From NCBI GenBank assembly GCA_022447625.1, contig JAKVAX010000010.1, positions 1-64,000 on the forward strand: DNA of 64,000 nucleotides. The letters run 5' to 3'. Below the pieces are notes generated by a model. The model saw only the letters and a program-made list of their open reading frames with translations. It was not told the origin of the DNA and did not search any database. Source of the stretch: Flavobacteriales bacterium (GTDB taxonomy: Bacteria; Bacteroidota; Bacteroidia; Flavobacteriales_D; Sanyastnellaceae). Below, one piece after another: positions 1-64,000 of the stretch. The position numbers were made by a program, and so were the translations under genes. The stretch's first letter is position 1. Every line of letters begins with the position of its first letter.

Positions 1-122
1 AAGACAACCTAAAGCAGGAAATAAGAACACTTGTAAACCTATAACAGTATTTTAGTACAAACACTGTCAACTTTTTTTAGGACGGGTCAAAGTGAAATAA
101 CCAATCCACTAACGCCTAAAGC

Positions 123-923
123 CTAACGCCCAACGCCTTTCAAAGCAACGATAGAATAAACCATCGGCATCTTCCCCTCATTACCCTTCAGCATATATTT
201 CCCTGGATTAACTTCATGAGACGTCGCGAAGCAATTGTAAGGGGAGTAGTCGTACTCGTTGAAGTCGACGATGTTGAGGCCGTTGGCTTTTAGGGCTTGG
301 TATACTTCACCGAGGCCGTGGTTCCAAGACATGTATTTGGCGCGGATTTCTTCGCTACCATCAGTGTAGCTTCCTTCGAGTTCTTCAACGATAACGTCGC
401 GGTTGAAGTATGAATAAGCGATGCGTTCGATGTTGTCATCAAACATCCATACGGCTGGGTGGAATTCTACGAAGACGAGCTTTCCTCCTGGTTTGAGGCT
501 CTGGGAAATGATATTCGCCCATTTGTTGAGGTCTGGAAGCCAACCTATGGTGCCATAACTGGTGAAGACTAGATCGTACTGTCCTTCAACGTGATCAAGA
601 GTGCTGTAGACGTCGCAGCAAATGAATTCGACGTCTACGTTGACTTCTTTTGCCAATGCTTTGCCTTGGTTGATGGCTTCATCTGATAGGTCAATCGCAG
701 TTACCTGTGCACCCTTCCGCGCTAGCGAAATAGAATCTTGACCAAAATGACATTGAAGATGAAGAACACGCAATCCCGAAAGGTCCGGGAAGAGGGAAAG
801 CTCTATGTCATTTAAGCTGCTTCTGCCTTCTTTGAACGTGGCGTTATCGTAAAATTCAGAATCTACGTGGGCAGTCGTACGCTTGTTCCACGCGTCACGA
901 TTCACTTGAATATAATCTTCCAT
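123..923 (-). CDS. Class I SAM-dependent methyltransferase
   Basis: Predicted soluble 266-residue methyltransferase; the substrate is not visible. Residues about 50-150 form the SAM-binding Rossmann core: the glycine-loop region LHLQCHFGQDSISLARKGA, the acidic end of the second strand (VTAIDLS), and a later VFTSYGTIGWLPD segment followed by LKPGGKLVFVEF, typical of class I enzymes. ATG at 921-923; the stop lies only a few bases after the DUF1801 gene's own stop-to-start junction, so the two minus-strand genes (3-base gap) are probably cotranscribed. The conserved SLAR segment of motif I is written with one copy of the interspersed palindrome, CTA GCG CGG. Family assignment is firm, the specific reaction unknown. 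Confidence 0.85.
   Translation of the reverse strand: MEDYIQVNRDAWNKRTTAHVDSEFYDNATFKEGRSSLNDIELSLFPDLSGLRVLHLQCHFGQDSISLARKGAQVTAIDLSDEAINQGKALAKEVNVDVEFICCDVYSTLDHVEGQYDLVFTSYGTIGWLPDLNKWANIISQSLKPGGKLVFVEFHPAVWMFDDNIERIAYSYFNRDVIVEELEGSYTDGSEEIRAKYMSWNHGLGEVYQALKANGLNIVDFNEYDYSPYNCFATSHEVNPGKYMLKGNEGKMPMVYSIVALKGVGR
715..730 (+). repeat. Interspersed palindrome copy 1 (16/16 form)
   Basis: TTCCGCGCTAGCGAAA on the plus strand, inside the methyltransferase gene, where it is read as S-L-A-R-K in the conserved motif I. Exact 13-base core plus the GAAA extension. Confidence 0.9.
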
Positions 924-926
924 TGT

Positions 927-1382
927 TTAGCGTTTGATCTCGCTTTCGTATTTATCAATCCAGTCTTGGACCGTCATCTTGGCCACCAATTCTCCAATGA
1001 GTTTGTATGGGATTTGCCCCATCTTTTTCAATCGGATACAGCTTTTACCCATATCTAACTTGGTGCTCACGTACTTGGGGTATTCGTTAACGAACCAAAC
1101 AAGAAGCTCGGGTGTAGCGTAGATTCCCATGTGGTAGAAGGCGATGAAATTCTTTTGGGAAGCCAGATTCATAAAGGGGAGAGGCCGCTTCGGATCACAA
1201 TGGTACCCATCAGGATACTTGTCATGAGGAACCACCCAGCCTATCATGTTGTATGAGATGACTTCCTTGAATCCTTCAGGGAGATTGGCGTTGATCACCT
1301 CTCTCAATTTCGTCATGACAGGTTGACGGTCTTCTGGGATTTTTGAGATGTATTCTTTTGGTGATGTAGCTTCTACTTTCAT
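927..1382 (-). CDS. DUF1801 (YdhG-like) protein
   Basis: A 151-residue protein of the DUF1801 family, a small alpha/beta fold related to YdhG/Fra proteins; members are often named iron-chaperone-like, without firm biochemistry. Visible family hallmarks are the N-terminal helix pattern ending in KLREVINANLPEGFKEVISYNMIGW, then FMNLASQKNFIAFYHMGIY and a C-terminal KSCIRLKKMGQIP segment. It starts at an ATG at 1380-1382, downstream of a hairpin-containing gap that follows the first FG-GAP gene, and is 3 bases upstream of the methyltransferase gene. Likely cytoplasmic; no signal peptide. Confidence 0.8.
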   Translation of the reverse strand: MKVEATSPKEYISKIPEDRQPVMTKLREVINANLPEGFKEVISYNMIGWVVPHDKYPDGYHCDPKRPLPFMNLASQKNFIAFYHMGIYATPELLVWFVNEYPKYVSTKLDMGKSCIRLKKMGQIPYKLIGELVAKMTVQDWIDKYESEIKR

Positions 1383-1384
1383 CG

Positions 1385-1426
1385 ATCTTGGTGTTTCTCC
1401 AGTCGCCTAAAGGCGGCAACCAAGAT
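1385..1426 (-). terminator. Nested hairpin between the FG-GAP gene and the DUF1801 gene
   Basis: Outer arms ATCTTGGT (1385-1392) and ACCAAGAT (1419-1426) pair perfectly, and inside them CGCC-TAAA-GGCG (1404-1415) forms a second stem that belongs to the longer-stem relatives of the interspersed palindrome. It sits directly after the stop of the 1429-4041 gene. There is no long T run, so it may be a weak terminator or an mRNA-processing hairpin. Confidence 0.45.
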
Positions 1427-1428
1427 AG

Positions 1429-4041
1429 TTATTTACGGATGATCACGCGCTGTTGACCAGAATTAGTCAGCACCAAGTAAACACCTTCAGCTAGGTCGAA
1501 TGGGAGTGAAGTAAGCCATTCAGATTGAACAAATACCCAATCAAGTTCAATGGTTTGTCCAAGCATGTTCTTCAGCACTGGTTTATCCGCGCTAGTCACA
1601 TGAAGGGCATCGTCTGCAGGGTTCGGGTACACAACAACGAGCTGTTGTTCAATAGTGTACACGCTCACATCTGAAACAGATTCAGAGAAGATTTCAAAGC
1701 ATCCGTTGTCATCAGTGACGATACAAGTGTACACCCCTGGTGCAATTCCTGTAAGGTCTTCTTCGTCGCTGCTAAATCCATCTGGGCCACTCCAATTGTA
1801 GGTATAAGGTTCAGTTCCGCCCTCAATATCAATCATGATGCTTCCATTGTCTCCCTCAGTGGATGGTTGGCTTTCGCCTGAAATACTAATTTCACTCGGT
1901 TCAATAAGCTCGAAGGTGGCTTCTCCTGTACATAAGAGTAGATCAGTTACCATCGCAGACCATTCACCAGGCCCAACATTTTCTGGATCTTCTACAGACC
2001 ATTCAATCGTGTAATCGCCGTTTCCACCGGAAACGATGGCTTCTACGTTTCCTTCTTCTCCGAAGCATGGGATAGAATCAATTACGAACTCAATGGTGAT
2101 TGGATCAGGACTTTCAATTTCAAAGCTTGATGAAGTGGAACATCCAAAATTGTCAATTACTTGAATCTCGTACGTGCCTGCTGAAAGGTCATTGATTTCT
2201 GCGTCCACACTTGCTCCATCAAGCAGAATACTCGTGATCCCAATCTGGCTTTCAATAGAAACAGCTCCATCTGAATCTCCGAAACAAGTGGTAGGAGTGG
2301 TGTTGCTTGTGATTTGATTGGCCGGAATTTCAGAGATGTTTACGATCTCGGAGTTCAAGGTGAGGCCAAAATTATTGACAGAGGTGTAGCTGTAATTACC
2401 AGGCTCAGTCACCCAAATGTTCTGGGCTGTCACTCCGTTAGACCAAGTGCCGGGGAAGTTGTTGTAGGTGAACAGCTGGACACTATCTCCAGAACAGAAA
2501 TAATCAGACTCTGAGTTCACTGCGGTGATCACGCTTTCTCCCTCGTTGACGATCAGTGTTTGATTAGCACTGACATCGTAAAAGGTATCTACCCAGCCAG
2601 AAGGCCATTCAATGATGATGGAATCGCAGAGCAGTCCTTGTCCGAGACCGAAGTGTTCATCAAATGAATTTTGAGAGATATATTGCTCGCTGATCATGGT
2701 GTACTCCGTCAGTACCATGTTATTTGAGTAGACGGTAATCCACGATCCCGTTCCGTGGGTATTAGATATTTCACCGTGGAGCCTTACTTCGATGTAGTTA
2801 TTTCCACTGGATGCGGTATTTTGCCAAATGACTACGTTGTTTGGAGCTTCATTTCCAACAATGATATCTCTGAAACCATCGTTGTTGATGTCGCCCATTG
2901 CAACGGCGTAGGCGTTACTGTTTTCTGGAGATAGCAGGTGATTGCTACCATCGACAAAGGTGTAGCCATTTTCAGCTCCTGTATTTTCGAGTAGAATGTT
3001 TGGCTGGTTCTGGTTCAGTGGATTTGATTCGGCGATGTACAAATCGAGGTCTCGATCGTTATCGATGTCGATGAACGTTGAGCCCCATGTATACTTATCC
3101 AGGGGTAGACCTTGAGCGACTCCAACATCAGTGAATGTTGCGGGTGCTATGTACTCCAATAAAGAGTTCGGACCTGAGGTAGTATTCGTACAATGGATGT
3201 CAGGATTTCCGTCGCGGTTGTAGTCTCCATATGTTCCTGTCATGGCATCGATGGCGATGTCGGTACCGGAACTAAAAGTGATCTCATCAAAGCCGCCGTT
3301 GCCGTCGTTTTTGTACAGTCTGTTTGGGAATACCTTGTCGTTGATCAAGTAGAGGTCTGGCCAGAGATCGTGATTCACATCGACCCAAATCCCCATGAAA
3401 GTGAGTTCTATTTCATTACATGTTCCAGATTGAACAGAGATATCTGTGAATATCCCGTTATCATTCCTCAAAAAGGTATTTCGATCTGCTGCTGTGGCCA
3501 CATCGTCAGGATTGTCAAGGCTCCGGTATTTTGAGATGTAAAGATCATAATCTCCGTCTCGATCGAAGTCGGCCCACGTGCCTCCATAGTAGTTCGCTGG
3601 ATCATTAGGTAGACCTACCATTGCTGTGACATTCGTAAACGTGTAATCGCCGTCGTTTCGCAATAGCTGCGGTATGCCAGCGAAATTGGTCATGAAAACG
3701 TCGTTGTCACCGTCTTGGTCATAGTCGATCCAAAGAATAGACTTTACCTCATCAAAAGAGGTTTGAAGTAGACCTGCATTCTCAAATGTTCCGTCTCCAA
3801 GATTTCTAAAGACTTCAGGGGAATCCATGTCACGAGCAATGGTGATATCGTCAAGTCCGTCTCCATCGAAATCAGCGAAGCTCAAGCCGGTGCCGTAGAA
3901 GGGGTTATTGATCTGTACTTGAATACCAGAGCTATTCGAAACGTTTTCAAAGTCTTGTGCGAATGCAGCGAAATGCACTGTTAAAAAAACGAGCGCTGAT
4001 AAGCTGATCTTGTACCCAATAAATCTCTCCCTCAAAATCAT
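1429..4041 (-). CDS. Secreted FG-GAP/VCBS + UnbV + SprB-type protein with T9SS tail (paralogue 1)
   Basis: An 870-residue exported protein. A signal peptide (LSALVFLTVHFAAFAQ) is followed by a beta-propeller built from FG-GAP/VCBS repeats (residues about 30-410) with repeated calcium-loop motifs such as DFDGDGLDD, DYDQDGDND and DINNDGFRD. Next comes an ASPIC/UnbV domain (about 415-505; HFGLGQ, IIIEWPSG), then SprB-like repeats (about 580-790; TTCFGDSDGAVSI, YTCIVTDDNGCFE), and a T9SS C-terminal domain (VYPNPADDALHV ... GVYLVL ... VIIRK). Expected to be exported through SprA/PorV-type T9SS and anchored or released outside the cell. Function unknown; related to CRTAC1-like proteins. First of four paralogues, 6 bases after paralogue 2. 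Confidence 0.88.
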   Translation of the reverse strand: MILRERFIGYKISLSALVFLTVHFAAFAQDFENVSNSSGIQVQINNPFYGTGLSFADFDGDGLDDITIARDMDSPEVFRNLGDGTFENAGLLQTSFDEVKSILWIDYDQDGDNDVFMTNFAGIPQLLRNDGDYTFTNVTAMVGLPNDPANYYGGTWADFDRDGDYDLYISKYRSLDNPDDVATAADRNTFLRNDNGIFTDISVQSGTCNEIELTFMGIWVDVNHDLWPDLYLINDKVFPNRLYKNDGNGGFDEITFSSGTDIAIDAMTGTYGDYNRDGNPDIHCTNTTSGPNSLLEYIAPATFTDVGVAQGLPLDKYTWGSTFIDIDNDRDLDLYIAESNPLNQNQPNILLENTGAENGYTFVDGSNHLLSPENSNAYAVAMGDINNDGFRDIIVGNEAPNNVVIWQNTASSGNNYIEVRLHGEISNTHGTGSWITVYSNNMVLTEYTMISEQYISQNSFDEHFGLGQGLLCDSIIIEWPSGWVDTFYDVSANQTLIVNEGESVITAVNSESDYFCSGDSVQLFTYNNFPGTWSNGVTAQNIWVTEPGNYSYTSVNNFGLTLNSEIVNISEIPANQITSNTTPTTCFGDSDGAVSIESQIGITSILLDGASVDAEINDLSAGTYEIQVIDNFGCSTSSSFEIESPDPITIEFVIDSIPCFGEEGNVEAIVSGGNGDYTIEWSVEDPENVGPGEWSAMVTDLLLCTGEATFELIEPSEISISGESQPSTEGDNGSIMIDIEGGTEPYTYNWSGPDGFSSDEEDLTGIAPGVYTCIVTDDNGCFEIFSESVSDVSVYTIEQQLVVVYPNPADDALHVTSADKPVLKNMLGQTIELDWVFVQSEWLTSLPFDLAEGVYLVLTNSGQQRVIIRK

Positions 4042-4047
4042 AAGCTA

Positions 4048-6594
4048 CTAGTTGGTAACCTTTATTATTCGTTTCTGATCATGCATGGTTACGACTAGTA
4101 TGCATAGTCCTGTGGTTTCCATCTGCATGGAACCATTGGCATAGGCCGGACAAGTTCTTGATTCAATTAGCTTTCCGTTGTAAGAGAATAGCTGAAGTTG
4201 CGCCTCTTCCATGGCCTGATTCCAAAAATACAAGTCACCATTCAAATTCTGGACTATAAAGTTCTCTTCGATTGATGGGCTGACAACGTTCAGATCAATA
4301 ATCTCGAAGGAATCTGACCATGTGCATCCATTGTCATCTGTAATATTGAGAACGTAAACTCCTTGCCCGAGATTCGTCGCTGATTCTCCCATGTCACCGT
4401 TGCTCCATTGGAAAGTATATGGAGGAGTTCCTCCTTCCGCGCTAGCGTTAGCGAAACCATTATCACCGTCAAAAGCTTCTGTCAACTCGATTTCTCCGAG
4501 AAGTTCATCAGGTTGTTGAATGTCGAAAAGGAGTGTGTTGTAGCAGGAATTGGCGTCTACGATCGTCACGCTGTATTCACCTGCGAGGAGGGCATCAGGA
4601 TTGAGATTCGACCAGTCAATGGTGAGCGTTCCTGTACCTCCCGTGGGAGAGATGGAAATGCTTCCAAACTCGCCAAAGCAAAGAGGATTAGCGATGATTT
4701 CATTGGCCGTAATGGAATCAGGTTGCATGACTTCTAAGGTGTCAACCGCTTGACATCCGTTGTCATCGGTACAGACATACGAATAAAGGCCGGCATTTAA
4801 GCCGAAAATGGCTTGGTCATCGGTACCGGTATTCCAGATGCACGAGGCGATGGGAATACCACTCACATTGAATACCTCGATCATACCGTCAGCATTGCCA
4901 TGGCATGTAGTATTGGTGATATTCGACTCTAAAACAGGAGAAGGGAAGAGGTCTATATTGATTTCAGCCGTGCTCGTGATCCCAAATTCATCAGTAATAG
5001 CAAGTGAATATAATCCTTCACCGTCCACCTCTATGGCGCTACTATCAGCTCCCGTATTCCATTGATAGGTCAAGGTTGGATCGTAGTCTACGAAGAGGGT
5101 GTTTGTCGTGTTATCACAGAGATCACCGTCGATTTGAATATCAAATTCAATCCCTACACCCTCTACGAATTGGTAATTGGAGTCAACGGGCAAATCGCAG
5201 TAGTATTGTGTAATTCCAGAAGGGAAGGTGATGTTGAGTGAATCAATTGTTGTATTCGATCCAAGGCCGAAGAATTCAGTTTGGCTGCTTTGGCCGAAGT
5301 AGTTTTCACCGAGGTAGGTGAATCGTGTTTGCTTCGTACCTCCCGACCATAGTTCAATCAAGCTACCAACAGCCTGAGTATTGGAAACGGTTCCTTGAAG
5401 GCTAACAGTGGTCCAATGGTTTTCGGTGCCTAAGTTCCGATACATCACAGAAGAACCAGCATCTAGAGTGTGCAGCATTAGGTCTGGTAAACCATTGTTG
5501 TCAAAGTCGCCAAGAGCAGCGGCATAAACGTTACTCTCGTCAAAGGCGATGAGTTCATCATTTCGTTCAAAATCTCCCGTGGTTTGCTCATAGTAGGCGT
5601 TGGCAGATGCATCTTCATTCCAGACATAGGTTCCTACAAAGAGATCTTGGTCCATGTCACAATCGTGGTCTACCCACACTGCGCCCCAGCAGATACTGAA
5701 CACCTCCATGTCGTAGACAGAAGCGATATCTAGGAACTGACCATCGTTGTACTGCATGAATATGTTGCCTTCTAGTCCATTGCTGACGTAGACATCCATG
5801 TCGTCGTCATTATCATAGTCAGCGCATGATATCGACATGGCATAGATGGCCTGGGCGAAACCAATCGTTAAGGAGACGTCGGTGAATGTTCCGTCACCGT
5901 TGTTATGGTAAATCGCGTTGGGGTGCTGCAAACGGTCGTTAATAACAATGAGGTCAAGCCATAGGTCATTGTCATAGTCGAACCAGAGCGACTGAAAACT
6001 ATTCTGGGAATCGTTGCTACATCCAGCATTTGATGTAACATCTGAAAACGTACCGTCACCGTTATTTTGGTAGAGGTAATTCGTAACAATGCCCTCCACG
6101 TTGTAGTTATTGAGATAGACATCTAAGAAACCGTCGTTGTTGAAGTCGCCCCAGCTAGCACCATTGGTTTCCCAGTTGTTTGTTTGATGAATGCCAGAAG
6201 TCACTGAGATATTCGAGAATTCCATGGCTCCATTGTTCAACCAAAGCTGACAAGGGGCCAGATAGAAAGTGATAAAGAGGTCAAGATCTAGATCGTTATC
6301 TACGTCGACCCAGGTGGTCATCTTAGCATCATTGCCTGAATGATTGATTTCTAGATCGAGATCAACCTCGATGAATCCTGTACCTGCGTCGTTTTCGAAG
6401 AATCGTACTTCTCCATCTCCACTGACCAGAGATGCGTCATCATAGCCATCGCCATTGAAATCGTAAAAGCTGAGCCCATTTCCATTGTATCCATCGGCTG
6501 CTACATTCAAGCTTTCCATAACGACAAGAGAGAACTGTGCTTCCGCATGGAAACAAGTAATTAGAAAGAAAAGGAAGCAGTAGTACTTACACAT
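4048..6594 (-). CDS. Secreted FG-GAP/VCBS + UnbV + SprB-type protein (paralogue 2)
   Basis: An 848-residue paralogue with the same order: signal peptide (FFLITCFHAEA), FG-GAP propeller with DFNGDGYDD, DYDNDLWLD and DFDNNGLPD calcium loops, UnbV domain (EFFGLGS, ITFPSG), and SprB-like repeats (TTCHGNADGMIEV, YVCTDDNGCQ). The C-terminus (LFSYNGKLIES ... RIIKVTN) resembles a T9SS domain but lacks the clear PNP motif of the other copies, so its sorting signal may be altered. Its ATG overlaps the TAA of paralogue 3 by one base (TAATG at 6592-6596), implying translational coupling. One interspersed palindrome copy is read in frame as A-S-A-E near the end. Confidence 0.86.
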   Translation of the reverse strand: MCKYYCFLFFLITCFHAEAQFSLVVMESLNVAADGYNGNGLSFYDFNGDGYDDASLVSGDGEVRFFENDAGTGFIEVDLDLEINHSGNDAKMTTWVDVDNDLDLDLFITFYLAPCQLWLNNGAMEFSNISVTSGIHQTNNWETNGASWGDFNNDGFLDVYLNNYNVEGIVTNYLYQNNGDGTFSDVTSNAGCSNDSQNSFQSLWFDYDNDLWLDLIVINDRLQHPNAIYHNNGDGTFTDVSLTIGFAQAIYAMSISCADYDNDDDMDVYVSNGLEGNIFMQYNDGQFLDIASVYDMEVFSICWGAVWVDHDCDMDQDLFVGTYVWNEDASANAYYEQTTGDFERNDELIAFDESNVYAAALGDFDNNGLPDLMLHTLDAGSSVMYRNLGTENHWTTVSLQGTVSNTQAVGSLIELWSGGTKQTRFTYLGENYFGQSSQTEFFGLGSNTTIDSLNITFPSGITQYYCDLPVDSNYQFVEGVGIEFDIQIDGDLCDNTTNTLFVDYDPTLTYQWNTGADSSAIEVDGEGLYSLAITDEFGITSTAEINIDLFPSPVLESNITNTTCHGNADGMIEVFNVSGIPIASCIWNTGTDDQAIFGLNAGLYSYVCTDDNGCQAVDTLEVMQPDSITANEIIANPLCFGEFGSISISPTGGTGTLTIDWSNLNPDALLAGEYSVTIVDANSCYNTLLFDIQQPDELLGEIELTEAFDGDNGFANASAEGGTPPYTFQWSNGDMGESATNLGQGVYVLNITDDNGCTWSDSFEIIDLNVVSPSIEENFIVQNLNGDLYFWNQAMEEAQLQLFSYNGKLIESRTCPAYANGSMQMETTGLCILVVTMHDQKRIIKVTN
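4435..4447 (+). repeat. Interspersed palindrome copy 2
   Basis: Exact TTCCGCGCTAGCG, followed by a short partial repeat (TTAGCGAAA) that restores the GAAA end. Read on the minus strand as A-S-A-E in paralogue 2. Confidence 0.9.
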
Positions 6595-9164
6595 TAAGAG
6601 TGAATGATCTTGTAGCTGATCAGTTGGTTGTTGGCCTTAATTTGTAAGATATACAATCCTTTGGCCACAGAGCTGAGATCAAGCTTTATTGCGCTGTCAT
6701 TGTTGGAAACAGGGAATTGCTTCACCAATTGACCTTGATGCGAAATGACCGCTATTTCTGTTTCATTTCCAGTGAGATTTGAAACAATGATCACGTCTTG
6801 GAATGGATTCGGACTTATGGCAATATTCGAAAGTGCGAATTCGACCGTATTCATTCCATCGAGGTCGATAATCAAGATTTCAAGGCATCCATTGTTGTCT
6901 ACAATCGTTGCCGTGTAAATACCAGGCTCAAGGTCTTCGATCATTTCGCCAGAACCGGAATAACCATTTGGTCCGTTCCAGTTGACGACGTATGGTTCTT
7001 GTCCACCTTCGATTTCGAGAACAATTACCCCATTATCTCCTTCATCTGCAGGGGTGGTGATGATATCTGTATCAATCTCCTCTGGTGCAATAATTTCACA
7101 GTTGGCCTGGGCTAGACAATCATTACCGTCAATGATCTCGCAGCTGTGTATACCTTCTTCAAGTTCCATTGGATCAATAATGCCCCAAGAGATTTCGTAA
7201 GGCTCTGTACCTCCTGAAACTTCTACTTCAGCGCTTCCATAGTCATCATAACACTGTGGATGTGTTACTATGATTTCTAATGACAATGTGTCTGGATCCA
7301 CTAAGGTCACTGACTCAATAGAGGAGCAAAATCCTGCTTGAGTAACGGTCACAGTGTATTCTCCTGCTGGAAGGTTGTCAAGTGGTTCGGTGTAGAGAAG
7401 ATCATCAATATAGATGGTGGCGTCGTCGTCTACTTCTACAGATATAGAGCCGTTCTCCTCTCCAGCGCAAGAAGGGTCTGTGATTTCAGTAATCGATGCT
7501 GCTAGGGTCTCCAGGTTTACAGTGACAAATTCAGAAGTAAAAGGGATTCCGTATTCTGTGGTGGCCATATATGAGTAGTTTCCGACTTCAGAAACCCATA
7601 GTGAGTCTGTTTCGATCGAACCATTCCAAACAGGATTGAGGCCATCTTCTGCAACCAGCAAGATGGAGTCTCCATCACAGATGTGAAGCCCTTGATAGAG
7701 GATGTTTCCTGAGATAGAATTTCCTTCTTGGATGACTAATGTCTGGTTTCCAGAAACGTCATAGAGTACATCTAGGTGACCGCTAGGCCATTCGATGTGT
7801 ATAGAATCTGCTTGATCAAATTGACCTAACCCAAAGAACTCTTTGGATGAGTTTTGGGTCAAATAGCCTTCGCCTGATTGCGTGTAGCGGATTTGACTCT
7901 CCCCATTGGTGAATACTTCAATCCACGAGCCGATTCCTTCAATGTTTGATATCGTTCCCTTTAGGTCGATTACCAAGTACGAGTTGTCGTTTCCGGTGTT
8001 CTGATAAATACGTGAGAAATCAGGTGCATTAGCAATGCAAAGGAAGTCAGGGAAACCGTCATTGTTTAAGTCACCAATTGCACTAGAGTGTGTAGCACCA
8101 TCGTCACTGCCTAGACCAACAGATACAGCATCTTCAGTGAATGATCCAAGTTGGTTGTTGATGAAGAAACGGTTCTGTCCTGGCTCCCCCCAGAAAGGAG
8201 AGCAGTTCACATGCAGATCTTCCCATCCGTCGTTATCGTAGTCAATCCACAAGGCGCTCCAACTATGATCGAAAACATTCGTGGCCGTTTCGTCTGAAGC
8301 ATGTTCAAAGATACCATCATCATTGAACTGCATGAGATGGTTGCCAAAGGGGTTGTTCGAAATGTAGAGGTCCATGTCACCATCACGATCGAAATCAGCC
8401 ATGCTATTGTTCATGGAGAAGATGTACATCTCTAGTCCCATCTCAGTTGTCACGTCTTCGAAAACGCCATTTTGATTTTTATAAAAGTGATTGGAAGCAG
8501 GAAGGCGGTCGTTAATTACGTGTAAGTCGGGCCATAGATCATGATCGTAATCCATGAATAAGCCTTGAAAAGACCACAAGCTGCCGTTATCAATGCCGGT
8601 AACTGCGGAAGCCTCGGCAAACGTACCATCGCCATTATTCACATAGAATTCATTCGTTACACCGTCTGAATTATAATTACAGATGTACAAATCTAAGTCA
8701 CCATCTCGATCTGTATCAGACCAAGAAATACCATAAGAGAGGTGGCAAGTACTATGGAGTATGCCTGAATCTTGAGTTACGTCGACCATGAAATTCAGAT
8801 CGCCGTTGTTCTGATAGAGGTGGTTTGTACCATTATAGTTAGTGACCATCAAATCAGCGTCACCGTCGTTGTCATAGTCACACCAAGAAAGACCTTTTGG
8901 ATTTACGTTATCCGATCCGATGGAAATCGGCAAAGAGAGGTCACCCTCATTATTGAGATAGAGGCTAATAGGTTCACCGGCTTGGCCGATCGTGACATCG
9001 TCCCATCCGTCACCATTCACGTCGTAAAAGCTCACGCCTGTACCGTATTCTGTTCCGTAGAATTGATGGACAAAGTTGTTGGCAGGAGCAACGTCCATGA
9101 ACGTCTGAGCGGAAAGCACAGTAGAGAGGATCAGCATCGAGAGAGTGCTTACTGTCCCTTTCAT
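6594..9164 (-). CDS. Secreted FG-GAP/VCBS + UnbV + SprB-type protein with T9SS tail (paralogue 3)
   Basis: An 856-residue paralogue. N-terminal signal peptide (LSMLILSTVLSAQ), FG-GAP propeller with calcium loops (DVNGDGWDD, DYDNDGDAD, DTDRDGDLD, DLNNDGFPD), the conserved DLWPDLHVINDR segment also seen in the other copies, UnbV domain (EFFGLGQFDQADSIHIEWPSG), SprB-like repeats (DPSCAGEENGSISV), and a canonical T9SS tail (ISPNPFQDVIIV ... AKGLYILQI ... YKIIHS). First gene of the three-gene tandem run (paralogues 3, 2, 1 in transcription order) and separated by 70 bases from the penicillin-acylase gene upstream, so the whole block may be one transcript. Confidence 0.88.
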   Translation of the reverse strand: MKGTVSTLSMLILSTVLSAQTFMDVAPANNFVHQFYGTEYGTGVSFYDVNGDGWDDVTIGQAGEPISLYLNNEGDLSLPISIGSDNVNPKGLSWCDYDNDGDADLMVTNYNGTNHLYQNNGDLNFMVDVTQDSGILHSTCHLSYGISWSDTDRDGDLDLYICNYNSDGVTNEFYVNNGDGTFAEASAVTGIDNGSLWSFQGLFMDYDHDLWPDLHVINDRLPASNHFYKNQNGVFEDVTTEMGLEMYIFSMNNSMADFDRDGDMDLYISNNPFGNHLMQFNDDGIFEHASDETATNVFDHSWSALWIDYDNDGWEDLHVNCSPFWGEPGQNRFFINNQLGSFTEDAVSVGLGSDDGATHSSAIGDLNNDGFPDFLCIANAPDFSRIYQNTGNDNSYLVIDLKGTISNIEGIGSWIEVFTNGESQIRYTQSGEGYLTQNSSKEFFGLGQFDQADSIHIEWPSGHLDVLYDVSGNQTLVIQEGNSISGNILYQGLHICDGDSILLVAEDGLNPVWNGSIETDSLWVSEVGNYSYMATTEYGIPFTSEFVTVNLETLAASITEITDPSCAGEENGSISVEVDDDATIYIDDLLYTEPLDNLPAGEYTVTVTQAGFCSSIESVTLVDPDTLSLEIIVTHPQCYDDYGSAEVEVSGGTEPYEISWGIIDPMELEEGIHSCEIIDGNDCLAQANCEIIAPEEIDTDIITTPADEGDNGVIVLEIEGGQEPYVVNWNGPNGYSGSGEMIEDLEPGIYTATIVDNNGCLEILIIDLDGMNTVEFALSNIAISPNPFQDVIIVSNLTGNETEIAVISHQGQLVKQFPVSNNDSAIKLDLSSVAKGLYILQIKANNQLISYKIIHS

Positions 9165-9234
9165 CGTTTAGTAGTAAGGTTGACCCTAGTTGGTCAGGTT
9201 CAATACTATGACGGTAAAATGTCAAAAGGGTTGG

Positions 9235-11595
9235 CTACTTGACTACTAATTTTTTTCCATTCGGATCAGCAGTAATTCGTTGCAATCGAAACTCGCCTTT
9301 TCGGTACATATCGGCCTGGTCATCATAGTATTTGCTCATACGATGTCCACTTTGCCCGGTGGGCGCGATACTCTCTGAATTTTCAACGTCTGAAAGATCT
9401 AAAACGATGCGCATTTGTGCACCAAATCTTCCGATGTAATAACCTGCAGAAGAAGGGGTAAAACCCGACTGAGAAATGGTCTCATTTCCTCCAGACATTG
9501 GCATCGGTGCAAGACTCAGCCATTCACCTACGACTGGAACATCTTTGAACGGGTGAGGAGGACCCCATTGATGCGCTTCTCCCCAAGACCAGTCTTTCGG
9601 TGAATTGCCATAGAGTCCGACCAGTTGTGCGACTACACTCCTGAAGGCATTCCCAACGTGATCTTGTAGTTTTTCTTTCGTATCAGTGGTACTTACATCC
9701 CACACTTCATGGTCTGGATCATTCAGGGCGATGTGCAAGAATCTCTTGCACCAATGCGTATGAGCAAAGCGTTCAAATTGTCTAGGGGTCATTTTGTCTT
9801 GCATACCTGATCGCAAAATGGCCATTTGTAGAGGTGTGAAAACTACTGGAGAAGGTTCATTGATTCCGTAATGACCATCCCAATCAAGCAAAGTGATGGC
9901 TTCTTGTTCAATATCTGTCCACTCGAGTTCACTGTTAGTTAGAATGCGGTGAAGTCGCTGAGAAATAATGGCTTCATCATCGTTATAAACATCAAGGAGA
10001 AGATCTTTCATCATGCTGACATCCCATTGATCTGTCTCGGACAAGAGCTTGCGTATACGCTTTCCCCTGCTAGGCGGGACGTAGTAGCCATAAACAAAGA
10101 CGGAGTCCATCATTTCAGGAGCCTCGTTTGCTGTACCTAAATAACCAATTTCAGGATCTACGTATTGCGGGTTTCTGCTGAAATCAAGGTAACCCAAGAT
10201 TTCATTGCTCGCATATCTGCCGTCGATGGCTGTTTTAGGATTTACGTTAGCAGGGTGATGAGGAATACGTGCACAAGACCAGTTTCCAATATGGTCATCC
10301 TTATCTGCATAGGTGATACTTAAACCGGGTGCGTGAATCAGGGCAATAGCTGATTCAAATTCTTCCAATTCATTTGACCGCATCATATTTCTAAATGCAG
10401 TGATGAGTTGGTTGTCTGTTTGCAGATATTCCCAACGCATGGCATAAGGAGGGAAGTCTGGAATTTCCTCCACCACATCGTTGATGATCGGACCGTGCTT
10501 GGACCATCTCACCGAAATTGTAGTATCTGCCGCATCCTTCACCTGAATCACATGCTCTTTGAATGAAGGCGCGTATGCGTCACCTTCGAAGATGAACTCG
10601 CCTGCATCATTTTCGTATTCTCGGTAAAAGTCGATGTCATCATTTTCGAACATGGTGAGCCCCCACCCATGATGATCTGAATGTCCGATTAAGGCATAAG
10701 GGATTCCCGGTAGGAAGTTACCGTAGGTCTTAACTCCAGGGAATTCAAGTGCCGCCTCGTACCATACTTGTGGAAGCCCATATCCGATATGGGTATCATT
10801 GCACAAGATGGGTGCTCCGCTCTTGCTTTTACTCGCATTTACCGCCCACGAGTTTGAGCCAGTAAACACTGGTATGCCTAGCGCTCCAAGGAGGTCTGGA
10901 AGGAGTATGGTTTCGGTGGTATCGGTTGAACACGAAGGACGGAAAGGAGGGAGAGAAGAACTCACTAGTCCCATACTTTGGAGCCATTCTTCCGAGTGCT
11001 GGCGTTCAAGTTCCGTTGCCAACATATCCGTCTGAAGTGCGATTTCAAAGCTGTATGCCATGTAACCGGCGATGGCATAGAGATCGCGCAATTCGAATTC
11101 TGTCAATGGAATTCCCGCCAATTTAAATTCGAGTGGTTCTTTTCCTGTTCGAATGAAGGCGTTTATACCTTCAATAAATGCCCTGCACTCGTTTAACTCT
11201 TCCGCGCTAGCGAAAGTACTTTCAAACGCTTCAGCTGATCGGTCAGCATATTCAGCAATTCCAGTCGCACGAAAGAAGAGATCAGGTCCTAGTCCTCTAT
11301 CGCCTAATACTTCTGCTAATTCACCTCGACCAACTCGTCGCAACATTTCCATCTGAAATAATCGCTCAGAAGCCATGATGTAGCCGAGCGTCATGTAAAC
11401 GTCTTCAGCTGATTCACCTTTAATATGAGGGATGCCGTGCGTATCGAAAGTGGTGGTCACCTCGCTTTTCAACTCAGGGAGATCAATCTCGCCTTCGTAT
11501 TGTGGCACACGTGAAGAAGCATACCAATAAGCATAGATGGAGGCCACTCCAGCGATGATGACGAGGAGCAAGAAAATTCGTTTAATCCAGCGCAT
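9235..11595 (-). CDS. Penicillin acylase family protein (peptidase S45)
   Basis: A 786-residue Ntn-hydrolase precursor that would self-cleave to expose an N-terminal serine and hydrolyse an amide bond; candidate substrates include beta-lactams and N-acyl-homoserine lactones (family knowledge, not shown here). An N-terminal membrane segment (RIFLLLVIIAGVASIYAYWYA) anchors or exports it. HGIPHIKGESAEDVY and the nucleophile motif GSNSWAV (Ser about 247) are clear, and length is normal for the family. It lies between paralogues 3 and 4 of the secreted array on the same strand, 21 bases from paralogue 4, so it is probably cotranscribed with them. One palindrome copy encodes A-S-A-E in the alpha-chain region. 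Confidence 0.88.
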   Translation of the reverse strand: MRWIKRIFLLLVIIAGVASIYAYWYASSRVPQYEGEIDLPELKSEVTTTFDTHGIPHIKGESAEDVYMTLGYIMASERLFQMEMLRRVGRGELAEVLGDRGLGPDLFFRATGIAEYADRSAEAFESTFASAEELNECRAFIEGINAFIRTGKEPLEFKLAGIPLTEFELRDLYAIAGYMAYSFEIALQTDMLATELERQHSEEWLQSMGLVSSSLPPFRPSCSTDTTETILLPDLLGALGIPVFTGSNSWAVNASKSKSGAPILCNDTHIGYGLPQVWYEAALEFPGVKTYGNFLPGIPYALIGHSDHHGWGLTMFENDDIDFYREYENDAGEFIFEGDAYAPSFKEHVIQVKDAADTTISVRWSKHGPIINDVVEEIPDFPPYAMRWEYLQTDNQLITAFRNMMRSNELEEFESAIALIHAPGLSITYADKDDHIGNWSCARIPHHPANVNPKTAIDGRYASNEILGYLDFSRNPQYVDPEIGYLGTANEAPEMMDSVFVYGYYVPPSRGKRIRKLLSETDQWDVSMMKDLLLDVYNDDEAIISQRLHRILTNSELEWTDIEQEAITLLDWDGHYGINEPSPVVFTPLQMAILRSGMQDKMTPRQFERFAHTHWCKRFLHIALNDPDHEVWDVSTTDTKEKLQDHVGNAFRSVVAQLVGLYGNSPKDWSWGEAHQWGPPHPFKDVPVVGEWLSLAPMPMSGGNETISQSGFTPSSAGYYIGRFGAQMRIVLDLSDVENSESIAPTGQSGHRMSKYYDDQADMYRKGEFRLQRITADPNGKKLVVK
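11200..11215 (+). repeat. Interspersed palindrome copy 3 (16/16 form)
   Basis: TTCCGCGCTAGCGAAA; read as F-A-S-A-E on the minus strand in the penicillin acylase gene. Confidence 0.9.
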
Positions 11596-11616
11596 GCCGG
11601 AAGATACACAAAGCGC

Positions 11617-14154
11617 TTACTTGATAACTAATCTGAACGCATATGTTTTTTCAACCGATACGATTCGAAGGAGATAAACTCCTCTGGCAAGTTGACTCAA
11701 ATCTAGTTGATTCGACCTTGGCTGCGTTGAAAATACCAGAGCCCCTGTGGCATTATACATTTCAATTTGATCTCCATTTTGCAAGCCTTCATTGATAATA
11801 TGTCCGTTGGTTGGATTCGGGAAAATTCTTAATTCGTTGCGAGATAATTGTTCTGTGCCGACAATGAAATCTATGGAGAACGGCATATTCACCACGCATC
11901 CGTTTCCGTCTACTATCGTCAATACATAATTTCCTTCTTCTAGATTTCCTTCAAAGTTCTCATTTCCGCCTGATGACCATATATAGGTGTAATCGGGTGT
12001 TCCTCCTATTACATTCGCTAGCGCGGAACCGAGAGCGTCTTCAGTGGCGTCGGTCACATCAATGGAAACCACCAATTCTTCTGGTTCAGAGAGTACCACG
12101 AGACTATCAATTTCACAACCGTTTTCGTCGGTGTAGGTAATCAAATACGAACCGGCCTCCAGATTATTGAGTGTTTCATTCGCTGGGGCTTGAGTGATTT
12201 GACCAACGCCGCCGGAGCAATCCCCTTCAACCCATCCATTGTCATCTCCAAAACAAAGGGGTTCAACGATGGTCAAAGAAGGAGAAAGTTGAATAGGAGA
12301 GGCAATGGTAATGTTTGTGTCTGTAGAACAGTTGTAGCTGTCGTAAATCGTCATTTCATAGAAACCTTCAGATAGACCCTCAACATTTGAATTGACGAAA
12401 CTTCCATCGAACAAGATTAAGTTGACTTGGTCAGATACCCAGATGAAGGCACCATCACTTTCTCCGAAACAAGTAACATCCTGTGCTTCCATTAATATCT
12501 CAGCTTCAGGGGCAACTGATATGGTCAATTCATCACTTTCAGCAAAGAATCCATAGGGGGTCAATACCTGAACTGATATGTTAGTAGCTTCATAGATCGT
12601 TAGATATCTTTCGTCGTGGCCATTCGACCATAAGTATTCTTCATGTTCACCAGCATCTAAGGTCAAACTATCACCTGGGCAAATGAATACTTCCTCTTGG
12701 TTTGCCAAGGACAGATCATAAGTTGAACCTTCAATAACATTGTTATAAGCGTTGATATTCGCCGTCACAACATCTGTCCAACCTGAAGGCCAGTTGACTT
12801 CAATGTTAACCTCACTTCCGTCTTGACCAAAACCAAAAAGACAGTTCATAGAATTCTGCCCTAAATAACCTGATCCCGCTTGAGTGTATTTGAACTGAGG
12901 ACCAGAATCATTGGTCACGGTAACCCAAGAACCAATCGCTTCTGGATTCGATACGGTCGCTTCAAGCGAAACGGCAACCCAGTAATTATTGGCACCAGAG
13001 TTTTTATAGAATGAGACATTGTTAGGCGTGCGACTGGTTATGGCAATTTCTGGGAATCCATCGCGATCAATATCGCCGGTTGCGATCGCGTATGCTTGAA
13101 AAAGACTGAGAGGATTGAAGAGGTTGTTTGACTCAGTGAATGAACCCGTTTCATTTTGTCGCATGAAGATATTCTGATGGTTGAACATAGCATCTTCTGT
13201 GCTGACATGTAAATCCTGATCACCGTCACAATCATAATCAAAGAATGCAGCTCCCCAACAAAAGCGTTCAACAGCTGTCCCCGTTGTTTCAGTGACGTCG
13301 GTGAAGGTCATATCACCGTTGTTCTGGAGTAAACGATTTCCGATAAAATCGTTGGTCATGTAAATGTCGAGATCACCGTCGTTATCGTAATCAGCTATGG
13401 TATTGCTCATGCAATCAATCACGATATCTGTACCCGAACTTTCAGAGACATCTGTAAAGGTTCCATCGCCGTTATTTTGGTACATGGAGTTCGCTGGGGA
13501 TTTGTCGTTGATGACGTACAAATCTGGCCAGCCATCGTTATTGAAATCACCCCAGCATGGCATAAAGCTCGGGACAATACCATTGTCAACACCTAGAGAC
13601 ATTGAGACTTCTGCGAAATTTCCTGCGCCATCATTCTCGAGAAGCCAGTTGTGCGCTCCAACTTCCCAATCGTAGTTGCAGACGTAAATATCAAGGTCAC
13701 CGTCAAGATCAAAGTCGCCCGCTGCGGCTCCATAAGTATCTGCATTCGTTTCCTGGGGAACACCTCGAGAACTTGCTTCATTCGTAAACTCAAGATCATC
13801 TTGAATCCATAGCTGTTCAAACCCGAATCTGCGAGTGACGAAAAGATCTGCATCACCATCATTATCGACATCTGACCAAATCACGGCTTTGGCATCGCCT
13901 TCATTTGGAAGGATGGTCAGTAACTCAAAGGAATCAGTTTCCCAGAGATAGATGTAGGTCCCGTTGCCATCGGTTGTTACAGTGAGGTCGTCAAAGCCAT
14001 CGTCATTGATATCGTACATACTGATACCATTACCGAAATTAGGAGTGCCAAAATCAACGGAAAGGCCAAGGGAGTTCCCAACGGCCTCATAAGTTTGGGC
14101 AATAGAAATGCAAGCAATACACGTTGCTGCGAGGGATAAAATGAGTCCACGCAT
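11617..14154 (-). CDS. Secreted FG-GAP/VCBS + UnbV + SprB-type protein with T9SS tail (paralogue 4)
   Basis: An 845-residue paralogue of the three proteins at 1.4-9.2 kb. Signal peptide (LSLAATCIACISIAQ), FG-GAP repeats (DINDDGFDD, DVDNDGDAD, DFNNDGWPD, DIDRDGFPE), a DGWPDLYVINDK segment, an UnbV-like region (CLFGFGQ, EVNWPSGW), SprB-like repeats (DVTCFGESDGAFIWV, EPLCFGDDNGW), and a typical T9SS tail (IFPNPTNG ... ARGVYLLRI ... FRLVIK). Most upstream gene of the minus-strand array and so probably its leader. Carries one palindrome copy in the SprB region, read in the S-A-L-A frame. Ligand and function unknown. Confidence 0.87.
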   Translation of the reverse strand: MRGLILSLAATCIACISIAQTYEAVGNSLGLSVDFGTPNFGNGISMYDINDDGFDDLTVTTDGNGTYIYLWETDSFELLTILPNEGDAKAVIWSDVDNDGDADLFVTRRFGFEQLWIQDDLEFTNEASSRGVPQETNADTYGAAAGDFDLDGDLDIYVCNYDWEVGAHNWLLENDGAGNFAEVSMSLGVDNGIVPSFMPCWGDFNNDGWPDLYVINDKSPANSMYQNNGDGTFTDVSESSGTDIVIDCMSNTIADYDNDGDLDIYMTNDFIGNRLLQNNGDMTFTDVTETTGTAVERFCWGAAFFDYDCDGDQDLHVSTEDAMFNHQNIFMRQNETGSFTESNNLFNPLSLFQAYAIATGDIDRDGFPEIAITSRTPNNVSFYKNSGANNYWVAVSLEATVSNPEAIGSWVTVTNDSGPQFKYTQAGSGYLGQNSMNCLFGFGQDGSEVNIEVNWPSGWTDVVTANINAYNNVIEGSTYDLSLANQEEVFICPGDSLTLDAGEHEEYLWSNGHDERYLTIYEATNISVQVLTPYGFFAESDELTISVAPEAEILMEAQDVTCFGESDGAFIWVSDQVNLILFDGSFVNSNVEGLSEGFYEMTIYDSYNCSTDTNITIASPIQLSPSLTIVEPLCFGDDNGWVEGDCSGGVGQITQAPANETLNNLEAGSYLITYTDENGCEIDSLVVLSEPEELVVSIDVTDATEDALGSALANVIGGTPDYTYIWSSGGNENFEGNLEEGNYVLTIVDGNGCVVNMPFSIDFIVGTEQLSRNELRIFPNPTNGHIINEGLQNGDQIEMYNATGALVFSTQPRSNQLDLSQLARGVYLLRIVSVEKTYAFRLVIK
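12016..12028 (-). repeat. Interspersed palindrome copy 4
   Basis: CGCTAGCGCGGAA on the plus strand; read in paralogue 4 as TCC GCG CTA GCG, S-A-L-A. Confidence 0.9.
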
Positions 14155-14224
14155 GACAGTTAGTTAAGGTGTATTCAAGATCGTAAAAAAATGTTAACGA
14201 TCTAGCTGAAATATTGGTCATTAG

Positions 14225-14605
14225 CTATTTGGAAGACGCAGAACGCAGATAATCGAGCTTGTAGCTGAACATCTCGCCCATTTTTTCTGCGCGCCACATA
14301 GCTTCGGTGGCTTTTTCACCTTCGAAGTTTTCCGATACCGTTGCTCTAAACAACACTAACCAACGCTTGAAATGAGACTTGTCAATAGGAAGCTTTGCGT
14401 GTGGAGGGAAAGGGCTGCCAGAATAGGTATGCTCAAACAAAAGTATCGTCTGCCAAAAACAGTACATCTTCTCAAGATGAGGTTGCCAGTTTCCTCTTAC
14501 CACATTTTCGAAAACAGGACCAAGTAGATCATCAGACCTCACTTTTTCATAGAAGGAATCTACCATCAATTGTACCTTTTCAAAGGTGTCGATGTCTCCT
14601 TGCAT
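14225..14605 (-). CDS. Group III truncated haemoglobin
   Basis: A small 126-residue haem protein of the 2-on-2 globin family, group III, proposed to handle O2, NO or redox stress in the cytoplasm. The short A helix (VDSFYEKVRSDDLLGPVF), the aromatic YCFWQTILLF region and the proximal histidine in HFKRWLVLF are visible; size is normal. The ATG at 14603-14605 shares a base with the TGA of the M48 protease gene (TGATG), so I prefer it over the TTG one codon upstream. Third gene of a clpS / M48 / globin operon. Confidence 0.85.
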   Translation of the reverse strand: MQGDIDTFEKVQLMVDSFYEKVRSDDLLGPVFENVVRGNWQPHLEKMYCFWQTILLFEHTYSGSPFPPHAKLPIDKSHFKRWLVLFRATVSENFEGEKATEAMWRAEKMGEMFSYKLDYLRSASSK

Positions 14606-15405
14606 CAAGGATTGTAGTATTGCATCGCCTCTGGTATAAACGCATTCAGTTCAGCGATTCGTGTGTCGTGACTGGGGTGAGTTGAAAGAAATTCAGGTGC
14701 AGCTTGTCCGCCGCTTTGCTCTGACATTCGTTGCCAGAAAGCAGGGGCTTCGTCCGGGTTGTATCCCGCCATTGCCATGAAAACAAGACCAAGCATATCG
14801 CTTTCTGATTCGTGTTGACGAGAGAATTTCAATGAGCCAAGCGTTGATCCAATTCCATATGACATGAGGAAGAGATCTTGCGCCATTTGTGGCTTTTCGC
14901 TCAGAAGCACTGCAAGGGTCAAACCTCCAGCTTGAACAATCAGCTGCTGAGACATACGCTCATTTCCGTGTCGAGCAATCGCGTGAGCGATTTCGTGGCC
15001 CATGACTACTGCGATGCCTGCTTCGTCTTCACAGACTGGAAGAATTCCGGTGTAGAAAGCAATCTTACCACCAGGCATACACCAAGCATTTACCGTTGGG
15101 TCATCAATCGTCTGGAATTCCCACTGAAAGCCTTCAATGCGCTTCTGAAGGTGGTTCTCATTCATGTATTGCTCAACAGCAGCAGAAATCTTCTGTCCAA
15201 CTTTTGATACCTTCTGTGCTTGACGATCAGAAGGAGGGAGTACATTTGATTGAGTAAGAAAATCATTGTAGGCTTCCAAAGACATGCCAATCATCTGGCT
15301 TTCGGGAAGTAAGTTCACTTGCTTTCGACCTGAAATAGGCACTTTAGCACAACTCATCAGGTAGCCAACTAGAGCGAGGAGGGAAAGTACGCGTAGTGTC
15401 TTCAT
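14605..15405 (-). CDS. M48 family zinc metalloprotease, lipoprotein
   Basis: A 266-residue periplasmic or outer-membrane-associated peptidase of the Ste24/LoiP type. A lipoprotein signal ends in LVGYLMSCAK. The zinc motif HEIAH is at residues about 137-141 within GHEIAHAIARHG, and a downstream glutamate is in RQHESESDMLGLVFMAMAGY, both expected for M48. It would degrade misfolded envelope proteins (family knowledge). The stop overlaps the globin start, and the start is one base after the clpS stop, so the three genes form a tight operon. Confidence 0.88.
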   Translation of the reverse strand: MKTLRVLSLLALVGYLMSCAKVPISGRKQVNLLPESQMIGMSLEAYNDFLTQSNVLPPSDRQAQKVSKVGQKISAAVEQYMNENHLQKRIEGFQWEFQTIDDPTVNAWCMPGGKIAFYTGILPVCEDEAGIAVVMGHEIAHAIARHGNERMSQQLIVQAGGLTLAVLLSEKPQMAQDLFLMSYGIGSTLGSLKFSRQHESESDMLGLVFMAMAGYNPDEAPAFWQRMSEQSGGQAAPEFLSTHPSHDTRIAELNAFIPEAMQYYNP

Positions 15406-15406
15406 T

Positions 15407-15700
15407 TTATTGTATTTCAGCGGTTAAACCGCGATCAAGTAAGGCGGTACACATCGGCTCCAGGTCTTCAAAGGTGCCTTTTTTCACAGAGCACTTTCCT
15501 TTGAAGTGGACGATGATGGTACATTGCTCCGCTTGAATAGGGTCATGACCACAAACTTTGATTAAACTTTCGATTACAAAATCGAAGGTATTGACCTCGT
15601 CATTGAAGAGTACAATTTGCTTTTCTTCAACCTCTTCAGTTAAGACCAGTACATCCTCTTCCTCCTGCGGATTACTTGTAGATATTAAAATCCTTTCCAT
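15407..15700 (-). CDS. clpS: ATP-dependent Clp protease adaptor ClpS
   Basis: A 97-residue adaptor that delivers N-end-rule substrates to ClpAP (or ClpCP) in the cytoplasm. The core fold is recognisable: QIVLFNDEVNTFDFVIESL (the family's LxNDxxxT-like segment), then HDPIQAEQCTIIVHFKGKCSVKKG and a C-terminal helix region. The start is ATG at 15698-15700. First gene of the operon with the M48 protease and the truncated globin, suggesting a link to protein quality control. The segment upstream is divergent from the LytTR regulator gene. Confidence 0.92.
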   Translation of the reverse strand: MERILISTSNPQEEEDVLVLTEEVEEKQIVLFNDEVNTFDFVIESLIKVCGHDPIQAEQCTIIVHFKGKCSVKKGTFEDLEPMCTALLDRGLTAEIQ

Positions 15701-15810
15701 ACGGACGCAAAAATAGCAATAAGGTCACCAGAAATGACCGGAAATAGGTATAAGTCGCAGATGAACAACCTTGAGCTGTTGTTGTTCTATTGTTAGCAGC
15801 GAAGAAACAC

Positions 15811-16599
15811 ATGGAACAAACACCAGACATAATCGTCATTTCTGACGAAGCAAGTATTCGGTCTGAACTCAATACGCTCCTCGGGGCGCTGGGTTATGAC
15901 GTCGTGGTACATGAGGCTTACCCGTCTGTTGATGAATTCCGAGATCAGGCACAAATACCTGATCTGCTCATCCTTCAAGTTGGAGAAGAACAGATTGAAG
16001 CAGCGAAGGGAATTATTCAAGCGACTAATGCGTACCGAAAGACACCCATTGTATTCATCACAGATACCAAAGACGAGGTCGTCTTTTCGAAACTAAAAGA
16101 ATTTAAGCCATTCGGATTCTTACCGAATCCACTTGACCTGGGCTCCATTAGAAGGGTAGTCGAACTGGCTTTGCTCTATGATACAGGTAACGGATCGTCT
16201 GAAGCCTATTTAAATAGTACAAACGGAACGAACGTAACAAACGGTCACCATGGCAATGGCAACGGCCTGCATATTGAGTATCCTACTTATTTTTTCACCA
16301 AGGTGGGGAACAAGCTTCGCAAGATTCCAATCGATGAAGTCAAATACGTTGAGGTAGAAGGAAAGTACAGCAGTATTCATCTTCAGGAGAAGAAATACAA
16401 CGTGAAGGCGTCGTTGAAGGAGCTCTTAGAGAAATTTCCTCCTGAACGGTTTGTGCGTGTTTCGCGAAATTTCATTGTGAATTTAGAATTCATCGATCAT
16501 ATTGACACCATCCAATACCAAGTGAAGGTGGTTGACCGTGACATTCCAGTATCTCGCACATACAAAGACGAATTGATGGGAAGAATTTCTCTTCTCTAA
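15811..16599 (+). CDS. LytTR-family transcription regulator with degenerate receiver domain
   Basis: A 262-residue cytoplasmic regulator. Residues about 5-120 have the CheY receiver pattern, but the usual phosphoacceptor Asp is Gln (PDLLILQVG, Q56) and the conserved Lys before Pro is Asn (GFLPNP, N106), so it is unlikely to be switched by phosphorylation. An Asn/Gly/His-rich linker follows (about 140-160). The C-terminal LytTR DNA-binding domain is intact (KLRKIPIDEVKYVEVEGKYS ... ERFVRVSRNFIVNLEFI ... VPVSRTYKDEL-like end). I chose the ATG at 15811; an in-frame TTG lies at 15790. Divergent from clpS; no kinase gene adjacent. Confidence 0.85.
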   Translation: MEQTPDIIVISDEASIRSELNTLLGALGYDVVVHEAYPSVDEFRDQAQIPDLLILQVGEEQIEAAKGIIQATNAYRKTPIVFITDTKDEVVFSKLKEFKPFGFLPNPLDLGSIRRVVELALLYDTGNGSSEAYLNSTNGTNVTNGHHGNGNGLHIEYPTYFFTKVGNKLRKIPIDEVKYVEVEGKYSSIHLQEKKYNVKASLKELLEKFPPERFVRVSRNFIVNLEFIDHIDTIQYQVKVVDRDIPVSRTYKDELMGRISLL

Positions 16600-16713
16600 G
16601 GTCAACATATTCTTGTTACAACACTTGGGAGGATGCTGCAGGCCTACCGTTGGTCACATTTTTCCCGAATAGACGCATAGCTGATTTATCTTGGTTGCTC
16701 AAAACCAATTGCT

Positions 16714-18867
16714 ATGTACAAACAAGCCTCCATCCTCGCTGCAGGAGCAATGATCCTTGCTTCATGTGGTGGTGATCCGTCTGGCGATAACGCCGAAATG
16801 GAATCAACAATCATGCTAGAATACCCTGAAACACGCAAAGAAGCTGTGCTAGATACCCTATGGGATACTCCTGTAGAAGATCCTTACCGCTGGCTAGAAG
16901 ATGATAATTCAGAAGAGACAGCTGCTTGGGTAAAAGCCCAGAATACAGTGACGCGCGGTTTCCTAGATAGTATCTCGTACCGCGATGCGATTCGTGATCG
17001 TTACGAGCAACTCTTCAACTACGAAAAGGTAAGCTCGCCAAATAAAGTAGGAGAGTATTACTTCATCTACAAGAACGATGGTCTTCAGAATCAATCTGTG
17101 ATCTACGTGCGAAAAGGACGTGATGGAGAAGATCGAGTATTCATTGATCCAAACGCATTGAGCGAAGATGGTACGGTTACGGCATCGTTGATGGGAGCGT
17201 CGAATGACGATAAGTATGTCGCTGTTAACCGCAGTGAAGCAGGATCAGATTGGAGTCAAATCCGCGTCATGAACGTTGAGACTGGTGAAGAGACGGGGGA
17301 TATCCTTCGTTGGGTCAAGTTCTCAGGAGCTGCATGGTACGAGGATGGATTCTTCTACAGCCGCTACCCAGAGCCACAAGAAGGAGATGAGTACAGCGCT
17401 GCGAATACTTTCCACCGTGTATACTACCACAAATTAGGAACGGATCAGTCGGAAGATGAGTTGATCTACTCAAATGATGATGCACCTAACATGTACCACT
17501 GGTGTGGCACAACAGAGGATGATAAGTACCTCATTCTATATGCATCAACAGGAACAGATGGTTACGAGTGCTACTTTATGGACCTTGCTGACCGTTCAAA
17601 AGGATTCCAGCCACTATTCACTGGCTTCGAGAATAAAAGCAGTGTGATTGACCACATTGACGGGCGTGTCCTCGTTCAAACTGATATTGATGCGCCGAAG
17701 TACCGCGTAGTTTCTATCGATCCTAATAACCCGGCTAAAGAGAGCTGGGAGACAGTGATTGCTGAGTCAGACAATCTGCTTGAAGGTGCAAGTACAGGTG
17801 GAGGCAAACTCTTTGCTACTTACCTTGAAAACGCTAACACCCGTGTATACATGGGGAACCTAGACGGGACTGAAATGACGCAAGTTCAGCTTCCAGACAA
17901 CACCGGTTCAGCAGGTGGTTTTGGTGCGAAGAAAGATGACACAACATTGTTTTACTCGTTCACTTCGTTCACTTACCCGACATCGATCTACGAATTCAAC
18001 ATCGAAACAGGAGAATCAGAATTATACTATTCTCCAAAGCTTCAGTTCAATCCAGACGATTTCGAGTCGAAGCAAGTGTTCTACAAGAGCAAAGACGGTA
18101 CAGAAGTATCATTGTTCATCGTCCACAAGAAAGGACTTCAACTTGACGGTACTAACCCAACCATGCTTTATGGATACGGAGGTTTCAACGTTTCATTGAC
18201 ACCTAGCTTCAGTACGTCAAACATCATCCTTCTTGAGAACGGAGGTGTATACGCCATGGCCAACCTCCGTGGAGGTGGTGAGTTCGGAGAAGAGTGGCAC
18301 CGCGATGGAATGTTGTTGAACAAACAAAATGTGTTTGACGACTTCATCTCTGCTGGTGAATACCTGATTGCAGAAGGCTACACCAGCCAAGACAAACTAG
18401 CGATCGCTGGAGGATCAAATGGAGGACTTCTGGTGGGGGCATGCATGGCGCAGCGCCCAGACCTATTCCAAGTGGCTTTCCCAGCAGTTGGTGTGATGGA
18501 CATGCTACGCTACCACAAGTTCACTGTGGGATGGGGATGGATTCCAGAATACGGTTGTGCAGACAGCTCAAAAGTTGATTTCGACAATCTATACGGATAC
18601 TCACCACTTCACAATCTGAAAGATGGTACGGAATACCCAGCAACCATGGTGACTACAGCTGACCACGATGACCGTGTTGTTCCAGCACACAGCTTCAAGT
18701 TCGCAGCTCGCCTACAAGAAGCTCACCAAGGAACGGCACCAGTAGTCATTCGCATCGAAGAACGCGCGGGTCATGGTGCTGGTAAGCCAACCTCAAAGAT
18801 TCTGGATGAACAAGCTGATAAGTGGGCCTTCATGTTTGAGAACATGGGGGTGACACCGAAGTATTGA
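16714..18867 (+). CDS. Prolyl oligopeptidase family serine peptidase (S9A), lipoprotein
   Basis: A 717-residue exported peptidase that cleaves after proline in short peptides. The lipoprotein signal is MYKQASILAAGAMILASCGG. The N-terminal part (about 35-430) fits the seven-bladed propeller, starting with the DPYRWLEDDNS motif typical of S9A. The catalytic domain shows Ser568 in GGSNGG, Asp652/653 in TADHDDRVVP and His687 in RAGHGAG. Size is normal. It stands alone on the plus strand and ends at a strong terminator. Probably works in the periplasm or on the cell surface in peptide nutrition. Confidence 0.92.
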   Translation: MYKQASILAAGAMILASCGGDPSGDNAEMESTIMLEYPETRKEAVLDTLWDTPVEDPYRWLEDDNSEETAAWVKAQNTVTRGFLDSISYRDAIRDRYEQLFNYEKVSSPNKVGEYYFIYKNDGLQNQSVIYVRKGRDGEDRVFIDPNALSEDGTVTASLMGASNDDKYVAVNRSEAGSDWSQIRVMNVETGEETGDILRWVKFSGAAWYEDGFFYSRYPEPQEGDEYSAANTFHRVYYHKLGTDQSEDELIYSNDDAPNMYHWCGTTEDDKYLILYASTGTDGYECYFMDLADRSKGFQPLFTGFENKSSVIDHIDGRVLVQTDIDAPKYRVVSIDPNNPAKESWETVIAESDNLLEGASTGGGKLFATYLENANTRVYMGNLDGTEMTQVQLPDNTGSAGGFGAKKDDTTLFYSFTSFTYPTSIYEFNIETGESELYYSPKLQFNPDDFESKQVFYKSKDGTEVSLFIVHKKGLQLDGTNPTMLYGYGGFNVSLTPSFSTSNIILLENGGVYAMANLRGGGEFGEEWHRDGMLLNKQNVFDDFISAGEYLIAEGYTSQDKLAIAGGSNGGLLVGACMAQRPDLFQVAFPAVGVMDMLRYHKFTVGWGWIPEYGCADSSKVDFDNLYGYSPLHNLKDGTEYPATMVTTADHDDRVVPAHSFKFAARLQEAHQGTAPVVIRIEERAGHGAGKPTSKILDEQADKWAFMFENMGVTPKY

Positions 18868-18893
18868 AAAAAAGAAAGGATGAGATAGTCTTG

Positions 18894-18923
18894 AAAGCCT
18901 CCGTACCGGAGGCTTTCTTTTTT
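18894..18923 (+). terminator. Rho-independent terminator after the prolyl oligopeptidase gene
   Basis: AAAGCCTCCG and CGGAGGCTTT form a near-perfect stem with a very short loop, followed by a C and six T residues. It lies 26 bases after the stop codon. Confidence 0.9.
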
Positions 18924-18928
18924 AGGCC

Positions 18929-19022
18929 TAAGGCTTAAGGAATGGCTATTCTAGCTCGAGGAGTTTTAACTGTCGCTGAATTTCAAGATGAAATTCAGGA
19001 TTAAAAAAGGGCTTAAGCCTTA
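18929..19022. repeat. Nested inverted repeats between convergent genes
   Basis: Outer arms TAAGGCTTAAG (18929-18939) and CTTAAGCCTTA (19012-19022) are perfect complements; inside them CTGAATTTC (18976-18984) and GAAATTCAG (18990-18998) form a second stem. The unit AAGCCTTAAG is a low-complexity word particular to this gap. It lies between the prolyl oligopeptidase and OmpA-type gene ends. Confidence 0.6.
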
Positions 19023-19034
19023 AGCTATAAGCCT

Positions 19035-21233
19035 TTATTGAATTTCAGCCGTTATCTGAACCTCCCTCGGCTCCAACGCCTCATTCGTGAAGAGGAGAAT
19101 AGAGCGTACAACCTGACCTTTTTGTTGGTCTGAAGTGAATGCCACTAAGATATCTGTGGATTCTTCTGGGGCGAGGACTGTCTTTTCGAGTGTTGGGACG
19201 GTGCATCCGCAGCTACTAGCTATGGAGTCTATGCGTAGAGTGTCTGTGCCATTATTCGTTAAGCGGAAAAGCGTTTCCACGCTAGTGTTAGGAGTAACAA
19301 GACCAAAATTGTGTACCAGCTTATCAAAGTGCGAGGCAGAGAAAAGGCTATCTGGCATACCGCGCTGAACTGACTGAATTTCAATCTTACGTTCCAAACG
19401 GGCGCCACGAGAGTAGATTGACTCTTGTTCATCGGAAAGGTCATCACTTACTTGTTGATCGGCTTCGTATTCACCGAAAGGCACTTCGGCGAAAGTGAGG
19501 GTGGCGTGGTTATCAGCTTCACCATTGATGTATGGCATAAAAGCACCATTCTTGTCGTCGTTCAGGTAGTTGACTAGACTGGCAATTCTTCTTCTTGTAA
19601 GATTGACGTTATAGTCACTTTCTGCTCGAGGAGAGGCAAATCCTTTAATTGTCAACTGAATGCTGAACCCTTTTTCGAGCTCTTGAAGAAGCAGGTCTGA
19701 GAAGATACTCAGGTCATTGTAGCCTTTTTCAAGGAAGAGCGAGTAGAAGTCTTCGACATCGTATTCTGCTTCTTCTCTTTTATCGCCCGACATTCCTTTC
19801 GCGTTCTCCTTGAGGTATTTTTTTTTGAGTTGCTGGTAAGAGTCAAAACAATCGCTGTAGCTCAGCGCAGTGGTGGTATCACGAGTGTTTGGGTTCGGCT
19901 CATCATTGTGAAAGTAGAGGGTCACCGGTAAGTACTCATTCAACTGACGCAGCGAAACAAATACTTCTGGAGTATCAACAGGGAGCGAATCACGGAATTG
20001 AATCAAGTAGAGGTCATTGCAGCAGTAAGTTGAGTTGCCAAGACTTCCCGGACGATTTGAAGCCATCAAGCCTCCGTTCAGCTCATCAAAGTATCGGTAG
20101 TATAGATCGTTTTGGCCTGAATTCACTGGATAACCGAGGTTCTCTGGTTCCTGGAAACTGCGGGGGTAGCCTTTCGAACGGAACACGTCGTAACCTCCAA
20201 AGCCAACATGCCAGTTGCTACTGAAGAACAGTTGTTCACTAATGAAATAAGGCGAGAGTTCATTATCTGGAGTATTTACGTTGTCTCCAGCATTTGCTGG
20301 CGCTTGCCAACTTCCGTCGTCATTTCGGAACGTCCACCAAATATCCAGCTGTCCACGTGTGCCTGGACGGTCAGAGCAGTAGAATAGAACTTCTTGTTCT
20401 TTGTATAAGCCTACCCAAGGCATGGTACTGTTGTATTCCAAACTATTGATGGTAGGAATAGAACGTCCTGGTTGAATGCGACCTTCTATAACTTCTGCTT
20501 CCATGATGCGGCATGAGCTATCTGGGCATTCAACGTAATAGGCCCGAGAGTGGTCAGGGGAGAAGACAAGGTTTCCAGAATTAAAGTCTTTCTCAAACTT
20601 GGCGGCGTATCCTTGATCAATGTTGTAGAGTGAGTCTTCCATCGAAGCTCTCCAGAACGAGATGTGGTTCGCTTCTTCTCTATACGAGGAATAGAACAGG
20701 GTACTATCGAAAAGGAACGGAGCGAATTCAGACTCCGTAGTATTGACATCGCCAGGAAGTCTTTCAACGGTAACAGGGCCATCCAGACGACGAGCATTCA
20801 AGGCGTAGGTACAGCTCTCAATTTCCTGCAACGATTTACGGTAAAGGTAGCTGTCTTTTTTGCGCTTGTACTTCTTGCTGAACTTCTTGTAGTTGCGAAG
20901 TGCTTCTTTGTACTTCCCATTGGCCTTTTGCATCTCCGCCAAACGGAACTGACCAAGTTCAAAAAGCTTCCCTTTATCCTTGTTGAAGGCCTTGGCATAG
21001 AGGTATTCAGCCTTCTTAGAATTTCGAGATGCCCGCAACGCCTCAGCATATTTGATGGTCATATCAAAGTCAGCGCTATCAATAGTATAAGCTTCTGCAT
21101 AATACTCCGCAGCAGCAAGCACATCATTTCTCGCCCATGCGTCATCCCCAAGGGCAGTCCATTGTTTTAGACTTTGCGCAGAAGCAAAAAAGGGCAGTAG
21201 ACAGAGACAAGTGACAATCAGTCGAAAGCTCAT
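19035..21233 (-). CDS. TPR / PD40 propeller / OmpA-like / DUF1573 envelope protein
   Basis: A 732-residue exported protein combining four modules: signal peptide (LCLLPFFASAQ), TPR-like helices (about 20-135), a WD40-like PD40 propeller (about 165-410; LFYCSDRPGTRGQLDIWW, LFFSSNWHVGFGGYDVF), an OmpA-like peptidoglycan-binding region (about 460-600; IKGFASPRAESDYNVNLTRRR), and a C-terminal DUF1573 immunoglobulin-like domain (about 638-732; ASSCGCTVPTLEKTVLAPEES). The first three modules match the PorE-type T9SS or gliding-associated layout; the DUF1573 end is an extra. Likely bridges outer membrane and cell wall. Alone in its transcription unit. Confidence 0.82.
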   Translation of the reverse strand: MSFRLIVTCLCLLPFFASAQSLKQWTALGDDAWARNDVLAAAEYYAEAYTIDSADFDMTIKYAEALRASRNSKKAEYLYAKAFNKDKGKLFELGQFRLAEMQKANGKYKEALRNYKKFSKKYKRKKDSYLYRKSLQEIESCTYALNARRLDGPVTVERLPGDVNTTESEFAPFLFDSTLFYSSYREEANHISFWRASMEDSLYNIDQGYAAKFEKDFNSGNLVFSPDHSRAYYVECPDSSCRIMEAEVIEGRIQPGRSIPTINSLEYNSTMPWVGLYKEQEVLFYCSDRPGTRGQLDIWWTFRNDDGSWQAPANAGDNVNTPDNELSPYFISEQLFFSSNWHVGFGGYDVFRSKGYPRSFQEPENLGYPVNSGQNDLYYRYFDELNGGLMASNRPGSLGNSTYCCNDLYLIQFRDSLPVDTPEVFVSLRQLNEYLPVTLYFHNDEPNPNTRDTTTALSYSDCFDSYQQLKKKYLKENAKGMSGDKREEAEYDVEDFYSLFLEKGYNDLSIFSDLLLQELEKGFSIQLTIKGFASPRAESDYNVNLTRRRIASLVNYLNDDKNGAFMPYINGEADNHATLTFAEVPFGEYEADQQVSDDLSDEQESIYSRGARLERKIEIQSVQRGMPDSLFSASHFDKLVHNFGLVTPNTSVETLFRLTNNGTDTLRIDSIASSCGCTVPTLEKTVLAPEESTDILVAFTSDQQKGQVVRSILLFTNEALEPREVQITAEIQ

Positions 21234-21296
21234 GTAAATTGGTTTCGGACTAAAGTTAACTTTTTTAGTTAGGCGTTAGCCTATAGTCTAAAGCCT

Positions 21297-21689
21297 CTAT
21301 AAAGAGTCTGGTATATCATCATGCAAAAAAGTAAACGACAACACTTCGAAGCTCCTTATTTCGAGTAGGTGTTCGAGTTCCTTGTGTTTATCGCCTTTGA
21401 GAGCAATCAAGCCTACTTTTCCTTGATACTTGGCTATGCGGTACATCTTTTTGCCACGGAAACGTTTACCGGTGTCGACTTCTATGATATCGTTGATGAA
21501 GACGTAGCGGTTATTTTTATCGCGCAGGCCGATGGCTCGGTCAATCTCCGAGTGAGGAAGGCGTTCGCCGTTCCACCAGAAAAGATCTTTGCTGTAGAAG
21601 GGGGCTTGATTCTCTTGGCGCTCATAGCCTACGATCTTCTTTCCCACTCGCAGTCTCTTCAAACCGATGATCTCATGGCGCTGATGCAT
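21297..21689 (-). CDS. YopX-like small protein
   Basis: A 130-residue soluble protein. The central GLRDKNNRYVFINDIIEVDTGKR resembles the RDKNGKEIYEGDIV signature of the YopX family, best known from phage genomes, followed by a beta-rich tail (IAKYQGKVGLIAL). No signal peptide or membrane segment. The start at 21687-21689 is ATG. No other phage gene is visible nearby, so this may be an isolated prophage relic or a domesticated copy. Assignment is tentative because the match is limited to one motif region. Confidence 0.45.
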   Translation of the reverse strand: MHQRHEIIGLKRLRVGKKIVGYERQENQAPFYSKDLFWWNGERLPHSEIDRAIGLRDKNNRYVFINDIIEVDTGKRFRGKKMYRIAKYQGKVGLIALKGDKHKELEHLLEIRSFEVLSFTFLHDDIPDSL

Positions 21690-21865
21690 ATCAGTATAAC
21701 AGTCGTACTATTCGTGTTTGTTTACTTTAAATGATCTTGATTGACCTTTGGAGGTGTTATCAATGAGATTATTAGTTACAAATGTTGGCTCATTAAGTTC
21801 TCTGTAACTGAAGTTGGCGTGGATTATCCAAGTATTTGAACTAATTCTATAATAGAATAGAGCGT

Positions 21866-21985
21866 ATGAAATGGACCTATTGCACTTTGTTCCTTTGTGT
21901 TTTGTTATGTGCTTGTGGAGAACCTAAACAAGATCCATTCGCTCCTCAGGGATATGTCAATGATTTCGAGAACATTTTAAACTAA
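21866..21985 (+). pseudogene. Short lipoprotein reading frame, TPM-domain remnant
   Basis: A 39-codon plus-strand frame: lipoprotein signal (FLCVLLCACGEP) followed by PQGYVNDFENIL, which looks like the opening of a TPM domain (GYVNDFAGIL in the family), then a stop. A full TPM protein is over 140 residues, so only the start survives. It overlaps the end of the pirin-like remnant on the other strand. Could instead be a genuine small lipoprotein. Confidence 0.4.
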
Positions 21986-22510
21986 GAAGAAGAGCGAATC
22001 TTCTTTGGCTCAATGGAAATGGCTTTACCTTCATTCGCGAATTCGATGATCTCGCGCATGTTTACTTCAAGTCCGTTTATTTTAGAGGCTCCCCGAACTT
22101 GGTATAACATGACATTCCAGTCAATGGGCACTTCAGTTTCAACGGTCTCCCCAGCTTTTACCTACAAGCTCGACATGAACAAGTCTGTTTTAGAATTATG
22201 TGGGCCTTTTTCGCCTTCGGCGGAACCGCTGATGATATTCCATTCGTAAGCTCCGTGTGGACCAGCGATGTGGACGAGGTCTAGCTCTTCGTATCCGTGT
22301 TAGTCAGGAGAGGAGAGTTTGAGGCTCTTCGGAAGATTCATCCATACTTGGGTGATTTCAAGGTCACTACCGTGCTCCTTGAATGTATCAAGCTCAGGTA
22401 AATTTCTAGTTGGAAGCGCTTTGTAGGTGCTCAGTGCACGAACCGGCTCATTTGCTGTCTGGTGGATTCCTAAAATCTCTCTTTTGCAGAGCTGATCTTC
22501 TGGTTATTGA
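21982..22510 (-). pseudogene. Pirin-like protein, broken
   Basis: The minus strand reads almost continuously as a protein resembling the second half of pirin: TQVWMNLPKSLKL (pirin has QLWVNLP...K), then DLVHIAGPHGAYEW, a pirin_C-like VKAGETVETEVPIDWNVMLY and the end EFANEGKAISIEPKK. Two in-frame stops interrupt it (TAA after SSPD, TAG after FMSSL), and the N-terminal cupin half is missing or frameshifted beyond about 22500. Pirins are cupin-fold metal enzymes or regulators. The remnant also contains a long-stem relative of the palindrome. Family call is by eye and moderate. Confidence 0.5.
22209..22225 (-). repeat. Long-stem palindrome relative, TTC loop
   Basis: TTTCGCC-TTC-GGCGGAA: same outer arms as the main palindrome but a 7-base stem. 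Lies in the pirin-like remnant, where the minus strand reads G-S-A-E-G. Confidence 0.6.
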
Positions 22511-22577
22511 AACGGTGATGGCTTCAACATGAGAACAAAGCTATGGACGAGATAGATGTAGGTACATTGAACTAGGT

Positions 22578-22600
22578 TAAGAATGAGAATGAGAATGAGA
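22578..22600 (+). repeat. Short tandem repeat of GAATGA
   Basis: About three and a half copies of the hexamer GAATGA just before the thioesterase gene end. One of several gap-specific simple words in this window. Confidence 0.6.
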
Positions 22601-22606
22601 GCTCTC

Positions 22607-22999
22607 TTAAGCTTCTATTTTTACGGGCCTTTTATTCTCGTCGATGGCTACGAAGGTGAATTCTCCGGTGATGGCTTTGTCGCGTTGATCAGAGTACATC
22701 TGTTCGATGTAGATATTCACGCGAATCTTCAGGCTCGTTCTACCGAGGTAGATGACTTTTCCTTGCAATTCGGCAATGGTGCCTGCTGGGATAGGCTTTT
22801 TGAAGTCGATGCGATCGCTTGATACCGTCACCATTCGTTGACGACTGAAGCGGGTAGCCGTTATGAAGGCTACTTCATCCATGAGCTGCATAGCGGTTCC
22901 ACCGAAGAGGGTATCGTAGTGATTGGTAGTATTGGGGAATACTGCCTTGAATATGCTAGTTTGGGAGGCTTCTATGCGTTCTTCGAGGGTCATTTGCAT
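22607..22999 (-). CDS. Acyl-CoA thioesterase (hotdog fold, YciA type)
   Basis: Hydrolyses acyl-CoA thioesters in the cytoplasm. The hotdog signature is clear: NHYDTLFGGTAMQLMDEVAFITATRFS, then a SSDRIDFKKPIPAGTI strand and GRTSLKIRVNIY. The open frame extends to 23098, but I take the ATG at 22997-22999 (MQMTLEER), which gives a 131-residue protein of family size; a second ATG is two codons later. The neighbourhood upstream is the blh gene end, with 265 bases between, so it probably has its own promoter. Confidence 0.85.
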   Translation of the reverse strand: MQMTLEERIEASQTSIFKAVFPNTTNHYDTLFGGTAMQLMDEVAFITATRFSRQRMVTVSSDRIDFKKPIPAGTIAELQGKVIYLGRTSLKIRVNIYIEQMYSDQRDKAITGEFTFVAIDENKRPVKIEA

Positions 23000-23263
23000 G
23001 AATTTATCTGACAAATGTAGTCTGGTTTTCAAATTTAGCGACGTGAAACTCGCGTAATAGTGCATAACCTGATTTAGTAATGGCAGGTTCTGAATCACTC
23101 GAAGTTGAAATTTACTTTACAGGAATATTCCCAGACAATTCAATTACATCGTTTTCATCTGATCGTCGTCCTTGTTCGATTCGCTCATACCTAAGAAGTA
23201 ATTCGAAGTTCGTCATTGCATGATCAAAAGGACACAGAAGTGATTTCAGACGATCAACTTTAG

Positions 23264-24169
23264 TTATGCTTCGTTGTTGTAGAATCTATTCATCACGATA
23301 GCATGAGGCAGGGTGATGGATGAGATGACAATCATTAAGCAGTATCCATAAGACCAAGGAATGAGATCGAAATGTATTCCGATAAATAGCAATGCGATGC
23401 CAAGGAATGAAAGCAAGGAGAATGGAGTAAGCAAGATCAGAAACCCTCGAATGGAAGATATAATCCCAAGAACGTTCAGGTATTCATATTCCTCACGCAT
23501 GACTTTGATTGAGTGCAAGATCACGAAGTACAATGTAAATCCAACGATAAAAGGCATCAAATAAAAGCAACAAAGAATCAAACTTAGATTGATGAATTCA
23601 ATCAGCAGAGATTCAAATTGCCACTCCTTCTTCCACGCGAAAAAAATCATCAAGAGAAGCGATAGAAGAAGTGATGAAATGAACACACTTCTAATAATCA
23701 GTTCTTGATGCACGCGATCGAAAAACATGAAGTCTTCGTACTCTGCAACGATGGATCGAACTTCATTGAGATTGAAAAAGATCAACCCGGACAACAGCGC
23801 AATACCCCATGTTAGATGGAGCACTTTGTGTGGGCCATTGATTTCTGTAAAATAGTGGACGAATTGCGATTGTCCGAAATGATAGGCTGATAGTACTAAG
23901 AAGGCGACATAAGCGAGGACAGGGAAAAACAACCACGCTGCTAGATTGATGCCAGCAACAATCAAGTAAATCCCTATGAATTCAAGATTGCGACCATCTG
24001 TTTTCTTTAAGAACAGCACATTGTCAATGGCTCCATGCGGAATGCCGAGTAAGAGAATAAATGGCAAACAGACCATCAACTGGTGACCTATCTCAATCTC
24101 CTGGAACTCAGAAGTGATAGGTAAAAATAATAGCACTGCCGCAATAAATATGAATGTTGCTCTGGTCAT
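23264..24169 (-). CDS. blh: Brp/Blh-family beta-carotene 15,15'-dioxygenase
   Basis: A 301-residue integral membrane enzyme that splits beta-carotene into two retinal molecules, the rhodopsin chromophore. Many hydrophobic helices are visible, with the conserved histidine motifs GIPHGAIDN (N-terminal), SAYHFGQSQF, ILHSIKV and TLPHAIVMN expected to hold the non-haem iron. Length is normal. It follows the rhodopsin gene on the same strand, 46 bases downstream, separated by a strong hairpin, so its expression is probably a fraction of rhodopsin's. No carotenoid synthesis (crt) genes are in the window, so beta-carotene must be made elsewhere. Confidence 0.93.
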   Translation of the reverse strand: MTRATFIFIAAVLLFLPITSEFQEIEIGHQLMVCLPFILLLGIPHGAIDNVLFLKKTDGRNLEFIGIYLIVAGINLAAWLFFPVLAYVAFLVLSAYHFGQSQFVHYFTEINGPHKVLHLTWGIALLSGLIFFNLNEVRSIVAEYEDFMFFDRVHQELIIRSVFISSLLLSLLLMIFFAWKKEWQFESLLIEFINLSLILCCFYLMPFIVGFTLYFVILHSIKVMREEYEYLNVLGIISSIRGFLILLTPFSLLSFLGIALLFIGIHFDLIPWSYGYCLMIVISSITLPHAIVMNRFYNNEA

Positions 24170-24176
24170 AAAAGGT

Positions 24177-24209
24177 AAGAACCATCCAGGAGCGACCTGG
24201 ATGGTTCTT
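24177..24209 (-). terminator. Perfect 14-bp hairpin between rhodopsin and blh
   Basis: AAGAACCATCCAGG (24177-24190) and CCTGGATGGTTCTT (24196-24209) are perfect complements around a 5-base loop. In the transcript it follows the rhodopsin stop and ends 7 bases before the blh ATG. Only a short broken T run follows, so partial termination or 3'-end protection of the rhodopsin message is likely. Confidence 0.8.
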
Positions 24210-24215
24210 TATCAA

Positions 24216-24968
24216 TTAAGCAGCGGCAGGCTGCGATGATTTCGTTGACGTGATGGCAATGTTGTAGACTACCAATCCAAATCCAATTTTGTTGATGGCA
24301 TCTGCAATGTTGTAGAAGAGGTCAACGTTTTCTGATCCCCATCCGAAAGCCGTATTTAGCCAGCCTCCTGGCATGCACATGTAACCAATTGGGTAAATGG
24401 CCCATCCAACGAGTACAAACCACGCTAGTGTGCGCACTCCTTGTTTTACCACAGCTGAATCACTTTTTTGGGCCAATTGAGCCACTTCTCCAAACCAAGC
24501 AGCGTACAAGATGTATACGTAACCAACAGTACTAAGCACACCCCAAAGCACTGAGTGAGTGGAGCTTCCACCTTCTGGGTTGAATGCTTCTCCAATGTAT
24601 CCTGCTACCAGCATCCATACTGATGCTAGGATCAATTTCCAAAGAAGACTTTTCTTCGCTCCTGCGGCTTTTGTAAGTAGATAGAATTCCACGCACATCA
24701 AAGGAACTGTCAGAGTCCAATCGATATATCGTAGAGACGTTGGATTCTCTCCTGTCGCTAGATAATAATCTCGCATGTAATAATAGTGAACGGCAGCAAT
24801 GAATGTAATCAATGCAGAAACTAGAAGAGACAGTTTCCACTTGTCACTCACGCGACTACGTTCAAAAAAGAAGAAGATGGATGCAGCTAGCATCGCCATG
24901 TATCCCGTAAAGAACGTAAATGCAATCGCATCGTCTTTAGGAATAGTTAAAACATCTAAAATGGTCAT
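24216..24968 (-). CDS. Green-type proton-pumping proteorhodopsin
   Basis: A 250-residue seven-helix retinal protein that pumps protons outward in light. In my numbering from the ATG at 24966-24968: D83 (proton acceptor), T87 and E94 (donor) in RYIDWTLTVPLMCVEFY give the DTE motif; M91 sits at the tuning position (PR residue 105), predicting green absorption; H61 in AAVHYYY is the acceptor's partner; K227 in DAINKIGF binds retinal. An upstream in-frame GTG (24998) would add ten residues, but the ATG gives the usual length. Paired with blh, so light capture and retinal supply are linked. Confidence 0.95.
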   Translation of the reverse strand: MTILDVLTIPKDDAIAFTFFTGYMAMLAASIFFFFERSRVSDKWKLSLLVSALITFIAAVHYYYMRDYYLATGENPTSLRYIDWTLTVPLMCVEFYLLTKAAGAKKSLLWKLILASVWMLVAGYIGEAFNPEGGSSTHSVLWGVLSTVGYVYILYAAWFGEVAQLAQKSDSAVVKQGVRTLAWFVLVGWAIYPIGYMCMPGGWLNTAFGWGSENVDLFYNIADAINKIGFGLVVYNIAITSTKSSQPAAA

Positions 24969-25045
24969 GATTATTGGTTTTATAATTCTTCTAACCACGT
25001 ATTTAGGAGAATGTTGAGGGAGTCAGGAATCCTATAAAAATTCAT

Positions 25046-25083
25046 AATGTTTAAACATTTGTAGTAAAAGTTAAACAAGCATA
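25046..25083 (-). promoter_or_regulatory. Candidate rhodopsin promoter and operator-like palindrome
   Basis: On the minus strand TATGCTTG (25076-25083) is one base off the Bacteroidota -7 consensus TAnnTTTG. Just downstream, AATGTTTAAACATT (25046-25059) is a perfect 14-base palindrome in the expected leader, about 80 bases before the rhodopsin ATG, well placed for a dimeric regulator. The rest of the 329-base gap (24999-25327) shows no gene. Confidence 0.4.
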
Positions 25084-25327
25084 GTGTGACAACTTTAAAA
25101 TCCAATAATTATTTACCTATAATGGCTTATGTAATTGGTAGTTACGGTGTTTCGCGTCATTTAAGAAGCCAACTATAAAGTAGGTTTTAGAAGGCAGGGT
25201 TAAAATGTTCTAAAAACTAGATAATTGCATTCTATGACTGATTTTAGTCAATTCATACTGATCGAGAAAGGTCGAATTTTGATGAAATTGACCGAGAAAG
25301 AGTACCGATATTAGTGATTGGAAGAGG

Positions 25328-26139
25328 TTATTCCGCGCTAGCGATAATCACCCCAGAATTTCCTGTAAGGTCAAAATGGTCAATAGACGGGCAGTACATT
25401 TTTGAAATGAACCCATCTAAGTACAAAGCGAATTGACATCCCTGTTCCTGGAAGAATGTTGCGAAATCGTAAAAGTTGATTTTCTCTCTCGACATCGCGA
25501 AGATGATTTGTCCATCTGGTAAAACACCTACGCCGTTTCGGATATTCAGATTGGTAGACCCTTCATTGAAGAGGTCATTAATTTCTTCACGAATAAGCAG
25601 GAGAGGGCCAGATTGGGTGGCATATTCGATTCCTTCGAACTCGAAGAACTGACTGGACTTAATTCCCGCTTTCTCTTCTGAAGTCAAGTAGAACAAGCCA
25701 TTTGGCTCCTGTAGAAGTTACTATGGGCGTCTTTCCTCCAATTCATTTTTCGTTGGAGAACTCCCTTCTTAATGTAACGTCCTAATGGTTCTCGATCCTC
25801 CATGTACATGCCACCATTCATGGTCAAGGTGAGGGTTCTGCCTTCAGCTTCTACGTGCGCTTTAAGCTTCCATAGGCCTCTGAGCGGATTCACTGAAGTG
25901 TCTTTGTGAGCCATAAATAATTCAGCACTAACAGGATCAACGATGTGACTGACAATCGGAGCTTTGTTCAATACCTAGGATGAATCGATGGCGGTCACCG
26001 CAAACTCCGAATCGCCAACTCCTTGTTCGATAGGTATGACAACTACTAAATCATGTGCTTCAGTCACAACTTCTAAAGAACGAGTAGTGCCGGCGACGGC
26101 GAGTAGCCCGAGGATCTAGATGAATAGGTGCTTTTTCAT
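25328..26139 (-). pseudogene. Phosphodiester glycosidase family (DUF2233) gene, broken
   Basis: The minus strand carries a DUF2233/NAGPA-like protein in pieces: a signal start (MKKHLFI, TAG, ILGLLAVAG), a second TAG after AIDSS, then TLTMNGGMYMEDREPLGRYI, a one-base deletion near 25706 (after SNFY), and a clean second half from NGLFYLTSEEK through TQSGPLLLI, NIRNGVGVLPDGQIIFAMS and LYLDGFISKMY. The family cleaves or recognises N-acetylglucosamine phosphodiesters on glycans. Two stops plus a frameshift argue against sequencing error alone. The last codons before the stop are a palindrome copy (A-S-A-E). Confidence 0.8.
25331..25343 (+). repeat. Interspersed palindrome copy 5
   Basis: Exact TTCCGCGCTAGCG; read on the minus strand as the final I-A-S-A-E before the stop of the broken DUF2233 gene. 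Confidence 0.9.
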
Positions 26140-26161
26140 AATGTGACGCTTGTGACCAATG

Positions 26162-28909
26162 TTAACTCCATCTACTCATTCGTTCTACAGGTGGAACGAA
26201 TTGTGCCGAAAGTGATTTCATTCGTGATTTTAGCAAGCGTTGTCTACCAGCAATGGTTCTGGTATACACGAGCTCACAATCGCCAACGTTGGTCTTCCAA
26301 TTCGATTCGAAACCAACGGCAGTTTTCTTTTTTGCCCCTAAAACCTCTGGGACGGAGTGAAAATCTTGCTGGCTCTTGACTCCAAAGAGTTTGCTCTTCC
26401 TAACAATGATGTACCTCGGATTATCTATGACCCCAACAATTTCCATCAGGCTATTGACAAATAGTGATTTCTCATAGGTACTACCACCATTGATATGGCA
26501 GTGAATGGCACCACTGTGATCCACATGCGATACGACCGTGATGTCCCAACGTCGAGATTGAAAAGCCTTCGACTCACACAGACTATCGACAAGGGCTTCT
26601 GCGATGTTATGAAGATCCTTGGTTATGTCTCTGTACCTCAAATACATTCGGGCTGATCGAAAGAGCATACCTGCGAATAAGCTGATACATATACCCGCGA
26701 ATACAAGCATGTAGGCGATCCAGGTTTTCGGATGTATCGATGATACGAAAGAGTGCATCACCGTTTGAAAAAATAGTTCAGCGCTGAACGTCATCATTAT
26801 CATTAATAATCCGATGACTGAAGCAATGGTGTTTCGGTAGTACATTGTTCTCAGTTCCGCATAGCTCTTATCCTTGTCACTTGCGAAAGGAAGCTGCACT
26901 TCTTCAATGAGCACAGACCCATGGTTCAAGGCAGTAACCCAGTTGAGCTTCAAGGTATTTCTTGCGCTCGCTTCAAGGAGCATTTGCTGATTGAAGCGAG
27001 TCAAACTCTCTTCATCGAGTTCTTTCTTTGGAATATTGAGTCGTTTGGTGCCGTTTTCAATGCGTGGTTCATTCCCATGAGCGACGCCAATAAAGCCGCT
27101 CAATCTTCTTTCAAGCAGTTCTAAATCTTGTCCGCCATCCTCTCTGGTTGGATCTACACAGACCAAATGCCATATGTTACCTGTCTTTTCAGTATACGAT
27201 CGGTCTTTTCGAATAGCACGTCCACGCATTTGGTTGGATAGCACATAGGAACCAACGAAACTCGCCAGAATCAGAGTGTTGACCGAAGGAGCATCCCAAC
27301 CTTCTCCAAGCAATGACTTTGAGCCCACCAATACTTGAAAGCATCCTTCTTCAAATACTTGTGTTGTCAGTTGAACAAGATGGTGTTTCAGCCTTTCCGA
27401 TGTGATGATCCGCACATATTCTTCGTCATAGGGAAGAGGTATGGAAGTGATGTCTTCAATTCCCTTTTGCTGAGCTAATTCTAAGAATCTCGCTAGCGCG
27501 GAAACGGGAATGATGACAACAGACCCAGAGAGAACGCCCAACTCGAGTGATGCAAGACGCTCTCTTCTCAAGCGTTCAAAGATCGAAACAACGCCAATCT
27601 TGTCGATTTTTAGGTCGTTCGTTGGGGAATTGACTAAGTACTCAGCTCGGATGTAATCGGTCAAGATGACTTCCCTTAGTTCTTCTTTCAAGCTCTTGTG
27701 TTCGAACTGAGTAATCTCAACAATACTGTCTAGCTTACTCAAACTAGTGCTCAGAGAGCGATTGATGTGCTTGTTTTCTTTGAGTCGGATAGATGTTCCT
27801 TGCAAGACACTGCGAGACCTTAGTTTGTTCCGAAGTTTTTCCTTGAACTTCTCATGCTTGAAGAACATAGGTTCTTTTGAGTACAGGAAGAATGCTAGAA
27901 GGGTTTCCAACCATTCTAAATCAAGCTCGGGAAAAGAAGCAGGACCTTCGCTCACGACGTTGTAATGATCCAGACTAATTTCTTCTCCAATACTATTTAG
28001 GAAGATGATACATGAAGAGTATTCGTCCATATTCCCATAAATCCAATCAAGATTATCCAGTGGTCTGTTGATGATTGGAAGAGACTTCAAGATATTGATG
28101 AAGTCAATGTCAGACTTCAGTTCACTAATGGCTCCGTCTATCTTTTCTCTGATGGCTTCAATTCGCTCGATCTCTGCTTGATTAGGAAAGCTAAAATGAA
28201 CATAGTCTTGATGCGGACATAAATCTCCCTCCGCCACGAGTTCAGGAACTGGGATCTCTGTGTCAACGGGGCCATTTAGCTCCAAGTATCGTTTCCATTC
28301 TTGATAAGAAACATCAAATGGCGGAGTTGCGGTCAGCCCAACGATGGTGGGTTTGAGGGCATCTTTCACCGCTGTCAATGACTTCCACCATGCATTCTTC
28401 AAATGGTGAGCTTCATCTACCACAATGGTGCCCAAAGAAACAGAAACCAACGCTGAAATGAAGCCCCCCGATGCTAACACGCCTTCTTCCTCTAATTCTA
28501 ACTTTTCCTCTTCTTCTAATTCTTCTTCTAATTCTTCCTCTGAGCCTTCGTTCTCTTTCAGTCCGGTATACGCCGCATGCAGCGATTGATAGGTAGCTAC
28601 CGTAAGGAATTTCGGATTCTTGATATCTCTCGAAATCCAATCTGGTTCTATATCGGTTTGAAGGAACAACTCACAGAAACGACTGACCCATTGGTTCTTA
28701 ATCGCAAGGGTAGGTGCGAGAATAAGCGTCGGTTTATTCAATCGTAGAGCTACTTCAAGTCCGAGCACCGTTTTACCTGACCCAGGAGGTGCCACCACAT
28801 GAAGGTGATTATCATCCAGATGATGCCTCAGTTCAGAAAGAACCCGAGCTTGATAAGTGCGCCAAGAGTATTTAAACTCAATTCCCTCCGGAAATTGTTC
28901 CATGTCCAA
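26162..28909 (-). CDS. DEAD/DEAH-box (ResIII-type) helicase with membrane-spanning C-terminal part
   Basis: A 915-residue superfamily 2 ATPase. Walker A is APPGSGKT (residues 40-47), the DEAH box 165-168 (VVDEAHH), motif III TATPP, and motif VI QMRGRAIRKDR near 560. An acidic insert of Glu and Leu (about 121-142) lies between motif Ib and the DEAH box. Unusually, two hydrophobic helices follow the helicase core (about 691-716 and 729-748), before a 160-residue C-terminal domain I do not recognise. It may therefore sit at the membrane. Substrate (DNA or RNA) unknown; a defence role is possible. A 91-residue gene lies 44 bases upstream. Confidence 0.8.
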   Translation of the reverse strand: MDMEQFPEGIEFKYSWRTYQARVLSELRHHLDDNHLHVVAPPGSGKTVLGLEVALRLNKPTLILAPTLAIKNQWVSRFCELFLQTDIEPDWISRDIKNPKFLTVATYQSLHAAYTGLKENEGSEEELEEELEEEEKLELEEEGVLASGGFISALVSVSLGTIVVDEAHHLKNAWWKSLTAVKDALKPTIVGLTATPPFDVSYQEWKRYLELNGPVDTEIPVPELVAEGDLCPHQDYVHFSFPNQAEIERIEAIREKIDGAISELKSDIDFINILKSLPIINRPLDNLDWIYGNMDEYSSCIIFLNSIGEEISLDHYNVVSEGPASFPELDLEWLETLLAFFLYSKEPMFFKHEKFKEKLRNKLRSRSVLQGTSIRLKENKHINRSLSTSLSKLDSIVEITQFEHKSLKEELREVILTDYIRAEYLVNSPTNDLKIDKIGVVSIFERLRRERLASLELGVLSGSVVIIPVSALARFLELAQQKGIEDITSIPLPYDEEYVRIITSERLKHHLVQLTTQVFEEGCFQVLVGSKSLLGEGWDAPSVNTLILASFVGSYVLSNQMRGRAIRKDRSYTEKTGNIWHLVCVDPTREDGGQDLELLERRLSGFIGVAHGNEPRIENGTKRLNIPKKELDEESLTRFNQQMLLEASARNTLKLNWVTALNHGSVLIEEVQLPFASDKDKSYAELRTMYYRNTIASVIGLLMIMMTFSAELFFQTVMHSFVSSIHPKTWIAYMLVFAGICISLFAGMLFRSARMYLRYRDITKDLHNIAEALVDSLCESKAFQSRRWDITVVSHVDHSGAIHCHINGGSTYEKSLFVNSLMEIVGVIDNPRYIIVRKSKLFGVKSQQDFHSVPEVLGAKKKTAVGFESNWKTNVGDCELVYTRTIAGRQRLLKSRMKSLSAQFVPPVERMSRWS
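27491..27503 (-). repeat. Interspersed palindrome copy 6
   Basis: CGCTAGCGCGGAA on the plus strand; read as S-A-L-A in the helicase. Confidence 0.9.
28484..28549 (-). repeat. Glu/Leu-coding low-complexity tract in helicase
   Basis: Imperfect tandem GAAGAATTA-type units on the coding strand give a run of mostly glutamate with regular leucines inside the helicase. Prone to slippage, so its length may vary among strains. Confidence 0.7.
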
Positions 28910-28953
28910 TCAAAGTCTTTCGCAAGTACAACAAACGCCTACAGCCTCAATGA

Positions 28954-29229
28954 TTATTCCATCCTAAACACCTTCCAAGCCTCACCCTTGGCATCTCTCC
29001 ACGCACCTACACCAATGGGCATCTCATACAGATCATTTAATGACGAGTCTATTTCTATCGCTTGTTCTAGCGATATCAACATCTTTTCGCTAGGTGAATA
29101 GGGCTCATTATTGCACAAGAAATGCCAATCCCCATCACGGTCATGAATCACGTAACGAATATCCTCGTTTTGATGAACAACACGTTTGGTGGTAAATACG
29201 TGTTTGGTATGGGAGTCCTTGAATTTCAA
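28954..29229 (-). CDS. Small hypothetical protein
   Basis: A 91-residue soluble protein of unknown function. It reads as a genuine coding frame with alternating strands: KHVFTTKRVVHQNEDIRYVIHDRDGDWHFLCNNE, then a helix-like stretch (SLEQAIEIDSSLNDLYEMPIG) and a C-terminal WKVFRME. I have an impression of a widespread bacterial family beginning with a VIHDxDGxWxF pattern, but no name. It is the first gene upstream of the large helicase on the same strand (44-base gap), so the two may be cotranscribed, and is divergent from the Crp-type regulator. Confidence 0.6.
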   Translation of the reverse strand: MKFKDSHTKHVFTTKRVVHQNEDIRYVIHDRDGDWHFLCNNEPYSPSEKMLISLEQAIEIDSSLNDLYEMPIGVGAWRDAKGEAWKVFRME

Positions 29230-29276
29230 TGAAGAAGGGTTTCGGTGGGTACGTATGACGTTGGTCTTTGATCGTA

Positions 29277-29302
29277 GTCCGTGGTTCGTGGTTCGTGGTT
29301 TG
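29277..29302 (+). repeat. Tandem GTGGTTC words in a divergent promoter region
   Basis: Three imperfect copies of TCGTGGT/TCCGTGGT in the gap between the small minus-strand gene and the Crp-type regulator. Gap-specific simple word. Confidence 0.6.
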
Positions 29303-29373
29303 AATTTAGTGAAAATTTTTTGCCGTAGGCAGAAGATCGTAAGCTACGTCGCCTGCTGCCTGCGCTAACCGAT

Positions 29374-29979
29374 ATGTATTATCTTCGACCCATGGACATA
29401 CAAGCGATCCATGCTAACCTTTCTCGTTATGTTGATCTTCCTCTTGAAGAGGTAGAGGTCATGCTCGGGCAAATGGAAGAAATTAAAGTTTTCAAGCGCG
29501 ATTTCATTGTACAGCCGGGACAACTTTCTGATACGTTTTATTGGGTGATGGAGGGCTGCATGATGGCCTATGTTGTTGATGAGAACGGTGACAATCATGT
29601 GATGCAGTTTGCACAAGAATGGTGGTGGACAGCTGAGCTTGAAGCATTCACCAAGGGCAATACATCTACCTATCACATCCGTTGTATGGAAGACGCTACC
29701 TTATTAGCGTTGAGGAAATGGAAGATGGAGGAGCTGCTTCGAGAGCATCCGAAGTTTGAGAAGTATTACCGGATCATTTTCCAGAATGCGCTGATTACGC
29801 ACCAACGTCGAATCATTCATCGCATCTCGCTGACAGCTGAAGATCGCTATGAACGTTTCATTAAGAACTACCCGAACCTTGAGTTAAAGGTTCCGCAGAA
29901 ATATATTGCTTCCTATCTGGGGATGACTCCCGAATTCCTCAGTAAATTGAAAAGAAAACGCTGGGAAAAGCTACGTTAA
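29374..29979 (+). CDS. Crp/Fnr-family transcription regulator
   Basis: A 201-residue cytoplasmic regulator: a cyclic-nucleotide-binding beta-roll (about 25-125; KRDFIVQPGQLSDTFYWVMEGCMMAYV) followed by a winged-helix domain (about 140-200) with recognition-helix segment KYIASYLGMTPEFLSKLKRKR. The beta-roll lacks the Arg-Ser pair that binds cAMP in CRP, as is usual for Bacteroidota members. Start could be ATG 29374 or ATG 29392 (MDIQAIH); the second gives the more typical family beginning. It is followed after one base by the AlbA_2 gene, so the two are one operon. Confidence 0.85.
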   Translation: MYYLRPMDIQAIHANLSRYVDLPLEEVEVMLGQMEEIKVFKRDFIVQPGQLSDTFYWVMEGCMMAYVVDENGDNHVMQFAQEWWWTAELEAFTKGNTSTYHIRCMEDATLLALRKWKMEELLREHPKFEKYYRIIFQNALITHQRRIIHRISLTAEDRYERFIKNYPNLELKVPQKYIASYLGMTPEFLSKLKRKRWEKLR

Positions 29980-29980
29980 G

Positions 29981-30937
29981 ATGAAAGAGGAAATTAGAAT
30001 CGAGTATCCGCTGAAAGTGCGGAAGTACACTAAGGCTCACCTCGATTACCTCATTCGTTCCCAAGCAGAAGAATCCGTCCACATTGAATTCAAAGCCGGT
30101 TCCGCGCTAGCGTCAACAGACAACAAGAAAAAGGAGATAGGCAAAGACGTCTCATCCATGGCCAACTCAGACGGAGGAATCATCATTTATGGCCTCGCAG
30201 AACGCCACCACAAAGCTGCTGGCTATGCCTTCGTTGATGGTAATAGATACCCTAAAGAATGGCTCGAGCAAGTCATCAACTCCAAGATCAAACGTCGTAT
30301 TCCTGACCTGCAAATTGATGTCATTCGCGTTCAAAACAAAATCTCACAGAGTATCTATGTGGTGAAGATTCCACGAAGTAACGAAGCGCCGCACATGGCC
30401 AGTGACGGACGGTACTACAAGCGCTTCAACTTTGAATCTGTGCAAATGGAAGAGTACGAAGTTCGCGACCTGTTCAGCAGATCTGCCGAAACTCATTTGA
30501 AACTCCGTCCCGTTGAATTCAAAGGCAAAGTCATTGAAAACGGACCTAAGGGAATTGGCACTTTCAGACTTCATTTAGTCCTAGACGTGCACAACGTGTC
30601 GCGTCAAATCGAAACCGTCTACAAGACCATTCTGAAGCTTCCGGCAAATGTCTACGACAACTCGAAAAAGAAACAGGATCTCGAACGTTTCTTTCGCAAA
30701 TACCAAAAAGACGTAGCCTTACTCAACATCCCCGCAAGTACGCCATTGTTCCCGTTAGAGGTTAACACCCTCATGAATTTCTACTTAGACATCCGCAAAG
30801 AACACCTGGAAGGACTCGCCAAAAACCCGCTGAAGATTCGTTTCTATTATAGCAACGGGATCTACGAGCTGGAGTATTATCTAGATACAAAGTTGAAGGT
30901 GCAAGGGAGGCAACTACGCCAAGCAGATTTTGCATAG
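29981..30937 (+). CDS. Schlafen AlbA_2 domain protein
   Basis: A 318-residue protein. Residues about 25-160 fit the AlbA_2 (Schlafen, formerly AAA_4) domain: VHIEFKAGS, KDVSSMANSDGGIIIYGL, then PHMASDGRYYKRFNFESVQM at its end. These domains bind nucleic acid or act as tRNA/rRNA nucleases and are common in defence and stress loci. The C-terminal half (about 175-318) is unrecognised, with strands and a basic KKKQDLERFFRKYQKD segment. Cotranscribed with the Crp-type regulator. A palindrome copy is read as G-S-A-L-A within the first conserved strand. Confidence 0.8.
   Translation: MKEEIRIEYPLKVRKYTKAHLDYLIRSQAEESVHIEFKAGSALASTDNKKKEIGKDVSSMANSDGGIIIYGLAERHHKAAGYAFVDGNRYPKEWLEQVINSKIKRRIPDLQIDVIRVQNKISQSIYVVKIPRSNEAPHMASDGRYYKRFNFESVQMEEYEVRDLFSRSAETHLKLRPVEFKGKVIENGPKGIGTFRLHLVLDVHNVSRQIETVYKTILKLPANVYDNSKKKQDLERFFRKYQKDVALLNIPASTPLFPLEVNTLMNFYLDIRKEHLEGLAKNPLKIRFYYSNGIYELEYYLDTKLKVQGRQLRQADFA
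30100..30112 (+). repeat. Interspersed palindrome copy 7
   Basis: Exact TTCCGCGCTAGCG; read as S-A-L-A in the AlbA_2 gene on the plus strand. Confidence 0.9.
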
Positions 30938-30947
30938 AGGGGCGCGG

Positions 30948-31006
30948 GACGAGGGATGCAGATCGAGGAACGCAGATCGCGAAGTGTTAGTCTCTCGAGC
31001 CTCGTC
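30948..31006. repeat. Inverted GACGAGG words between convergent genes
   Basis: GACGAGG (30948-30954) and CCTCGTC (31000-31006) face each other, with tandem GCAGATCG words (around 30958 and 30972) between. Lies between convergent AlbA_2 and glycosyltransferase ends; may end both transcripts. Confidence 0.45.
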
Positions 31007-31013
31007 TAGAACC

Positions 31014-32030
31014 CTATGCAAAAAACCACCAATCAACACCTCGCTTCAACCCTAACTCAACAAGCGTTGATTCAATTCCTGATTTCGCGTCTGGTGCTGC
31101 GACGACGATCATTACTTGGGGATTGTCCAATTCCGCGATAGCGTTGGTTGACTGCATAATCACACCATAGACATTGTGGCCAATCTTATTTTCATTGTCG
31201 CAAACCCAATGAAAATCAACTTTTTGAACTTGGAGTAGTTTGGCCATGTCTTTGCCGTTTCTTCCAGCGCCCCATAAGACTAGCGGACGACCTGGGTTGT
31301 GGTGAAGCTTCCGGAAGTTGGTGACCTTTAGATCGAAATAGCGATTGTCTTTATACTCCTCCCAAGTGCGCGAGATTCGGTTGCTTCGATCGCGCCAGTG
31401 ATGAAGAATCTTGTCGATACCAATGATCTTCAGATTGGCCTCAACGATGCGGAAAGTGAGGTCGTAATCTTCAGGGTAAATCTCCGGTTCAAAGGCACCA
31501 ATTGCGTCGAGATCTTCTTTATGCATGAGCCAACAATGGGACGGAATCACACACTCTTTGTAGAGTTCCTCAAGATGAAGTGCGTTTTTTGCTACGTGAT
31601 TTAGCCAAGCATCATAACGCTTGAATCCATCACCCACTTCGCCGTCGTCTCTGAAATGCTCAGTACCACCAGCGATAACATGTCCTTTGCCATACTTGTA
31701 CCATTCACTGACCATGGTCTCTAGCTTATCTGCTGGCATGCGATCATCACTGTCCATCCGGTTCATCAGTGGACCTTGGCAATAGGGGTACCCGTATTTC
31801 AATGTCGGGATGAGCTTCGGACAATCAGAATGGAATACACGAATTCGTGGATCTTTCATCGCGTACTCTGCAAGAATTTCAGGCGTTTCATCTGTCGAAT
31901 GGTCATTAATGGCGATCAACTCCCAATGTGGATAGGTTTGTGCAATGATGGAATCAAGGCATTCAGGCAAGTAAGGAGCAGTATCCTTAATTGCCATGAT
32001 AATCGAGACCTGTAGGGGAGCGGTGTCCAT
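31014..32030 (-). CDS. Family 2 glycosyltransferase with C-terminal nucleotide-fold domain
   Basis: A 338-residue protein. Residues 8-230 are a GT-A fold family 2 transferase: VSIIMAIKDTAPYLPECLDSI, INDHSTDETPEIL, and the metal-binding MDSDDRMPADK. After a linker a second domain begins at about 250 (PLVLWGAGRNGKDMAKLLQ), a GxGxxG-type Rossmann-like fold ending with MIVVAAPDAKSGI. Such fusions occur in polysaccharide biosynthesis. The start abuts the cytochrome stop (32030/32031), so it ends a four-gene operon with the cytochrome c, barrel and lipoprotein genes. A near-copy of the palindrome lies inside, in the C-terminal domain. Confidence 0.88.
   Translation of the reverse strand: MDTAPLQVSIIMAIKDTAPYLPECLDSIIAQTYPHWELIAINDHSTDETPEILAEYAMKDPRIRVFHSDCPKLIPTLKYGYPYCQGPLMNRMDSDDRMPADKLETMVSEWYKYGKGHVIAGGTEHFRDDGEVGDGFKRYDAWLNHVAKNALHLEELYKECVIPSHCWLMHKEDLDAIGAFEPEIYPEDYDLTFRIVEANLKIIGIDKILHHWRDRSNRISRTWEEYKDNRYFDLKVTNFRKLHHNPGRPLVLWGAGRNGKDMAKLLQVQKVDFHWVCDNENKIGHNVYGVIMQSTNAIAELDNPQVMIVVAAPDAKSGIESTLVELGLKRGVDWWFFA
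31131..31143 (+). repeat. Palindrome near-copy (GATA loop)
   Basis: TTCCGCGATAGCG, one base from the 13-base word, in the glycosyltransferase gene, read as A-I-A-E. Confidence 0.6.
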
Positions 32031-33071
32031 TTATTTTGCTGCGCGGAATTCAATGTAAGCGCGAAGGTCTTCCAATTGCTGGTCACTCATTCGATCGGCG
32101 GTGTAGAGTGGCATGTATTGACGATGACCGGGCTCTGCGTAAGTTCCATGACGAACAATGTCGTACAAGGCGAAAGGTGTGTCTTTATCAATGTTTCGCT
32201 TCATCATTCGGAATGTCTTCTTCGACTCGTCGAGCGTGAATAAAGATGGGCCACCGTAACGGTGACAGGTCTTACAACTACGATCGTATATGATACGTCC
32301 AACTTCAGGGTCACCTTTCTGCGTGTTGGGATATCCGGCTTTTCGATCAACAGGGACTTCCACAAAATCAGCCGGAGAAGCTGTCATGTAATGACCTTCT
32401 AAAAGTGCAATGGCTTCGTTGTGTTGATCAGCATTATTCGTATTGACAGCCTCATCAATCACCATCATGTCTTCAATACTCAGGTTCAAATCTTTCAATC
32501 GCAACTGGAGAGTCCAGTAGTAATGATTGATGGCTTCAGCTTCCCATTCTTCGAGTTCTCGTCCACTTGAACACTCTTGTGCACAAAGCTGGGTAGACTC
32601 ATACAAAGAGTTCTTCGCTGGAGCTACGAGGTCGCCATATTTCTGGACATAGTCATCGTTGTACCATGTTTTTCTATTCACCATTCCCCAGAAGGTAGTG
32701 GCTTGTAGATAGGGGAGGTCTTTCTCCACGGCATAATTCAAACGTGCATCGACATCGGGTTTTGCGGGATTCGGATCTTCTTGCACCTGATTATGGCAGT
32801 CAGTACAAACAAAGATGTTCGAGATGTAATTGGAGTATCCCAGTTTTGAGGTTTGGGCTCTTCCTTCGAATACCATCTCTTTCCCCATGCGTGCTTTCTC
32901 TGGATCAATCTCCTTGACGTAGTGTTTAGGAGCTGATTTTCCAAGCATTAGCAGTACTTCCTGTAGGGGAGTCTGAGGAGAAATGACACGATCAACGGCT
33001 TCCTCGGCAGTAGGAGTGCGGAAGGCGAAAAGCATAAGAGCCACGAGCGAAAAGGTGAACAAGTATTTCAT
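32031..33071 (-). CDS. Exported di-haem c-type cytochrome
   Basis: A 346-residue periplasmic electron carrier. Signal peptide (FSLVALMLFAFRTPTAEE) and two haem sites, CTDCH at 89-93 and CKTCH at 266-270, each with distal methionines available (YMPLYTADRMS for the second). A CAQECSSGRELEEWE segment between them recalls SoxA-type cytochromes, but I would not assign it to thiosulfate oxidation because no sox genes are present. Overlaps the barrel gene by four bases (ATGA at 33068-33071) and abuts the glycosyltransferase gene. Confidence 0.85.
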   Translation of the reverse strand: MKYLFTFSLVALMLFAFRTPTAEEAVDRVISPQTPLQEVLLMLGKSAPKHYVKEIDPEKARMGKEMVFEGRAQTSKLGYSNYISNIFVCTDCHNQVQEDPNPAKPDVDARLNYAVEKDLPYLQATTFWGMVNRKTWYNDDYVQKYGDLVAPAKNSLYESTQLCAQECSSGRELEEWEAEAINHYYWTLQLRLKDLNLSIEDMMVIDEAVNTNNADQHNEAIALLEGHYMTASPADFVEVPVDRKAGYPNTQKGDPEVGRIIYDRSCKTCHRYGGPSLFTLDESKKTFRMMKRNIDKDTPFALYDIVRHGTYAEPGHRQYMPLYTADRMSDQQLEDLRAYIEFRAAK

Positions 33072-33913
33072 TTACGTCCGCGTATTCTGAAGTCACGAGT
33101 GATATTGAATCCAATTCCGAATCCGCCATCAAGCCATGAGCCACGCGTTTCGGTAATGAAAATCTTCTCAGTCATTCCCATCGAATTACTCAAACTAAGC
33201 TGGAATTGATGTCCTTTGGTTTCAATATCAACACCTATAGATAAAGGCATCTCAAATTCTTGAGCTAGCTGATCTTCAGGAATGAAGAATCCTTCCAATT
33301 GAATCGCTAATTGCTTCGTAAGTTGGTATCGTGCCGAAGCACCAATAGAGAAAATGTCATGAGCGACATCTCTATTCGGAACCAAGTTACGGTGCACGAG
33401 AGTAGGCATGACTTGCAGTGCGAAATCATCGTTAAATCGTTTCGCTACCATCAGTTGCCACGTGTAGAAGAAGCGCGAAGTCGTAAAGTTCTCACGATCA
33501 GGATTCTCCCAGCGTAGGGTATTGATGGCCATGTTGCTTAAGGCAGTCACAGAAACCGGTGTACCATTCTCCTTCTGAATCAAAAGGCGGTATTTCACGA
33601 AACCATCGTAGTGCTTTCCTAGTGACGATCTGCCAGCACCGATGGTCAGTCGATCTGTGATGCCATAGTCTAGTCCGATGCGAATCGTGGATTGATCGAG
33701 ACCAAAGAGTTCGTAAAACCCACCATTGAGTGCTCCAAATCTGTGGCTGATTATGAATTTCATACCGCCTTTAAAGTTCGTCTCAACAGAATGTCCGTTG
33801 ATGACGCGAGTGTCTTTAAAGGTTTGCACCCAGTCCTCCATTTGTGCGCTGGCAGACAGCGAAAAGAGGATAGCAATGAGGGTGACTATTCCGGTGTTCC
33901 TTCTGCGATCCAT
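33068..33913 (-). CDS. DUF5777-family beta-barrel outer-membrane protein
   Basis: A 281-residue exported protein with signal peptide (TLIAILFSLSASAQ) and alternating beta-strands ending in FGIGFNITRDFRIRG, as expected for an outer-membrane barrel; GGMKFIISHRFGALNGGFYELFGLDQS is the family's best-known opening. In Bacteroidota it travels with c-type cytochromes, as here, suggesting a role in an electron-transfer conduit (inference). The frame is open to 33937, but the ATG at 33911-33913 gives a normal signal peptide and overlaps the lipoprotein gene by 28 bases. Confidence 0.78.
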   Translation of the reverse strand: MDRRRNTGIVTLIAILFSLSASAQMEDWVQTFKDTRVINGHSVETNFKGGMKFIISHRFGALNGGFYELFGLDQSTIRIGLDYGITDRLTIGAGRSSLGKHYDGFVKYRLLIQKENGTPVSVTALSNMAINTLRWENPDRENFTTSRFFYTWQLMVAKRFNDDFALQVMPTLVHRNLVPNRDVAHDIFSIGASARYQLTKQLAIQLEGFFIPEDQLAQEFEMPLSIGVDIETKGHQFQLSLSNSMGMTEKIFITETRGSWLDGGFGIGFNITRDFRIRGRK

Positions 33914-34242
33914 GCTTCTAGTAGTTCTATGTCGCAAGGTGGCAGAGGACCTGAAGGGGGCATATCCTTGCTGGTGATTACTTCCATTTGAAAGATACCT
34001 TCGTCGATGGCTTGTACTACGGCCTCGTAGCTTTCAAAGATCCGGGGCGCACCTTGATCTGTGCTTGAATGGCATCCAGAGACTGCACAGTTTTGTGTGA
34101 TGAGTGGTGCAATCTGATCGTTGTAAGTAGGACTTTCGCTCACTTCACAAGGCACTGGATATAGCTCCGACTCTACATCATAGTAACAGGAACTAGCCAG
34201 GATTGCTAAGAAGCTAAAAGCCAACCAATAATACTTGGTCAT
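33886..34242 (-). CDS. Cytochrome c-like lipoprotein with CX4CH motif
   Basis: A 118-residue lipoprotein (signal to ...FLAILASSC). It has the layout of short Bacteroidota cytochrome-like proteins, IAPLITQNCAVSGCHSS, where the haem motif is CX4CH instead of CX2CH, then KDMPPSGPLPPCDIELLEAWIAEG, whose methionine is a likely axial ligand. I chose the ATG at 34240-34242; upstream codons contain an altered palindrome copy and no signal peptide. First gene of the operon with the barrel, the di-haem cytochrome and the glycosyltransferase. Confidence 0.75.
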   Translation of the reverse strand: MTKYYWLAFSFLAILASSCYYDVESELYPVPCEVSESPTYNDQIAPLITQNCAVSGCHSSTDQGAPRIFESYEAVVQAIDEGIFQMEVITSKDMPPSGPLPPCDIELLEAWIAEGTPE

Positions 34243-34260
34243 TGATCTTAAGTTGTTTTG

Positions 34261-34275
34261 TTCGCTAGCGCGGTA
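34261..34275 (-). repeat. Palindrome near-copy in leader of the cytochrome operon
   Basis: TTCGCTAGCGCGGTA, one base off the main word, 18-33 bases before the lipoprotein ATG. One of the few copies outside a coding frame. Confidence 0.65.
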
Positions 34276-34485
34276 TCTAAAGATAATGACACCGCTTGTC
34301 AATGATACAGCAATCGAAATCTGATTTTGTAACAGAATGCTAACAATTAGGGGAACGAAGACTGCAATTCTTGGTAGCTATTCCAGTGAAGAAAGTTCTT
34401 TGGTCTTTAATTGCTGCAGCGGATTTGGCCGCTCTTCGAACCGTATTAACATATCTTGCTTGCCTAACCTTGATGCTAACACCTA

Positions 34486-35015
34486 ATGAAAACGCTATCC
34501 CTATTCGCGCTTTTCCTTTGCTTGATCTGGGCTTCTTTTGCCCAGTCTACACTTCCACTCGGAAGTACATGCCCTGATTTCACCGTAGTTACTGCTGAAG
34601 GGAGTGCCCTCAATCTATATGATATGACTGCTACAGGAAAGCACGTCGCGATGGTAATTTCCTTTGCTGGTTGTTCACCTAGTGCAGGGGCATCTCAAGC
34701 CATCGACCTGGCTTACACCCAGCTAGGATGTGGAGGTGATGATGTGGAGTTTATTGGCATTGTCAATGGAACGAGTGCCGATGCCTTGCAGGTAATTGAT
34801 GAGTCTTACGTGTCGTACCCAATGGCTGCGAATACTGCGCTGACGGTGCCTGCTTGTTTGTAGATCAAATCTGTGGAATAGGAGGAGTTTGGAATCCAGA
34901 GACGGGTTCTTGCGATAGTATCGCTTCATGCACCGGAGACATTGACGACGACGGCACAATAGACACTTCTGACCTTCTGCTATTCGTAGCCCACTACGGT
35001 CAAACCTGTGATTAA
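34486..35015 (+). pseudogene. Redoxin-like secreted protein with dockerin-like tail, frameshifted
   Basis: Starts with a signal peptide (LFLCLIWASFAQ) and a peroxiredoxin/thioredoxin-like region (LGSTCPDFTVVTAEGSALNLYD ... ISFAGCSPSAGASQ). The frame closes at 34863, but one base back the reading continues as LFVDQICGIGGVWNPETGSC and ends in GDIDDDGTIDTSDLLLF with a GQTCD terminus. A single lost T in the TTT run near 34857 explains it. The single-peroxide active-site pair is not clear (CSPS). The tail matches the cupredoxin gene's end. Could be a sequencing error; otherwise a fresh pseudogene. Confidence 0.7.
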
Positions 35016-35102
35016 AGTTTCACATTCAGAAGGAATAGATGAGTTATAGATTCTAGGTTCTCGTTTATCGTTTATCGTTGATGTAATACGTAACTTTGCT
35101 TC

Positions 35103-36782
35103 ATGAGCGAAACGGCAGAGAAATCTCTCAATTTCATCGAGCAGATCATTGAGGAGGATGTAAAAAATGGTAAGCACGGAGCACGCATTCACACGCGTTT
35201 CCCGCCTGAACCAAATGGATTCCTTCACATTGGTCATGCCAAGGCAATCTATGTGAACTTCACCCTCGCTAAGAAGTACGGTGGAGTTACCAACTTGCGT
35301 TTTGATGATACCAATCCGGTCAAAGAAGACACGAAGTATGTCAATGCTATCAAGCGTGACATCGAGTGGATGGGCTTTGAGTGGACTGGTGAACCGCTAT
35401 ACACCTCAGACTACTTCGAGCAGTTGTATGGTTTTGCGGTAGATCTCATCAAAAAGGGATGTGCCTATGTTGACGATCAATCACCAGATGAGATCGCTGC
35501 TCAGAAAGGAACACCAACGGAACCAGGATCTCATTCACCGTTCCGTGATCGTTCTATAGAAGAGAACCTTGAATTATTCGAGGGCATGCGTAATGGCGAA
35601 TTTGAAGAAGGAGCTCGCGTATTACGTGCTAAGATTGACATGTCGCATTCAAACATGCACATGCGTGATCCGCTCATGTACCGAATCAAGAAGGTAACGC
35701 ACCACCGTACTGGAGATGATTGGTGTATTTACCCGATGTATGACTTTGCTCACGGGCAGTCTGATTCTATCGAAGAAATTACACATTCGCTTTGCAGTCT
35801 TGAGTTCGAGAACCATCGTCCGTTGTACAACTGGTTCATTGAGAAACTTGAAATCTTCCCGACACGCCAGATTGAGTTCGCGAGATTGAACTTGAACTAT
35901 ACAGTAATGTCGAAGCGAAAGCTTCTGCGTTTGGTTGAAGATGGTGTGGTTGATGGATGGGATGATCCACGTCTCCCAACGATTTCGGCGTTACGCCGAA
36001 GAGGATACACACCAGAGTCGATTCGCGATTTTGCTGAGCGTGTAGGTTTGGCGAAGCGAAACAACATCATTGACATTGGCTTGTTGGAGTTCAGTATTCG
36101 TGACCACCTCAACAAGATTGCTCCACGCGTTATGGCTGTGTTGCGTCCACTCAAAGTGGTGGTGACTAACTACCCTGAAGGCAAGACAGAATACCTCACC
36201 ACAGAGAATAACCCTGAAGATGAAAGCGCGGGGACAAGAGAACTTCCTTTTGGCCGTGAGCTGTTCATCGAACAGGCAGACTTTATGGAAGATGCTCCAA
36301 AGAAATTCTTCCGTCTGGCACCAGGGAAGGTTGTTCGACTCAAGTCAGCATATATCATTGAATACGTTGATCACAAGAAGGATGCTGCAGGTAACGTCAC
36401 TGAAGTTCATGTGAAGTACCTCGAAGACTCTCGTAGTGGTCAAGATACAAGCGGAATCAAAGCAAAAGGCACGCTCCACTGGGTAAGTGCAGAGCACGCA
36501 AAGGATGCTGAGGTTCGATTGTATGATCGCTTATTCAAAGATGAAGCTCCAGATTCGCACAAAGACCGTGACTTCATGGAATTCATCAATGAAGACTCTT
36601 TGGAAATCATTACCAATGCGAAAGTTGAACCTAGTCTTGTGGAGGCTAAGTCAGGTGATCGATTCCAGTTCCAACGTCTAGGTTACTTCTGTGTAGACTC
36701 AAAGTATAGCACAGATGGTAAGCCAGTGTTCAATCGAACAGTGACACTAAAAGATACTTGGGCCAAGCAAAAAGGGAAGTAG
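35103..36782 (+). CDS. glnS: Glutamine--tRNA ligase
   Basis: A 559-residue class I aminoacyl-tRNA synthetase that charges tRNA-Gln in the cytoplasm. The signature PPEPNGFLHIGHAKAIYVNF is at about 34-53, and the KMSKS counterpart is VMSKRKL at about 267. The anticodon-binding beta-barrel domains fill the C-terminal third, ending KDTWAKQ. Length is normal for the bacterial enzyme. Direct charging suggests no need for the GatCAB route for Gln. It stands alone on the plus strand with a convergent SRPBCC gene 3 bases after its stop. Confidence 0.96.
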   Translation: MSETAEKSLNFIEQIIEEDVKNGKHGARIHTRFPPEPNGFLHIGHAKAIYVNFTLAKKYGGVTNLRFDDTNPVKEDTKYVNAIKRDIEWMGFEWTGEPLYTSDYFEQLYGFAVDLIKKGCAYVDDQSPDEIAAQKGTPTEPGSHSPFRDRSIEENLELFEGMRNGEFEEGARVLRAKIDMSHSNMHMRDPLMYRIKKVTHHRTGDDWCIYPMYDFAHGQSDSIEEITHSLCSLEFENHRPLYNWFIEKLEIFPTRQIEFARLNLNYTVMSKRKLLRLVEDGVVDGWDDPRLPTISALRRRGYTPESIRDFAERVGLAKRNNIIDIGLLEFSIRDHLNKIAPRVMAVLRPLKVVVTNYPEGKTEYLTTENNPEDESAGTRELPFGRELFIEQADFMEDAPKKFFRLAPGKVVRLKSAYIIEYVDHKKDAAGNVTEVHVKYLEDSRSGQDTSGIKAKGTLHWVSAEHAKDAEVRLYDRLFKDEAPDSHKDRDFMEFINEDSLEIITNAKVEPSLVEAKSGDRFQFQRLGYFCVDSKYSTDGKPVFNRTVTLKDTWAKQKGK

Positions 36783-36785
36783 AGC

Positions 36786-37283
36786 TTACGCGCTTCTTCT
36801 CAAGGAAGGTGTAAAAGGATCTTTTGCACCCGGGAATACTTCTGCCAATTTTTTTCCGCGGTAGTCGAAGATGCCTTTGACCTTTTTGTGGATCATTGGA
36901 CCTCCGAAAAGCTCTCCAAGTGCACCTCCAGGAAGAGCGTAGTGCAGGATGTCTTCCATGAGAACCCCACCATCTTGTTCCTTGAATCGGTGAAGGTGAT
37001 GCCAGAACTTGTATGGACCAAATCGCTGCTCATCGATAAAATAGTGTTTGTCAACACACTGAGTAATCTCAGTCACCCATGACATTGGAATATTCAATAC
37101 CGGAGCAATCTTGTAAGTGATTACTTGTCCGGCATAAGTGCGCTCGCCAGAACCTGAAAGGATATTGAAGCTCATGTCATCTGGCGTGATGAGGTCGAGA
37201 TTCTCTGGCATACTAAAAAATGTCCATGCTTCTTCTATAGAAATAGGAAGCCACTGTGCGGTTGTCAAACGATGCATTTTCAT
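36786..37283 (-). CDS. SRPBCC-family ligand-binding protein
   Basis: A 165-residue protein of the START/SRPBCC fold, cytoplasmic. The N-terminal strand-helix opening WLPISIEEAWTFFSMPENLDLITPDDMSF, the ITYKIAPVLNIPMSWVTEI strand, and the long C-terminal helix (GPMIHKKVKGIFDYRGKKLAEVF) are typical of the CDP-paratose-2-epimerase-like SRPBCC subgroup. Ligand unknown. The start has ATG at 37281-37283. It lies downstream of the YkuK-like gene (35-base gap) on the same strand and converges on glnS. Confidence 0.8.
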   Translation of the reverse strand: MKMHRLTTAQWLPISIEEAWTFFSMPENLDLITPDDMSFNILSGSGERTYAGQVITYKIAPVLNIPMSWVTEITQCVDKHYFIDEQRFGPYKFWHHLHRFKEQDGGVLMEDILHYALPGGALGELFGGPMIHKKVKGIFDYRGKKLAEVFPGAKDPFTPSLRRSA

Positions 37284-37318
37284 ACCCAGATAACCGCTTT
37301 GCGCAAAGAGTGTTCAAC

Positions 37319-37792
37319 TCAATGGCACAATACATCTGCCGCCCAAGCAGCCATGAGGAGTCCAGGTTTCGCCTGGCTATGAAAGCCCATAGAGGAAATA
37401 TACCCTGCACTTGCACTCAAGAGCTTATTTGAAGGATAGGAGGGATCGGTATTGAAATCGAGGTCAATCTGTTTGATTTGGACACCCAACTCATTTCGAA
37501 TGGCATCTGCAATATCTACCGATCGCTCTGTCTCTCCCCATAACTTAGACCAAAGGTCAGGGATTCGAGGCACACGCTCCTTGCGATAGATGACATGCGC
37601 TCCATTACCAGGAAAACGGAATACAATCGTAGTCACATACACCGTATTCTGACGATGATTCTGACTGTCACAACCAACATGAACCTCACAATGAGGGTAC
37701 AAGTCAGTAAACTCTCGGACGTACGAAACGAAGTCTACACGTCGTCTCCCGCCCATAATCTGAAATACTCTTGAGGGATCGTCCACATTCAT
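37319..37792 (-). CDS. YkuK-like (DUF458) RNase H-fold protein
   Basis: A 157-residue protein resembling YkuK/DUF458: EVHVGCDSQNHRQNTVYVTTIVF opens the RNase H-like fold, with D in GCDS as a possible metal ligand, then RVPRIPDLWSKLWGETERSVDIADAI and IDLDFNTDPSYPSNKLLSASAGYI. It would be a cytoplasmic nuclease or nuclease-like protein; the biochemistry is not established. The start at 37790-37792 is ATG. Upstream lies a long gap with a broken four-helix-bundle gene between mirror-image repeats. Confidence 0.75.
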   Translation of the reverse strand: MNVDDPSRVFQIMGGRRRVDFVSYVREFTDLYPHCEVHVGCDSQNHRQNTVYVTTIVFRFPGNGAHVIYRKERVPRIPDLWSKLWGETERSVDIADAIRNELGVQIKQIDLDFNTDPSYPSNKLLSASAGYISSMGFHSQAKPGLLMAAWAADVLCH

Positions 37793-37876
37793 AGTGCGTA
37801 TTAAGTTATTGAAAGAGAGGGTTCACCGGTGTTAAGGAGATGTGAAAGTTCTTATGGGTTATGAACAATCTGGGTG

Positions 37877-37944
37877 ATTGGTTCTTGGTATTTGGTTCTT
37901 GGTCATTGGCACTTAGTACCTTGTTCTTGGTTCTTAGTGCCTAG
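37877..37944 (+). repeat. Left arm of mirror-image TTGGTTCTTGG repeats
   Basis: Tandem, imperfect TTGGTTCTTGG words. Their complement forms the right arm at 38491-38532, so the two arms flank the broken four-helix-bundle gene. Confidence 0.75.
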
Positions 37945-38017
37945 TTTTCCTTTTGGAATTGTCATAGGTTGATTTGGTTTCGAATGCCTAAAGCTGATGT
38001 CTTGATTTTGACCTGGA

Positions 38018-38383
38018 TTATTGGGATGACAAGACTCTTGATCGCAGTGTGCGAAGCATTTTTGAAATTGAGTCGCACCGGGAAAAGAGTTGCTTTATCT
38101 CTTCTTCAGTCAGCATCGCTTGATCTAGATAGACGTATAGCTGACCTTTAACTTCAGGAATTGATCCTTTAGCGTGATCGATAAATCTTGCAACGTCTTT
38201 CTTAGAGTTCTTTCCCGCTCCTTCGGAAATATTCGAAATGACCGAATAAGATGCTCTTTTGATCTGTCTGTCTAAACCGATGTCTCTTATGTTCCTGGGA
38301 ATACTTCTTAGCCTGAGATTAATAGATTTGTTTAGTTCCCTTGCCTCTTGCTAGACTTGTAGTTTCTCGAAATTCTGTGGCAT
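38018..38383 (-). pseudogene. Four-helix-bundle (S23/IVP family) gene with one nonsense codon
   Basis: The minus strand reads a complete 121-residue four-helix-bundle protein starting MPQNFEKLQV, with the family pattern RDIGLDRQIKRASYSVISNI and SEGAGKNSKKDVARF, interrupted only by TAG at the eleventh codon, where the family has tryptophan (LQVWQEAREL). A single G-to-A change would explain it. The family is known from 23S rRNA intervening sequences and from DGR accessory proteins; function is unclear. The gene is framed by mirror-image simple repeats (37877-37944 and 38491-38532). Confidence 0.85.
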
Positions 38384-38490
38384 TTTAACCAAACCAACAA
38401 AATTTCTATTCCTTTGTCAAGGTTGAATTTTACATGTGTCGTTGTATACTTTATACACGTCTAAAAATCGACTAAAGTCAAAAGACTGAG

Positions 38491-38532
38491 ATCCAAAAAC
38501 CAAGTACTAACAACCAAGAACCAACGACCAAA
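38491..38532 (-). repeat. Right arm of mirror-image CCAAGAACCAA repeats
   Basis: AACCAAGTACTAACAACC and AAGAACCAACGACC words; complementary in type to the arm at 37877-37944. It ends 2 bases before the peptidase ATG and so is in that gene's leader. Confidence 0.75.
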
Positions 38533-38534
38533 CT

Positions 38535-40082
38535 ATGCCGATCAGAATGGAAAAGGACGACAACCGTCGTTCAAAAGACGATTATCCTGGAAGAAGAAGA
38601 CGTCCGAGTTCAGGAGGTGGTGGGAGGAATAACCCCTTGGTTTATTTGATTCCGCTTTTGTTGAAGAAACCGAAGTTGCTACTGGTTTTGGCTGTGATCG
38701 TTGGTTTGTGGTATTTCTTCAGCGGAGGATGCAGTGGACTTGAAGGAGGGGGAGAAACTACACAAAATATCGTAGAGAACTTGTTCTCTACCGGACTAGA
38801 ATACTCAGCGGAGAAGCATGAGAATACGGCAATCTATGAGCCGTTGGCTGATAATGTCAGGAACCCGCTTCCAGAGTCTTTTAGCCTAGAAGCATATGCA
38901 CCTAAGCGCCTAAGTCAGGGAAAACAAGGGTCTTGTGTGGCCTGGGCAGCGAGTTATGCCGGACGTACAATTCTAGAATCTAGGCGAACAGGGAATAACC
39001 CCAATCAATTAGCATTTTCACCAAGTTATCTATACAACCAAATTGCCTTAACGAATTGTCAAGGTTCTTACCTCCCAGATGCCATGGAGAATTTGCAGGA
39101 GGGAGGAGTACTTCCTTTCCGCGATTTTGGTTACGATGAGCGTTCTTGCTCTGATAAACCAAACAGTTCCGAGCGTGAGCGAGCTCAAGATTATACAATA
39201 CATGGTTTTCAGCGACTTTCGAAAACTGACAACGCTAGAGAAGTTGATTTACTGGCGGTGAAACAACACCTTGCTCAAGGAGCACCCGTGGTGATTGGAA
39301 TGATGGTTGGTGGCAGCTTTATGCAAGATATGAACGGGAAGAACGTATGGATTCCTTCCGCTTCAGATTATGACCAGCGAGGTTTTGGTGGGCATGCCAT
39401 GTGTGTTATCGGATATGATGATTACTTGGAAGGTGGAGCCTTCGAAATTATGAATAGCTGGGGTGAAGATTGGGGGAACGATGGTGTGGCCTACGTTCGC
39501 TACAAAGACTTCGATTACTTCGTTCGTGAGGCCTATGGAATGGATCCAATGGGGAACGCGGATGCTCCAGTTGGTTCACGTCTTACCGCTGAGATCGGAT
39601 TAAAAATGAATGGCGGAGGGTACATGCGTTTCCATCAAGGAATGGAGGGGATGTTCTCGACGGCTGATCCCGTGAAGGTAGGAGATAAGTTTAAGGTGGA
39701 GATTACCAATGACAAGCCATGTTACATATATGTATTTGGTGAAGAAACCGATGGCAGTAGCTATGTATTGTTCCCCTATACCGAGAAACACTCGCCGTAC
39801 TGTGGAATCACAGGTACTCGTCTTTTCCCAAGGGACTACTCTATGAAAACAGACAACATTGGGAACCGAGATCACATTGCGGTGGTCATCACTCATGCCC
39901 CCATTAATTACAACGATGTTAACCAACGTCTTTCTTCTGGGCAGGGAACTTATGCGAATAGACTTCAGAGTATTCTTGGTGTGCAGAACGTACAATTTGA
40001 AGGTGGAAGTATGATCGATTTCAGCGCTGACTTGGCGAAGGAAGAAATGATTGGAGTCGTTATCAGCATTGACAAAAAGTGA
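38535..40082 (+). CDS. Papain-like (C1) peptidase with C-terminal DUF4384 domain
   Basis: A 515-residue protein with one N-terminal membrane segment (about 47-64; LLLVLAVIVGLWYFF) after a basic, Gly-rich cytoplasmic head. The peptidase domain has Cys134 in KQGSCVAWAASYA, His287 in GFGGHAMCVIGYD and Asn307 in IMNSWGEDWGNDG, a full papain triad. The C-terminal part from about 375 fits DUF4384 (VGDKFKVEITNDKPCYIYVF ... YVLFPYTEK). Secreted or periplasmic side likely. Substrate unknown. ATG at 38535 (a second ATG is four codons later); the repeat arm is directly upstream. Confidence 0.88.
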   Translation: MPIRMEKDDNRRSKDDYPGRRRRPSSGGGGRNNPLVYLIPLLLKKPKLLLVLAVIVGLWYFFSGGCSGLEGGGETTQNIVENLFSTGLEYSAEKHENTAIYEPLADNVRNPLPESFSLEAYAPKRLSQGKQGSCVAWAASYAGRTILESRRTGNNPNQLAFSPSYLYNQIALTNCQGSYLPDAMENLQEGGVLPFRDFGYDERSCSDKPNSSERERAQDYTIHGFQRLSKTDNAREVDLLAVKQHLAQGAPVVIGMMVGGSFMQDMNGKNVWIPSASDYDQRGFGGHAMCVIGYDDYLEGGAFEIMNSWGEDWGNDGVAYVRYKDFDYFVREAYGMDPMGNADAPVGSRLTAEIGLKMNGGGYMRFHQGMEGMFSTADPVKVGDKFKVEITNDKPCYIYVFGEETDGSSYVLFPYTEKHSPYCGITGTRLFPRDYSMKTDNIGNRDHIAVVITHAPINYNDVNQRLSSGQGTYANRLQSILGVQNVQFEGGSMIDFSADLAKEEMIGVVISIDKK

Positions 40083-40150
40083 GATTTCAACGTGTAGGTG
40101 TCAACTGAAAATCGTCATGTTTGAGTAAACCGACTGATATATAGTCACAT

Positions 40151-40637
40151 ATGGCTAAGAGTCAATTAGGGGGGCAAATCCATGTAATGATCATAAAGCA
40201 ATTTGGAAGGTATCGCGTCATCCTGGTTGTCATCGCACTTGTAGGTTGCTTTGCATTGTATTCAGCGGGTCTTCAGCATTAAAAGTGCAAGCCTTTTACA
40301 GGGGCATTTATGCACGGGCCATCACACATGTTGGAGCTTTCATTCCCAGAAAGCGATGTGTTGATTCACACTGAGACAGAGCACCAATGTGAGTATTCAG
40401 AAGGCAAACTCATTGCCGTCTCAAATGCCGATGGAGCAGAGGTAGAGTTGATCAATGAATCAAGTATCCGATTCAAAGGGCTCGTGATGACCACGAAAGG
40501 TGTCCTCCTGATGCGCTGACTTCGTTGGAAGCTATGTTTGTGACAGCGGAAAAGAATATGAAGTGCTTTGGCAAAAGGGAAGTTATTGGTTCTCCTACTT
40601 CGGAAACGTGCACAAATACAACTGTGTAAACGAATAA
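40151..40637 (+). pseudogene. Unidentified small membrane-anchored protein, broken
   Basis: The plus strand reads MAKSQLGGQIHV, a hydrophobic helix (YRVILVVIALVGCFALYSAG), a TAA after GLQH, then in the same frame FMHGPSHMLELSFPESDVLIH through MTTKGVLLM, a one-base shift near 40515, and a clean end FVGSYVCDSGKEYEVLWQKG ... KYNCVNE. I recognise no family; a signal-anchored small protein with two Cys in the last segment. The remaining gap to 40966 holds a further short reading remnant (40665-40763) and a terminator. Confidence 0.5.
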
Positions 40638-40897
40638 CTAGTGGCGGCTTTAATTGTTCCATTAGGCATGCCTCTGGAAAAGATGACAGATGAATCTATA
40701 CTCTTCAACGACTTTCGATACCCGAAATATCGTCAGGTTGTACCCCAAAGTGAGATGAAGTAGGGAATTCTAAAATCAAGCTGTATCTTTATCATAGCAA
40801 TGCGCAACAATACAACATATATAAACCTTCCTTGGTGGTGCACCTCATGGCGTCAGTCGTGCTGGTGGTAATACCTATATGTTGAATAGATATTAAT

Positions 40898-40924
40898 GAG
40901 CCCCGCACGAGCGGGGCTTTTTTT
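40898..40924 (+). terminator. Rho-independent terminator
   Basis: AGCCCCGC and GCGGGGCT pair around ACGA, followed by eight T residues. It ends transcription coming from the broken gene region before the TrpB2 gene. Confidence 0.9.
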
Positions 40925-40966
40925 GTTGCCCATTTTTTCCGAATTCCAATCATTTCAAACCAATAC

Positions 40967-42334
40967 ATGATGAAAAACAGACGTTTTGATCTGCTTCCGC
41001 AGGAGGTGCCTACGCACTTTTACAACATCGTGGCAGACATGCCGAACAAGCCGCTGCCACCACTAAATCCGGGTACTATGGAGCCCATCGGTCCTGAGGC
41101 CTTAGCACCATTGTTTCCAGAAGAACTAATCAAACAAGAGGTCAGTGCCGAACAAATGATCGAAATTCCTGATGAGGTGAGAGATACTTATTTGAAGTAT
41201 CGTCCAACACCATTATTCAGGGCATTCGAGTTAGAAAAGGCACTCGATACTCCAGCGAAGATCTATTACAAATACGAGGGAGTGTCTCCAAGTGGGTCAC
41301 ACAAACCGAACACCGCCATTGCGCAAGCCTATTACAATAAAGTGGAGGGGGTAAAAAAAATTACCACTGAAACGGGGGCAGGACAATGGGGGTCCGCTTT
41401 GAGCTTTGCTTGTGCTCAGTTCAATATTGACTGTGAGGTATTCATGGTGAAGATTAGCCATGACCAGAAGCCCTATCGCAAGATGTTGATGCAGACCTAT
41501 GGAGCAGATGTACACGCATCTCCAACAAATATTACGGAGGCTGGAAGAAAAATTCTTGCCGAAGACCCAGACTCACCTGGTAGCTTAGGCATCGCCATTT
41601 CAGAGGCGGTTGAGAAGGCAGCAAACGACCCAGATACGAAGTATGCCTTGGGGAGTGTGCTGAATCACGTGCTTCTTCACCAAACGGTTATCGGGCAAGA
41701 AGCCATCAAGCAAATGGAGAAGGCAGGAGAGATGCCAGATATCATCTGTGCACCCTTCGGTGGAGGATCAAACTTTGCCGGTATCAGCTTTCCATTCCTC
41801 CGTATGAATTTCACACAAGGACGCCAGATTCGATGCATTGCGAGTGAACCGTCCTCATGTCCGAAGTTGACGAAAGGTGAGTTCCGATACGACTTCGGTG
41901 ATACTGTGGGAATGACTCCGTTGATGCCGATGTATACACTCGGACACCAATTCGTTCCAGCACCTATCCACGCGGGTGGTCTGCGTTACCACGGAGCAGG
42001 AGTTGTGGTGAGTCAATTGCTCAAGGACAAGTTGATTGAGGCAGAAGCGATTAATCAGCTGGAGTGCTTTGAAGCAGGGGTGCTCTTCACTCAAAAGGAA
42101 GGGATCTTACCTGCACCAGAAACATGTCACGCTATTGCATCAGCGATTCGCGAAGCAAAAAAGTGCAAGGAATCTGGAGAAAGTAAAGTGATTCTAATCC
42201 ACCTATGTGGTCACGGATACTTCGATCTCAAGGCATACGATGATTACTTGAAAGGATCTTTGGTGAAGCACGAGTTGTCTGATGCGGATGTTCAGAAGGC
42301 ACTGCAGAAAATTCAGACTCCGTCGCTAGTATGA
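40967..42334 (+). CDS. trpB: TrpB2-type tryptophan synthase beta chain
   Basis: A 455-residue PLP enzyme of the TrpB2 subgroup, making tryptophan from indole and serine. PLP lysine is K113 in SPSGSHKPN; TETGAGQWGSALSFAC and FGGGSNFAGISFPF hold the phosphate and substrate contacts. The longer N-terminal extension and the C-terminal HLCGHGYFDLKAYDDYL are characteristic of TrpB2. No trpA or other trp gene is adjacent, so it may serve indole salvage. It has terminators on both sides. Confidence 0.92.
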   Translation: MMKNRRFDLLPQEVPTHFYNIVADMPNKPLPPLNPGTMEPIGPEALAPLFPEELIKQEVSAEQMIEIPDEVRDTYLKYRPTPLFRAFELEKALDTPAKIYYKYEGVSPSGSHKPNTAIAQAYYNKVEGVKKITTETGAGQWGSALSFACAQFNIDCEVFMVKISHDQKPYRKMLMQTYGADVHASPTNITEAGRKILAEDPDSPGSLGIAISEAVEKAANDPDTKYALGSVLNHVLLHQTVIGQEAIKQMEKAGEMPDIICAPFGGGSNFAGISFPFLRMNFTQGRQIRCIASEPSSCPKLTKGEFRYDFGDTVGMTPLMPMYTLGHQFVPAPIHAGGLRYHGAGVVVSQLLKDKLIEAEAINQLECFEAGVLFTQKEGILPAPETCHAIASAIREAKKCKESGESKVILIHLCGHGYFDLKAYDDYLKGSLVKHELSDADVQKALQKIQTPSLV

Positions 42335-42357
42335 AGAGCTTTGGTTAGGCTCAATTA

Positions 42358-42394
42358 AAAAGGCGCCCGATGATTCGAGCGCCTTTTCTTTTTT
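42358..42394. terminator. Bidirectional terminator between convergent genes
   Basis: AAAAGGCGC (42358-42366) and GCGCCTTTT (42379-42387) pair perfectly, with a T-rich run on one side and an A run on the other, between the TrpB2 gene and the metalloprotease gene. Confidence 0.88.
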
Positions 42395-42409
42395 CCAACT
42401 AGGGGAATA

Positions 42410-45001
42410 TTATTTTCCGTCAAGAGCATCATCGATTAGCTTCGAAATGTGCTGACGGTGTGCTTTTGTCATTGTATCCGGCGAAGATGCATTTCGCATA
42501 GAGCGGTTAATTCGATTCAACTCATACAACGCCATACTGCGCGCATGGAAGCTGTAACGGCTCTTTTCTCCGATCGTTGAAATCAGTCTCTTTAGATACA
42601 AGATCTGTAGGTTCTGACGACGAGTATTCACCTTTGTACGTAGATCAGCCTTGAAGATCGCATCAGTTAGATCTGTCATGTACTCATCCAACTCATATGA
42701 GTTGCCATACTCTTGGCTATCTACAATACGCTTAAGAACGTTCGGGTGAAGCAAGTGTGCCAATGCAAATGATTGTGCAGCTAAAATACGATCGTGAATA
42801 CGCGGATCTTCGTTGTTACCGAAGTGACCGAATCCACGACGTTGCATCATGAGGTAACGGTACAACTCTTCATCTGCTTCGAAGGCGTCAGGAGCAAAGG
42901 CATACGTTGCCAGTCCCTTCATTGCTGCCTTCTGATCTGCTTCTGAAACGGGAGTGAATGGAACACTCTCCGCATTTTGACCTGCAATAGCACGGTCAAT
43001 ATGCACACCACCAATCTGACGCGTCATTACACCAAGTTGAGTTGTGTACTCTCCAGTCAGTGACATATACGCGTTACGTAGATCTTGGTAACCGTCGCCA
43101 GCATCAGTGTACTTGTCTTTGATTTTTGGCATTACCTTCTTTACGAGTTCACAACGCTCAGCAGCATATGCTACAGGATCACTACTCAAGTCATAGATGT
43201 TGATGTCTGGGTCGATACCGCGTCCTGGAGAGCGCATGTCGTCCGCGTCGTTACCAAACGCAAGCTTTGGATCGTGCGAACGAGAAAGGATAGCTTCAAG
43301 TCGACGCTCTTCTGCTTCGGGATCATTCAACCCTTGTGAGTATCCGTATTCAATAACCCACAGATCATAGAATCCTGGGTTGCCGTCATAGTAGGCTGTT
43401 TGCTCTTCTTTTTTGTATGCAAAGTTGATCGCTGGGTATTCCATAACAGAATTACACATTCCCATTTTAGCAACAACGTCTGCGTCTTTGATCTGTTCTG
43501 GTGTGAGTAGGGTCGAAGCGCGCATGTTGTGCGAAAGACCTAATGTGTGACCTACTTCGTGCAAACAAAGGCGGTAAAGCGTTTGCTTTACAAAGTCTTT
43601 TTCTGCGGCATCACCCATGTTCATCGCGCGCATCGCAGCTTGTCCGAACATCATGTTACGGTGCATTACTGTGCCCATGTCACAACGGTGCATGTCTGCA
43701 ATGATGTCTTTTTTCGTTAGTTCTTCTTCAGCCATTTGTGTTCCGGCAAGCGAGAAGATTTCTTCACGGAATAGACGTCCGCGAATGGATGCAAATTCAA
43801 GCATAATATCCGCTCCAAGGATTTCTCCCGTGCGAGGGTTTACAAAGCTTGGTCCGTAACCACCAAACGGAGGTTGAGGAGACGACGTCCAGCGAAGAAC
43901 GTTGTAACGAATGTCCCCAGCATCCCAATCGGCATCGTCTGGTTGCACCTTAACTACAACTGCGTTACTGAAACCTGCTTTTTCGAAAGCAATATTCCAT
44001 CGTTCAACACCTTCTTTGATAATCGGGCGGAATTCTTCTGGAGTGGTGTTTTCAATCCACCAAGTGATCGGCTTAACTGGATCAGAGACAGCGGCATTTG
44101 GATCCTTTTTCACCAGATTCCAACGGTGAATCATATCGCGATATGGCGTGGCATCAAAGCTTGTCATGTCGTTTACCTGCGTCATGAAATAACCGATACG
44201 CGCATCGTCACGACGTGGTTGGTAATTATTGTCAGGCATTTCAATCAAGCTGTGCTGGTAGCGAATACTAATGTAGCGCGCATCTGTAGCTGCGGAGCTT
44301 CCTCCACGTCGTGGTGCAGGGTTGTCGTAAACGTATTCTACCGAAATATCAGTGTTAGCTGGGTAGCTATTGATGTCAAGAATTTTCGTTTTCCCCTTGC
44401 TCAATCCACCTAAGAAGCTTGGGAATGCCGGACTGCTCGGAGGCTTTATCATTTGAAAAGTCTCGCTCAAGAAAATCTTGTCTGCAGAGATGATGTAAAC
44501 CCCAGAATCTTCATCCATGGCTTCAATGCTCAAACTAGCAATGATCGGCGTGTTGATGTTGGCACCTGCGGCCTTAGCAAGCGCATTATTGTCATCAAAG
44601 TAGTAAGAGGTGTTCTGGTGCTTGATTTCCAACTTATCGTAGTAACGATGGAAAGAGATCACTTTAGAACCACGGTAAGAACCGCGGAAAGATCCTGCCT
44701 CGAGCAAACCATCTTCTACGAATGAGAAGTAGATGTACTCCTTATCCAGTTGATCTGCTTTTACCTGCATGTATGATTTTCCCGTAACAGTATCCTGATA
44801 AACGGTGAAAAGTCCTTCGTAGGCAGTACATGACTTGGTGATTTCCGACGGCATTTTCCCGTCTTTCTTGGGCTTAGCTGGCACTTCCGTATCAGCTTTA
44901 CCTTTCTTCTTTTTCTTCTTCTTTTGAGCGTCTGCTGGAAGAGCGACAGCAACAAGCCCGATGAGCATGAAGAGGCTCATTAATCTTACGATTGGTTTCA
45001 T
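42410..45001 (-). CDS. Exported zinc metalloprotease (DUF5117/DUF5118 type)
   Basis: An 863-residue secreted protease. Signal peptide (LMSLFMLIGLVAVALPADAQ) and a Lys-rich linker precede a beta-rich N-terminal part (GLFTVYQDTVTGKSYMQVK, the DUF5118/5117 pattern). The zinc site HEVGHTLGLSH (about 476-487) is the metzincin HExxHxxGxxH motif. The C-terminal region (DUF4953-like) is alpha-helical, ending KLIDDALDG. The frame is open to 45073, but I use the ATG at 44999-45001 at the signal peptide. It is alone on the minus strand. Likely degrades extracellular protein; whether it is T9SS-exported is not visible. Confidence 0.88.
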   Translation of the reverse strand: MKPIVRLMSLFMLIGLVAVALPADAQKKKKKKKGKADTEVPAKPKKDGKMPSEITKSCTAYEGLFTVYQDTVTGKSYMQVKADQLDKEYIYFSFVEDGLLEAGSFRGSYRGSKVISFHRYYDKLEIKHQNTSYYFDDNNALAKAAGANINTPIIASLSIEAMDEDSGVYIISADKIFLSETFQMIKPPSSPAFPSFLGGLSKGKTKILDINSYPANTDISVEYVYDNPAPRRGGSSAATDARYISIRYQHSLIEMPDNNYQPRRDDARIGYFMTQVNDMTSFDATPYRDMIHRWNLVKKDPNAAVSDPVKPITWWIENTTPEEFRPIIKEGVERWNIAFEKAGFSNAVVVKVQPDDADWDAGDIRYNVLRWTSSPQPPFGGYGPSFVNPRTGEILGADIMLEFASIRGRLFREEIFSLAGTQMAEEELTKKDIIADMHRCDMGTVMHRNMMFGQAAMRAMNMGDAAEKDFVKQTLYRLCLHEVGHTLGLSHNMRASTLLTPEQIKDADVVAKMGMCNSVMEYPAINFAYKKEEQTAYYDGNPGFYDLWVIEYGYSQGLNDPEAEERRLEAILSRSHDPKLAFGNDADDMRSPGRGIDPDINIYDLSSDPVAYAAERCELVKKVMPKIKDKYTDAGDGYQDLRNAYMSLTGEYTTQLGVMTRQIGGVHIDRAIAGQNAESVPFTPVSEADQKAAMKGLATYAFAPDAFEADEELYRYLMMQRRGFGHFGNNEDPRIHDRILAAQSFALAHLLHPNVLKRIVDSQEYGNSYELDEYMTDLTDAIFKADLRTKVNTRRQNLQILYLKRLISTIGEKSRYSFHARSMALYELNRINRSMRNASSPDTMTKAHRQHISKLIDDALDGK

Positions 45002-45192
45002 GTCTTTTGGTTCGATTCGGTTACTTAAGCGACAAGGTAGGTCTTTTGTTGTGAGACAAATGTGAAAATACATGAATGGTCTTGATACAATTTAATCCCA
45101 GTGCACTCTGCATTTCAAATGTTGCTTCCCTAATGGATAGAACAATTCAAAGATTTTCAGGTTCTTACGAAACAACCAAATAACCAGATGCC

Positions 45193-46275
45193 ATGAAGTT
45201 GTCGCTTTTAACTCTTTTCTTTTTCCTCAGTCTTTCTCTATTTGCCCAGAACCCATGCAATATTGATGGCGTAGTTGTTGATTCGTTCAATTTCGGTTAC
45301 AGCCCTCAGGTGGTAACTATTGAACCTGGTGAAACAGTAGTTTGGGTGAATATTGGAGGGTTCCACAATGCGCAAGGAACGTTCAACAGCATTACCCAAG
45401 AGCCGTATGATAATCCAGAACCGTTCTCTTTCCCAGCGATTTCTGGAAATTCTTCAGGGGTTTGTATTGGTGCCTTCACCTTTACAGTTCCTGGCGTATA
45501 CAACTATGATTGTTCCGTGGGCTTTCATGCCATCAATGGTATGGTAGGCCAAATCATTGTTGGTACAGGAGGGTGTACAGATGCATTGGCTCCCAACTTC
45601 AACCCAGATGCCGATTTTGATGACGGCTCTTGTCTTGAAGGTGGTTGTACGGATCCTTTCGCCGCGAATTTCAATCCAAGTGCAGGGGAAGACGACGGAT
45701 CTTGTCTTTACGAAATCACGTTTCGTGTAGATGTTTATAACCAACAGAATATTTCTGGTTTCGCGAGATTTGCGTCTGACATCAATGGTTTTGATGGCTC
45801 GCAAGCTTTGATGACCAATGTGGGTTATGGACTGAACGAGTTCACCATCTTGATGAATGAAGGACAAACCATAGAATACCGATTTGAAGGTAGCTTTGGG
45901 CTTGAAACCGTTCCTGCAGAATGTGGTGTGTCAGATGGAACAGGCGGATTCAATCGATCGTTCACGGCAAGTGGAGCACCAGAAGTGCTTGATATTGTAT
46001 GTATTGACGAATGTGCCGCGTGTCAAGGATGCGCAGATGCATTTTCGTTAAACTTTAACCCAGTATCGGACGGAGGAGGTAATTGTGCTGGCGAAATAGT
46101 ATATGGTTGTACTTACATAGACTCTGAAAACTATGCCCTAGAGGCAACAATTGATGACGGCTCTTGCACTTTCAGCGGACAACCAGCTTGTCCGGGAGAC
46201 TTTAATAATGATGGAATCATCGCAGCAGGAGATTTATTAGGGTTCTTAGCCGTATTTGGTCAGACTTGTGACTAG
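45193..46275 (+). CDS. Secreted cupredoxin protein with Cys-rich repeats and dockerin-like tail
   Basis: A 360-residue exported protein. Signal peptide (LTLFFFLSLSLFAQ); a plastocyanin-like copper domain with H58, C107, H112 and M117 (DCSVGFHAINGM); then at least two TSP3-like Cys repeats of the form GCTDPFAANFNPSAGEDDGSC; a beta domain; a third related repeat (GCADAFSLNFNPVSDGGGNC); and a C-terminal calcium-loop tail GDFNNDGIIAAGDLLGFLAVF with GQTCD end. The tail is shared with the frameshifted redoxin at 34.5 kb. Likely a surface copper or redox protein. Alone on its strand. Confidence 0.82.
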   Translation: MKLSLLTLFFFLSLSLFAQNPCNIDGVVVDSFNFGYSPQVVTIEPGETVVWVNIGGFHNAQGTFNSITQEPYDNPEPFSFPAISGNSSGVCIGAFTFTVPGVYNYDCSVGFHAINGMVGQIIVGTGGCTDALAPNFNPDADFDDGSCLEGGCTDPFAANFNPSAGEDDGSCLYEITFRVDVYNQQNISGFARFASDINGFDGSQALMTNVGYGLNEFTILMNEGQTIEYRFEGSFGLETVPAECGVSDGTGGFNRSFTASGAPEVLDIVCIDECAACQGCADAFSLNFNPVSDGGGNCAGEIVYGCTYIDSENYALEATIDDGSCTFSGQPACPGDFNNDGIIAAGDLLGFLAVFGQTCD

Positions 46276-46454
46276 TTCATACTAATTCCAGATCGAACAA
46301 GTTGTAAAGCTAAAAGGCATTTGCACATGTATTCCGTGGTGTTTTGAGGGAAGTCAGAAAGTTCTGTATATAGCCTCAAAGCTGCTTTAAGGTCGTCATT
46401 TGAGCGGATAGGGCGAGCGCACTTTTCCCTCAGGTCAGTATAGTCACACTTCAT
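46272..46454 (-). CDS. Small hypothetical frame
   Basis: A 60-codon frame (MKCDYTDLREKCARP ...) that overlaps the cupredoxin gene's stop by four bases. No family recognised; Leu- and Cys-containing helical segment at the end. It may be a chance frame. Confidence 0.25.
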   Translation of the reverse strand: MKCDYTDLREKCARPIRSNDDLKAALRLYTELSDFPQNTTEYMCKCLLALQLVRSGISMN

Positions 46455-46540
46455 AAGATTGAGAGGTGTTAGTCGATTAGTTCGATTCTCAATATATGAA
46501 AATGTAAGATGTAGGACACTTGTCCCGATCCATGCGCGTA

Positions 46541-46831
46541 TTACATCATGCCGCCTAAAAGGTCTTGTGCTTTGGATGACATTTCAGACTCATTGGCATT
46601 GTCTGCTGCTTCTATAGCCTTGTTCATTGCTACGATTAGCAGGTCTTGGAGGTCTTCAATATCTTCAGCCACATCAGGGTCAATTGTGATGTCTTTCACC
46701 TTACGGTTGCCGTCTATTTTGATAACAATTCCTTCATATTGGCCTTCCACCGTGATGTTGGCCAAGCGGGCTTTGCTCTCTTTCATTTCTTGCTGCATCT
46801 TCTGCAGCTTTTCCATCATGTCTCCGAACAT
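46541..46831 (-). CDS. YbaB/EbfC-family nucleoid-associated protein
   Basis: A 96-residue small DNA-binding protein that dimerises and coats the nucleoid. The family pattern is clear: MFGDMMEKLQKMQQEMKESK, then a beta region (YEGIVIKIDGNRKVKDITIDP) and a helix (EDLQDLLIVAMNKAIEAADN). Size is normal. No dnaX or recR is next to it, unlike in many bacteria. The gene is the only intact one in the 46.3-47.5 kb stretch. Confidence 0.92.
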   Translation of the reverse strand: MFGDMMEKLQKMQQEMKESKARLANITVEGQYEGIVIKIDGNRKVKDITIDPDVAEDIEDLQDLLIVAMNKAIEAADNANESEMSSKAQDLLGGMM

Positions 46832-46932
46832 AACTGTCGTTTTGCTGCAAATATAACAAGCCTTCTAGGCAATTGAGAAGATATCTTGAACAACTTCAAT
46901 TTCTGAGAATCGGTTTCCGTGGCGTGTTTCAG

Positions 46933-47392
46933 TTAACAGCGCATTTGATCAGCTAAGCTCCAAGACAACGTGTAGCTCAAACTTAGGATTACGAATGAGC
47001 GTTGATCGTATTCTCGATCGACGATATCACAAGTTAAATTCACGGTCAATGATGTTTGCTTGAATTGGAGCCAATAATCGACATGCACTCCGATCGCCTG
47101 TTGAAAGTTGCGGTTCTTTTCGCCAAAGCTCGAGAACGCATCCAACATGGAAACTACGGTGTGCGATTCTTCTTGTAAAGTAGTAGAGGCCGGATTGAGC
47201 AACCCAAGCCTATTGTGCTCAACTGGCGCCTATTTCCGAAGGTTGAGATATCACATGTTCTTAGCTTACTTGAGCTCCAGAGTATATCACGCCATGTCCT
47301 TGGTAGCCAATATTTAAAGCGTTTTGCTTTTGCGCTAGCGCGGAAACGGAAACACCAAAAATTACGACCAGAATTAAAAGAATGCATTTCAA
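46933..47392 (-). pseudogene. Exported outer-membrane-type protein, decayed
   Basis: The minus strand begins (TTG at 47390-47392; no ATG) with a good signal peptide, KCILLILVVIFGVSVSALAQ, then NALNIGYQGHGVIYSGAQVS and a stop. Further stops and frame changes follow, before a clean last third from LLNPASTTLQEE to a barrel-like end SLSYTLSWSLADQMRC. Strand-like alternation suggests an outer-membrane barrel; no family is recognised. A palindrome copy encodes S-A-L-A at the signal cleavage region. Confidence 0.6.
47333..47345 (-). repeat. Interspersed palindrome copy 8
   Basis: CGCTAGCGCGGAA, within the signal peptide of the decayed exported protein (read as S-A-L-A). Confidence 0.9.
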
Positions 47393-47469
47393 GGTGATTC
47401 AGATTAGTTGTTGTTAAGATAGAATCGCAGGATTCAAATCCCTCTCGATACTCTGTTTATCTTCGCCGA

Positions 47470-48639
47470 GTGAAGCGACTTCCCGAAATCCTCATTTTTC
47501 TTGTTTGTATCGCCTACGGTGCGTTGAATATATACAATGGAAGGTTCGAAATGCGTGATCTTCAGGTTTACTATGACGCTGCTGGTCAACTACTTGAAGG
47601 CAATTCGCCTTATGGCCGGGCCTTTGGCTTGAGTTCAGGTTTCTACAAGTATTCAGTGAGCGCTGCCATGGTCTTTTACCCAGCGCATCTTCTTGGTTCT
47701 TGGTTTACATTTAGAGTCATCTACTTTGTACTACTTTCCGCGGCCATAGCGTGGTATACACCACGATGGACAGAATCAATCAGAGATAGATTCAAGCTTT
47801 CTGGCAAGTCAGGGATAGCCGTTTTGCTCGTTTCGCTAACCCTGATTGGTCACTTTTCTAGAGAACTTCTCCTCGGTAATGTCAACTGGTTTTTATTGCT
47901 GCTGGTCTTGACTGCGTTTGTCTCGCTAGCGCGGAATGGGATACTCGCTGGGTTATTGATTGCGGTAGCACTCGTCTTTAAACCCCACTTTGCGGTCATT
48001 CTACCGTGGCTGGTCTTGAGAAAGGAATGGAAAGCGACGGCGAGCGTCCTTGTGTCGATTGTCGTGCTCCTGATGCTACCATCACTCCATTTAGGATGGG
48101 GCGAAAACTTGGCTCTGTTGAATGAATGGAAGGAGGCCATCATGGCTCATAATGGAGAACTAGGGGAGAGTCCGAATACACTGTTCGGAATGATTAGTAA
48201 CCTCACAGGAATCAATGGTAGTTGGCTGATCTACAGCTCCATTGGGGCGGTGGCAATCTTTGTGCTTGTGTGGATGCTTCGAAACATGAAGAATGAAGAA
48301 CATGCAAACGAACTCCGTTTTCTTGAGTTCGCTTTTCTCGTTGCGATCGTCCCAAACTTGGTTCACACAGATACAGAGCACTTCATGTGGACAATGCCCC
48401 TTATCGTGTTACTCGCTTGGCTTTGGTTGCAGTTGAATGGAAGTTTGAAGTGGGTTGTGAGCGTTTTGTGGATGTTAGCCTTGATTCCATACAGCTTGAA
48501 TACGCCTGATATTTGGGGTAGCGCTGCCGCGGAATGGTTCAATAAGAGTGGCATTTTAGGCTTAGCCAATTTGATTCTAATCGTCTTGGCTATCGGTCTG
48601 TATTATCGAGTTCGTCAACGGGAAGGTCAACAGGCTTAA
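47470..48639 (+). CDS. GT87 (DUF2029) family glycosyltransferase, polytopic
   Basis: A 389-residue integral membrane protein with about ten hydrophobic helices and the DUF2029 opening FEMRDLQVYYDAAGQLLEGNSPYG (the acidic DLQVYY motif corresponds to the lipid-linked sugar site of the GT-C fold). Members transfer mannose or arabinose from polyprenyl phosphate onto cell-envelope glycans. The start is GTG at 47470-47472; no in-frame ATG is near. It overlaps msrA tail-to-tail by 50 bases (48590-48639). A palindrome copy is read as S-L-A-R-N. Confidence 0.86.
   Translation: MKRLPEILIFLVCIAYGALNIYNGRFEMRDLQVYYDAAGQLLEGNSPYGRAFGLSSGFYKYSVSAAMVFYPAHLLGSWFTFRVIYFVLLSAAIAWYTPRWTESIRDRFKLSGKSGIAVLLVSLTLIGHFSRELLLGNVNWFLLLLVLTAFVSLARNGILAGLLIAVALVFKPHFAVILPWLVLRKEWKATASVLVSIVVLLMLPSLHLGWGENLALLNEWKEAIMAHNGELGESPNTLFGMISNLTGINGSWLIYSSIGAVAIFVLVWMLRNMKNEEHANELRFLEFAFLVAIVPNLVHTDTEHFMWTMPLIVLLAWLWLQLNGSLKWVVSVLWMLALIPYSLNTPDIWGSAAAEWFNKSGILGLANLILIVLAIGLYYRVRQREGQQA
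47923..47936 (-). repeat. Interspersed palindrome copy 9
   Basis: TCGCTAGCGCGGAA; read as S-L-A-R-N on the plus strand in the GT87 gene. 590 bases from copy 8. Confidence 0.9.
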
Positions 48640-49102
48640 AGTGCTTTTTGTAAGCCGATCGAAGTAGTTCTAGCTTCGGATCAATGAAACGCTCACAGAA
48701 AGGCTTTGACGGGTTCTTCGCGTAGTAATTCTGAACCTCTTCACGACTCGCTTTGAACGAAACAAAAGGCAATACCTGAGTTACCGGCTCAAGACCTAAT
48801 TCCGCTTCCGCGATAGCGTGTAAAAGAGCCTCTTGATCATCTTCATTAAAGAAATACACTGCGCTTCGATACTTATGGCGCATGCTGTGGTTAACCCCAG
48901 ACTGGTGGGTGCGAAGATGAATTTCTACCAGCACGTTCAGCGGAATGATCGCAGGGTCAAAGTGTACAATGACAGCTTCGGAGTATTCATCTTGTGGAGC
49001 GAGAGATGCGATCCATCCTTGCTCAACTTCAGTCACTCCTTTCAAGTGTTGGAATACCGCTTCGGTGCACCAATGGCAACCTCCGCCAAACCCTAGTTTC
49101 AT
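48590..49102 (-). CDS. msrA: Peptide-methionine (S)-S-oxide reductase MsrA
   Basis: A 170-residue repair enzyme that reduces methionine-S-sulfoxide in proteins. The active-site motif reads GFGGGCHWCTEAVF where most MsrA have GCFWC, so Phe is replaced by His beside the catalytic Cys. Later EVHLR-like region (VEIHLRTHQSGVNHSMRHKYRSAVYFF) matches the family HDPT...NRQGxDxGxQYRS pattern in form. Start is ATG at 49100-49102, whose first base overlaps the TAA of the broken gene upstream (TAATG). Contains a near-copy of the palindrome (48806-48818). Convergent overlap of 50 bases with the GT87 gene. Confidence 0.9.
   Translation of the reverse strand: MKLGFGGGCHWCTEAVFQHLKGVTEVEQGWIASLAPQDEYSEAVIVHFDPAIIPLNVLVEIHLRTHQSGVNHSMRHKYRSAVYFFNEDDQEALLHAIAEAELGLEPVTQVLPFVSFKASREEVQNYYAKNPSKPFCERFIDPKLELLRSAYKKHFKPVDLPVDELDNTDR
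48806..48818 (+). repeat. Palindrome near-copy (GATA loop)
   Basis: TTCCGCGATAGCG in msrA, read as A-I-A-E; identical to the near-copy at 31131-31143. Confidence 0.6.
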
Positions 49103-49374
49103 TATGCGGTGTAGGTCAGTTTGCATTTAGAACAAGACAGCACATCATTGGTTTCCTTCATACGAATGCCCTCAAGATGAGTTGCTGTGTATCCTTGAAT
49201 CCAGCCCAACTTCTCATCGTCATTGGTCGTATCAATCTTCTCCTTTAACAACGCAGAGCGGAAATCGCCTACGCATTCTTGATGTCCTCAACAGTTGGGG
49301 AAGAATGATGCAGGGTTAGAGTTGAGCTTTCCAGAGGGTAGTGCTTTTACGGCTGTCAGTAAGTTTATAATCAT
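49102..49374 (-). pseudogene. Small Cys-containing protein broken by a TGA codon
   Basis: The minus strand encodes a 90-residue protein: MIINLLTAVKALPSGKL, then PASFFPNC, an in-frame TGA, GHQECVGDFRSALLKEKI, GWIQGYTATHLEGIRM and a last CSKCKL pair. Related Bacteroidota proteins have NCWG...QE at this point, so a Trp codon TGG has become TGA. The last Cys pair and NC...C suggest a small metal-binding protein. Its TAA overlaps the msrA ATG, so a working copy would be in operon with msrA. Confidence 0.7.
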
Positions 49375-49473
49375 TTGTTTATAGCCGCAAGTTCTTTCCA
49401 AACCAACAAAGGTCGATCACGAAAATGTAGAGTTTTCGTCACCGACCTTTGTAGGGAGTATCACATTTTTAGA

Positions 49474-51087
49474 TCACGAATCCACAACCTCTTTAAATTG
49501 CTTGAGCGTATTCTCCGTTCCGAATTTATCGAACCCAACGCGCGTCAATGAGATTCCTCGGTTCTTCGCATCGATTTCAAAATTCTGGAGAATGTCGAGT
49601 ATGTCTTGATGAATGGTTTTCGTTTTCGTGGCATCAAAGACTACCGTGGAATCATCAGGAAGAAGTTCTAGTGTGTGAATAATCCCAGCTTTGTTTAAGA
49701 AGCTCACATCTTCACTCAGGTTAATCGTGATCGTCTTTCCTTTTTCAACCTTATCTGGATCGAAGTGGTAAGGAGTGCGGTAGTTGTTCCAGAGGATTTG
49801 AGCAATCGCTACAACCATACCAAGCGCAATACCGATCAAAAGGTCAGTCAGTACGATACCAACAACGGTAACCACGAATGGAATTAACTGCATCATTCCT
49901 TTGTTGTACATCTCCTTCCATAGAGAAGGCTTCGCTAGCTTGTACCCAACTACAAGGAGGATTGCAGCCAAACTCGCATATGGGATCAAGTTAATCCACT
50001 GTGGAATGAAGGCCACAGCCAAAAGAAGCATAATCCCGTGGAAGAATGCAGAGGCTTTCGATTGTCCACCTGATTGAATATTCGCTGAACTACGCACAAT
50101 TACCTGAGTAATCGGAAGTCCACCAATCAAACCAGAAAGCATGTTACCCGTTCCTTGCGCGATCAACTCGCGGTTTGTAGGGGTGATCCGTTTTTGAGGA
50201 TCAAGTTTATCAGTAGCTTCAACGCACAGAAGTGTTTCAAGTGAAGCTACAACGGCGATCACAAGCGCAGTAATATAGATCTGCTTATCAGCGAGGAATG
50301 ACCAATCTGGAGTTGTGAAGTTTCCAATGAAACCACTGAATGAATCAGCCACTTCAATCGAAACCAATTGCTCAGGATTCATCACGAATATTCCTGAAGA
50401 CTGGTACCATAATGTGGCAAGGATACCTAATATTACTACTACAAGTGGACCTTTCACCACTTTCGTGAACGAAAGGTTCTTCATCCATTTACTTTCCCAA
50501 AGAATGAGGATCGCTAGAGAGACTAGGGTAATAAGAATCGCACCTGGTTTGATGTGTTCAAAACCAGCGATTATTTCGGAGAAGGTGGTACGACCATCCA
50601 CTTGAAGAAACTCGAAGTCCCCTTGTGGGTCTTTGTCCCATCCGCATGCGTGTGGAATTTGCTTGAGGGCGATGATCACCCCAATACCTGCGAGCATCCC
50701 CTTAATCACGGCGTTCGGGAAATAATACCCGATGACCCCCGCTTTGATCACACCTAGAATAATCTGGATGATACCTGCAAGTACCACCGCCACGAGGAAG
50801 GCTTCGAAGTTACCGCCTAAGTCTTTGATGGAGTTGGCTACGATAAGTGCTAATCCTGCGGCAGGACCAGATACACCAAGCGGTGAGCCTGAAATAAGAG
50901 CTACTACGGTACCACCGACGATACCTGCAATAATTCCGGCGAATAGGGGAGCGTCAGAGGCAAGTGCAATACCTAAGCACAATGGAAGAGCAACGAGAAA
51001 TACAACGACCGCTGCAGGAAGATCAGATTTGAGGTTCGAAAAGAACCCACCAGTTTGTTTTGGAGTCAATTGAAATTGGATTGACAC
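49474..51087 (-). CDS. SulP-family anion transporter with STAS domain
   Basis: A 537-residue inner-membrane transporter of the SLC26/SulP family, moving sulfate or bicarbonate (the BicA-like subgroup is common in marine bacteria). The N-terminal part shows many hydrophobic helices and conserved SGPAAGLALIVANSI and family GIAQGxxN-like LIAQGTGNMLSGLIGGLPIT segments. A C-terminal cytoplasmic STAS domain begins about 440 (KTITINLSEDVSFLNKAGI), with the DATKTKTI region. Substrate cannot be told from sequence by eye. A small secreted-protein gene is upstream on the same strand (74-base gap). Confidence 0.92.
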   Translation of the reverse strand: MSIQFQLTPKQTGGFFSNLKSDLPAAVVVFLVALPLCLGIALASDAPLFAGIIAGIVGGTVVALISGSPLGVSGPAAGLALIVANSIKDLGGNFEAFLVAVVLAGIIQIILGVIKAGVIGYYFPNAVIKGMLAGIGVIIALKQIPHACGWDKDPQGDFEFLQVDGRTTFSEIIAGFEHIKPGAILITLVSLAILILWESKWMKNLSFTKVVKGPLVVVILGILATLWYQSSGIFVMNPEQLVSIEVADSFSGFIGNFTTPDWSFLADKQIYITALVIAVVASLETLLCVEATDKLDPQKRITPTNRELIAQGTGNMLSGLIGGLPITQVIVRSSANIQSGGQSKASAFFHGIMLLLAVAFIPQWINLIPYASLAAILLVVGYKLAKPSLWKEMYNKGMMQLIPFVVTVVGIVLTDLLIGIALGMVVAIAQILWNNYRTPYHFDPDKVEKGKTITINLSEDVSFLNKAGIIHTLELLPDDSTVVFDATKTKTIHQDILDILQNFEIDAKNRGISLTRVGFDKFGTENTLKQFKEVVDS

Positions 51088-51161
51088 CCATCAGGGTGAA
51101 ATCAGATGTATTGTGTTAAATGAAGGCGCTTAATCCTGCGCATCAAAGGATAAAGTACGAC

Positions 51162-51506
51162 CTAGCACTCAGGAGGAGGGGTCAAGACTTCATTGGCGTG
51201 CGCAAGTTCTTGAACGTCACCGGCACAACATTTAGGAATGAGCTCATGTTGAAGCTCAAGGTCTGCATAGTAGGATAGGAAATGAGGCGTGGTATCGTCT
51301 ACCTCTTCGGTTTCCTTTTCTGAATCAATGTCTTTTTCGCACTCGACTAATTCAGCAATGCACTCATCATGATGCATGATAGAGGCGGATAGCTGAGCGA
51401 AGGCCACTGCAAAAAGCATCAACAAAGCGATGGCTGAACAGGTGCGAGAATTGAGTCCGAAAGAAGCTTGCATAGGCATCATCTGCGGGCTAAAATAAGA
51501 AGTCAT
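51162..51506 (-). CDS. Small exported Cys-containing protein upstream of SulP
   Basis: A 114-residue protein of unknown function with one N-terminal hydrophobic helix (CSAIALLMLFAVAFAQL), acting as signal or anchor, then an acidic stretch (ECEKDIDSEKETEEVDD) and Cys residues (MHHDEC, KCCAG, PPPEC). Start could be any of several Met codons (at 51506, 51482, 51479 or 51473); none has a clear ribosome site. Same strand as the SulP transporter, so possibly linked to it. No family recognised. Confidence 0.5.
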   Translation of the reverse strand: MTSYFSPQMMPMQASFGLNSRTCSAIALLMLFAVAFAQLSASIMHHDECIAELVECEKDIDSEKETEEVDDTTPHFLSYYADLELQHELIPKCCAGDVQELAHANEVLTPPPEC

Positions 51507-51606
51507 CAGGTCATTTACATCACTTATGACTTCTATTTATAAAGATTTATGCAATGAAAAAGGTCGACCATAGGCCGACCTCATCCATTAGTAGTAGAGT
51601 AGGGGA

Positions 51607-52419
51607 TTACTTCATCCCTCGTGTTTCTTTGATCATCTCATAGGCTTCTTGTGCCTTGATGAACTTCTCTTTGGCCATTTCTTGGTACTCTTCACCGAGG
51701 CCTCTATTTTTATCTGGATGGTACTTACGTGCCATTCTGCGGTAGGCTGATTTCACTTCTTGATCAGTGGCTGTCTTGTTGATTTCAAGAATGGTGTAGG
51801 CGTCATCAAGCGCCTGTGCCTTGGTACGTGTGCGGAAACGAGAACGGTAATTGGAGCGCGAAGAGCGTTGGTACTCACGACCACGTGAGCTGGCATGGAA
51901 CATAGCCTTAATACTCTCGAAGTCTTTGTTTGAGATCCCCATCCACATGGCCATGTTGCGCAATAGCTCTAGTTCTCTTTTGTCGAGGTCATCGTCTGCA
52001 TAGGCAATGCCGAATAGGTATTGCAACAACAAGATCCGGTTGTGATGCTCCATGTAATAGCGGATTTGTTCCGCCATTTTCCTCAGGTCGATGTCTTGCT
52101 TAAGTACTTCACGTAGTGCCTTGATGTGATGCTCTGCAACGCGTTTCCCGAAGTTGTTCAAGAAGAACTCCTTCACATAATTGAGTTCGCTCTTCAACAC
52201 TTTGCCATCGGCCTTCATGATACCTGCCGACAAAGCGATCAAACTCGCTGCGAAGTCACCTCCTTGGGTATGGTGTCGATAACGTTCTCGGTTTTCGGCG
52301 CTAGCTTTTTCATCAGAATTGTCATCATACATGTAGCCCATGAAGAAGCCGAACGCCGCGCCAATAGGTCCTCCTACTGCCCAGCCCAAAGCTCCTCCGA
52401 TCCATTTTCCGTATTTCAA
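51607..52419 (-). CDS. TerB / J-domain protein (DjlA-like)
   Basis: A 270-residue protein. The N-terminus has a Gly/Ala-rich hydrophobic hairpin (GWAVGGPIGAAFGFFMGYM) that may insert in the membrane; residues about 55-170 are a TerB-like helical domain (SAGIMKADGKVLKSELNYV; AYADDDLDKRELELL); the last 70 residues are a J domain with the HPD motif in RKYHPDKNRG. This is the layout of DjlA/YbdJ-type co-chaperones, which activate DnaK. Lies just before the TPM/LemA operon on the same strand. Confidence 0.88.
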   Translation of the reverse strand: MKYGKWIGGALGWAVGGPIGAAFGFFMGYMYDDNSDEKASAENRERYRHHTQGGDFAASLIALSAGIMKADGKVLKSELNYVKEFFLNNFGKRVAEHHIKALREVLKQDIDLRKMAEQIRYYMEHHNRILLLQYLFGIAYADDDLDKRELELLRNMAMWMGISNKDFESIKAMFHASSRGREYQRSSRSNYRSRFRTRTKAQALDDAYTILEINKTATDQEVKSAYRRMARKYHPDKNRGLGEEYQEMAKEKFIKAQEAYEMIKETRGMK

Positions 52420-52444
52420 TGCTTAACTAATAAGGGAATAAAAC

Positions 52445-53284
52445 TTACCACGAACCACCGGCTCCGCCGCCTCCAAAGCCTCCGCCACCGAAGCCTCCGA
52501 AGCCACCACCGCCACCTCCACCGAAGCCACCGCCCCAGCCACCGAAGTGACCACGACCGCCAGTGAAGTCGTCATAACGGCCGGTATGTGTTTGTGATGC
52601 TTGTGAGAGCAGGGCCCATGCGGCCCAGAAGCTCATATCATTCAATCGAGCGTAGCGATAGGTGCGAATACCCATACGGCCTACAACACCACCTACAGTA
52701 AAGAGAAGAAAGAGAATAGCGAAGATGGGAACGCCGCGGCTTTTGCTCTTGCTAGAGTCGCCCATGTATTCATTGATCTCTCCCAAGGCCAACTTGCTCA
52801 TGACATTGACTCCAGCGACGATACCGCCATAGTACAAGTTCTTTTTGAAGTGGGGGATAAGCTCGTTGTCTACAATTCGTTTGGCATATACATCAGGGAT
52901 CGCTCCTTCAAGGCCATAGCCGACCGCAATGAAGGCCTCGCCTCTCTGACTGCTAGTTTTCGGTTTGATGGCAATGACAACACCATTGTCGTTCTTAGCA
53001 GTACCAACACCGAGTCGGTCGCCAAATTCCGTCGCAAAAGCAAAAGGCTCGTCACCTAAAAAGTCAGGATGGGTGACCACCACGAAAACGTTACTTGTCT
53101 GGTCTTTGATCTTGTTGAACTTGCTGTTCAGTTGCTGTTCTTCTGCTTCAGTGAGCATATCAGCGTAATCATAAACAAGTTTGTTGTCTTTGGCCCTGAA
53201 ATCATCATAGCTATCTGGAATATCAACAGCTAGCAAGCTTCCGCCCACGACGAATGTGAGCAATAAACTCAACCAAACACGCAT
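52445..53284 (-). CDS. TPM-domain protein with Gly-rich tail
   Basis: A 279-residue exported membrane protein. After a signal peptide (LSLLLTFVVGGSLLAVD) comes the TPM domain (about 25-165; NKLVYDYADMLTEAEEQQL ... YGLEGAIPDVYAKRIV), then a helix (FAILFLLFTVGGVVGRM) and a Gly/Phe-rich tail ending in GGSW, typical of YgcG-type proteins. TPM domains bind calcium or act as thylakoid-lumen-type phosphatases in the plant relatives; the bacterial role is open. I chose ATG 53282-53284, one base from the stop of the second TPM gene, over the open upstream frame. Confidence 0.85.
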   Translation of the reverse strand: MRVWLSLLLTFVVGGSLLAVDIPDSYDDFRAKDNKLVYDYADMLTEAEEQQLNSKFNKIKDQTSNVFVVVTHPDFLGDEPFAFATEFGDRLGVGTAKNDNGVVIAIKPKTSSQRGEAFIAVGYGLEGAIPDVYAKRIVDNELIPHFKKNLYYGGIVAGVNVMSKLALGEINEYMGDSSKSKSRGVPIFAILFLLFTVGGVVGRMGIRTYRYARLNDMSFWAAWALLSQASQTHTGRYDDFTGGRGHFGGWGGGFGGGGGGGFGGFGGGGFGGGGAGGSW

Positions 53285-53285
53285 A

Positions 53286-53732
53286 CTATTGATCTCCAAA
53301 ACTGATGTCATCCGGTAATTCATTCACGTCATCTTTCTGATATGGGAAGAATCGTTTCAATTCTTCTCCAGCTTTTTCCACACCTTCACACAAACCTTTG
53401 ATGAACGCACCTTGCCTGAAATGACTTTGCATTTCATCTCGAATAGAATCCCAGAAATTGGGTGGTACCTTGGTGTTGATACCAACGTCTCCTAGAATGG
53501 CAAACTTGCGGTCGAGCAATGCGAGATAGAAGAGTACACCATTGCGGTCTTTGGTTTTGTGCATTTCCAATTCTTCGAAAAGGAATGCTGCACGATCCAT
53601 AAGGTCTTCTTTCGCATGATTGTCAATGTGAATTCTGACCTCACCGCTGGAACTCTTTTCCGCGCTAGCGATGGCCGCCAATAATTTCTCAATGGCGGTC
53701 TCATCGAAAACGTCGTAGATATCTTCAGCCAT
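53286..53732 (-). CDS. Stand-alone TPM-domain protein
   Basis: A 148-residue protein with a TPM domain throughout (SSGEVRIHIDNHAKEDLMDRAAFLFEEL ... GVLFYLALLDRKFAILGDVGI), but no signal peptide, so cytoplasmic-side. Its ATG overlaps the LemA stop by one base at 53732, placing it in a tight LemA/TPM/TPM operon seen in many bacteria. Carries a palindrome copy read as A-S-A-E near the N-terminus. Confidence 0.85.
   Translation of the reverse strand: MAEDIYDVFDETAIEKLLAAIASAEKSSSGEVRIHIDNHAKEDLMDRAAFLFEELEMHKTKDRNGVLFYLALLDRKFAILGDVGINTKVPPNFWDSIRDEMQSHFRQGAFIKGLCEGVEKAGEELKRFFPYQKDDVNELPDDISFGDQ
53658..53670 (+). repeat. Interspersed palindrome copy 10
   Basis: Exact TTCCGCGCTAGCG; read on the minus strand as A-S-A-E in the TPM gene. 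Confidence 0.9.
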
Positions 53733-54313
53733 TATTCACTGAAATTCACAGAAGGGGCTGCATCAGTTCCTTCCGCAGCTTCAAAGTATTCGCGTTCTTC
53801 GGCACCTGCCATTCCAGCGAAGAGCATTCCAGGGAATCTCTTGATTTTTGAGTTGAATTCTTTCACCGTCTTGTTGTAGCGGGTTCTTGCGGTAGATATT
53901 CGGTTCTCTGTTCCTTCTAACTGCGCTTGAAGTTCCAAGAAGTTCCTGTTCGCTTTGAGGTCTGGATAGTTTTCCGTGTAACCGAAGAAACGTCCCATGG
54001 CTACACCGAGGTTGTTGTTGGCAGCCTGGAATTCACCAAGTTTACCGTTTTCACCAGCAGCGCGCATGGCACCCATAGCTGCTGCACGTGCTTCAGTCAC
54101 ACCAATGAGGGTTGACTTCTCGAAGTCAGCGTATCCTTTCACGGTCTCAACGAGGTTAGGGATAAGGTCGAAACGACGCTGGTATGCGGTTTCTACGTTT
54201 GCCCAAGCTTCATCTACTGACTCTTGCTTTGTAACAATGCTGTTATACGAACTACAGCCTCCGAATCCTAGAAGTAGGAATAACACTCCTGCAACGATTC
54301 CAAAAATTTTCAT
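53732..54313 (-). CDS. LemA family protein
   Basis: A 193-residue membrane-anchored protein. N-terminal hydrophobic helix (IVAGVLFLLLGFGGCSSYN, with a lipobox-like GCSS), then the LemA core: QESVDEAWANVETAYQRRFDLIPNLVETVKGYA, and NFLELQAQLEGTENRISTARTRYN, both strongly conserved. Periplasmic or cytoplasmic side of the inner membrane; proposed to be involved in membrane or secreted-protein handling. First gene of the operon with two TPM proteins. Confidence 0.93.
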   Translation of the reverse strand: MKIFGIVAGVLFLLLGFGGCSSYNSIVTKQESVDEAWANVETAYQRRFDLIPNLVETVKGYADFEKSTLIGVTEARAAAMGAMRAAGENGKLGEFQAANNNLGVAMGRFFGYTENYPDLKANRNFLELQAQLEGTENRISTARTRYNKTVKEFNSKIKRFPGMLFAGMAGAEEREYFEAAEGTDAAPSVNFSE

Positions 54314-54394
54314 GTTCAGTTTATTAGGGTTCTCTTTGTTCTAATTTTGTTTCCAAAATACGCCTGAAATCCACTGTAGCACAGGCTTTAATGG

Positions 54395-54440
54395 CGAACG
54401 GGTGAACGACCCCGCGAGCGGAAGTCTATTCACCCGTTCG
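54395..54440 (-). terminator. Inverted repeat after htpG
   Basis: CGAACGGGTGAA (54395-54406) and TTCACCCGTTCG (54429-54440) are perfect 12-base arms 8 bases after the htpG stop. No long T run, so a hairpin end or regulatory stem. Confidence 0.6.
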
Positions 54441-54448
54441 GAATATGT

Positions 54449-56344
54449 TTACTTACCTAGAAGTTCTACAGAGCGCTTCACGAAGCTGGTCAACTCTTCA
54501 CCTTTCAATAGGCCAGAGTTCAAGCGAGCTAGATCAGCCAGCTGTTTTACCATGTCCTTTCCGTCTTCACCTTTTGAGGCCACGCTTTCAATCAACGGGT
54601 GGTTCGAATTGATCACCAAGTTGTACTTCTCAGGCATCTGTCCGAACATAGTGAAACCACCACCGCCAACGGCTTGTTGTTCTTTCATACGACGCATGAA
54701 CTCGCTCTGTGTAATCACAATAGGTTGTTCATCAGCACTCATTGCTGCAAAGCTGACGTCGAAGTTTTCTGTTCCAACCACACCTTCTACGATTGGCTGA
54801 AGGTTCTCTTCTTGTTCTTTTGATAGGAGAGAAGGAAGCTCTTCGTCTGTCTCGATCAACTTCTCAATCGTATCAGCATCTACACGCTTGAACTGAAGTT
54901 CATTGTCGTGTTGCTCCAAACGTGAAACCACGTGAGATGCAAGTGGTCCTTCAAGCAAAATCACTTCATAACCACGCTCCTCGGCACGGGCGATGCGTTC
55001 GTGCTGTCCTTCTTTATCTGCGGCGTACAACACCACGATTTTACCACTCTTGTCCTTTTGGCTTTCGCCGATGGCAGCCTTCAGCTCTTCAAGTGTGTAA
55101 TACTTGTCTTTTGTCGATTTGAAAAGGTTGAACGCTTGGCAACGTTCAAAGAACTTCTCATCTGTCAACATTCCGTACTCAACGAATACCTTCAAGCTAT
55201 CCCATTTCGACTCAAAGTCTTCACGGTCAGCGTTAAACATTGATTTGAGTTTGTCAGCTACCTTCTTTGAGATGTGCGAAGAAATCTTCTTCACATTAGC
55301 ATCTTCTTGCAGGTAAGAACGGGAAACGTTCAATGGAATGTCTGGTGAGTCAATCACCCCGTGCAGCAGCGTCAAGAAGTCAGGAACGATATTCTCCACA
55401 TTGTCTGTAATGAATACCTGGTTTGAGTAGAGGTGAATCTTGTTGCGTTGCAACTCTACATTCTGCTTTAACTCAGGGAAGTAGAGGATCCCTGTCAAGT
55501 TGAATGGGTAATCAACATTTAGATGAATATTGAACAGCGGGTCGTCGAAGTTCATTGGGTAGAGCTCCTGGTAGAACTGCTGGTACTCTTCGTCAGTGAG
55601 GTCTACTGGCTTTTTCGTCCAAGCTGGCTCGGTATTGTTGACCGTGTTCTGAACTTCGCGAGAGATCTTCTTTACGTTGCCTTCTTCGTCTGTAGCTCCT
55701 TCAGGATCGTCAATGGTCTCTATTTTCGTGCCAAATACGATCGGCACTGGCATGAACTTACAGTACTTGTTGAGAATGCCGCTGATGCGTTCCTCTTCCA
55801 AGAATTCTTTCGAGTCTTCCGCGATGTGGAGTACGATGTCTGTACCCTTTGTCTTCTTCGCAGTTTCTTCCATGGTGTAGTTAGGAGAACCGTCACATTC
55901 CCAGCGTACTGCTGTGGAGTTCGGCTGTTGTGAACGACTAAAGATCTCCACTTTCTCTGCCACCATGAAGGCAGAGTAGAAACCGAGACCAAAGTGCCCA
56001 ATGATGGTATTCTTGGCTTCGGTGTCTTTGTATTTGTTGACGAATTCCTCAGCGCCTGAGAAGGCAATCTGATTGATGTACTTGTCAACTTCGTCAGCTG
56101 TCATCCCGATACCGTTATCACGAATGGTCAGCGTTCCTTTATCTTGATCTAAGATCACTTCCACCTTCAATTTCGAAGGATCTGTTTTCAATTCTCCAAC
56201 GTGCTTCAATGTCTTTACCTTCTGCGAGGCGTCAACAGCGTTGGAAACAAGTTCACGCAAGAAGATCTCATGATCAGAGTAGAGGAACTTCTTGATAATC
56301 GGGAAAATGTTCTCGGTTTGTACGTTAATACTTCCGGTTTGCAT
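54449..56344 (-). CDS. htpG: Molecular chaperone HtpG (Hsp90)
   Basis: A 631-residue cytosolic Hsp90. The N-terminal ATPase domain has FLRELVSNAVDAS, LTIRDNGIGMT and GHFGLGFYSAFMVA, the GHKL-family ATP-lid motifs. The middle domain has NVSRSYLQED; the C-terminal dimerisation part is shorter than in E. coli HtpG but complete in form. It helps fold client proteins, often induced by heat. It lies downstream of tamB and has a palindrome relative in its leader. Confidence 0.96.
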   Translation of the reverse strand: MQTGSINVQTENIFPIIKKFLYSDHEIFLRELVSNAVDASQKVKTLKHVGELKTDPSKLKVEVILDQDKGTLTIRDNGIGMTADEVDKYINQIAFSGAEEFVNKYKDTEAKNTIIGHFGLGFYSAFMVAEKVEIFSRSQQPNSTAVRWECDGSPNYTMEETAKKTKGTDIVLHIAEDSKEFLEEERISGILNKYCKFMPVPIVFGTKIETIDDPEGATDEEGNVKKISREVQNTVNNTEPAWTKKPVDLTDEEYQQFYQELYPMNFDDPLFNIHLNVDYPFNLTGILYFPELKQNVELQRNKIHLYSNQVFITDNVENIVPDFLTLLHGVIDSPDIPLNVSRSYLQEDANVKKISSHISKKVADKLKSMFNADREDFESKWDSLKVFVEYGMLTDEKFFERCQAFNLFKSTKDKYYTLEELKAAIGESQKDKSGKIVVLYAADKEGQHERIARAEERGYEVILLEGPLASHVVSRLEQHDNELQFKRVDADTIEKLIETDEELPSLLSKEQEENLQPIVEGVVGTENFDVSFAAMSADEQPIVITQSEFMRRMKEQQAVGGGGFTMFGQMPEKYNLVINSNHPLIESVASKGEDGKDMVKQLADLARLNSGLLKGEELTSFVKRSVELLGK

Positions 56345-56367
56345 GGTTTAATCTCTTTTGTTGTTTG

Positions 56368-56385
56368 TTTCGCCTAACGGCGGAA
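56368..56385 (-). repeat. Long-stem palindrome relative in the htpG leader
   Basis: TTTCGCC-TAAC-GGCGGAA: 7-base stem, loop TAAC, 24 bases before the htpG ATG on the minus strand. Could be a leader hairpin. Confidence 0.65.
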
Positions 56386-56470
56386 TGAACCACTCATACC
56401 ATATCAAAGTACAGACCAATTCAAGATGTCACGGTTTGGGCTGTCGTTTTGGCAGAAATGAGGAAAGAAT

Positions 56471-56578
56471 TTCCGGCGTCCAGCGTCCGGCTTCCGGATT
56501 GGGGGCGTTGTAATGAGAAGGGAGATGTTTGGGTTTTGAACCACAAACAGCAAAAAAAACGGACGCCGGACGCCGGAA
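56471..56578. repeat. Inverted repeat at the end of tamB
   Basis: TTCCGGCGTCCAGCGTCC (56471-56488) and GGACGCCGGACGCCGGAA (56561-56578) pair 17 of 18 bases. The right arm begins directly after the tamB stop, so the transcript ends in a long stem. Unit GGACGCCGGA is particular to this gap. Confidence 0.75.
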
Positions 56579-56581
56579 AAG

Positions 56582-59500
56582 CTACTGTTCTAGCCTAAAC
56601 AGTTCATCCAAACTGTTAAATTCCTGCTGATACACCACCCCAAGTCCCTGGGTGTAGTTACTCTGCTGCGTGTTGGCGATGTCGAATTGGTTCGACTGGT
56701 TGTAAACGATGACACGGATTTTGCCATCTTGAGTGACTTTGTATTCGATGCGGAGGTCACCAATCAGCGAGTTAGGGTTTTCGCCTGCGGCGGAATTTTG
56801 AGCGGTCGCAACTCCGAAGTTCCCACTTACGAGCAGGCGGTCGTTGAAGAGTTGTGTAGAAAGGGCTACAGCCAATTCTTCGTTCGAGATTTCATCACCA
56901 GGAGAGTAATTCACCCCGATATCAAAGTCATCGGAGATTTGACTTAGCCAGTTCGACAGTTGAGATGTCAGAAGCTCTGTTGAGTTTTCAGCGATACCCA
57001 GGCTAGTGTTGGTCTTAGCCACTTCAGGAGGAGAGATGAAACGTCGAAGAACCAAAAGAGCGAAGGCCTGGCGATTCATTTCTTGCTCAGTGCTGATGGC
57101 TGACTCAACGCGCGCTTGGGTAATCTCATCGGATGAAGGAAGCTCAATGTCAAAATTGATGCCCGGTGACAAGAGCTTTCCGTCTAGGTTCATCGTGAGG
57201 TCTACCGGAACGCGTTGACGGTATTGATCCGTTTCGTCAGGGACAAGGTCATAGAGCGAAGTGTGCAATTTGTATACCGCCTGAAGGTCGATATCTGCCG
57301 CCAATGGATCACCAAACCATGAGATTCTACCACCGGGTTCTACCAAGAATTCTTTGTTAATCAGATTCTTAAGAGTGAATAGGTATTTACCCTGCACTAC
57401 TTCAATATCTCCATACATATTGAAGGTACTCAGATTGTTGATGGCCATATTGATATGCCCTTGTCCTCGGCCTGAAATTTCATCTCCAACGAGTTCATCG
57501 AAAATGATTCTAAACTTCGCCTCAGGAGTAATATCTAGTTCGAAGTTCATAGATATACCCGATAGATCAAGAGCTTCCTCTTCCACTTCTTCGGCGTCTG
57601 GATCAACGAAAGTGATAAAGTCTTCGAAGGTAACTTCTTCAGAACCTCCGAGTGGAAGCGCGAGGGTAGTTCCTTCTTCACTGCGGGCGTTGATATCTAT
57701 CTCAAGGTTGTCTTGTTCTCCGTAGACGCTAACGAATCCTGTGGTCAATGCACGGCCAAAGTATAGGCTGTTATCTTCTTCTGAGGTATTCAAAACCAGG
57801 AAGGGTTCGATCGACATGTCAAGGAAGATGTCTAAATTCCATCGTGCGAAGTTCTGGTGTTGGATGGTGCCTGCCATGAAGGCTTCAGCCCCATTCTCAT
57901 CAGTCACAGGAAAATCGAGCCAGAATTCAGTAGGGAAGACCTGTGCTCGGTTGTTGAAGTAATAGCGTGTGTTTAAGTAATCAACCATTGCGCTAGCGCC
58001 GTCAAACTCCAGCGCTCCCTCAAGCTTCGGTTCATCTACACGTCCAGTAATATCAATCTCTCCCGAGATATTTCCTTTCAAATCGCTGATGCCTTCAGTG
58101 ATGAAAGCATTGAGAAACTCCAGTGGTTGAGATTGGAGTGTACAGGTCACGTCTAACGGTGAAGTTTTGTTGTCTGGATAGTAGAAGCCTCCGAATTGGA
58201 GTGTTTTGATATCATCACGCTCTAATTCACCACCTACTCGCAGTCTTCGCTCTGACGGAACCCACGCAGATTCTGTGCAGATATCACCAATGAAGTAGTC
58301 ATTAATGGTGTAGTCAAGCACCGTCAAATCGCTAGAAATATAGGTGTTATCATAGAGGTCACGCATTGATAGCGTTCCTGAGAATTGTCCTGATTGCTCT
58401 ACACCACTTGGTCTGGTCAAGGCATTGAAGTAAGCGAGTTCTACGCCTTGCAGAGCAAGCTCTAGCTTCTCATCTTCGTCAAGATCGATCACCCCTTCAG
58501 CTTTCGCAAAAGCATTATCACTGGATAGGTTGAATCCTCTGATGTCAATGCGTTTATCAACGACGGCGATAGTCGTGGTGTCTCGAAGCTCCCACGCTCT
58601 ATGGTCAAACCACAAAGTAGCAGCGTCTAAACGATTGTAGATATCGTTGTTGGCGTGAACTACAGACATGCCCATGATGTCTCCTCGAATCAGATCGTCT
58701 TCAGCCCCCCAGATAAGGTTGGTGTAGATTGTATCTGCGTCGTTTCGTACATCTACACTTAGATCTTCGAGTCTTGTGGATCCATAATTGAAACCATCGG
58801 TAAGTAGAGAGACGTAGATGGACTCATCAGGATGAGAAATATCGAGTGTCACAGTGTCGACCGCATAATCCAAGTATTGGACGTGATCAGAGGTGAAAGT
58901 TGCTTCGAATTCGTCGGTTTGATCATTCATTAATAGGCTGAAGCGCGTTCCGTCAGCGAGGTGGAGCTCAGGGATGAACACATCTGAGACTAATTCAAAG
59001 TTGTGAATATCAAGTGTAAGTGAGAAATCTTCCTTCCCACGTACTATGTCTTCCATCGGGTCAACGTGGGGAATGATGTCTGCAACAATTTGCTGTGCTC
59101 CTGATGCTAAGCCCTTGAAATCGAACTTGCCTTCTAGTTTTCCGCTCGCTACATCTGAATCCAGTATGAACTTCTTCCCAAGCTTACTTTGCTCCATAGT
59201 CAAGTCTAGATCAGCAATCGGGTATTCGTTGCGAATTGTGCAGAAGAGGATGTTCTCTCCAGAGAGGGATCCATTGACGTTATTCAGATTTGACCCTTCA
59301 CCTTTAATGCGGAAGTCACCGCTTAACGAAGTGTAATCCGTGAGTTCTACTAGATTGAGCTCAACGGGGTTCAAGTGTGTAATGGAAGTATAGAAATCCA
59401 TTTTTGGAATGGCGCTACCAAAGTCAACAAGACCGTCAAAAGCAAGCTGGGCATTGTCGTCACTAACGAGAAGCTCTCCGTTGAAGAAGCCTTGGCGGAA

Positions 59501-60946
59501 GGTTCCAGTAGTCATAACATTCCGATAGGGATAGTCTAACACATCGAGCTCAGCGATTTTACCGTCAATGCGTGCATCAAGATCGTATCGGGTTAAGCCG
59601 ATCCCTTCAATCTTAAAGTCTGATGTCAGTTTGCCTAACTCAGGAGAATTGTAGAAACGTTCCAAATCAAACTGATCAGTAGAGAGACTTCCCTTGTAGG
59701 CGAAGGTCTCACCTGATTCAAGGAACTCGATATCTGAATTTACTGACCCTATCGCTGTGTTGAGCTCACCAAAGGCTACGAAGTCAGTTAAGAAGCCAGT
59801 GAACTTACCTGTGAAGGAGATCGTTCCCAACTGTTGAAAGTTGTTCGGTGTCTGAATGCTTCTATCAGAAGAGAAGGGAAAAAGTGGAATTTGATCTAAC
59901 TCAGACTTCACACTTTGAACTTCTTTGACCGTGAGATCTATAAATGTCTGGTCGATCTCAGGCAAACCTGCCAAGTCAACGTTTCCTTTGAACCAAGTGT
60001 TGTCATCGATTCCGATAAATAGATTTCGTCCTTTCAAGTTCGATACGCGTCCACGTACCAAACCTTCAAATTCAATGGAACGATCAAGACCAGCTAACTC
60101 TGTGGTGAAGTAAGCAATGTCAGCGAAGTGAACAGTTGATCGATCGAACTTGCCGCGCATTTTTACTCGATGATTAAAGTCGCTGTAATGAGACCATTCT
60201 TTAGCGACCAATTTATACGAGCCATGGATAGATGAGCGTGGTGTATTCAAGGTCATACGATCAATGCGAAGGGTGTCTTCCCGCATCCTAAAATGACCTT
60301 TGAGGAGGTCTAGATCAAATCCAGACTGTTCAATAAAGGTCAGCTTGTTAATGTCTGCATTAATGCCTAAACTATCAAATTCGAAGGAGGTGATTTTGGC
60401 TGATATATTATTGATAACCACATGATTAAAATCAATAAGCGAATCTATTGATTCAAAGTTGTAGTCGTGGAAGCTAAAGTGAGTTCTTTCGAGTTGAAAG
60501 TCACTCACTTTGATAACGGGAGTGGTGGAGGGGTCACTCGATTCCGCGCTAGCGAAATAGTCAAGGAGAGGATCAAGATTGGTGAGGCTATCACCCTCTA
60601 AAATGGTTAGGTGAAAGTGGGCACTTTCGAGCTGGATACTGTGTGCTTCGATCTCACCCTCAAGGTATTTTGATCCAAGCGCACCCACCGCTATTTCATC
60701 AGCACTCAGGAGAGTATCTCCTGCAAGGTCAAAGCAAATGATGTCGTCGAATATAAACTCTACAGGGTAGCGAACATCTACATGACCGATTTCCATTTCA
60801 AACCCGGTTTCTTCGCTGAGTTTGTTTGTGACCTGTCCGATAATCCATGTTTGGACTGGAGGAAGCTGGATAAGAATCCACAGCAAAACGACCAGCACAA
60901 GCAGGCCTAACGCTAGGTTGCGGAGTATTTTCCAGAGTCTCTTCAC
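56582..60946 (-). CDS. tamB: Translocation and assembly module TamB
   Basis: A 1454-residue inner-membrane-anchored periplasmic protein of the AsmA/TamB bridge family, thought to carry phospholipids or aid outer-membrane protein assembly. The N-terminal helix is LALGLLVLVVLLWILIQL; the long middle is repeating beta-groove units; the C-terminal DUF490 region begins around 1080-1100 and ends in an outer-membrane-facing segment (QQEFNSLDELFRLEQ). Length is typical for Bacteroidota copies. No tamA gene is adjacent here. A palindrome copy is read as F-A-S-A-E near the N-terminal part. Confidence 0.92.
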   Translation of the reverse strand: MKRLWKILRNLALGLLVLVVLLWILIQLPPVQTWIIGQVTNKLSEETGFEMEIGHVDVRYPVEFIFDDIICFDLAGDTLLSADEIAVGALGSKYLEGEIEAHSIQLESAHFHLTILEGDSLTNLDPLLDYFASAESSDPSTTPVIKVSDFQLERTHFSFHDYNFESIDSLIDFNHVVINNISAKITSFEFDSLGINADINKLTFIEQSGFDLDLLKGHFRMREDTLRIDRMTLNTPRSSIHGSYKLVAKEWSHYSDFNHRVKMRGKFDRSTVHFADIAYFTTELAGLDRSIEFEGLVRGRVSNLKGRNLFIGIDDNTWFKGNVDLAGLPEIDQTFIDLTVKEVQSVKSELDQIPLFPFSSDRSIQTPNNFQQLGTISFTGKFTGFLTDFVAFGELNTAIGSVNSDIEFLESGETFAYKGSLSTDQFDLERFYNSPELGKLTSDFKIEGIGLTRYDLDARIDGKIAELDVLDYPYRNVMTTGTFRQGFFNGELLVSDDNAQLAFDGLVDFGSAIPKMDFYTSITHLNPVELNLVELTDYTSLSGDFRIKGEGSNLNNVNGSLSGENILFCTIRNEYPIADLDLTMEQSKLGKKFILDSDVASGKLEGKFDFKGLASGAQQIVADIIPHVDPMEDIVRGKEDFSLTLDIHNFELVSDVFIPELHLADGTRFSLLMNDQTDEFEATFTSDHVQYLDYAVDTVTLDISHPDESIYVSLLTDGFNYGSTRLEDLSVDVRNDADTIYTNLIWGAEDDLIRGDIMGMSVVHANNDIYNRLDAATLWFDHRAWELRDTTTIAVVDKRIDIRGFNLSSDNAFAKAEGVIDLDEDEKLELALQGVELAYFNALTRPSGVEQSGQFSGTLSMRDLYDNTYISSDLTVLDYTINDYFIGDICTESAWVPSERRLRVGGELERDDIKTLQFGGFYYPDNKTSPLDVTCTLQSQPLEFLNAFITEGISDLKGNISGEIDITGRVDEPKLEGALEFDGASAMVDYLNTRYYFNNRAQVFPTEFWLDFPVTDENGAEAFMAGTIQHQNFARWNLDIFLDMSIEPFLVLNTSEEDNSLYFGRALTTGFVSVYGEQDNLEIDINARSEEGTTLALPLGGSEEVTFEDFITFVDPDAEEVEEEALDLSGISMNFELDITPEAKFRIIFDELVGDEISGRGQGHINMAINNLSTFNMYGDIEVVQGKYLFTLKNLINKEFLVEPGGRISWFGDPLAADIDLQAVYKLHTSLYDLVPDETDQYRQRVPVDLTMNLDGKLLSPGINFDIELPSSDEITQARVESAISTEQEMNRQAFALLVLRRFISPPEVAKTNTSLGIAENSTELLTSQLSNWLSQISDDFDIGVNYSPGDEISNEELAVALSTQLFNDRLLVSGNFGVATAQNSAAGENPNSLIGDLRIEYKVTQDGKIRVIVYNQSNQFDIANTQQSNYTQGLGVVYQQEFNSLDELFRLEQ
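56779..56795 (-). repeat. Long-stem palindrome relative in tamB
   Basis: TTTCGCC-TGC-GGCGGAA: 7-base stem, in frame within the tamB C-terminal region (minus strand S-A-A-G-E). Confidence 0.6.
57991..58002. repeat. Partial palindrome (core only)
   Basis: CGCTAGCG core flanked by changed ends (TTGCGCTAGCGCCG), in tamB, read as G-A-S-A-M. Confidence 0.4.
60542..60557 (+). repeat. Interspersed palindrome copy 11 (16/16 form)
   Basis: TTCCGCGCTAGCGAAA; read on the minus strand as F-A-S-A-E in the tamB N-terminal region. Confidence 0.9.
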
Positions 60947-61050
60947 GATTTGACGAAGTTACTTGTTTCTACAAGGGTGAACGGGGAAAGTAGGCCAACT
61001 AACTACAAGTCACCTGTTAATGATTCTTACATGCAAGATTCTGGCCAGAG

Positions 61051-62064
61051 TTAGAAAGCCCAGCGGGCAGTTGGGGCATTCCCTAACTCGCCGTATTTCT
61101 CGGCTAGAAATAGCTGGAGTCCGGCAATGCCAATCATGGCCGCATTGTCTGTGCAGTAGCTGAAGTCGGGGATAAAGGTCTTCCAGCTGTTTTCGTCTCC
61201 CAATTCCTGGAAACGTTGGCGCAATTCACTGTTTGCACTCACACCACCCGCGAGGGCGAGCGTAGAGATCTGTTGTTGCTCAGCTGCTTGTTTGAGGCGA
61301 TTGAGGAGGATTGAGACAATCGTGTACTGTACAGAAGCGCAAATGTCGGCTATGTTCTCATTCACAAAATCGGGCTCTTCCTTAACGGCATCTCGAAGAA
61401 AGTAGAGCACAGCTGTCTTCAAACCGCTAAAGCTGAAGTTGAGCCCGTCAGTCTTCGGATGCGAGAACTTAAAGCGCAATGGATCTCCATCTTTGGCGTG
61501 CTTGTCGATCAATGGCCCACCTGGATAAGGCAGTCCCATGATCTTGGCAATTTTATCGAAAGCCTCTCCAGCTGCGTCATCTATGGTTTCTCCGATGACT
61601 TCCATTTGAGTGGTTTCACGCACAACCACCAGTTGGGTATGTCCGCCACTCACCGTTAAACATAGCATTGGAAGTTCAGGAAGCGGAGCGTTCCCATCGT
61701 CGATAAAGTGAGCCAGAATATGCGCATGCATGTGATGCACTTCAAGCAGTGGAATATCAAGCGCCAATGCTAAACTTTTTGCAAAGGAAGCTCCCACGAG
61801 CAAGGATCCAAGAAGGCCTGGCCCTCGGGTGTAAGCAATGGCATCAAGCTTATTCTTGTTCACTCCTGCCTTGATCAACGCAGCATTTACGACGGGGAGA
61901 ATATGCTTCTGATGCTCTCGACTGGCCAATTCAGGTACCACTCCGCCATAGAGTTCATGTACTTCTTGGTTGGCCACCACGTTGCTCATCACTTCGTTTC
62001 CGCGTAAAACGGCGGCAGAGGTATCATCACAACTAGATTCAATGGCGAGAATAAGCGGTTGCAT
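61051..62064 (-). CDS. tsaD: tRNA threonylcarbamoyltransferase TsaD
   Basis: A 337-residue cytoplasmic enzyme that, with TsaB and TsaE, puts the threonylcarbamoyl group on A37 of ANN-decoding tRNAs. The ASKHA fold opens with ILAIESSCDDTSAAVL; the metal histidines are in MHAHILAHF (about 111-115); LALAGGVSANSELRQRF and SYCTDNAAMIG are the nucleotide-binding parts. Length is normal. It follows tamB in opposite order on the minus strand with 104 bases between; universal and probably essential. Confidence 0.96.
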   Translation of the reverse strand: MQPLILAIESSCDDTSAAVLRGNEVMSNVVANQEVHELYGGVVPELASREHQKHILPVVNAALIKAGVNKNKLDAIAYTRGPGLLGSLLVGASFAKSLALALDIPLLEVHHMHAHILAHFIDDGNAPLPELPMLCLTVSGGHTQLVVVRETTQMEVIGETIDDAAGEAFDKIAKIMGLPYPGGPLIDKHAKDGDPLRFKFSHPKTDGLNFSFSGLKTAVLYFLRDAVKEEPDFVNENIADICASVQYTIVSILLNRLKQAAEQQQISTLALAGGVSANSELRQRFQELGDENSWKTFIPDFSYCTDNAAMIGIAGLQLFLAEKYGELGNAPTARWAF

Positions 62065-62263
62065 GGCGCAAAGATAGATTTATGCGTGCTAATGGGCGAA
62101 ATGGCTCTAGGACGGGTCAAGATTCGATGAGTATGACGAAGAATTTGGGTGATAACTCATACGCGACATGTTCGTACGAAGTGATTGATCAAGACGACTT
62201 TATTCTCTAGACTGGGGTGTTTGGATTCTCGAAAGGGGAGTGTGTCTCGTTTGGGTTGGAAGA

Positions 62264-62293
62264 ATAAAAAAATGGGAGCTTGCACCCCCATTT
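62264..62293 (-). terminator. Rho-independent terminator after the AHSA1 gene
   Basis: On the minus strand AAATGGG...CCCATTT arms with GC base pairs inside, followed by seven T residues. It lies 28 bases after the AHSA1 stop. Confidence 0.8.
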
Positions 62294-62320
62294 CCTTGCT
62301 TAGTTCAACTCAACTAATCT

Positions 62321-62740
62321 CTATGCTTCACTAAATTCTTCTTCGAGCACAAATTGCTCGAGTGGTTCCCAGTACGTTTTTCGCCAGGCTTCTGTTAACC
62401 AACCATCACATGATTCAGGCACTCCCAGTTGGTTGAGGGAAATACGTGTTCCACCGTTTTCTAGTCGTTCTAGTGTAAGATCAACGATGGTGTAATGATT
62501 CTTCGGGAAACGGCGATGGGTCCAGGCTAGGATGATGCGCTTGTTCTTCATCAATCGGATGAAATATCCTTGGTGATTGTTATTACAGAACGCGAAGTTT
62601 CCACCTTCTCTAGCGTCGATCGTTGCCGACTTGTTTGTAAACGCCGAATGCGTGGTTTCGTCTAGAAGTAGGTCGTAAATATCTGATGGACTGGCTTTTA
62701 CTTCGACCACCTGAAAGATGTTTTCCGTCTTTAACTTCAT
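62321..62740 (-). CDS. AHSA1/SRPBCC-domain protein
   Basis: A 139-residue small protein with the activator-of-Hsp90-like START fold: IFQVVEVKASPSDIYDLLLDETTHSAFTNKSATID, then GYFIRLMKNKRIILAWTHRRFPKNHYTIVDLTLE and a C-terminal helix (WLTEAWRKTYWEPLEQFVLEEE). Bacterial members bind small hydrophobic ligands; the ligand here is unknown. ATG at 62738-62740. It ends at a terminator and is preceded by a repeat-rich gap. Confidence 0.86.
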   Translation of the reverse strand: MKLKTENIFQVVEVKASPSDIYDLLLDETTHSAFTNKSATIDAREGGNFAFCNNNHQGYFIRLMKNKRIILAWTHRRFPKNHYTIVDLTLERLENGGTRISLNQLGVPESCDGWLTEAWRKTYWEPLEQFVLEEEFSEA

Positions 62741-62880
62741 AATCCAAAGGTTCGATTAGGTCGAAGTTAGAAAACGATTTCAGGAATAACCAAGAAATAA
62801 CGTTAAGCTTGTCCACAATTCGATGGGAACATTTTTCAAAGCCACGAATGAGGGGGAAGTGTGGTTGAATCTTCCTTATT

Positions 62881-63007
62881 GGTGGACGGTGGACAGAGAT
62901 CTATTCTTGATCAGTGAAATTTGTGTTAATCAGAAAGGAGACATGTGTACAGACTCGGAAGTGAACTAAGTAATTGTCTGTTCACAGTCCACAGTCCACT
63001 GTCTACC
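62881..63007. repeat. Facing TGGACGGTGGAC words after the second helicase
   Basis: GGTGGACGGTGGACAG (62881-62896) faces CAGTCCACAGTCCACTGTC (62985-63003) as an imperfect inverted repeat, just after the helicase stop. Gap-specific simple word. Confidence 0.6.
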
Positions 63008-63009
63008 AT

Positions 63010-64000
63010 TTAATACCCGAAATGGCGTCTCACCGAAGTCTCCAACTTACGTCGGTACTCTTGTTGAAGCCATGTCAGGTAGCTCTCTGTGGTCTTGGAG
63101 ATGCAGTAAGAGTAGTGCTTTACGCGGTATTCAATATCTTTCTCTAGGAGTTGAATCAATTCAAGACCGTCCCAAAGATCTTCACTATTTTCGACCACCA
63201 TACGCTTGTGATCTTCGATGCAGGCATCAATCACCTCACGTGGACGAGCACCGTCTCTTGTCAGTTCTACGTACTTCTCTTTTACGTTAAAGGTGCCGAT
63301 CTCAGAATTCTTGAATTTCTCACGAAGCTCTTTTGGCATTTCGTAAACAAACTCCTTTTCAATCTCTTCGTCTGAATACAGACCGTCAATGAATGAGTTA
63401 GGCGCTCGGAAGATCTCTTGCCAATTGATATGGCTGTCCCATAATCCGAAACGACGTGCGTTGTTACCCAAGTCGATGATATGAAAGTCTTTCTTCTTAG
63501 GTAGCACACGAGAACCACGTCCGATCATCTGGTGGTACAATGTCAATGACTTTGTGGCGCGGTTTAGAATCACAGTGCGTACTTCCGGTTCATCAAATCC
63601 AGTAGTCAGGATACTTACTGACGAAAGAATCGCATCCGGTTTCTCTCGGAACCATGTCAGGATTTCTTCACGTTCCTTTTCAGAGTGCGTGTTGTCAAGG
63701 TGCTTACATTCGTAACCCGCCTCGTTAAACAAGGCATTGACTTGCTTTGAGGTATTGATTCCGTTATTGAAGATCAACGTCTTGGTTCCTTTGGCCTTTT
63801 CTTCATAGGCATAGAGTAGCTTCTCTTGCATGAAGTAGTTACCATAGAGTCTCTCTGAAGACGAAACCGTGTAGTCACCGTTGATACCCACCTTCAATGA
63901 ACGAAGGCTTACATCGTAGCTGTAACTATGTGCTTTCGCGAGGAAACCACGTTCAACCAAGCTCTTGATCGACTCACCCACGATCAACTCATGGTAATTG
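63010..64000 (-). CDS. DEAD/DEAH-box helicase, C-terminal half (runs off the window)
   Basis: At least 330 residues of the second RecA-like domain of a superfamily 2 helicase, open at the window edge. Visible parts: LIFNNGINTSKQVNALF (motif IV region), LSSVSILTTGFDEPEVRTVILNRATKSLTLYHQMIGRGSRV (motifs V and VI; arginine finger in GRGSR), HIIDLGNNARRFGLW, and a C-terminal helical extension. Frame continues beyond position 64000, so the annotated start is artificial. Probably related to the UvrB/Res type; function cannot be assigned without the N-terminal half. Confidence 0.85.
   Translation of the reverse strand, partial: NYHELIVGESIKSLVERGFLAKAHSYSYDVSLRSLKVGINGDYTVSSSERLYGNYFMQEKLLYAYEEKAKGTKTLIFNNGINTSKQVNALFNEAGYECKHLDNTHSEKEREEILTWFREKPDAILSSVSILTTGFDEPEVRTVILNRATKSLTLYHQMIGRGSRVLPKKKDFHIIDLGNNARRFGLWDSHINWQEIFRAPNSFIDGLYSDEEIEKEFVYEMPKELREKFKNSEIGTFNVKEKYVELTRDGARPREVIDACIEDHKRMVVENSEDLWDGLELIQLLEKDIEYRVKHYSYCISKTTESYLTWLQQEYRRKLETSVRRHFGY

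Follow-up and report, generated by a model that had tools for sequence, protein, structure and literature searches.

Sequence evidence for a selected hairpin word made by substitution in Sanyastnellaceae genomes and its possible role as a self-DNA signal

At the beginning of the window, by which we mean the whole stretch of 64,000 nucleotides analyzed here, the minus-strand ORF 123-923 encodes a class I methyltransferase (Methyltransf_25, E=9.5e-15, residues 53-147). Inside this gene, at 715-727 on the plus strand, lies the word TTCCGCGCTAGCG, followed by AAA. The window contains 11 exact copies of the word and 18 sites with at most two mismatches to it, compared to 0.61 expected. One of the further copies is located in ORF 29981-30937, which encodes an AlbA_2/Schlafen protein (PF04326, E=9.7e-17). 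A simple longest-ORF rule served for gene calling. The sites in the window, which belongs to genome G000 (3.9 Mb, 76 contigs), are given below, with the state in the congener G002 (one contig, 4.1 Mb) where it was recorded.

715-727, plus strand: hairpin word, copy 1, TTC-CGC-GCTA-GCG, antisense in ORF 123-923; identical in G002
728-780, plus strand: place of the A-rich 3′ flank, a population feature of ~50 nt averaged over 169 words and not demonstrated for this single copy
4435-4447, plus strand: hairpin word, antisense in the FG-GAP/ASPIC ORF 4048-6594
11200-11212, plus strand: hairpin word, antisense in the penicillin-amidase-like ORF 9235-11595; identical in G002
12016-12028, minus strand: hairpin word, sense in the FG-GAP ORF 11617-14154; the loop base differs in G002 (GTTA)
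19275-19287, plus strand: compensated variant TTC-CAC-GCTA-GTG, conserved in G002
25331-25343, plus strand: hairpin word in ORF 25328-25696
27491-27503, minus strand: hairpin word, sense in the helicase-like ORF 26162-28909; identical in G002
30100-30112, plus strand: hairpin word, sense in the AlbA_2 ORF 29981-30937, encoding GSALA
31131-31143, plus strand: loop variant TTC-CGC-GATA-GCG, conserved in G002
34263-34275, minus strand: near match TACCGCGCTAGCG with a changed prefix
35765-35777, minus strand: TTC-TTC-GATA-GAA; the orthologous site of G002 has TTC-CTC-GATA-GAG, a compensatory double change
47333-47345, minus strand: hairpin word, intergenic
47924-47936, minus strand: hairpin word, antisense in the GT87 ORF 47470-48639
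48806-48818, plus strand: loop variant TTC-CGC-GATA-GCG in ORF 48590-49126
52294-52306, plus strand: TTC-GGC-GCTA-GCT with a G-T outer pair; G002 has GGC/GCC
53658-53670, plus strand: hairpin word, antisense in the TPM-domain ORF 53286-53732; G002 has TTCGGCGTTAGCG, in which the outer pair is broken
60542-60554, plus strand: hairpin word, antisense in ORF 56582-60946; identical in G002

Other features were also seen. Large FG-GAP/ASPIC-UnbV proteins bearing SprB repeats, one of them with a Por secretion tail, are encoded close together between 4048 and 14154 of the window, and the stretch 1374-7835 is strongly diverged between G000 and G002. An intergenic, gcctaaagcctaacgcccaacgcc-like repeat of ~30 bases (window ~101-146), present in many places in G002, is separate from the word. 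The CCGGCGTCCGG(CATCCGGCGTCCG) repeats at window ~56560-56575 and elsewhere in G000 and G002 are almost all intergenic, often beside T-runs, and represent a second, ordinary-looking intergenic repeat family. In a 200-kb sample of another congener, G001, apparently tandem CCCCGATC and CACCATC repeats were frequent.

The whole genome G000 contains 371 exact copies of the word and none of the reversed control, and among the congeners G002 has 430 exact copies and G001 none. With the loop base left free, 667 copies were counted in G000 and 770 in G002, compared to 0 to 1 for the control. The 371 exact C-loop copies in G000 contrast with only ~72 copies having one mismatch at the 12 fixed positions. 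The word of G000 and G002 resembles in these respects the USS of Pasteurellaceae and the DUS of Neisseriaceae, for which hundreds or more copies, up to about a thousand, a strong consensus far above chance and few near misses are characteristic. Among 399 genomes of the order, every genome other than these two had the 14-base form of the G000 word at most twice, and a pattern scan of genome contigs gave scattered single copies among the matches listed, with no other carrier named there. For the closer analyses, 418 kb of G000, 617 kb of G002, 577 kb of G001, and 52 to 240 kb of most other genomes were read.

Copy 1 is read by the methyltransferase gene as TCG CTA GCG CGG AAG, encoding S-L-A-R-K and followed by G-A, which confirms on the minus strand the SLARKG segment named in the original prediction. 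This segment had been assigned to the conserved motif I, but it is positioned in the helix following motif I (VLHLQCHFGQ). In an alignment with 13 orthologues from the family and the order the site is free of gaps and SLAR(K/M) is largely kept, and copy 1 thus represents a choice of synonymous codons. Methyltransferase orthologues of genera lacking the G000 word (L251 of G007 and L256 of G021) use almost identical codons, TCGCTAGCGCG, at this position; judged from these sequences, copy 1 may have required only few changes. The copy at 30100 was likewise found in the AlbA_2 gene as predicted, but not inside the first strand, as GSALA comes just after the conserved strand HIEFKA. Its site is gapless in comparison with six orthologues, in which GSALG, GEALG, GAALG, and similar sequences are found opposite GSALA. 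Motifs and strands were placed by eye using the alignment and the Pfam range, without a computed structure.

It had been proposed that the word arises by substitution under selection and not by insertion, an idea that insertions of 13 or more bases at each copy in orthologue alignments would have refuted. Insertions were essentially absent: a gap within 10 bases of the hairpin word was present at 1 of 97 sites aligned between G000 and G002, and in the comparison with the word-free G001 the word codons contained a gap at 1 of 34 sites, in a poorly aligned stretch. The idea of substitution was therefore not refuted. At the G001 counterpart sites a mean of 7.3 of the 12 fixed bases differ from the word, and amino acid identity is 0.38 at the word codons versus 0.56 in the flanks. 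We conclude that substitution built the words, for the most part at positions where changes in the protein are tolerated. Selection for the word was supported as well. Only 4 of 364 third codon positions within the word (1.1%) were changed between G000 and G002, compared to 1245 of 7093 (17.6%) within 150 bases (P = 4e-24), so that the expected conservation of synonymous sites was met inside the word. For first and second codon positions the corresponding numbers were 3/548 and 377/14201. Position 8, the loop base, was the most variable one, and directly beyond the word conservation dropped back, although a weaker effect was noted in the A-rich 3′ flank. The word is thus shown to be a signal present throughout the genome, which point substitution under strong purifying selection created and maintains; an origin by mutation rather than by copying or insertion is also characteristic of USS and DUS. 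Placement in conserved domains, which holds for the methyltransferase and AlbA_2 copies, could not be upheld as a rule, since most copies occupy variable protein positions. The atypical nature of these two copies had been missed, as had the covarying stems of the hairpin and the dialects of relatives described below.

The selected unit is a mini-hairpin, 5′-TTC-abc-GNTA-c′b′a′-(A-rich, ~50 nt)-3′, with covarying pairs in the stem. In the variants TTCGGCGCTAGCC, TTCCACGCTAGTG, and TTCCTCGATAGAG both arms are altered together, and one orthologous site shows a direct double stem change between G000 and G002. Complementary arms were present in 121 of 422 TTC-nnn-GNTA-nnn sequences in G000 and 164 of 613 in G002, compared to 24 and 30 with shuffled arms. 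After removal of the two commonest stems (CGC and GGC), 26 versus 5.1 remained in G000 (maximum of 1000 shuffles, 14) and 38 versus 7.7 in G002 (maximum of 1000 shuffles, 18); in G001 the same pattern gave 9 versus 4.6. When all three-base prefixes were scanned in combination with loop classes, TTC/GNTA ranked first with z=41.6, the next combination reaching 9.6. Pair 5-12 was G-C in 83/107, A-T in 8/10, T-A in 1/5, and of another kind in 0/3 cases (G000/G002), and single mutants were rare. At pair 4-13, G-T was found 10 times and A-C once; as G-T is tolerated there and A-C is not, the pairing strand is most likely the word strand. On this strand, the share of A rises to 44% 3′ of the word and decays over ~50 bases, and predicted folding is weakest in this A-rich flank. 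DNA folding prediction returned the expected three-pair hairpin, and GNNA loops closed by C-G are known as unusually stable DNA tetraloops. We regard it as nearly certain that the word is a selected hairpin signal which arose by substitution.

With respect to genes, 115 of 169 non-redundant words were antisense, 41 sense, and 13 intergenic, corresponding to an antisense share of ~74% of the intragenic copies (115/156). Codon tolerance explains part of this excess, near-matches in G001 predicting only ~49%. Copies within genes are almost confined to those four reading frames that give no stop codon inside the word. A reverse-complement excess in genes has been reported likewise for USS and DUS (PMC2346458). 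The intergenic words (13/169) correspond to about the non-coding share, their density being similar to that in coding DNA. USS and DUS favor non-coding DNA and show a somewhat regular spacing; no such preference for non-coding DNA was seen among the 169 words, and word spacing was near random in five of six segments and more regular than random in one. In G002, 369 copies are forward and 401 reverse, and the segments G2a (31+/44-) and G2b (31+/25-) gave no strong bias; origin, terminus, and replichores were not mapped.

G001 possesses a hairpin word of its own, T-rich-C-N5-(RNAA)-N5′-G-GATG, in which a T-rich part and C-N5-(AAAA, AGAA or GAAA)-N5′-G are followed by GATGCGAAC. In the frame N5-ANAA-N5-GGATG, 114 of 131 sequences were fully complementary, compared to 0.13 expected, with 30 different stems. 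In the 577 kb read, RNAA-loop hairpins with GGAT were counted 159 times; they occupy all six frames as well as intergenic positions. They also arose by substitution, a relative lacking four or more residues at only 1 of 35 orthologous sites. In G016, from another genus of the family, a T-rich C-stem-(T..C)-stem-G-GATG form was clear (25.9 per 1000 GATG versus 3.2 for permuted words), and G007, from a third genus, showed a similar form at fewer sites (15.0 versus 5.3, one permuted word reaching 11.9). When read on the same strand as these dialects, the G000 form is T-rich, hairpin, GAAnCGG. All follow a shared plan of a T-rich flank (A-rich on the other strand), a hairpin with a partly free stem, and a fixed foot, from which we infer that the forms of G000, G001, G016, and G007 belong to one homologous system. 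Lineage dialects are also a property of USS and DUS. G010 was borderline for such a word, and carriage is not claimed; no comparable word was seen in the limited samples (52 to 240 kb each) of G003, G008, G013, G017, G021, G038, G039, and G050, and the partly masked sample of G035 was hardly informative. Hairpins in G021 were rejected as a dispersed word because they are mostly local 12-base tandem arrays. These arrays (L284 6039-6135 and L285 7686-7830) consist of the repeat TCTTGCGAAGCA and variants, lie partly inside ORFs, and form a small GNA-loop hairpin in each unit. Viral contigs contained only single copies per contig of both dialect words, and the outer pairs of G001-type viral matches were complementary in 7 of 80 cases versus 5 expected, which is about chance.

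As strand, transcription, and gene context matter little, we infer that the word works as DNA and, with good probability, in single-stranded form, where the hairpin would be read by a hairpin-binding protein. By analogy, the likeliest function is an uptake or self-DNA role in natural transformation; this function has not been shown, and we propose it tentatively. Recognition of the signal would take place when incoming DNA becomes single-stranded, or later. Recombination of signal-bearing DNA would make the signal accumulate and let the dialect turn over, and would account for words landing where proteins tolerate them. Like USS and DUS, the word occurs on both strands and inside genes, and like USS it has an A/T-rich 3′ flank. 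Unlike them, it is a hairpin with an interchangeable stem, belongs to another phylum, and comes without uptake data. The prevailing view is that USS and DUS, which do not form hairpins, are recognized in double-stranded DNA; the hairpin nature, the new part, suggests a signal read on single-stranded DNA. For another member of the Flavobacteriia, Riemerella columbina, a preference for its own DNA in transformation was reported (PMC7965970), and in R. anatipestifer the uptake proteins were reported to be partly unknown. ComEC is present in G000, G001, and G002, which is weak evidence because it is widespread and also occurs in non-transforming bacteria. Against an uptake role stand the lack of any uptake experiment for these organisms, the absence of the non-coding enrichment of USS and DUS, a word spacing that was near random in five of six segments, and the antisense excess, which codon tolerance accounts for only in part.

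A Chi-like or other recombination or replication signal, read on single-stranded chromosomal DNA, remains possible but is less likely; it might be a self mark for a resection nuclease, a primosome loading site, or the target of a nicking enzyme. The words are dense, conserved genome-wide, and of single-stranded character, and their weakly structured A-rich 3′ tail suits protein loading on single-stranded DNA. However, the Chi sites known so far are short, lack structure, and are biased in orientation, whereas the word is a hairpin without clear strand polarity in G002, where the replichores were not mapped. We consider it doubtful that the hairpins act at the RNA level, as transcript sites for a nuclease or an RNA-binding protein. 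The ease with which hairpins are recognized in RNA and the favorable RNA folding energies would fit such a reading. In 115 of the 156 copies within genes, however, the strand that pairs is the antisense one, and other copies are sense or intergenic; moreover, the loop is GNTA and not GNRA, and the G001 stems are nearly devoid of G-U (2 TG versus 159 fully paired). Hardly better supported, and if anything slightly less so, is a sequence-specific double-stranded site for a nucleoid protein, a methylase, or a segregation factor: proteins of these kinds often have conserved words across the genome, yet covarying, freely chosen stems with a fixed loop and foot are unexpected for double-strand readout.

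A REP-like element mobilized by a Y1 (RAYT) transposase is very improbable. Alternative complementary stems and a fixed foot tag are typical features of REP hairpins (PMC3733652, PMC6006769), and the word shares with these GTAG- or CGTC-tagged palindromes its shortness and lineage-specific families. REPs are, however, largely intergenic and copied, whereas ~92% of the words lie in genes and arose by substitution, so that the extragenic location is not met; in addition, the stem is much shorter in G000 and G002 and no transposase gene is associated. A word-flanked Y1 gene was not found, at most one word being located near each Y1 gene of G000, G001, and G002. A Y1 transposase as a shared driver was rejected, as the single Y1 genes of the three genomes are not orthologous (20 to 28% local identity or no match). 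The palindromic elements that Rickettsia inserts in frame also lie within protein genes and would fit words in many unrelated proteins, but this reading can be dismissed, since the words have only 13 bases, the orthologue alignments show essentially no insertions, and no flanking repeat body exists.

Returning to the self-DNA signal, our confidence is evenly balanced on the combined proposal that the family labels its own chromosomes with selected hairpins of single-stranded DNA, numbering from several hundred to about a thousand, and that this mark, with its partly free stem and lineage-specific loop and foot, is a structure-coded self-DNA signal. If true, it would be unlike known sequence-coded uptake or Chi signals. 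To our knowledge, only two bacterial families have well-established DNA uptake signals, and how self DNA is chosen by relatives of this organism is an open question. The turnover of dialects within one genus makes receptor-signal coevolution testable across three or four species. A signal written in structure and not in sequence would be a new way of marking DNA within genes, as a free stem can be accommodated by many different codon choices.
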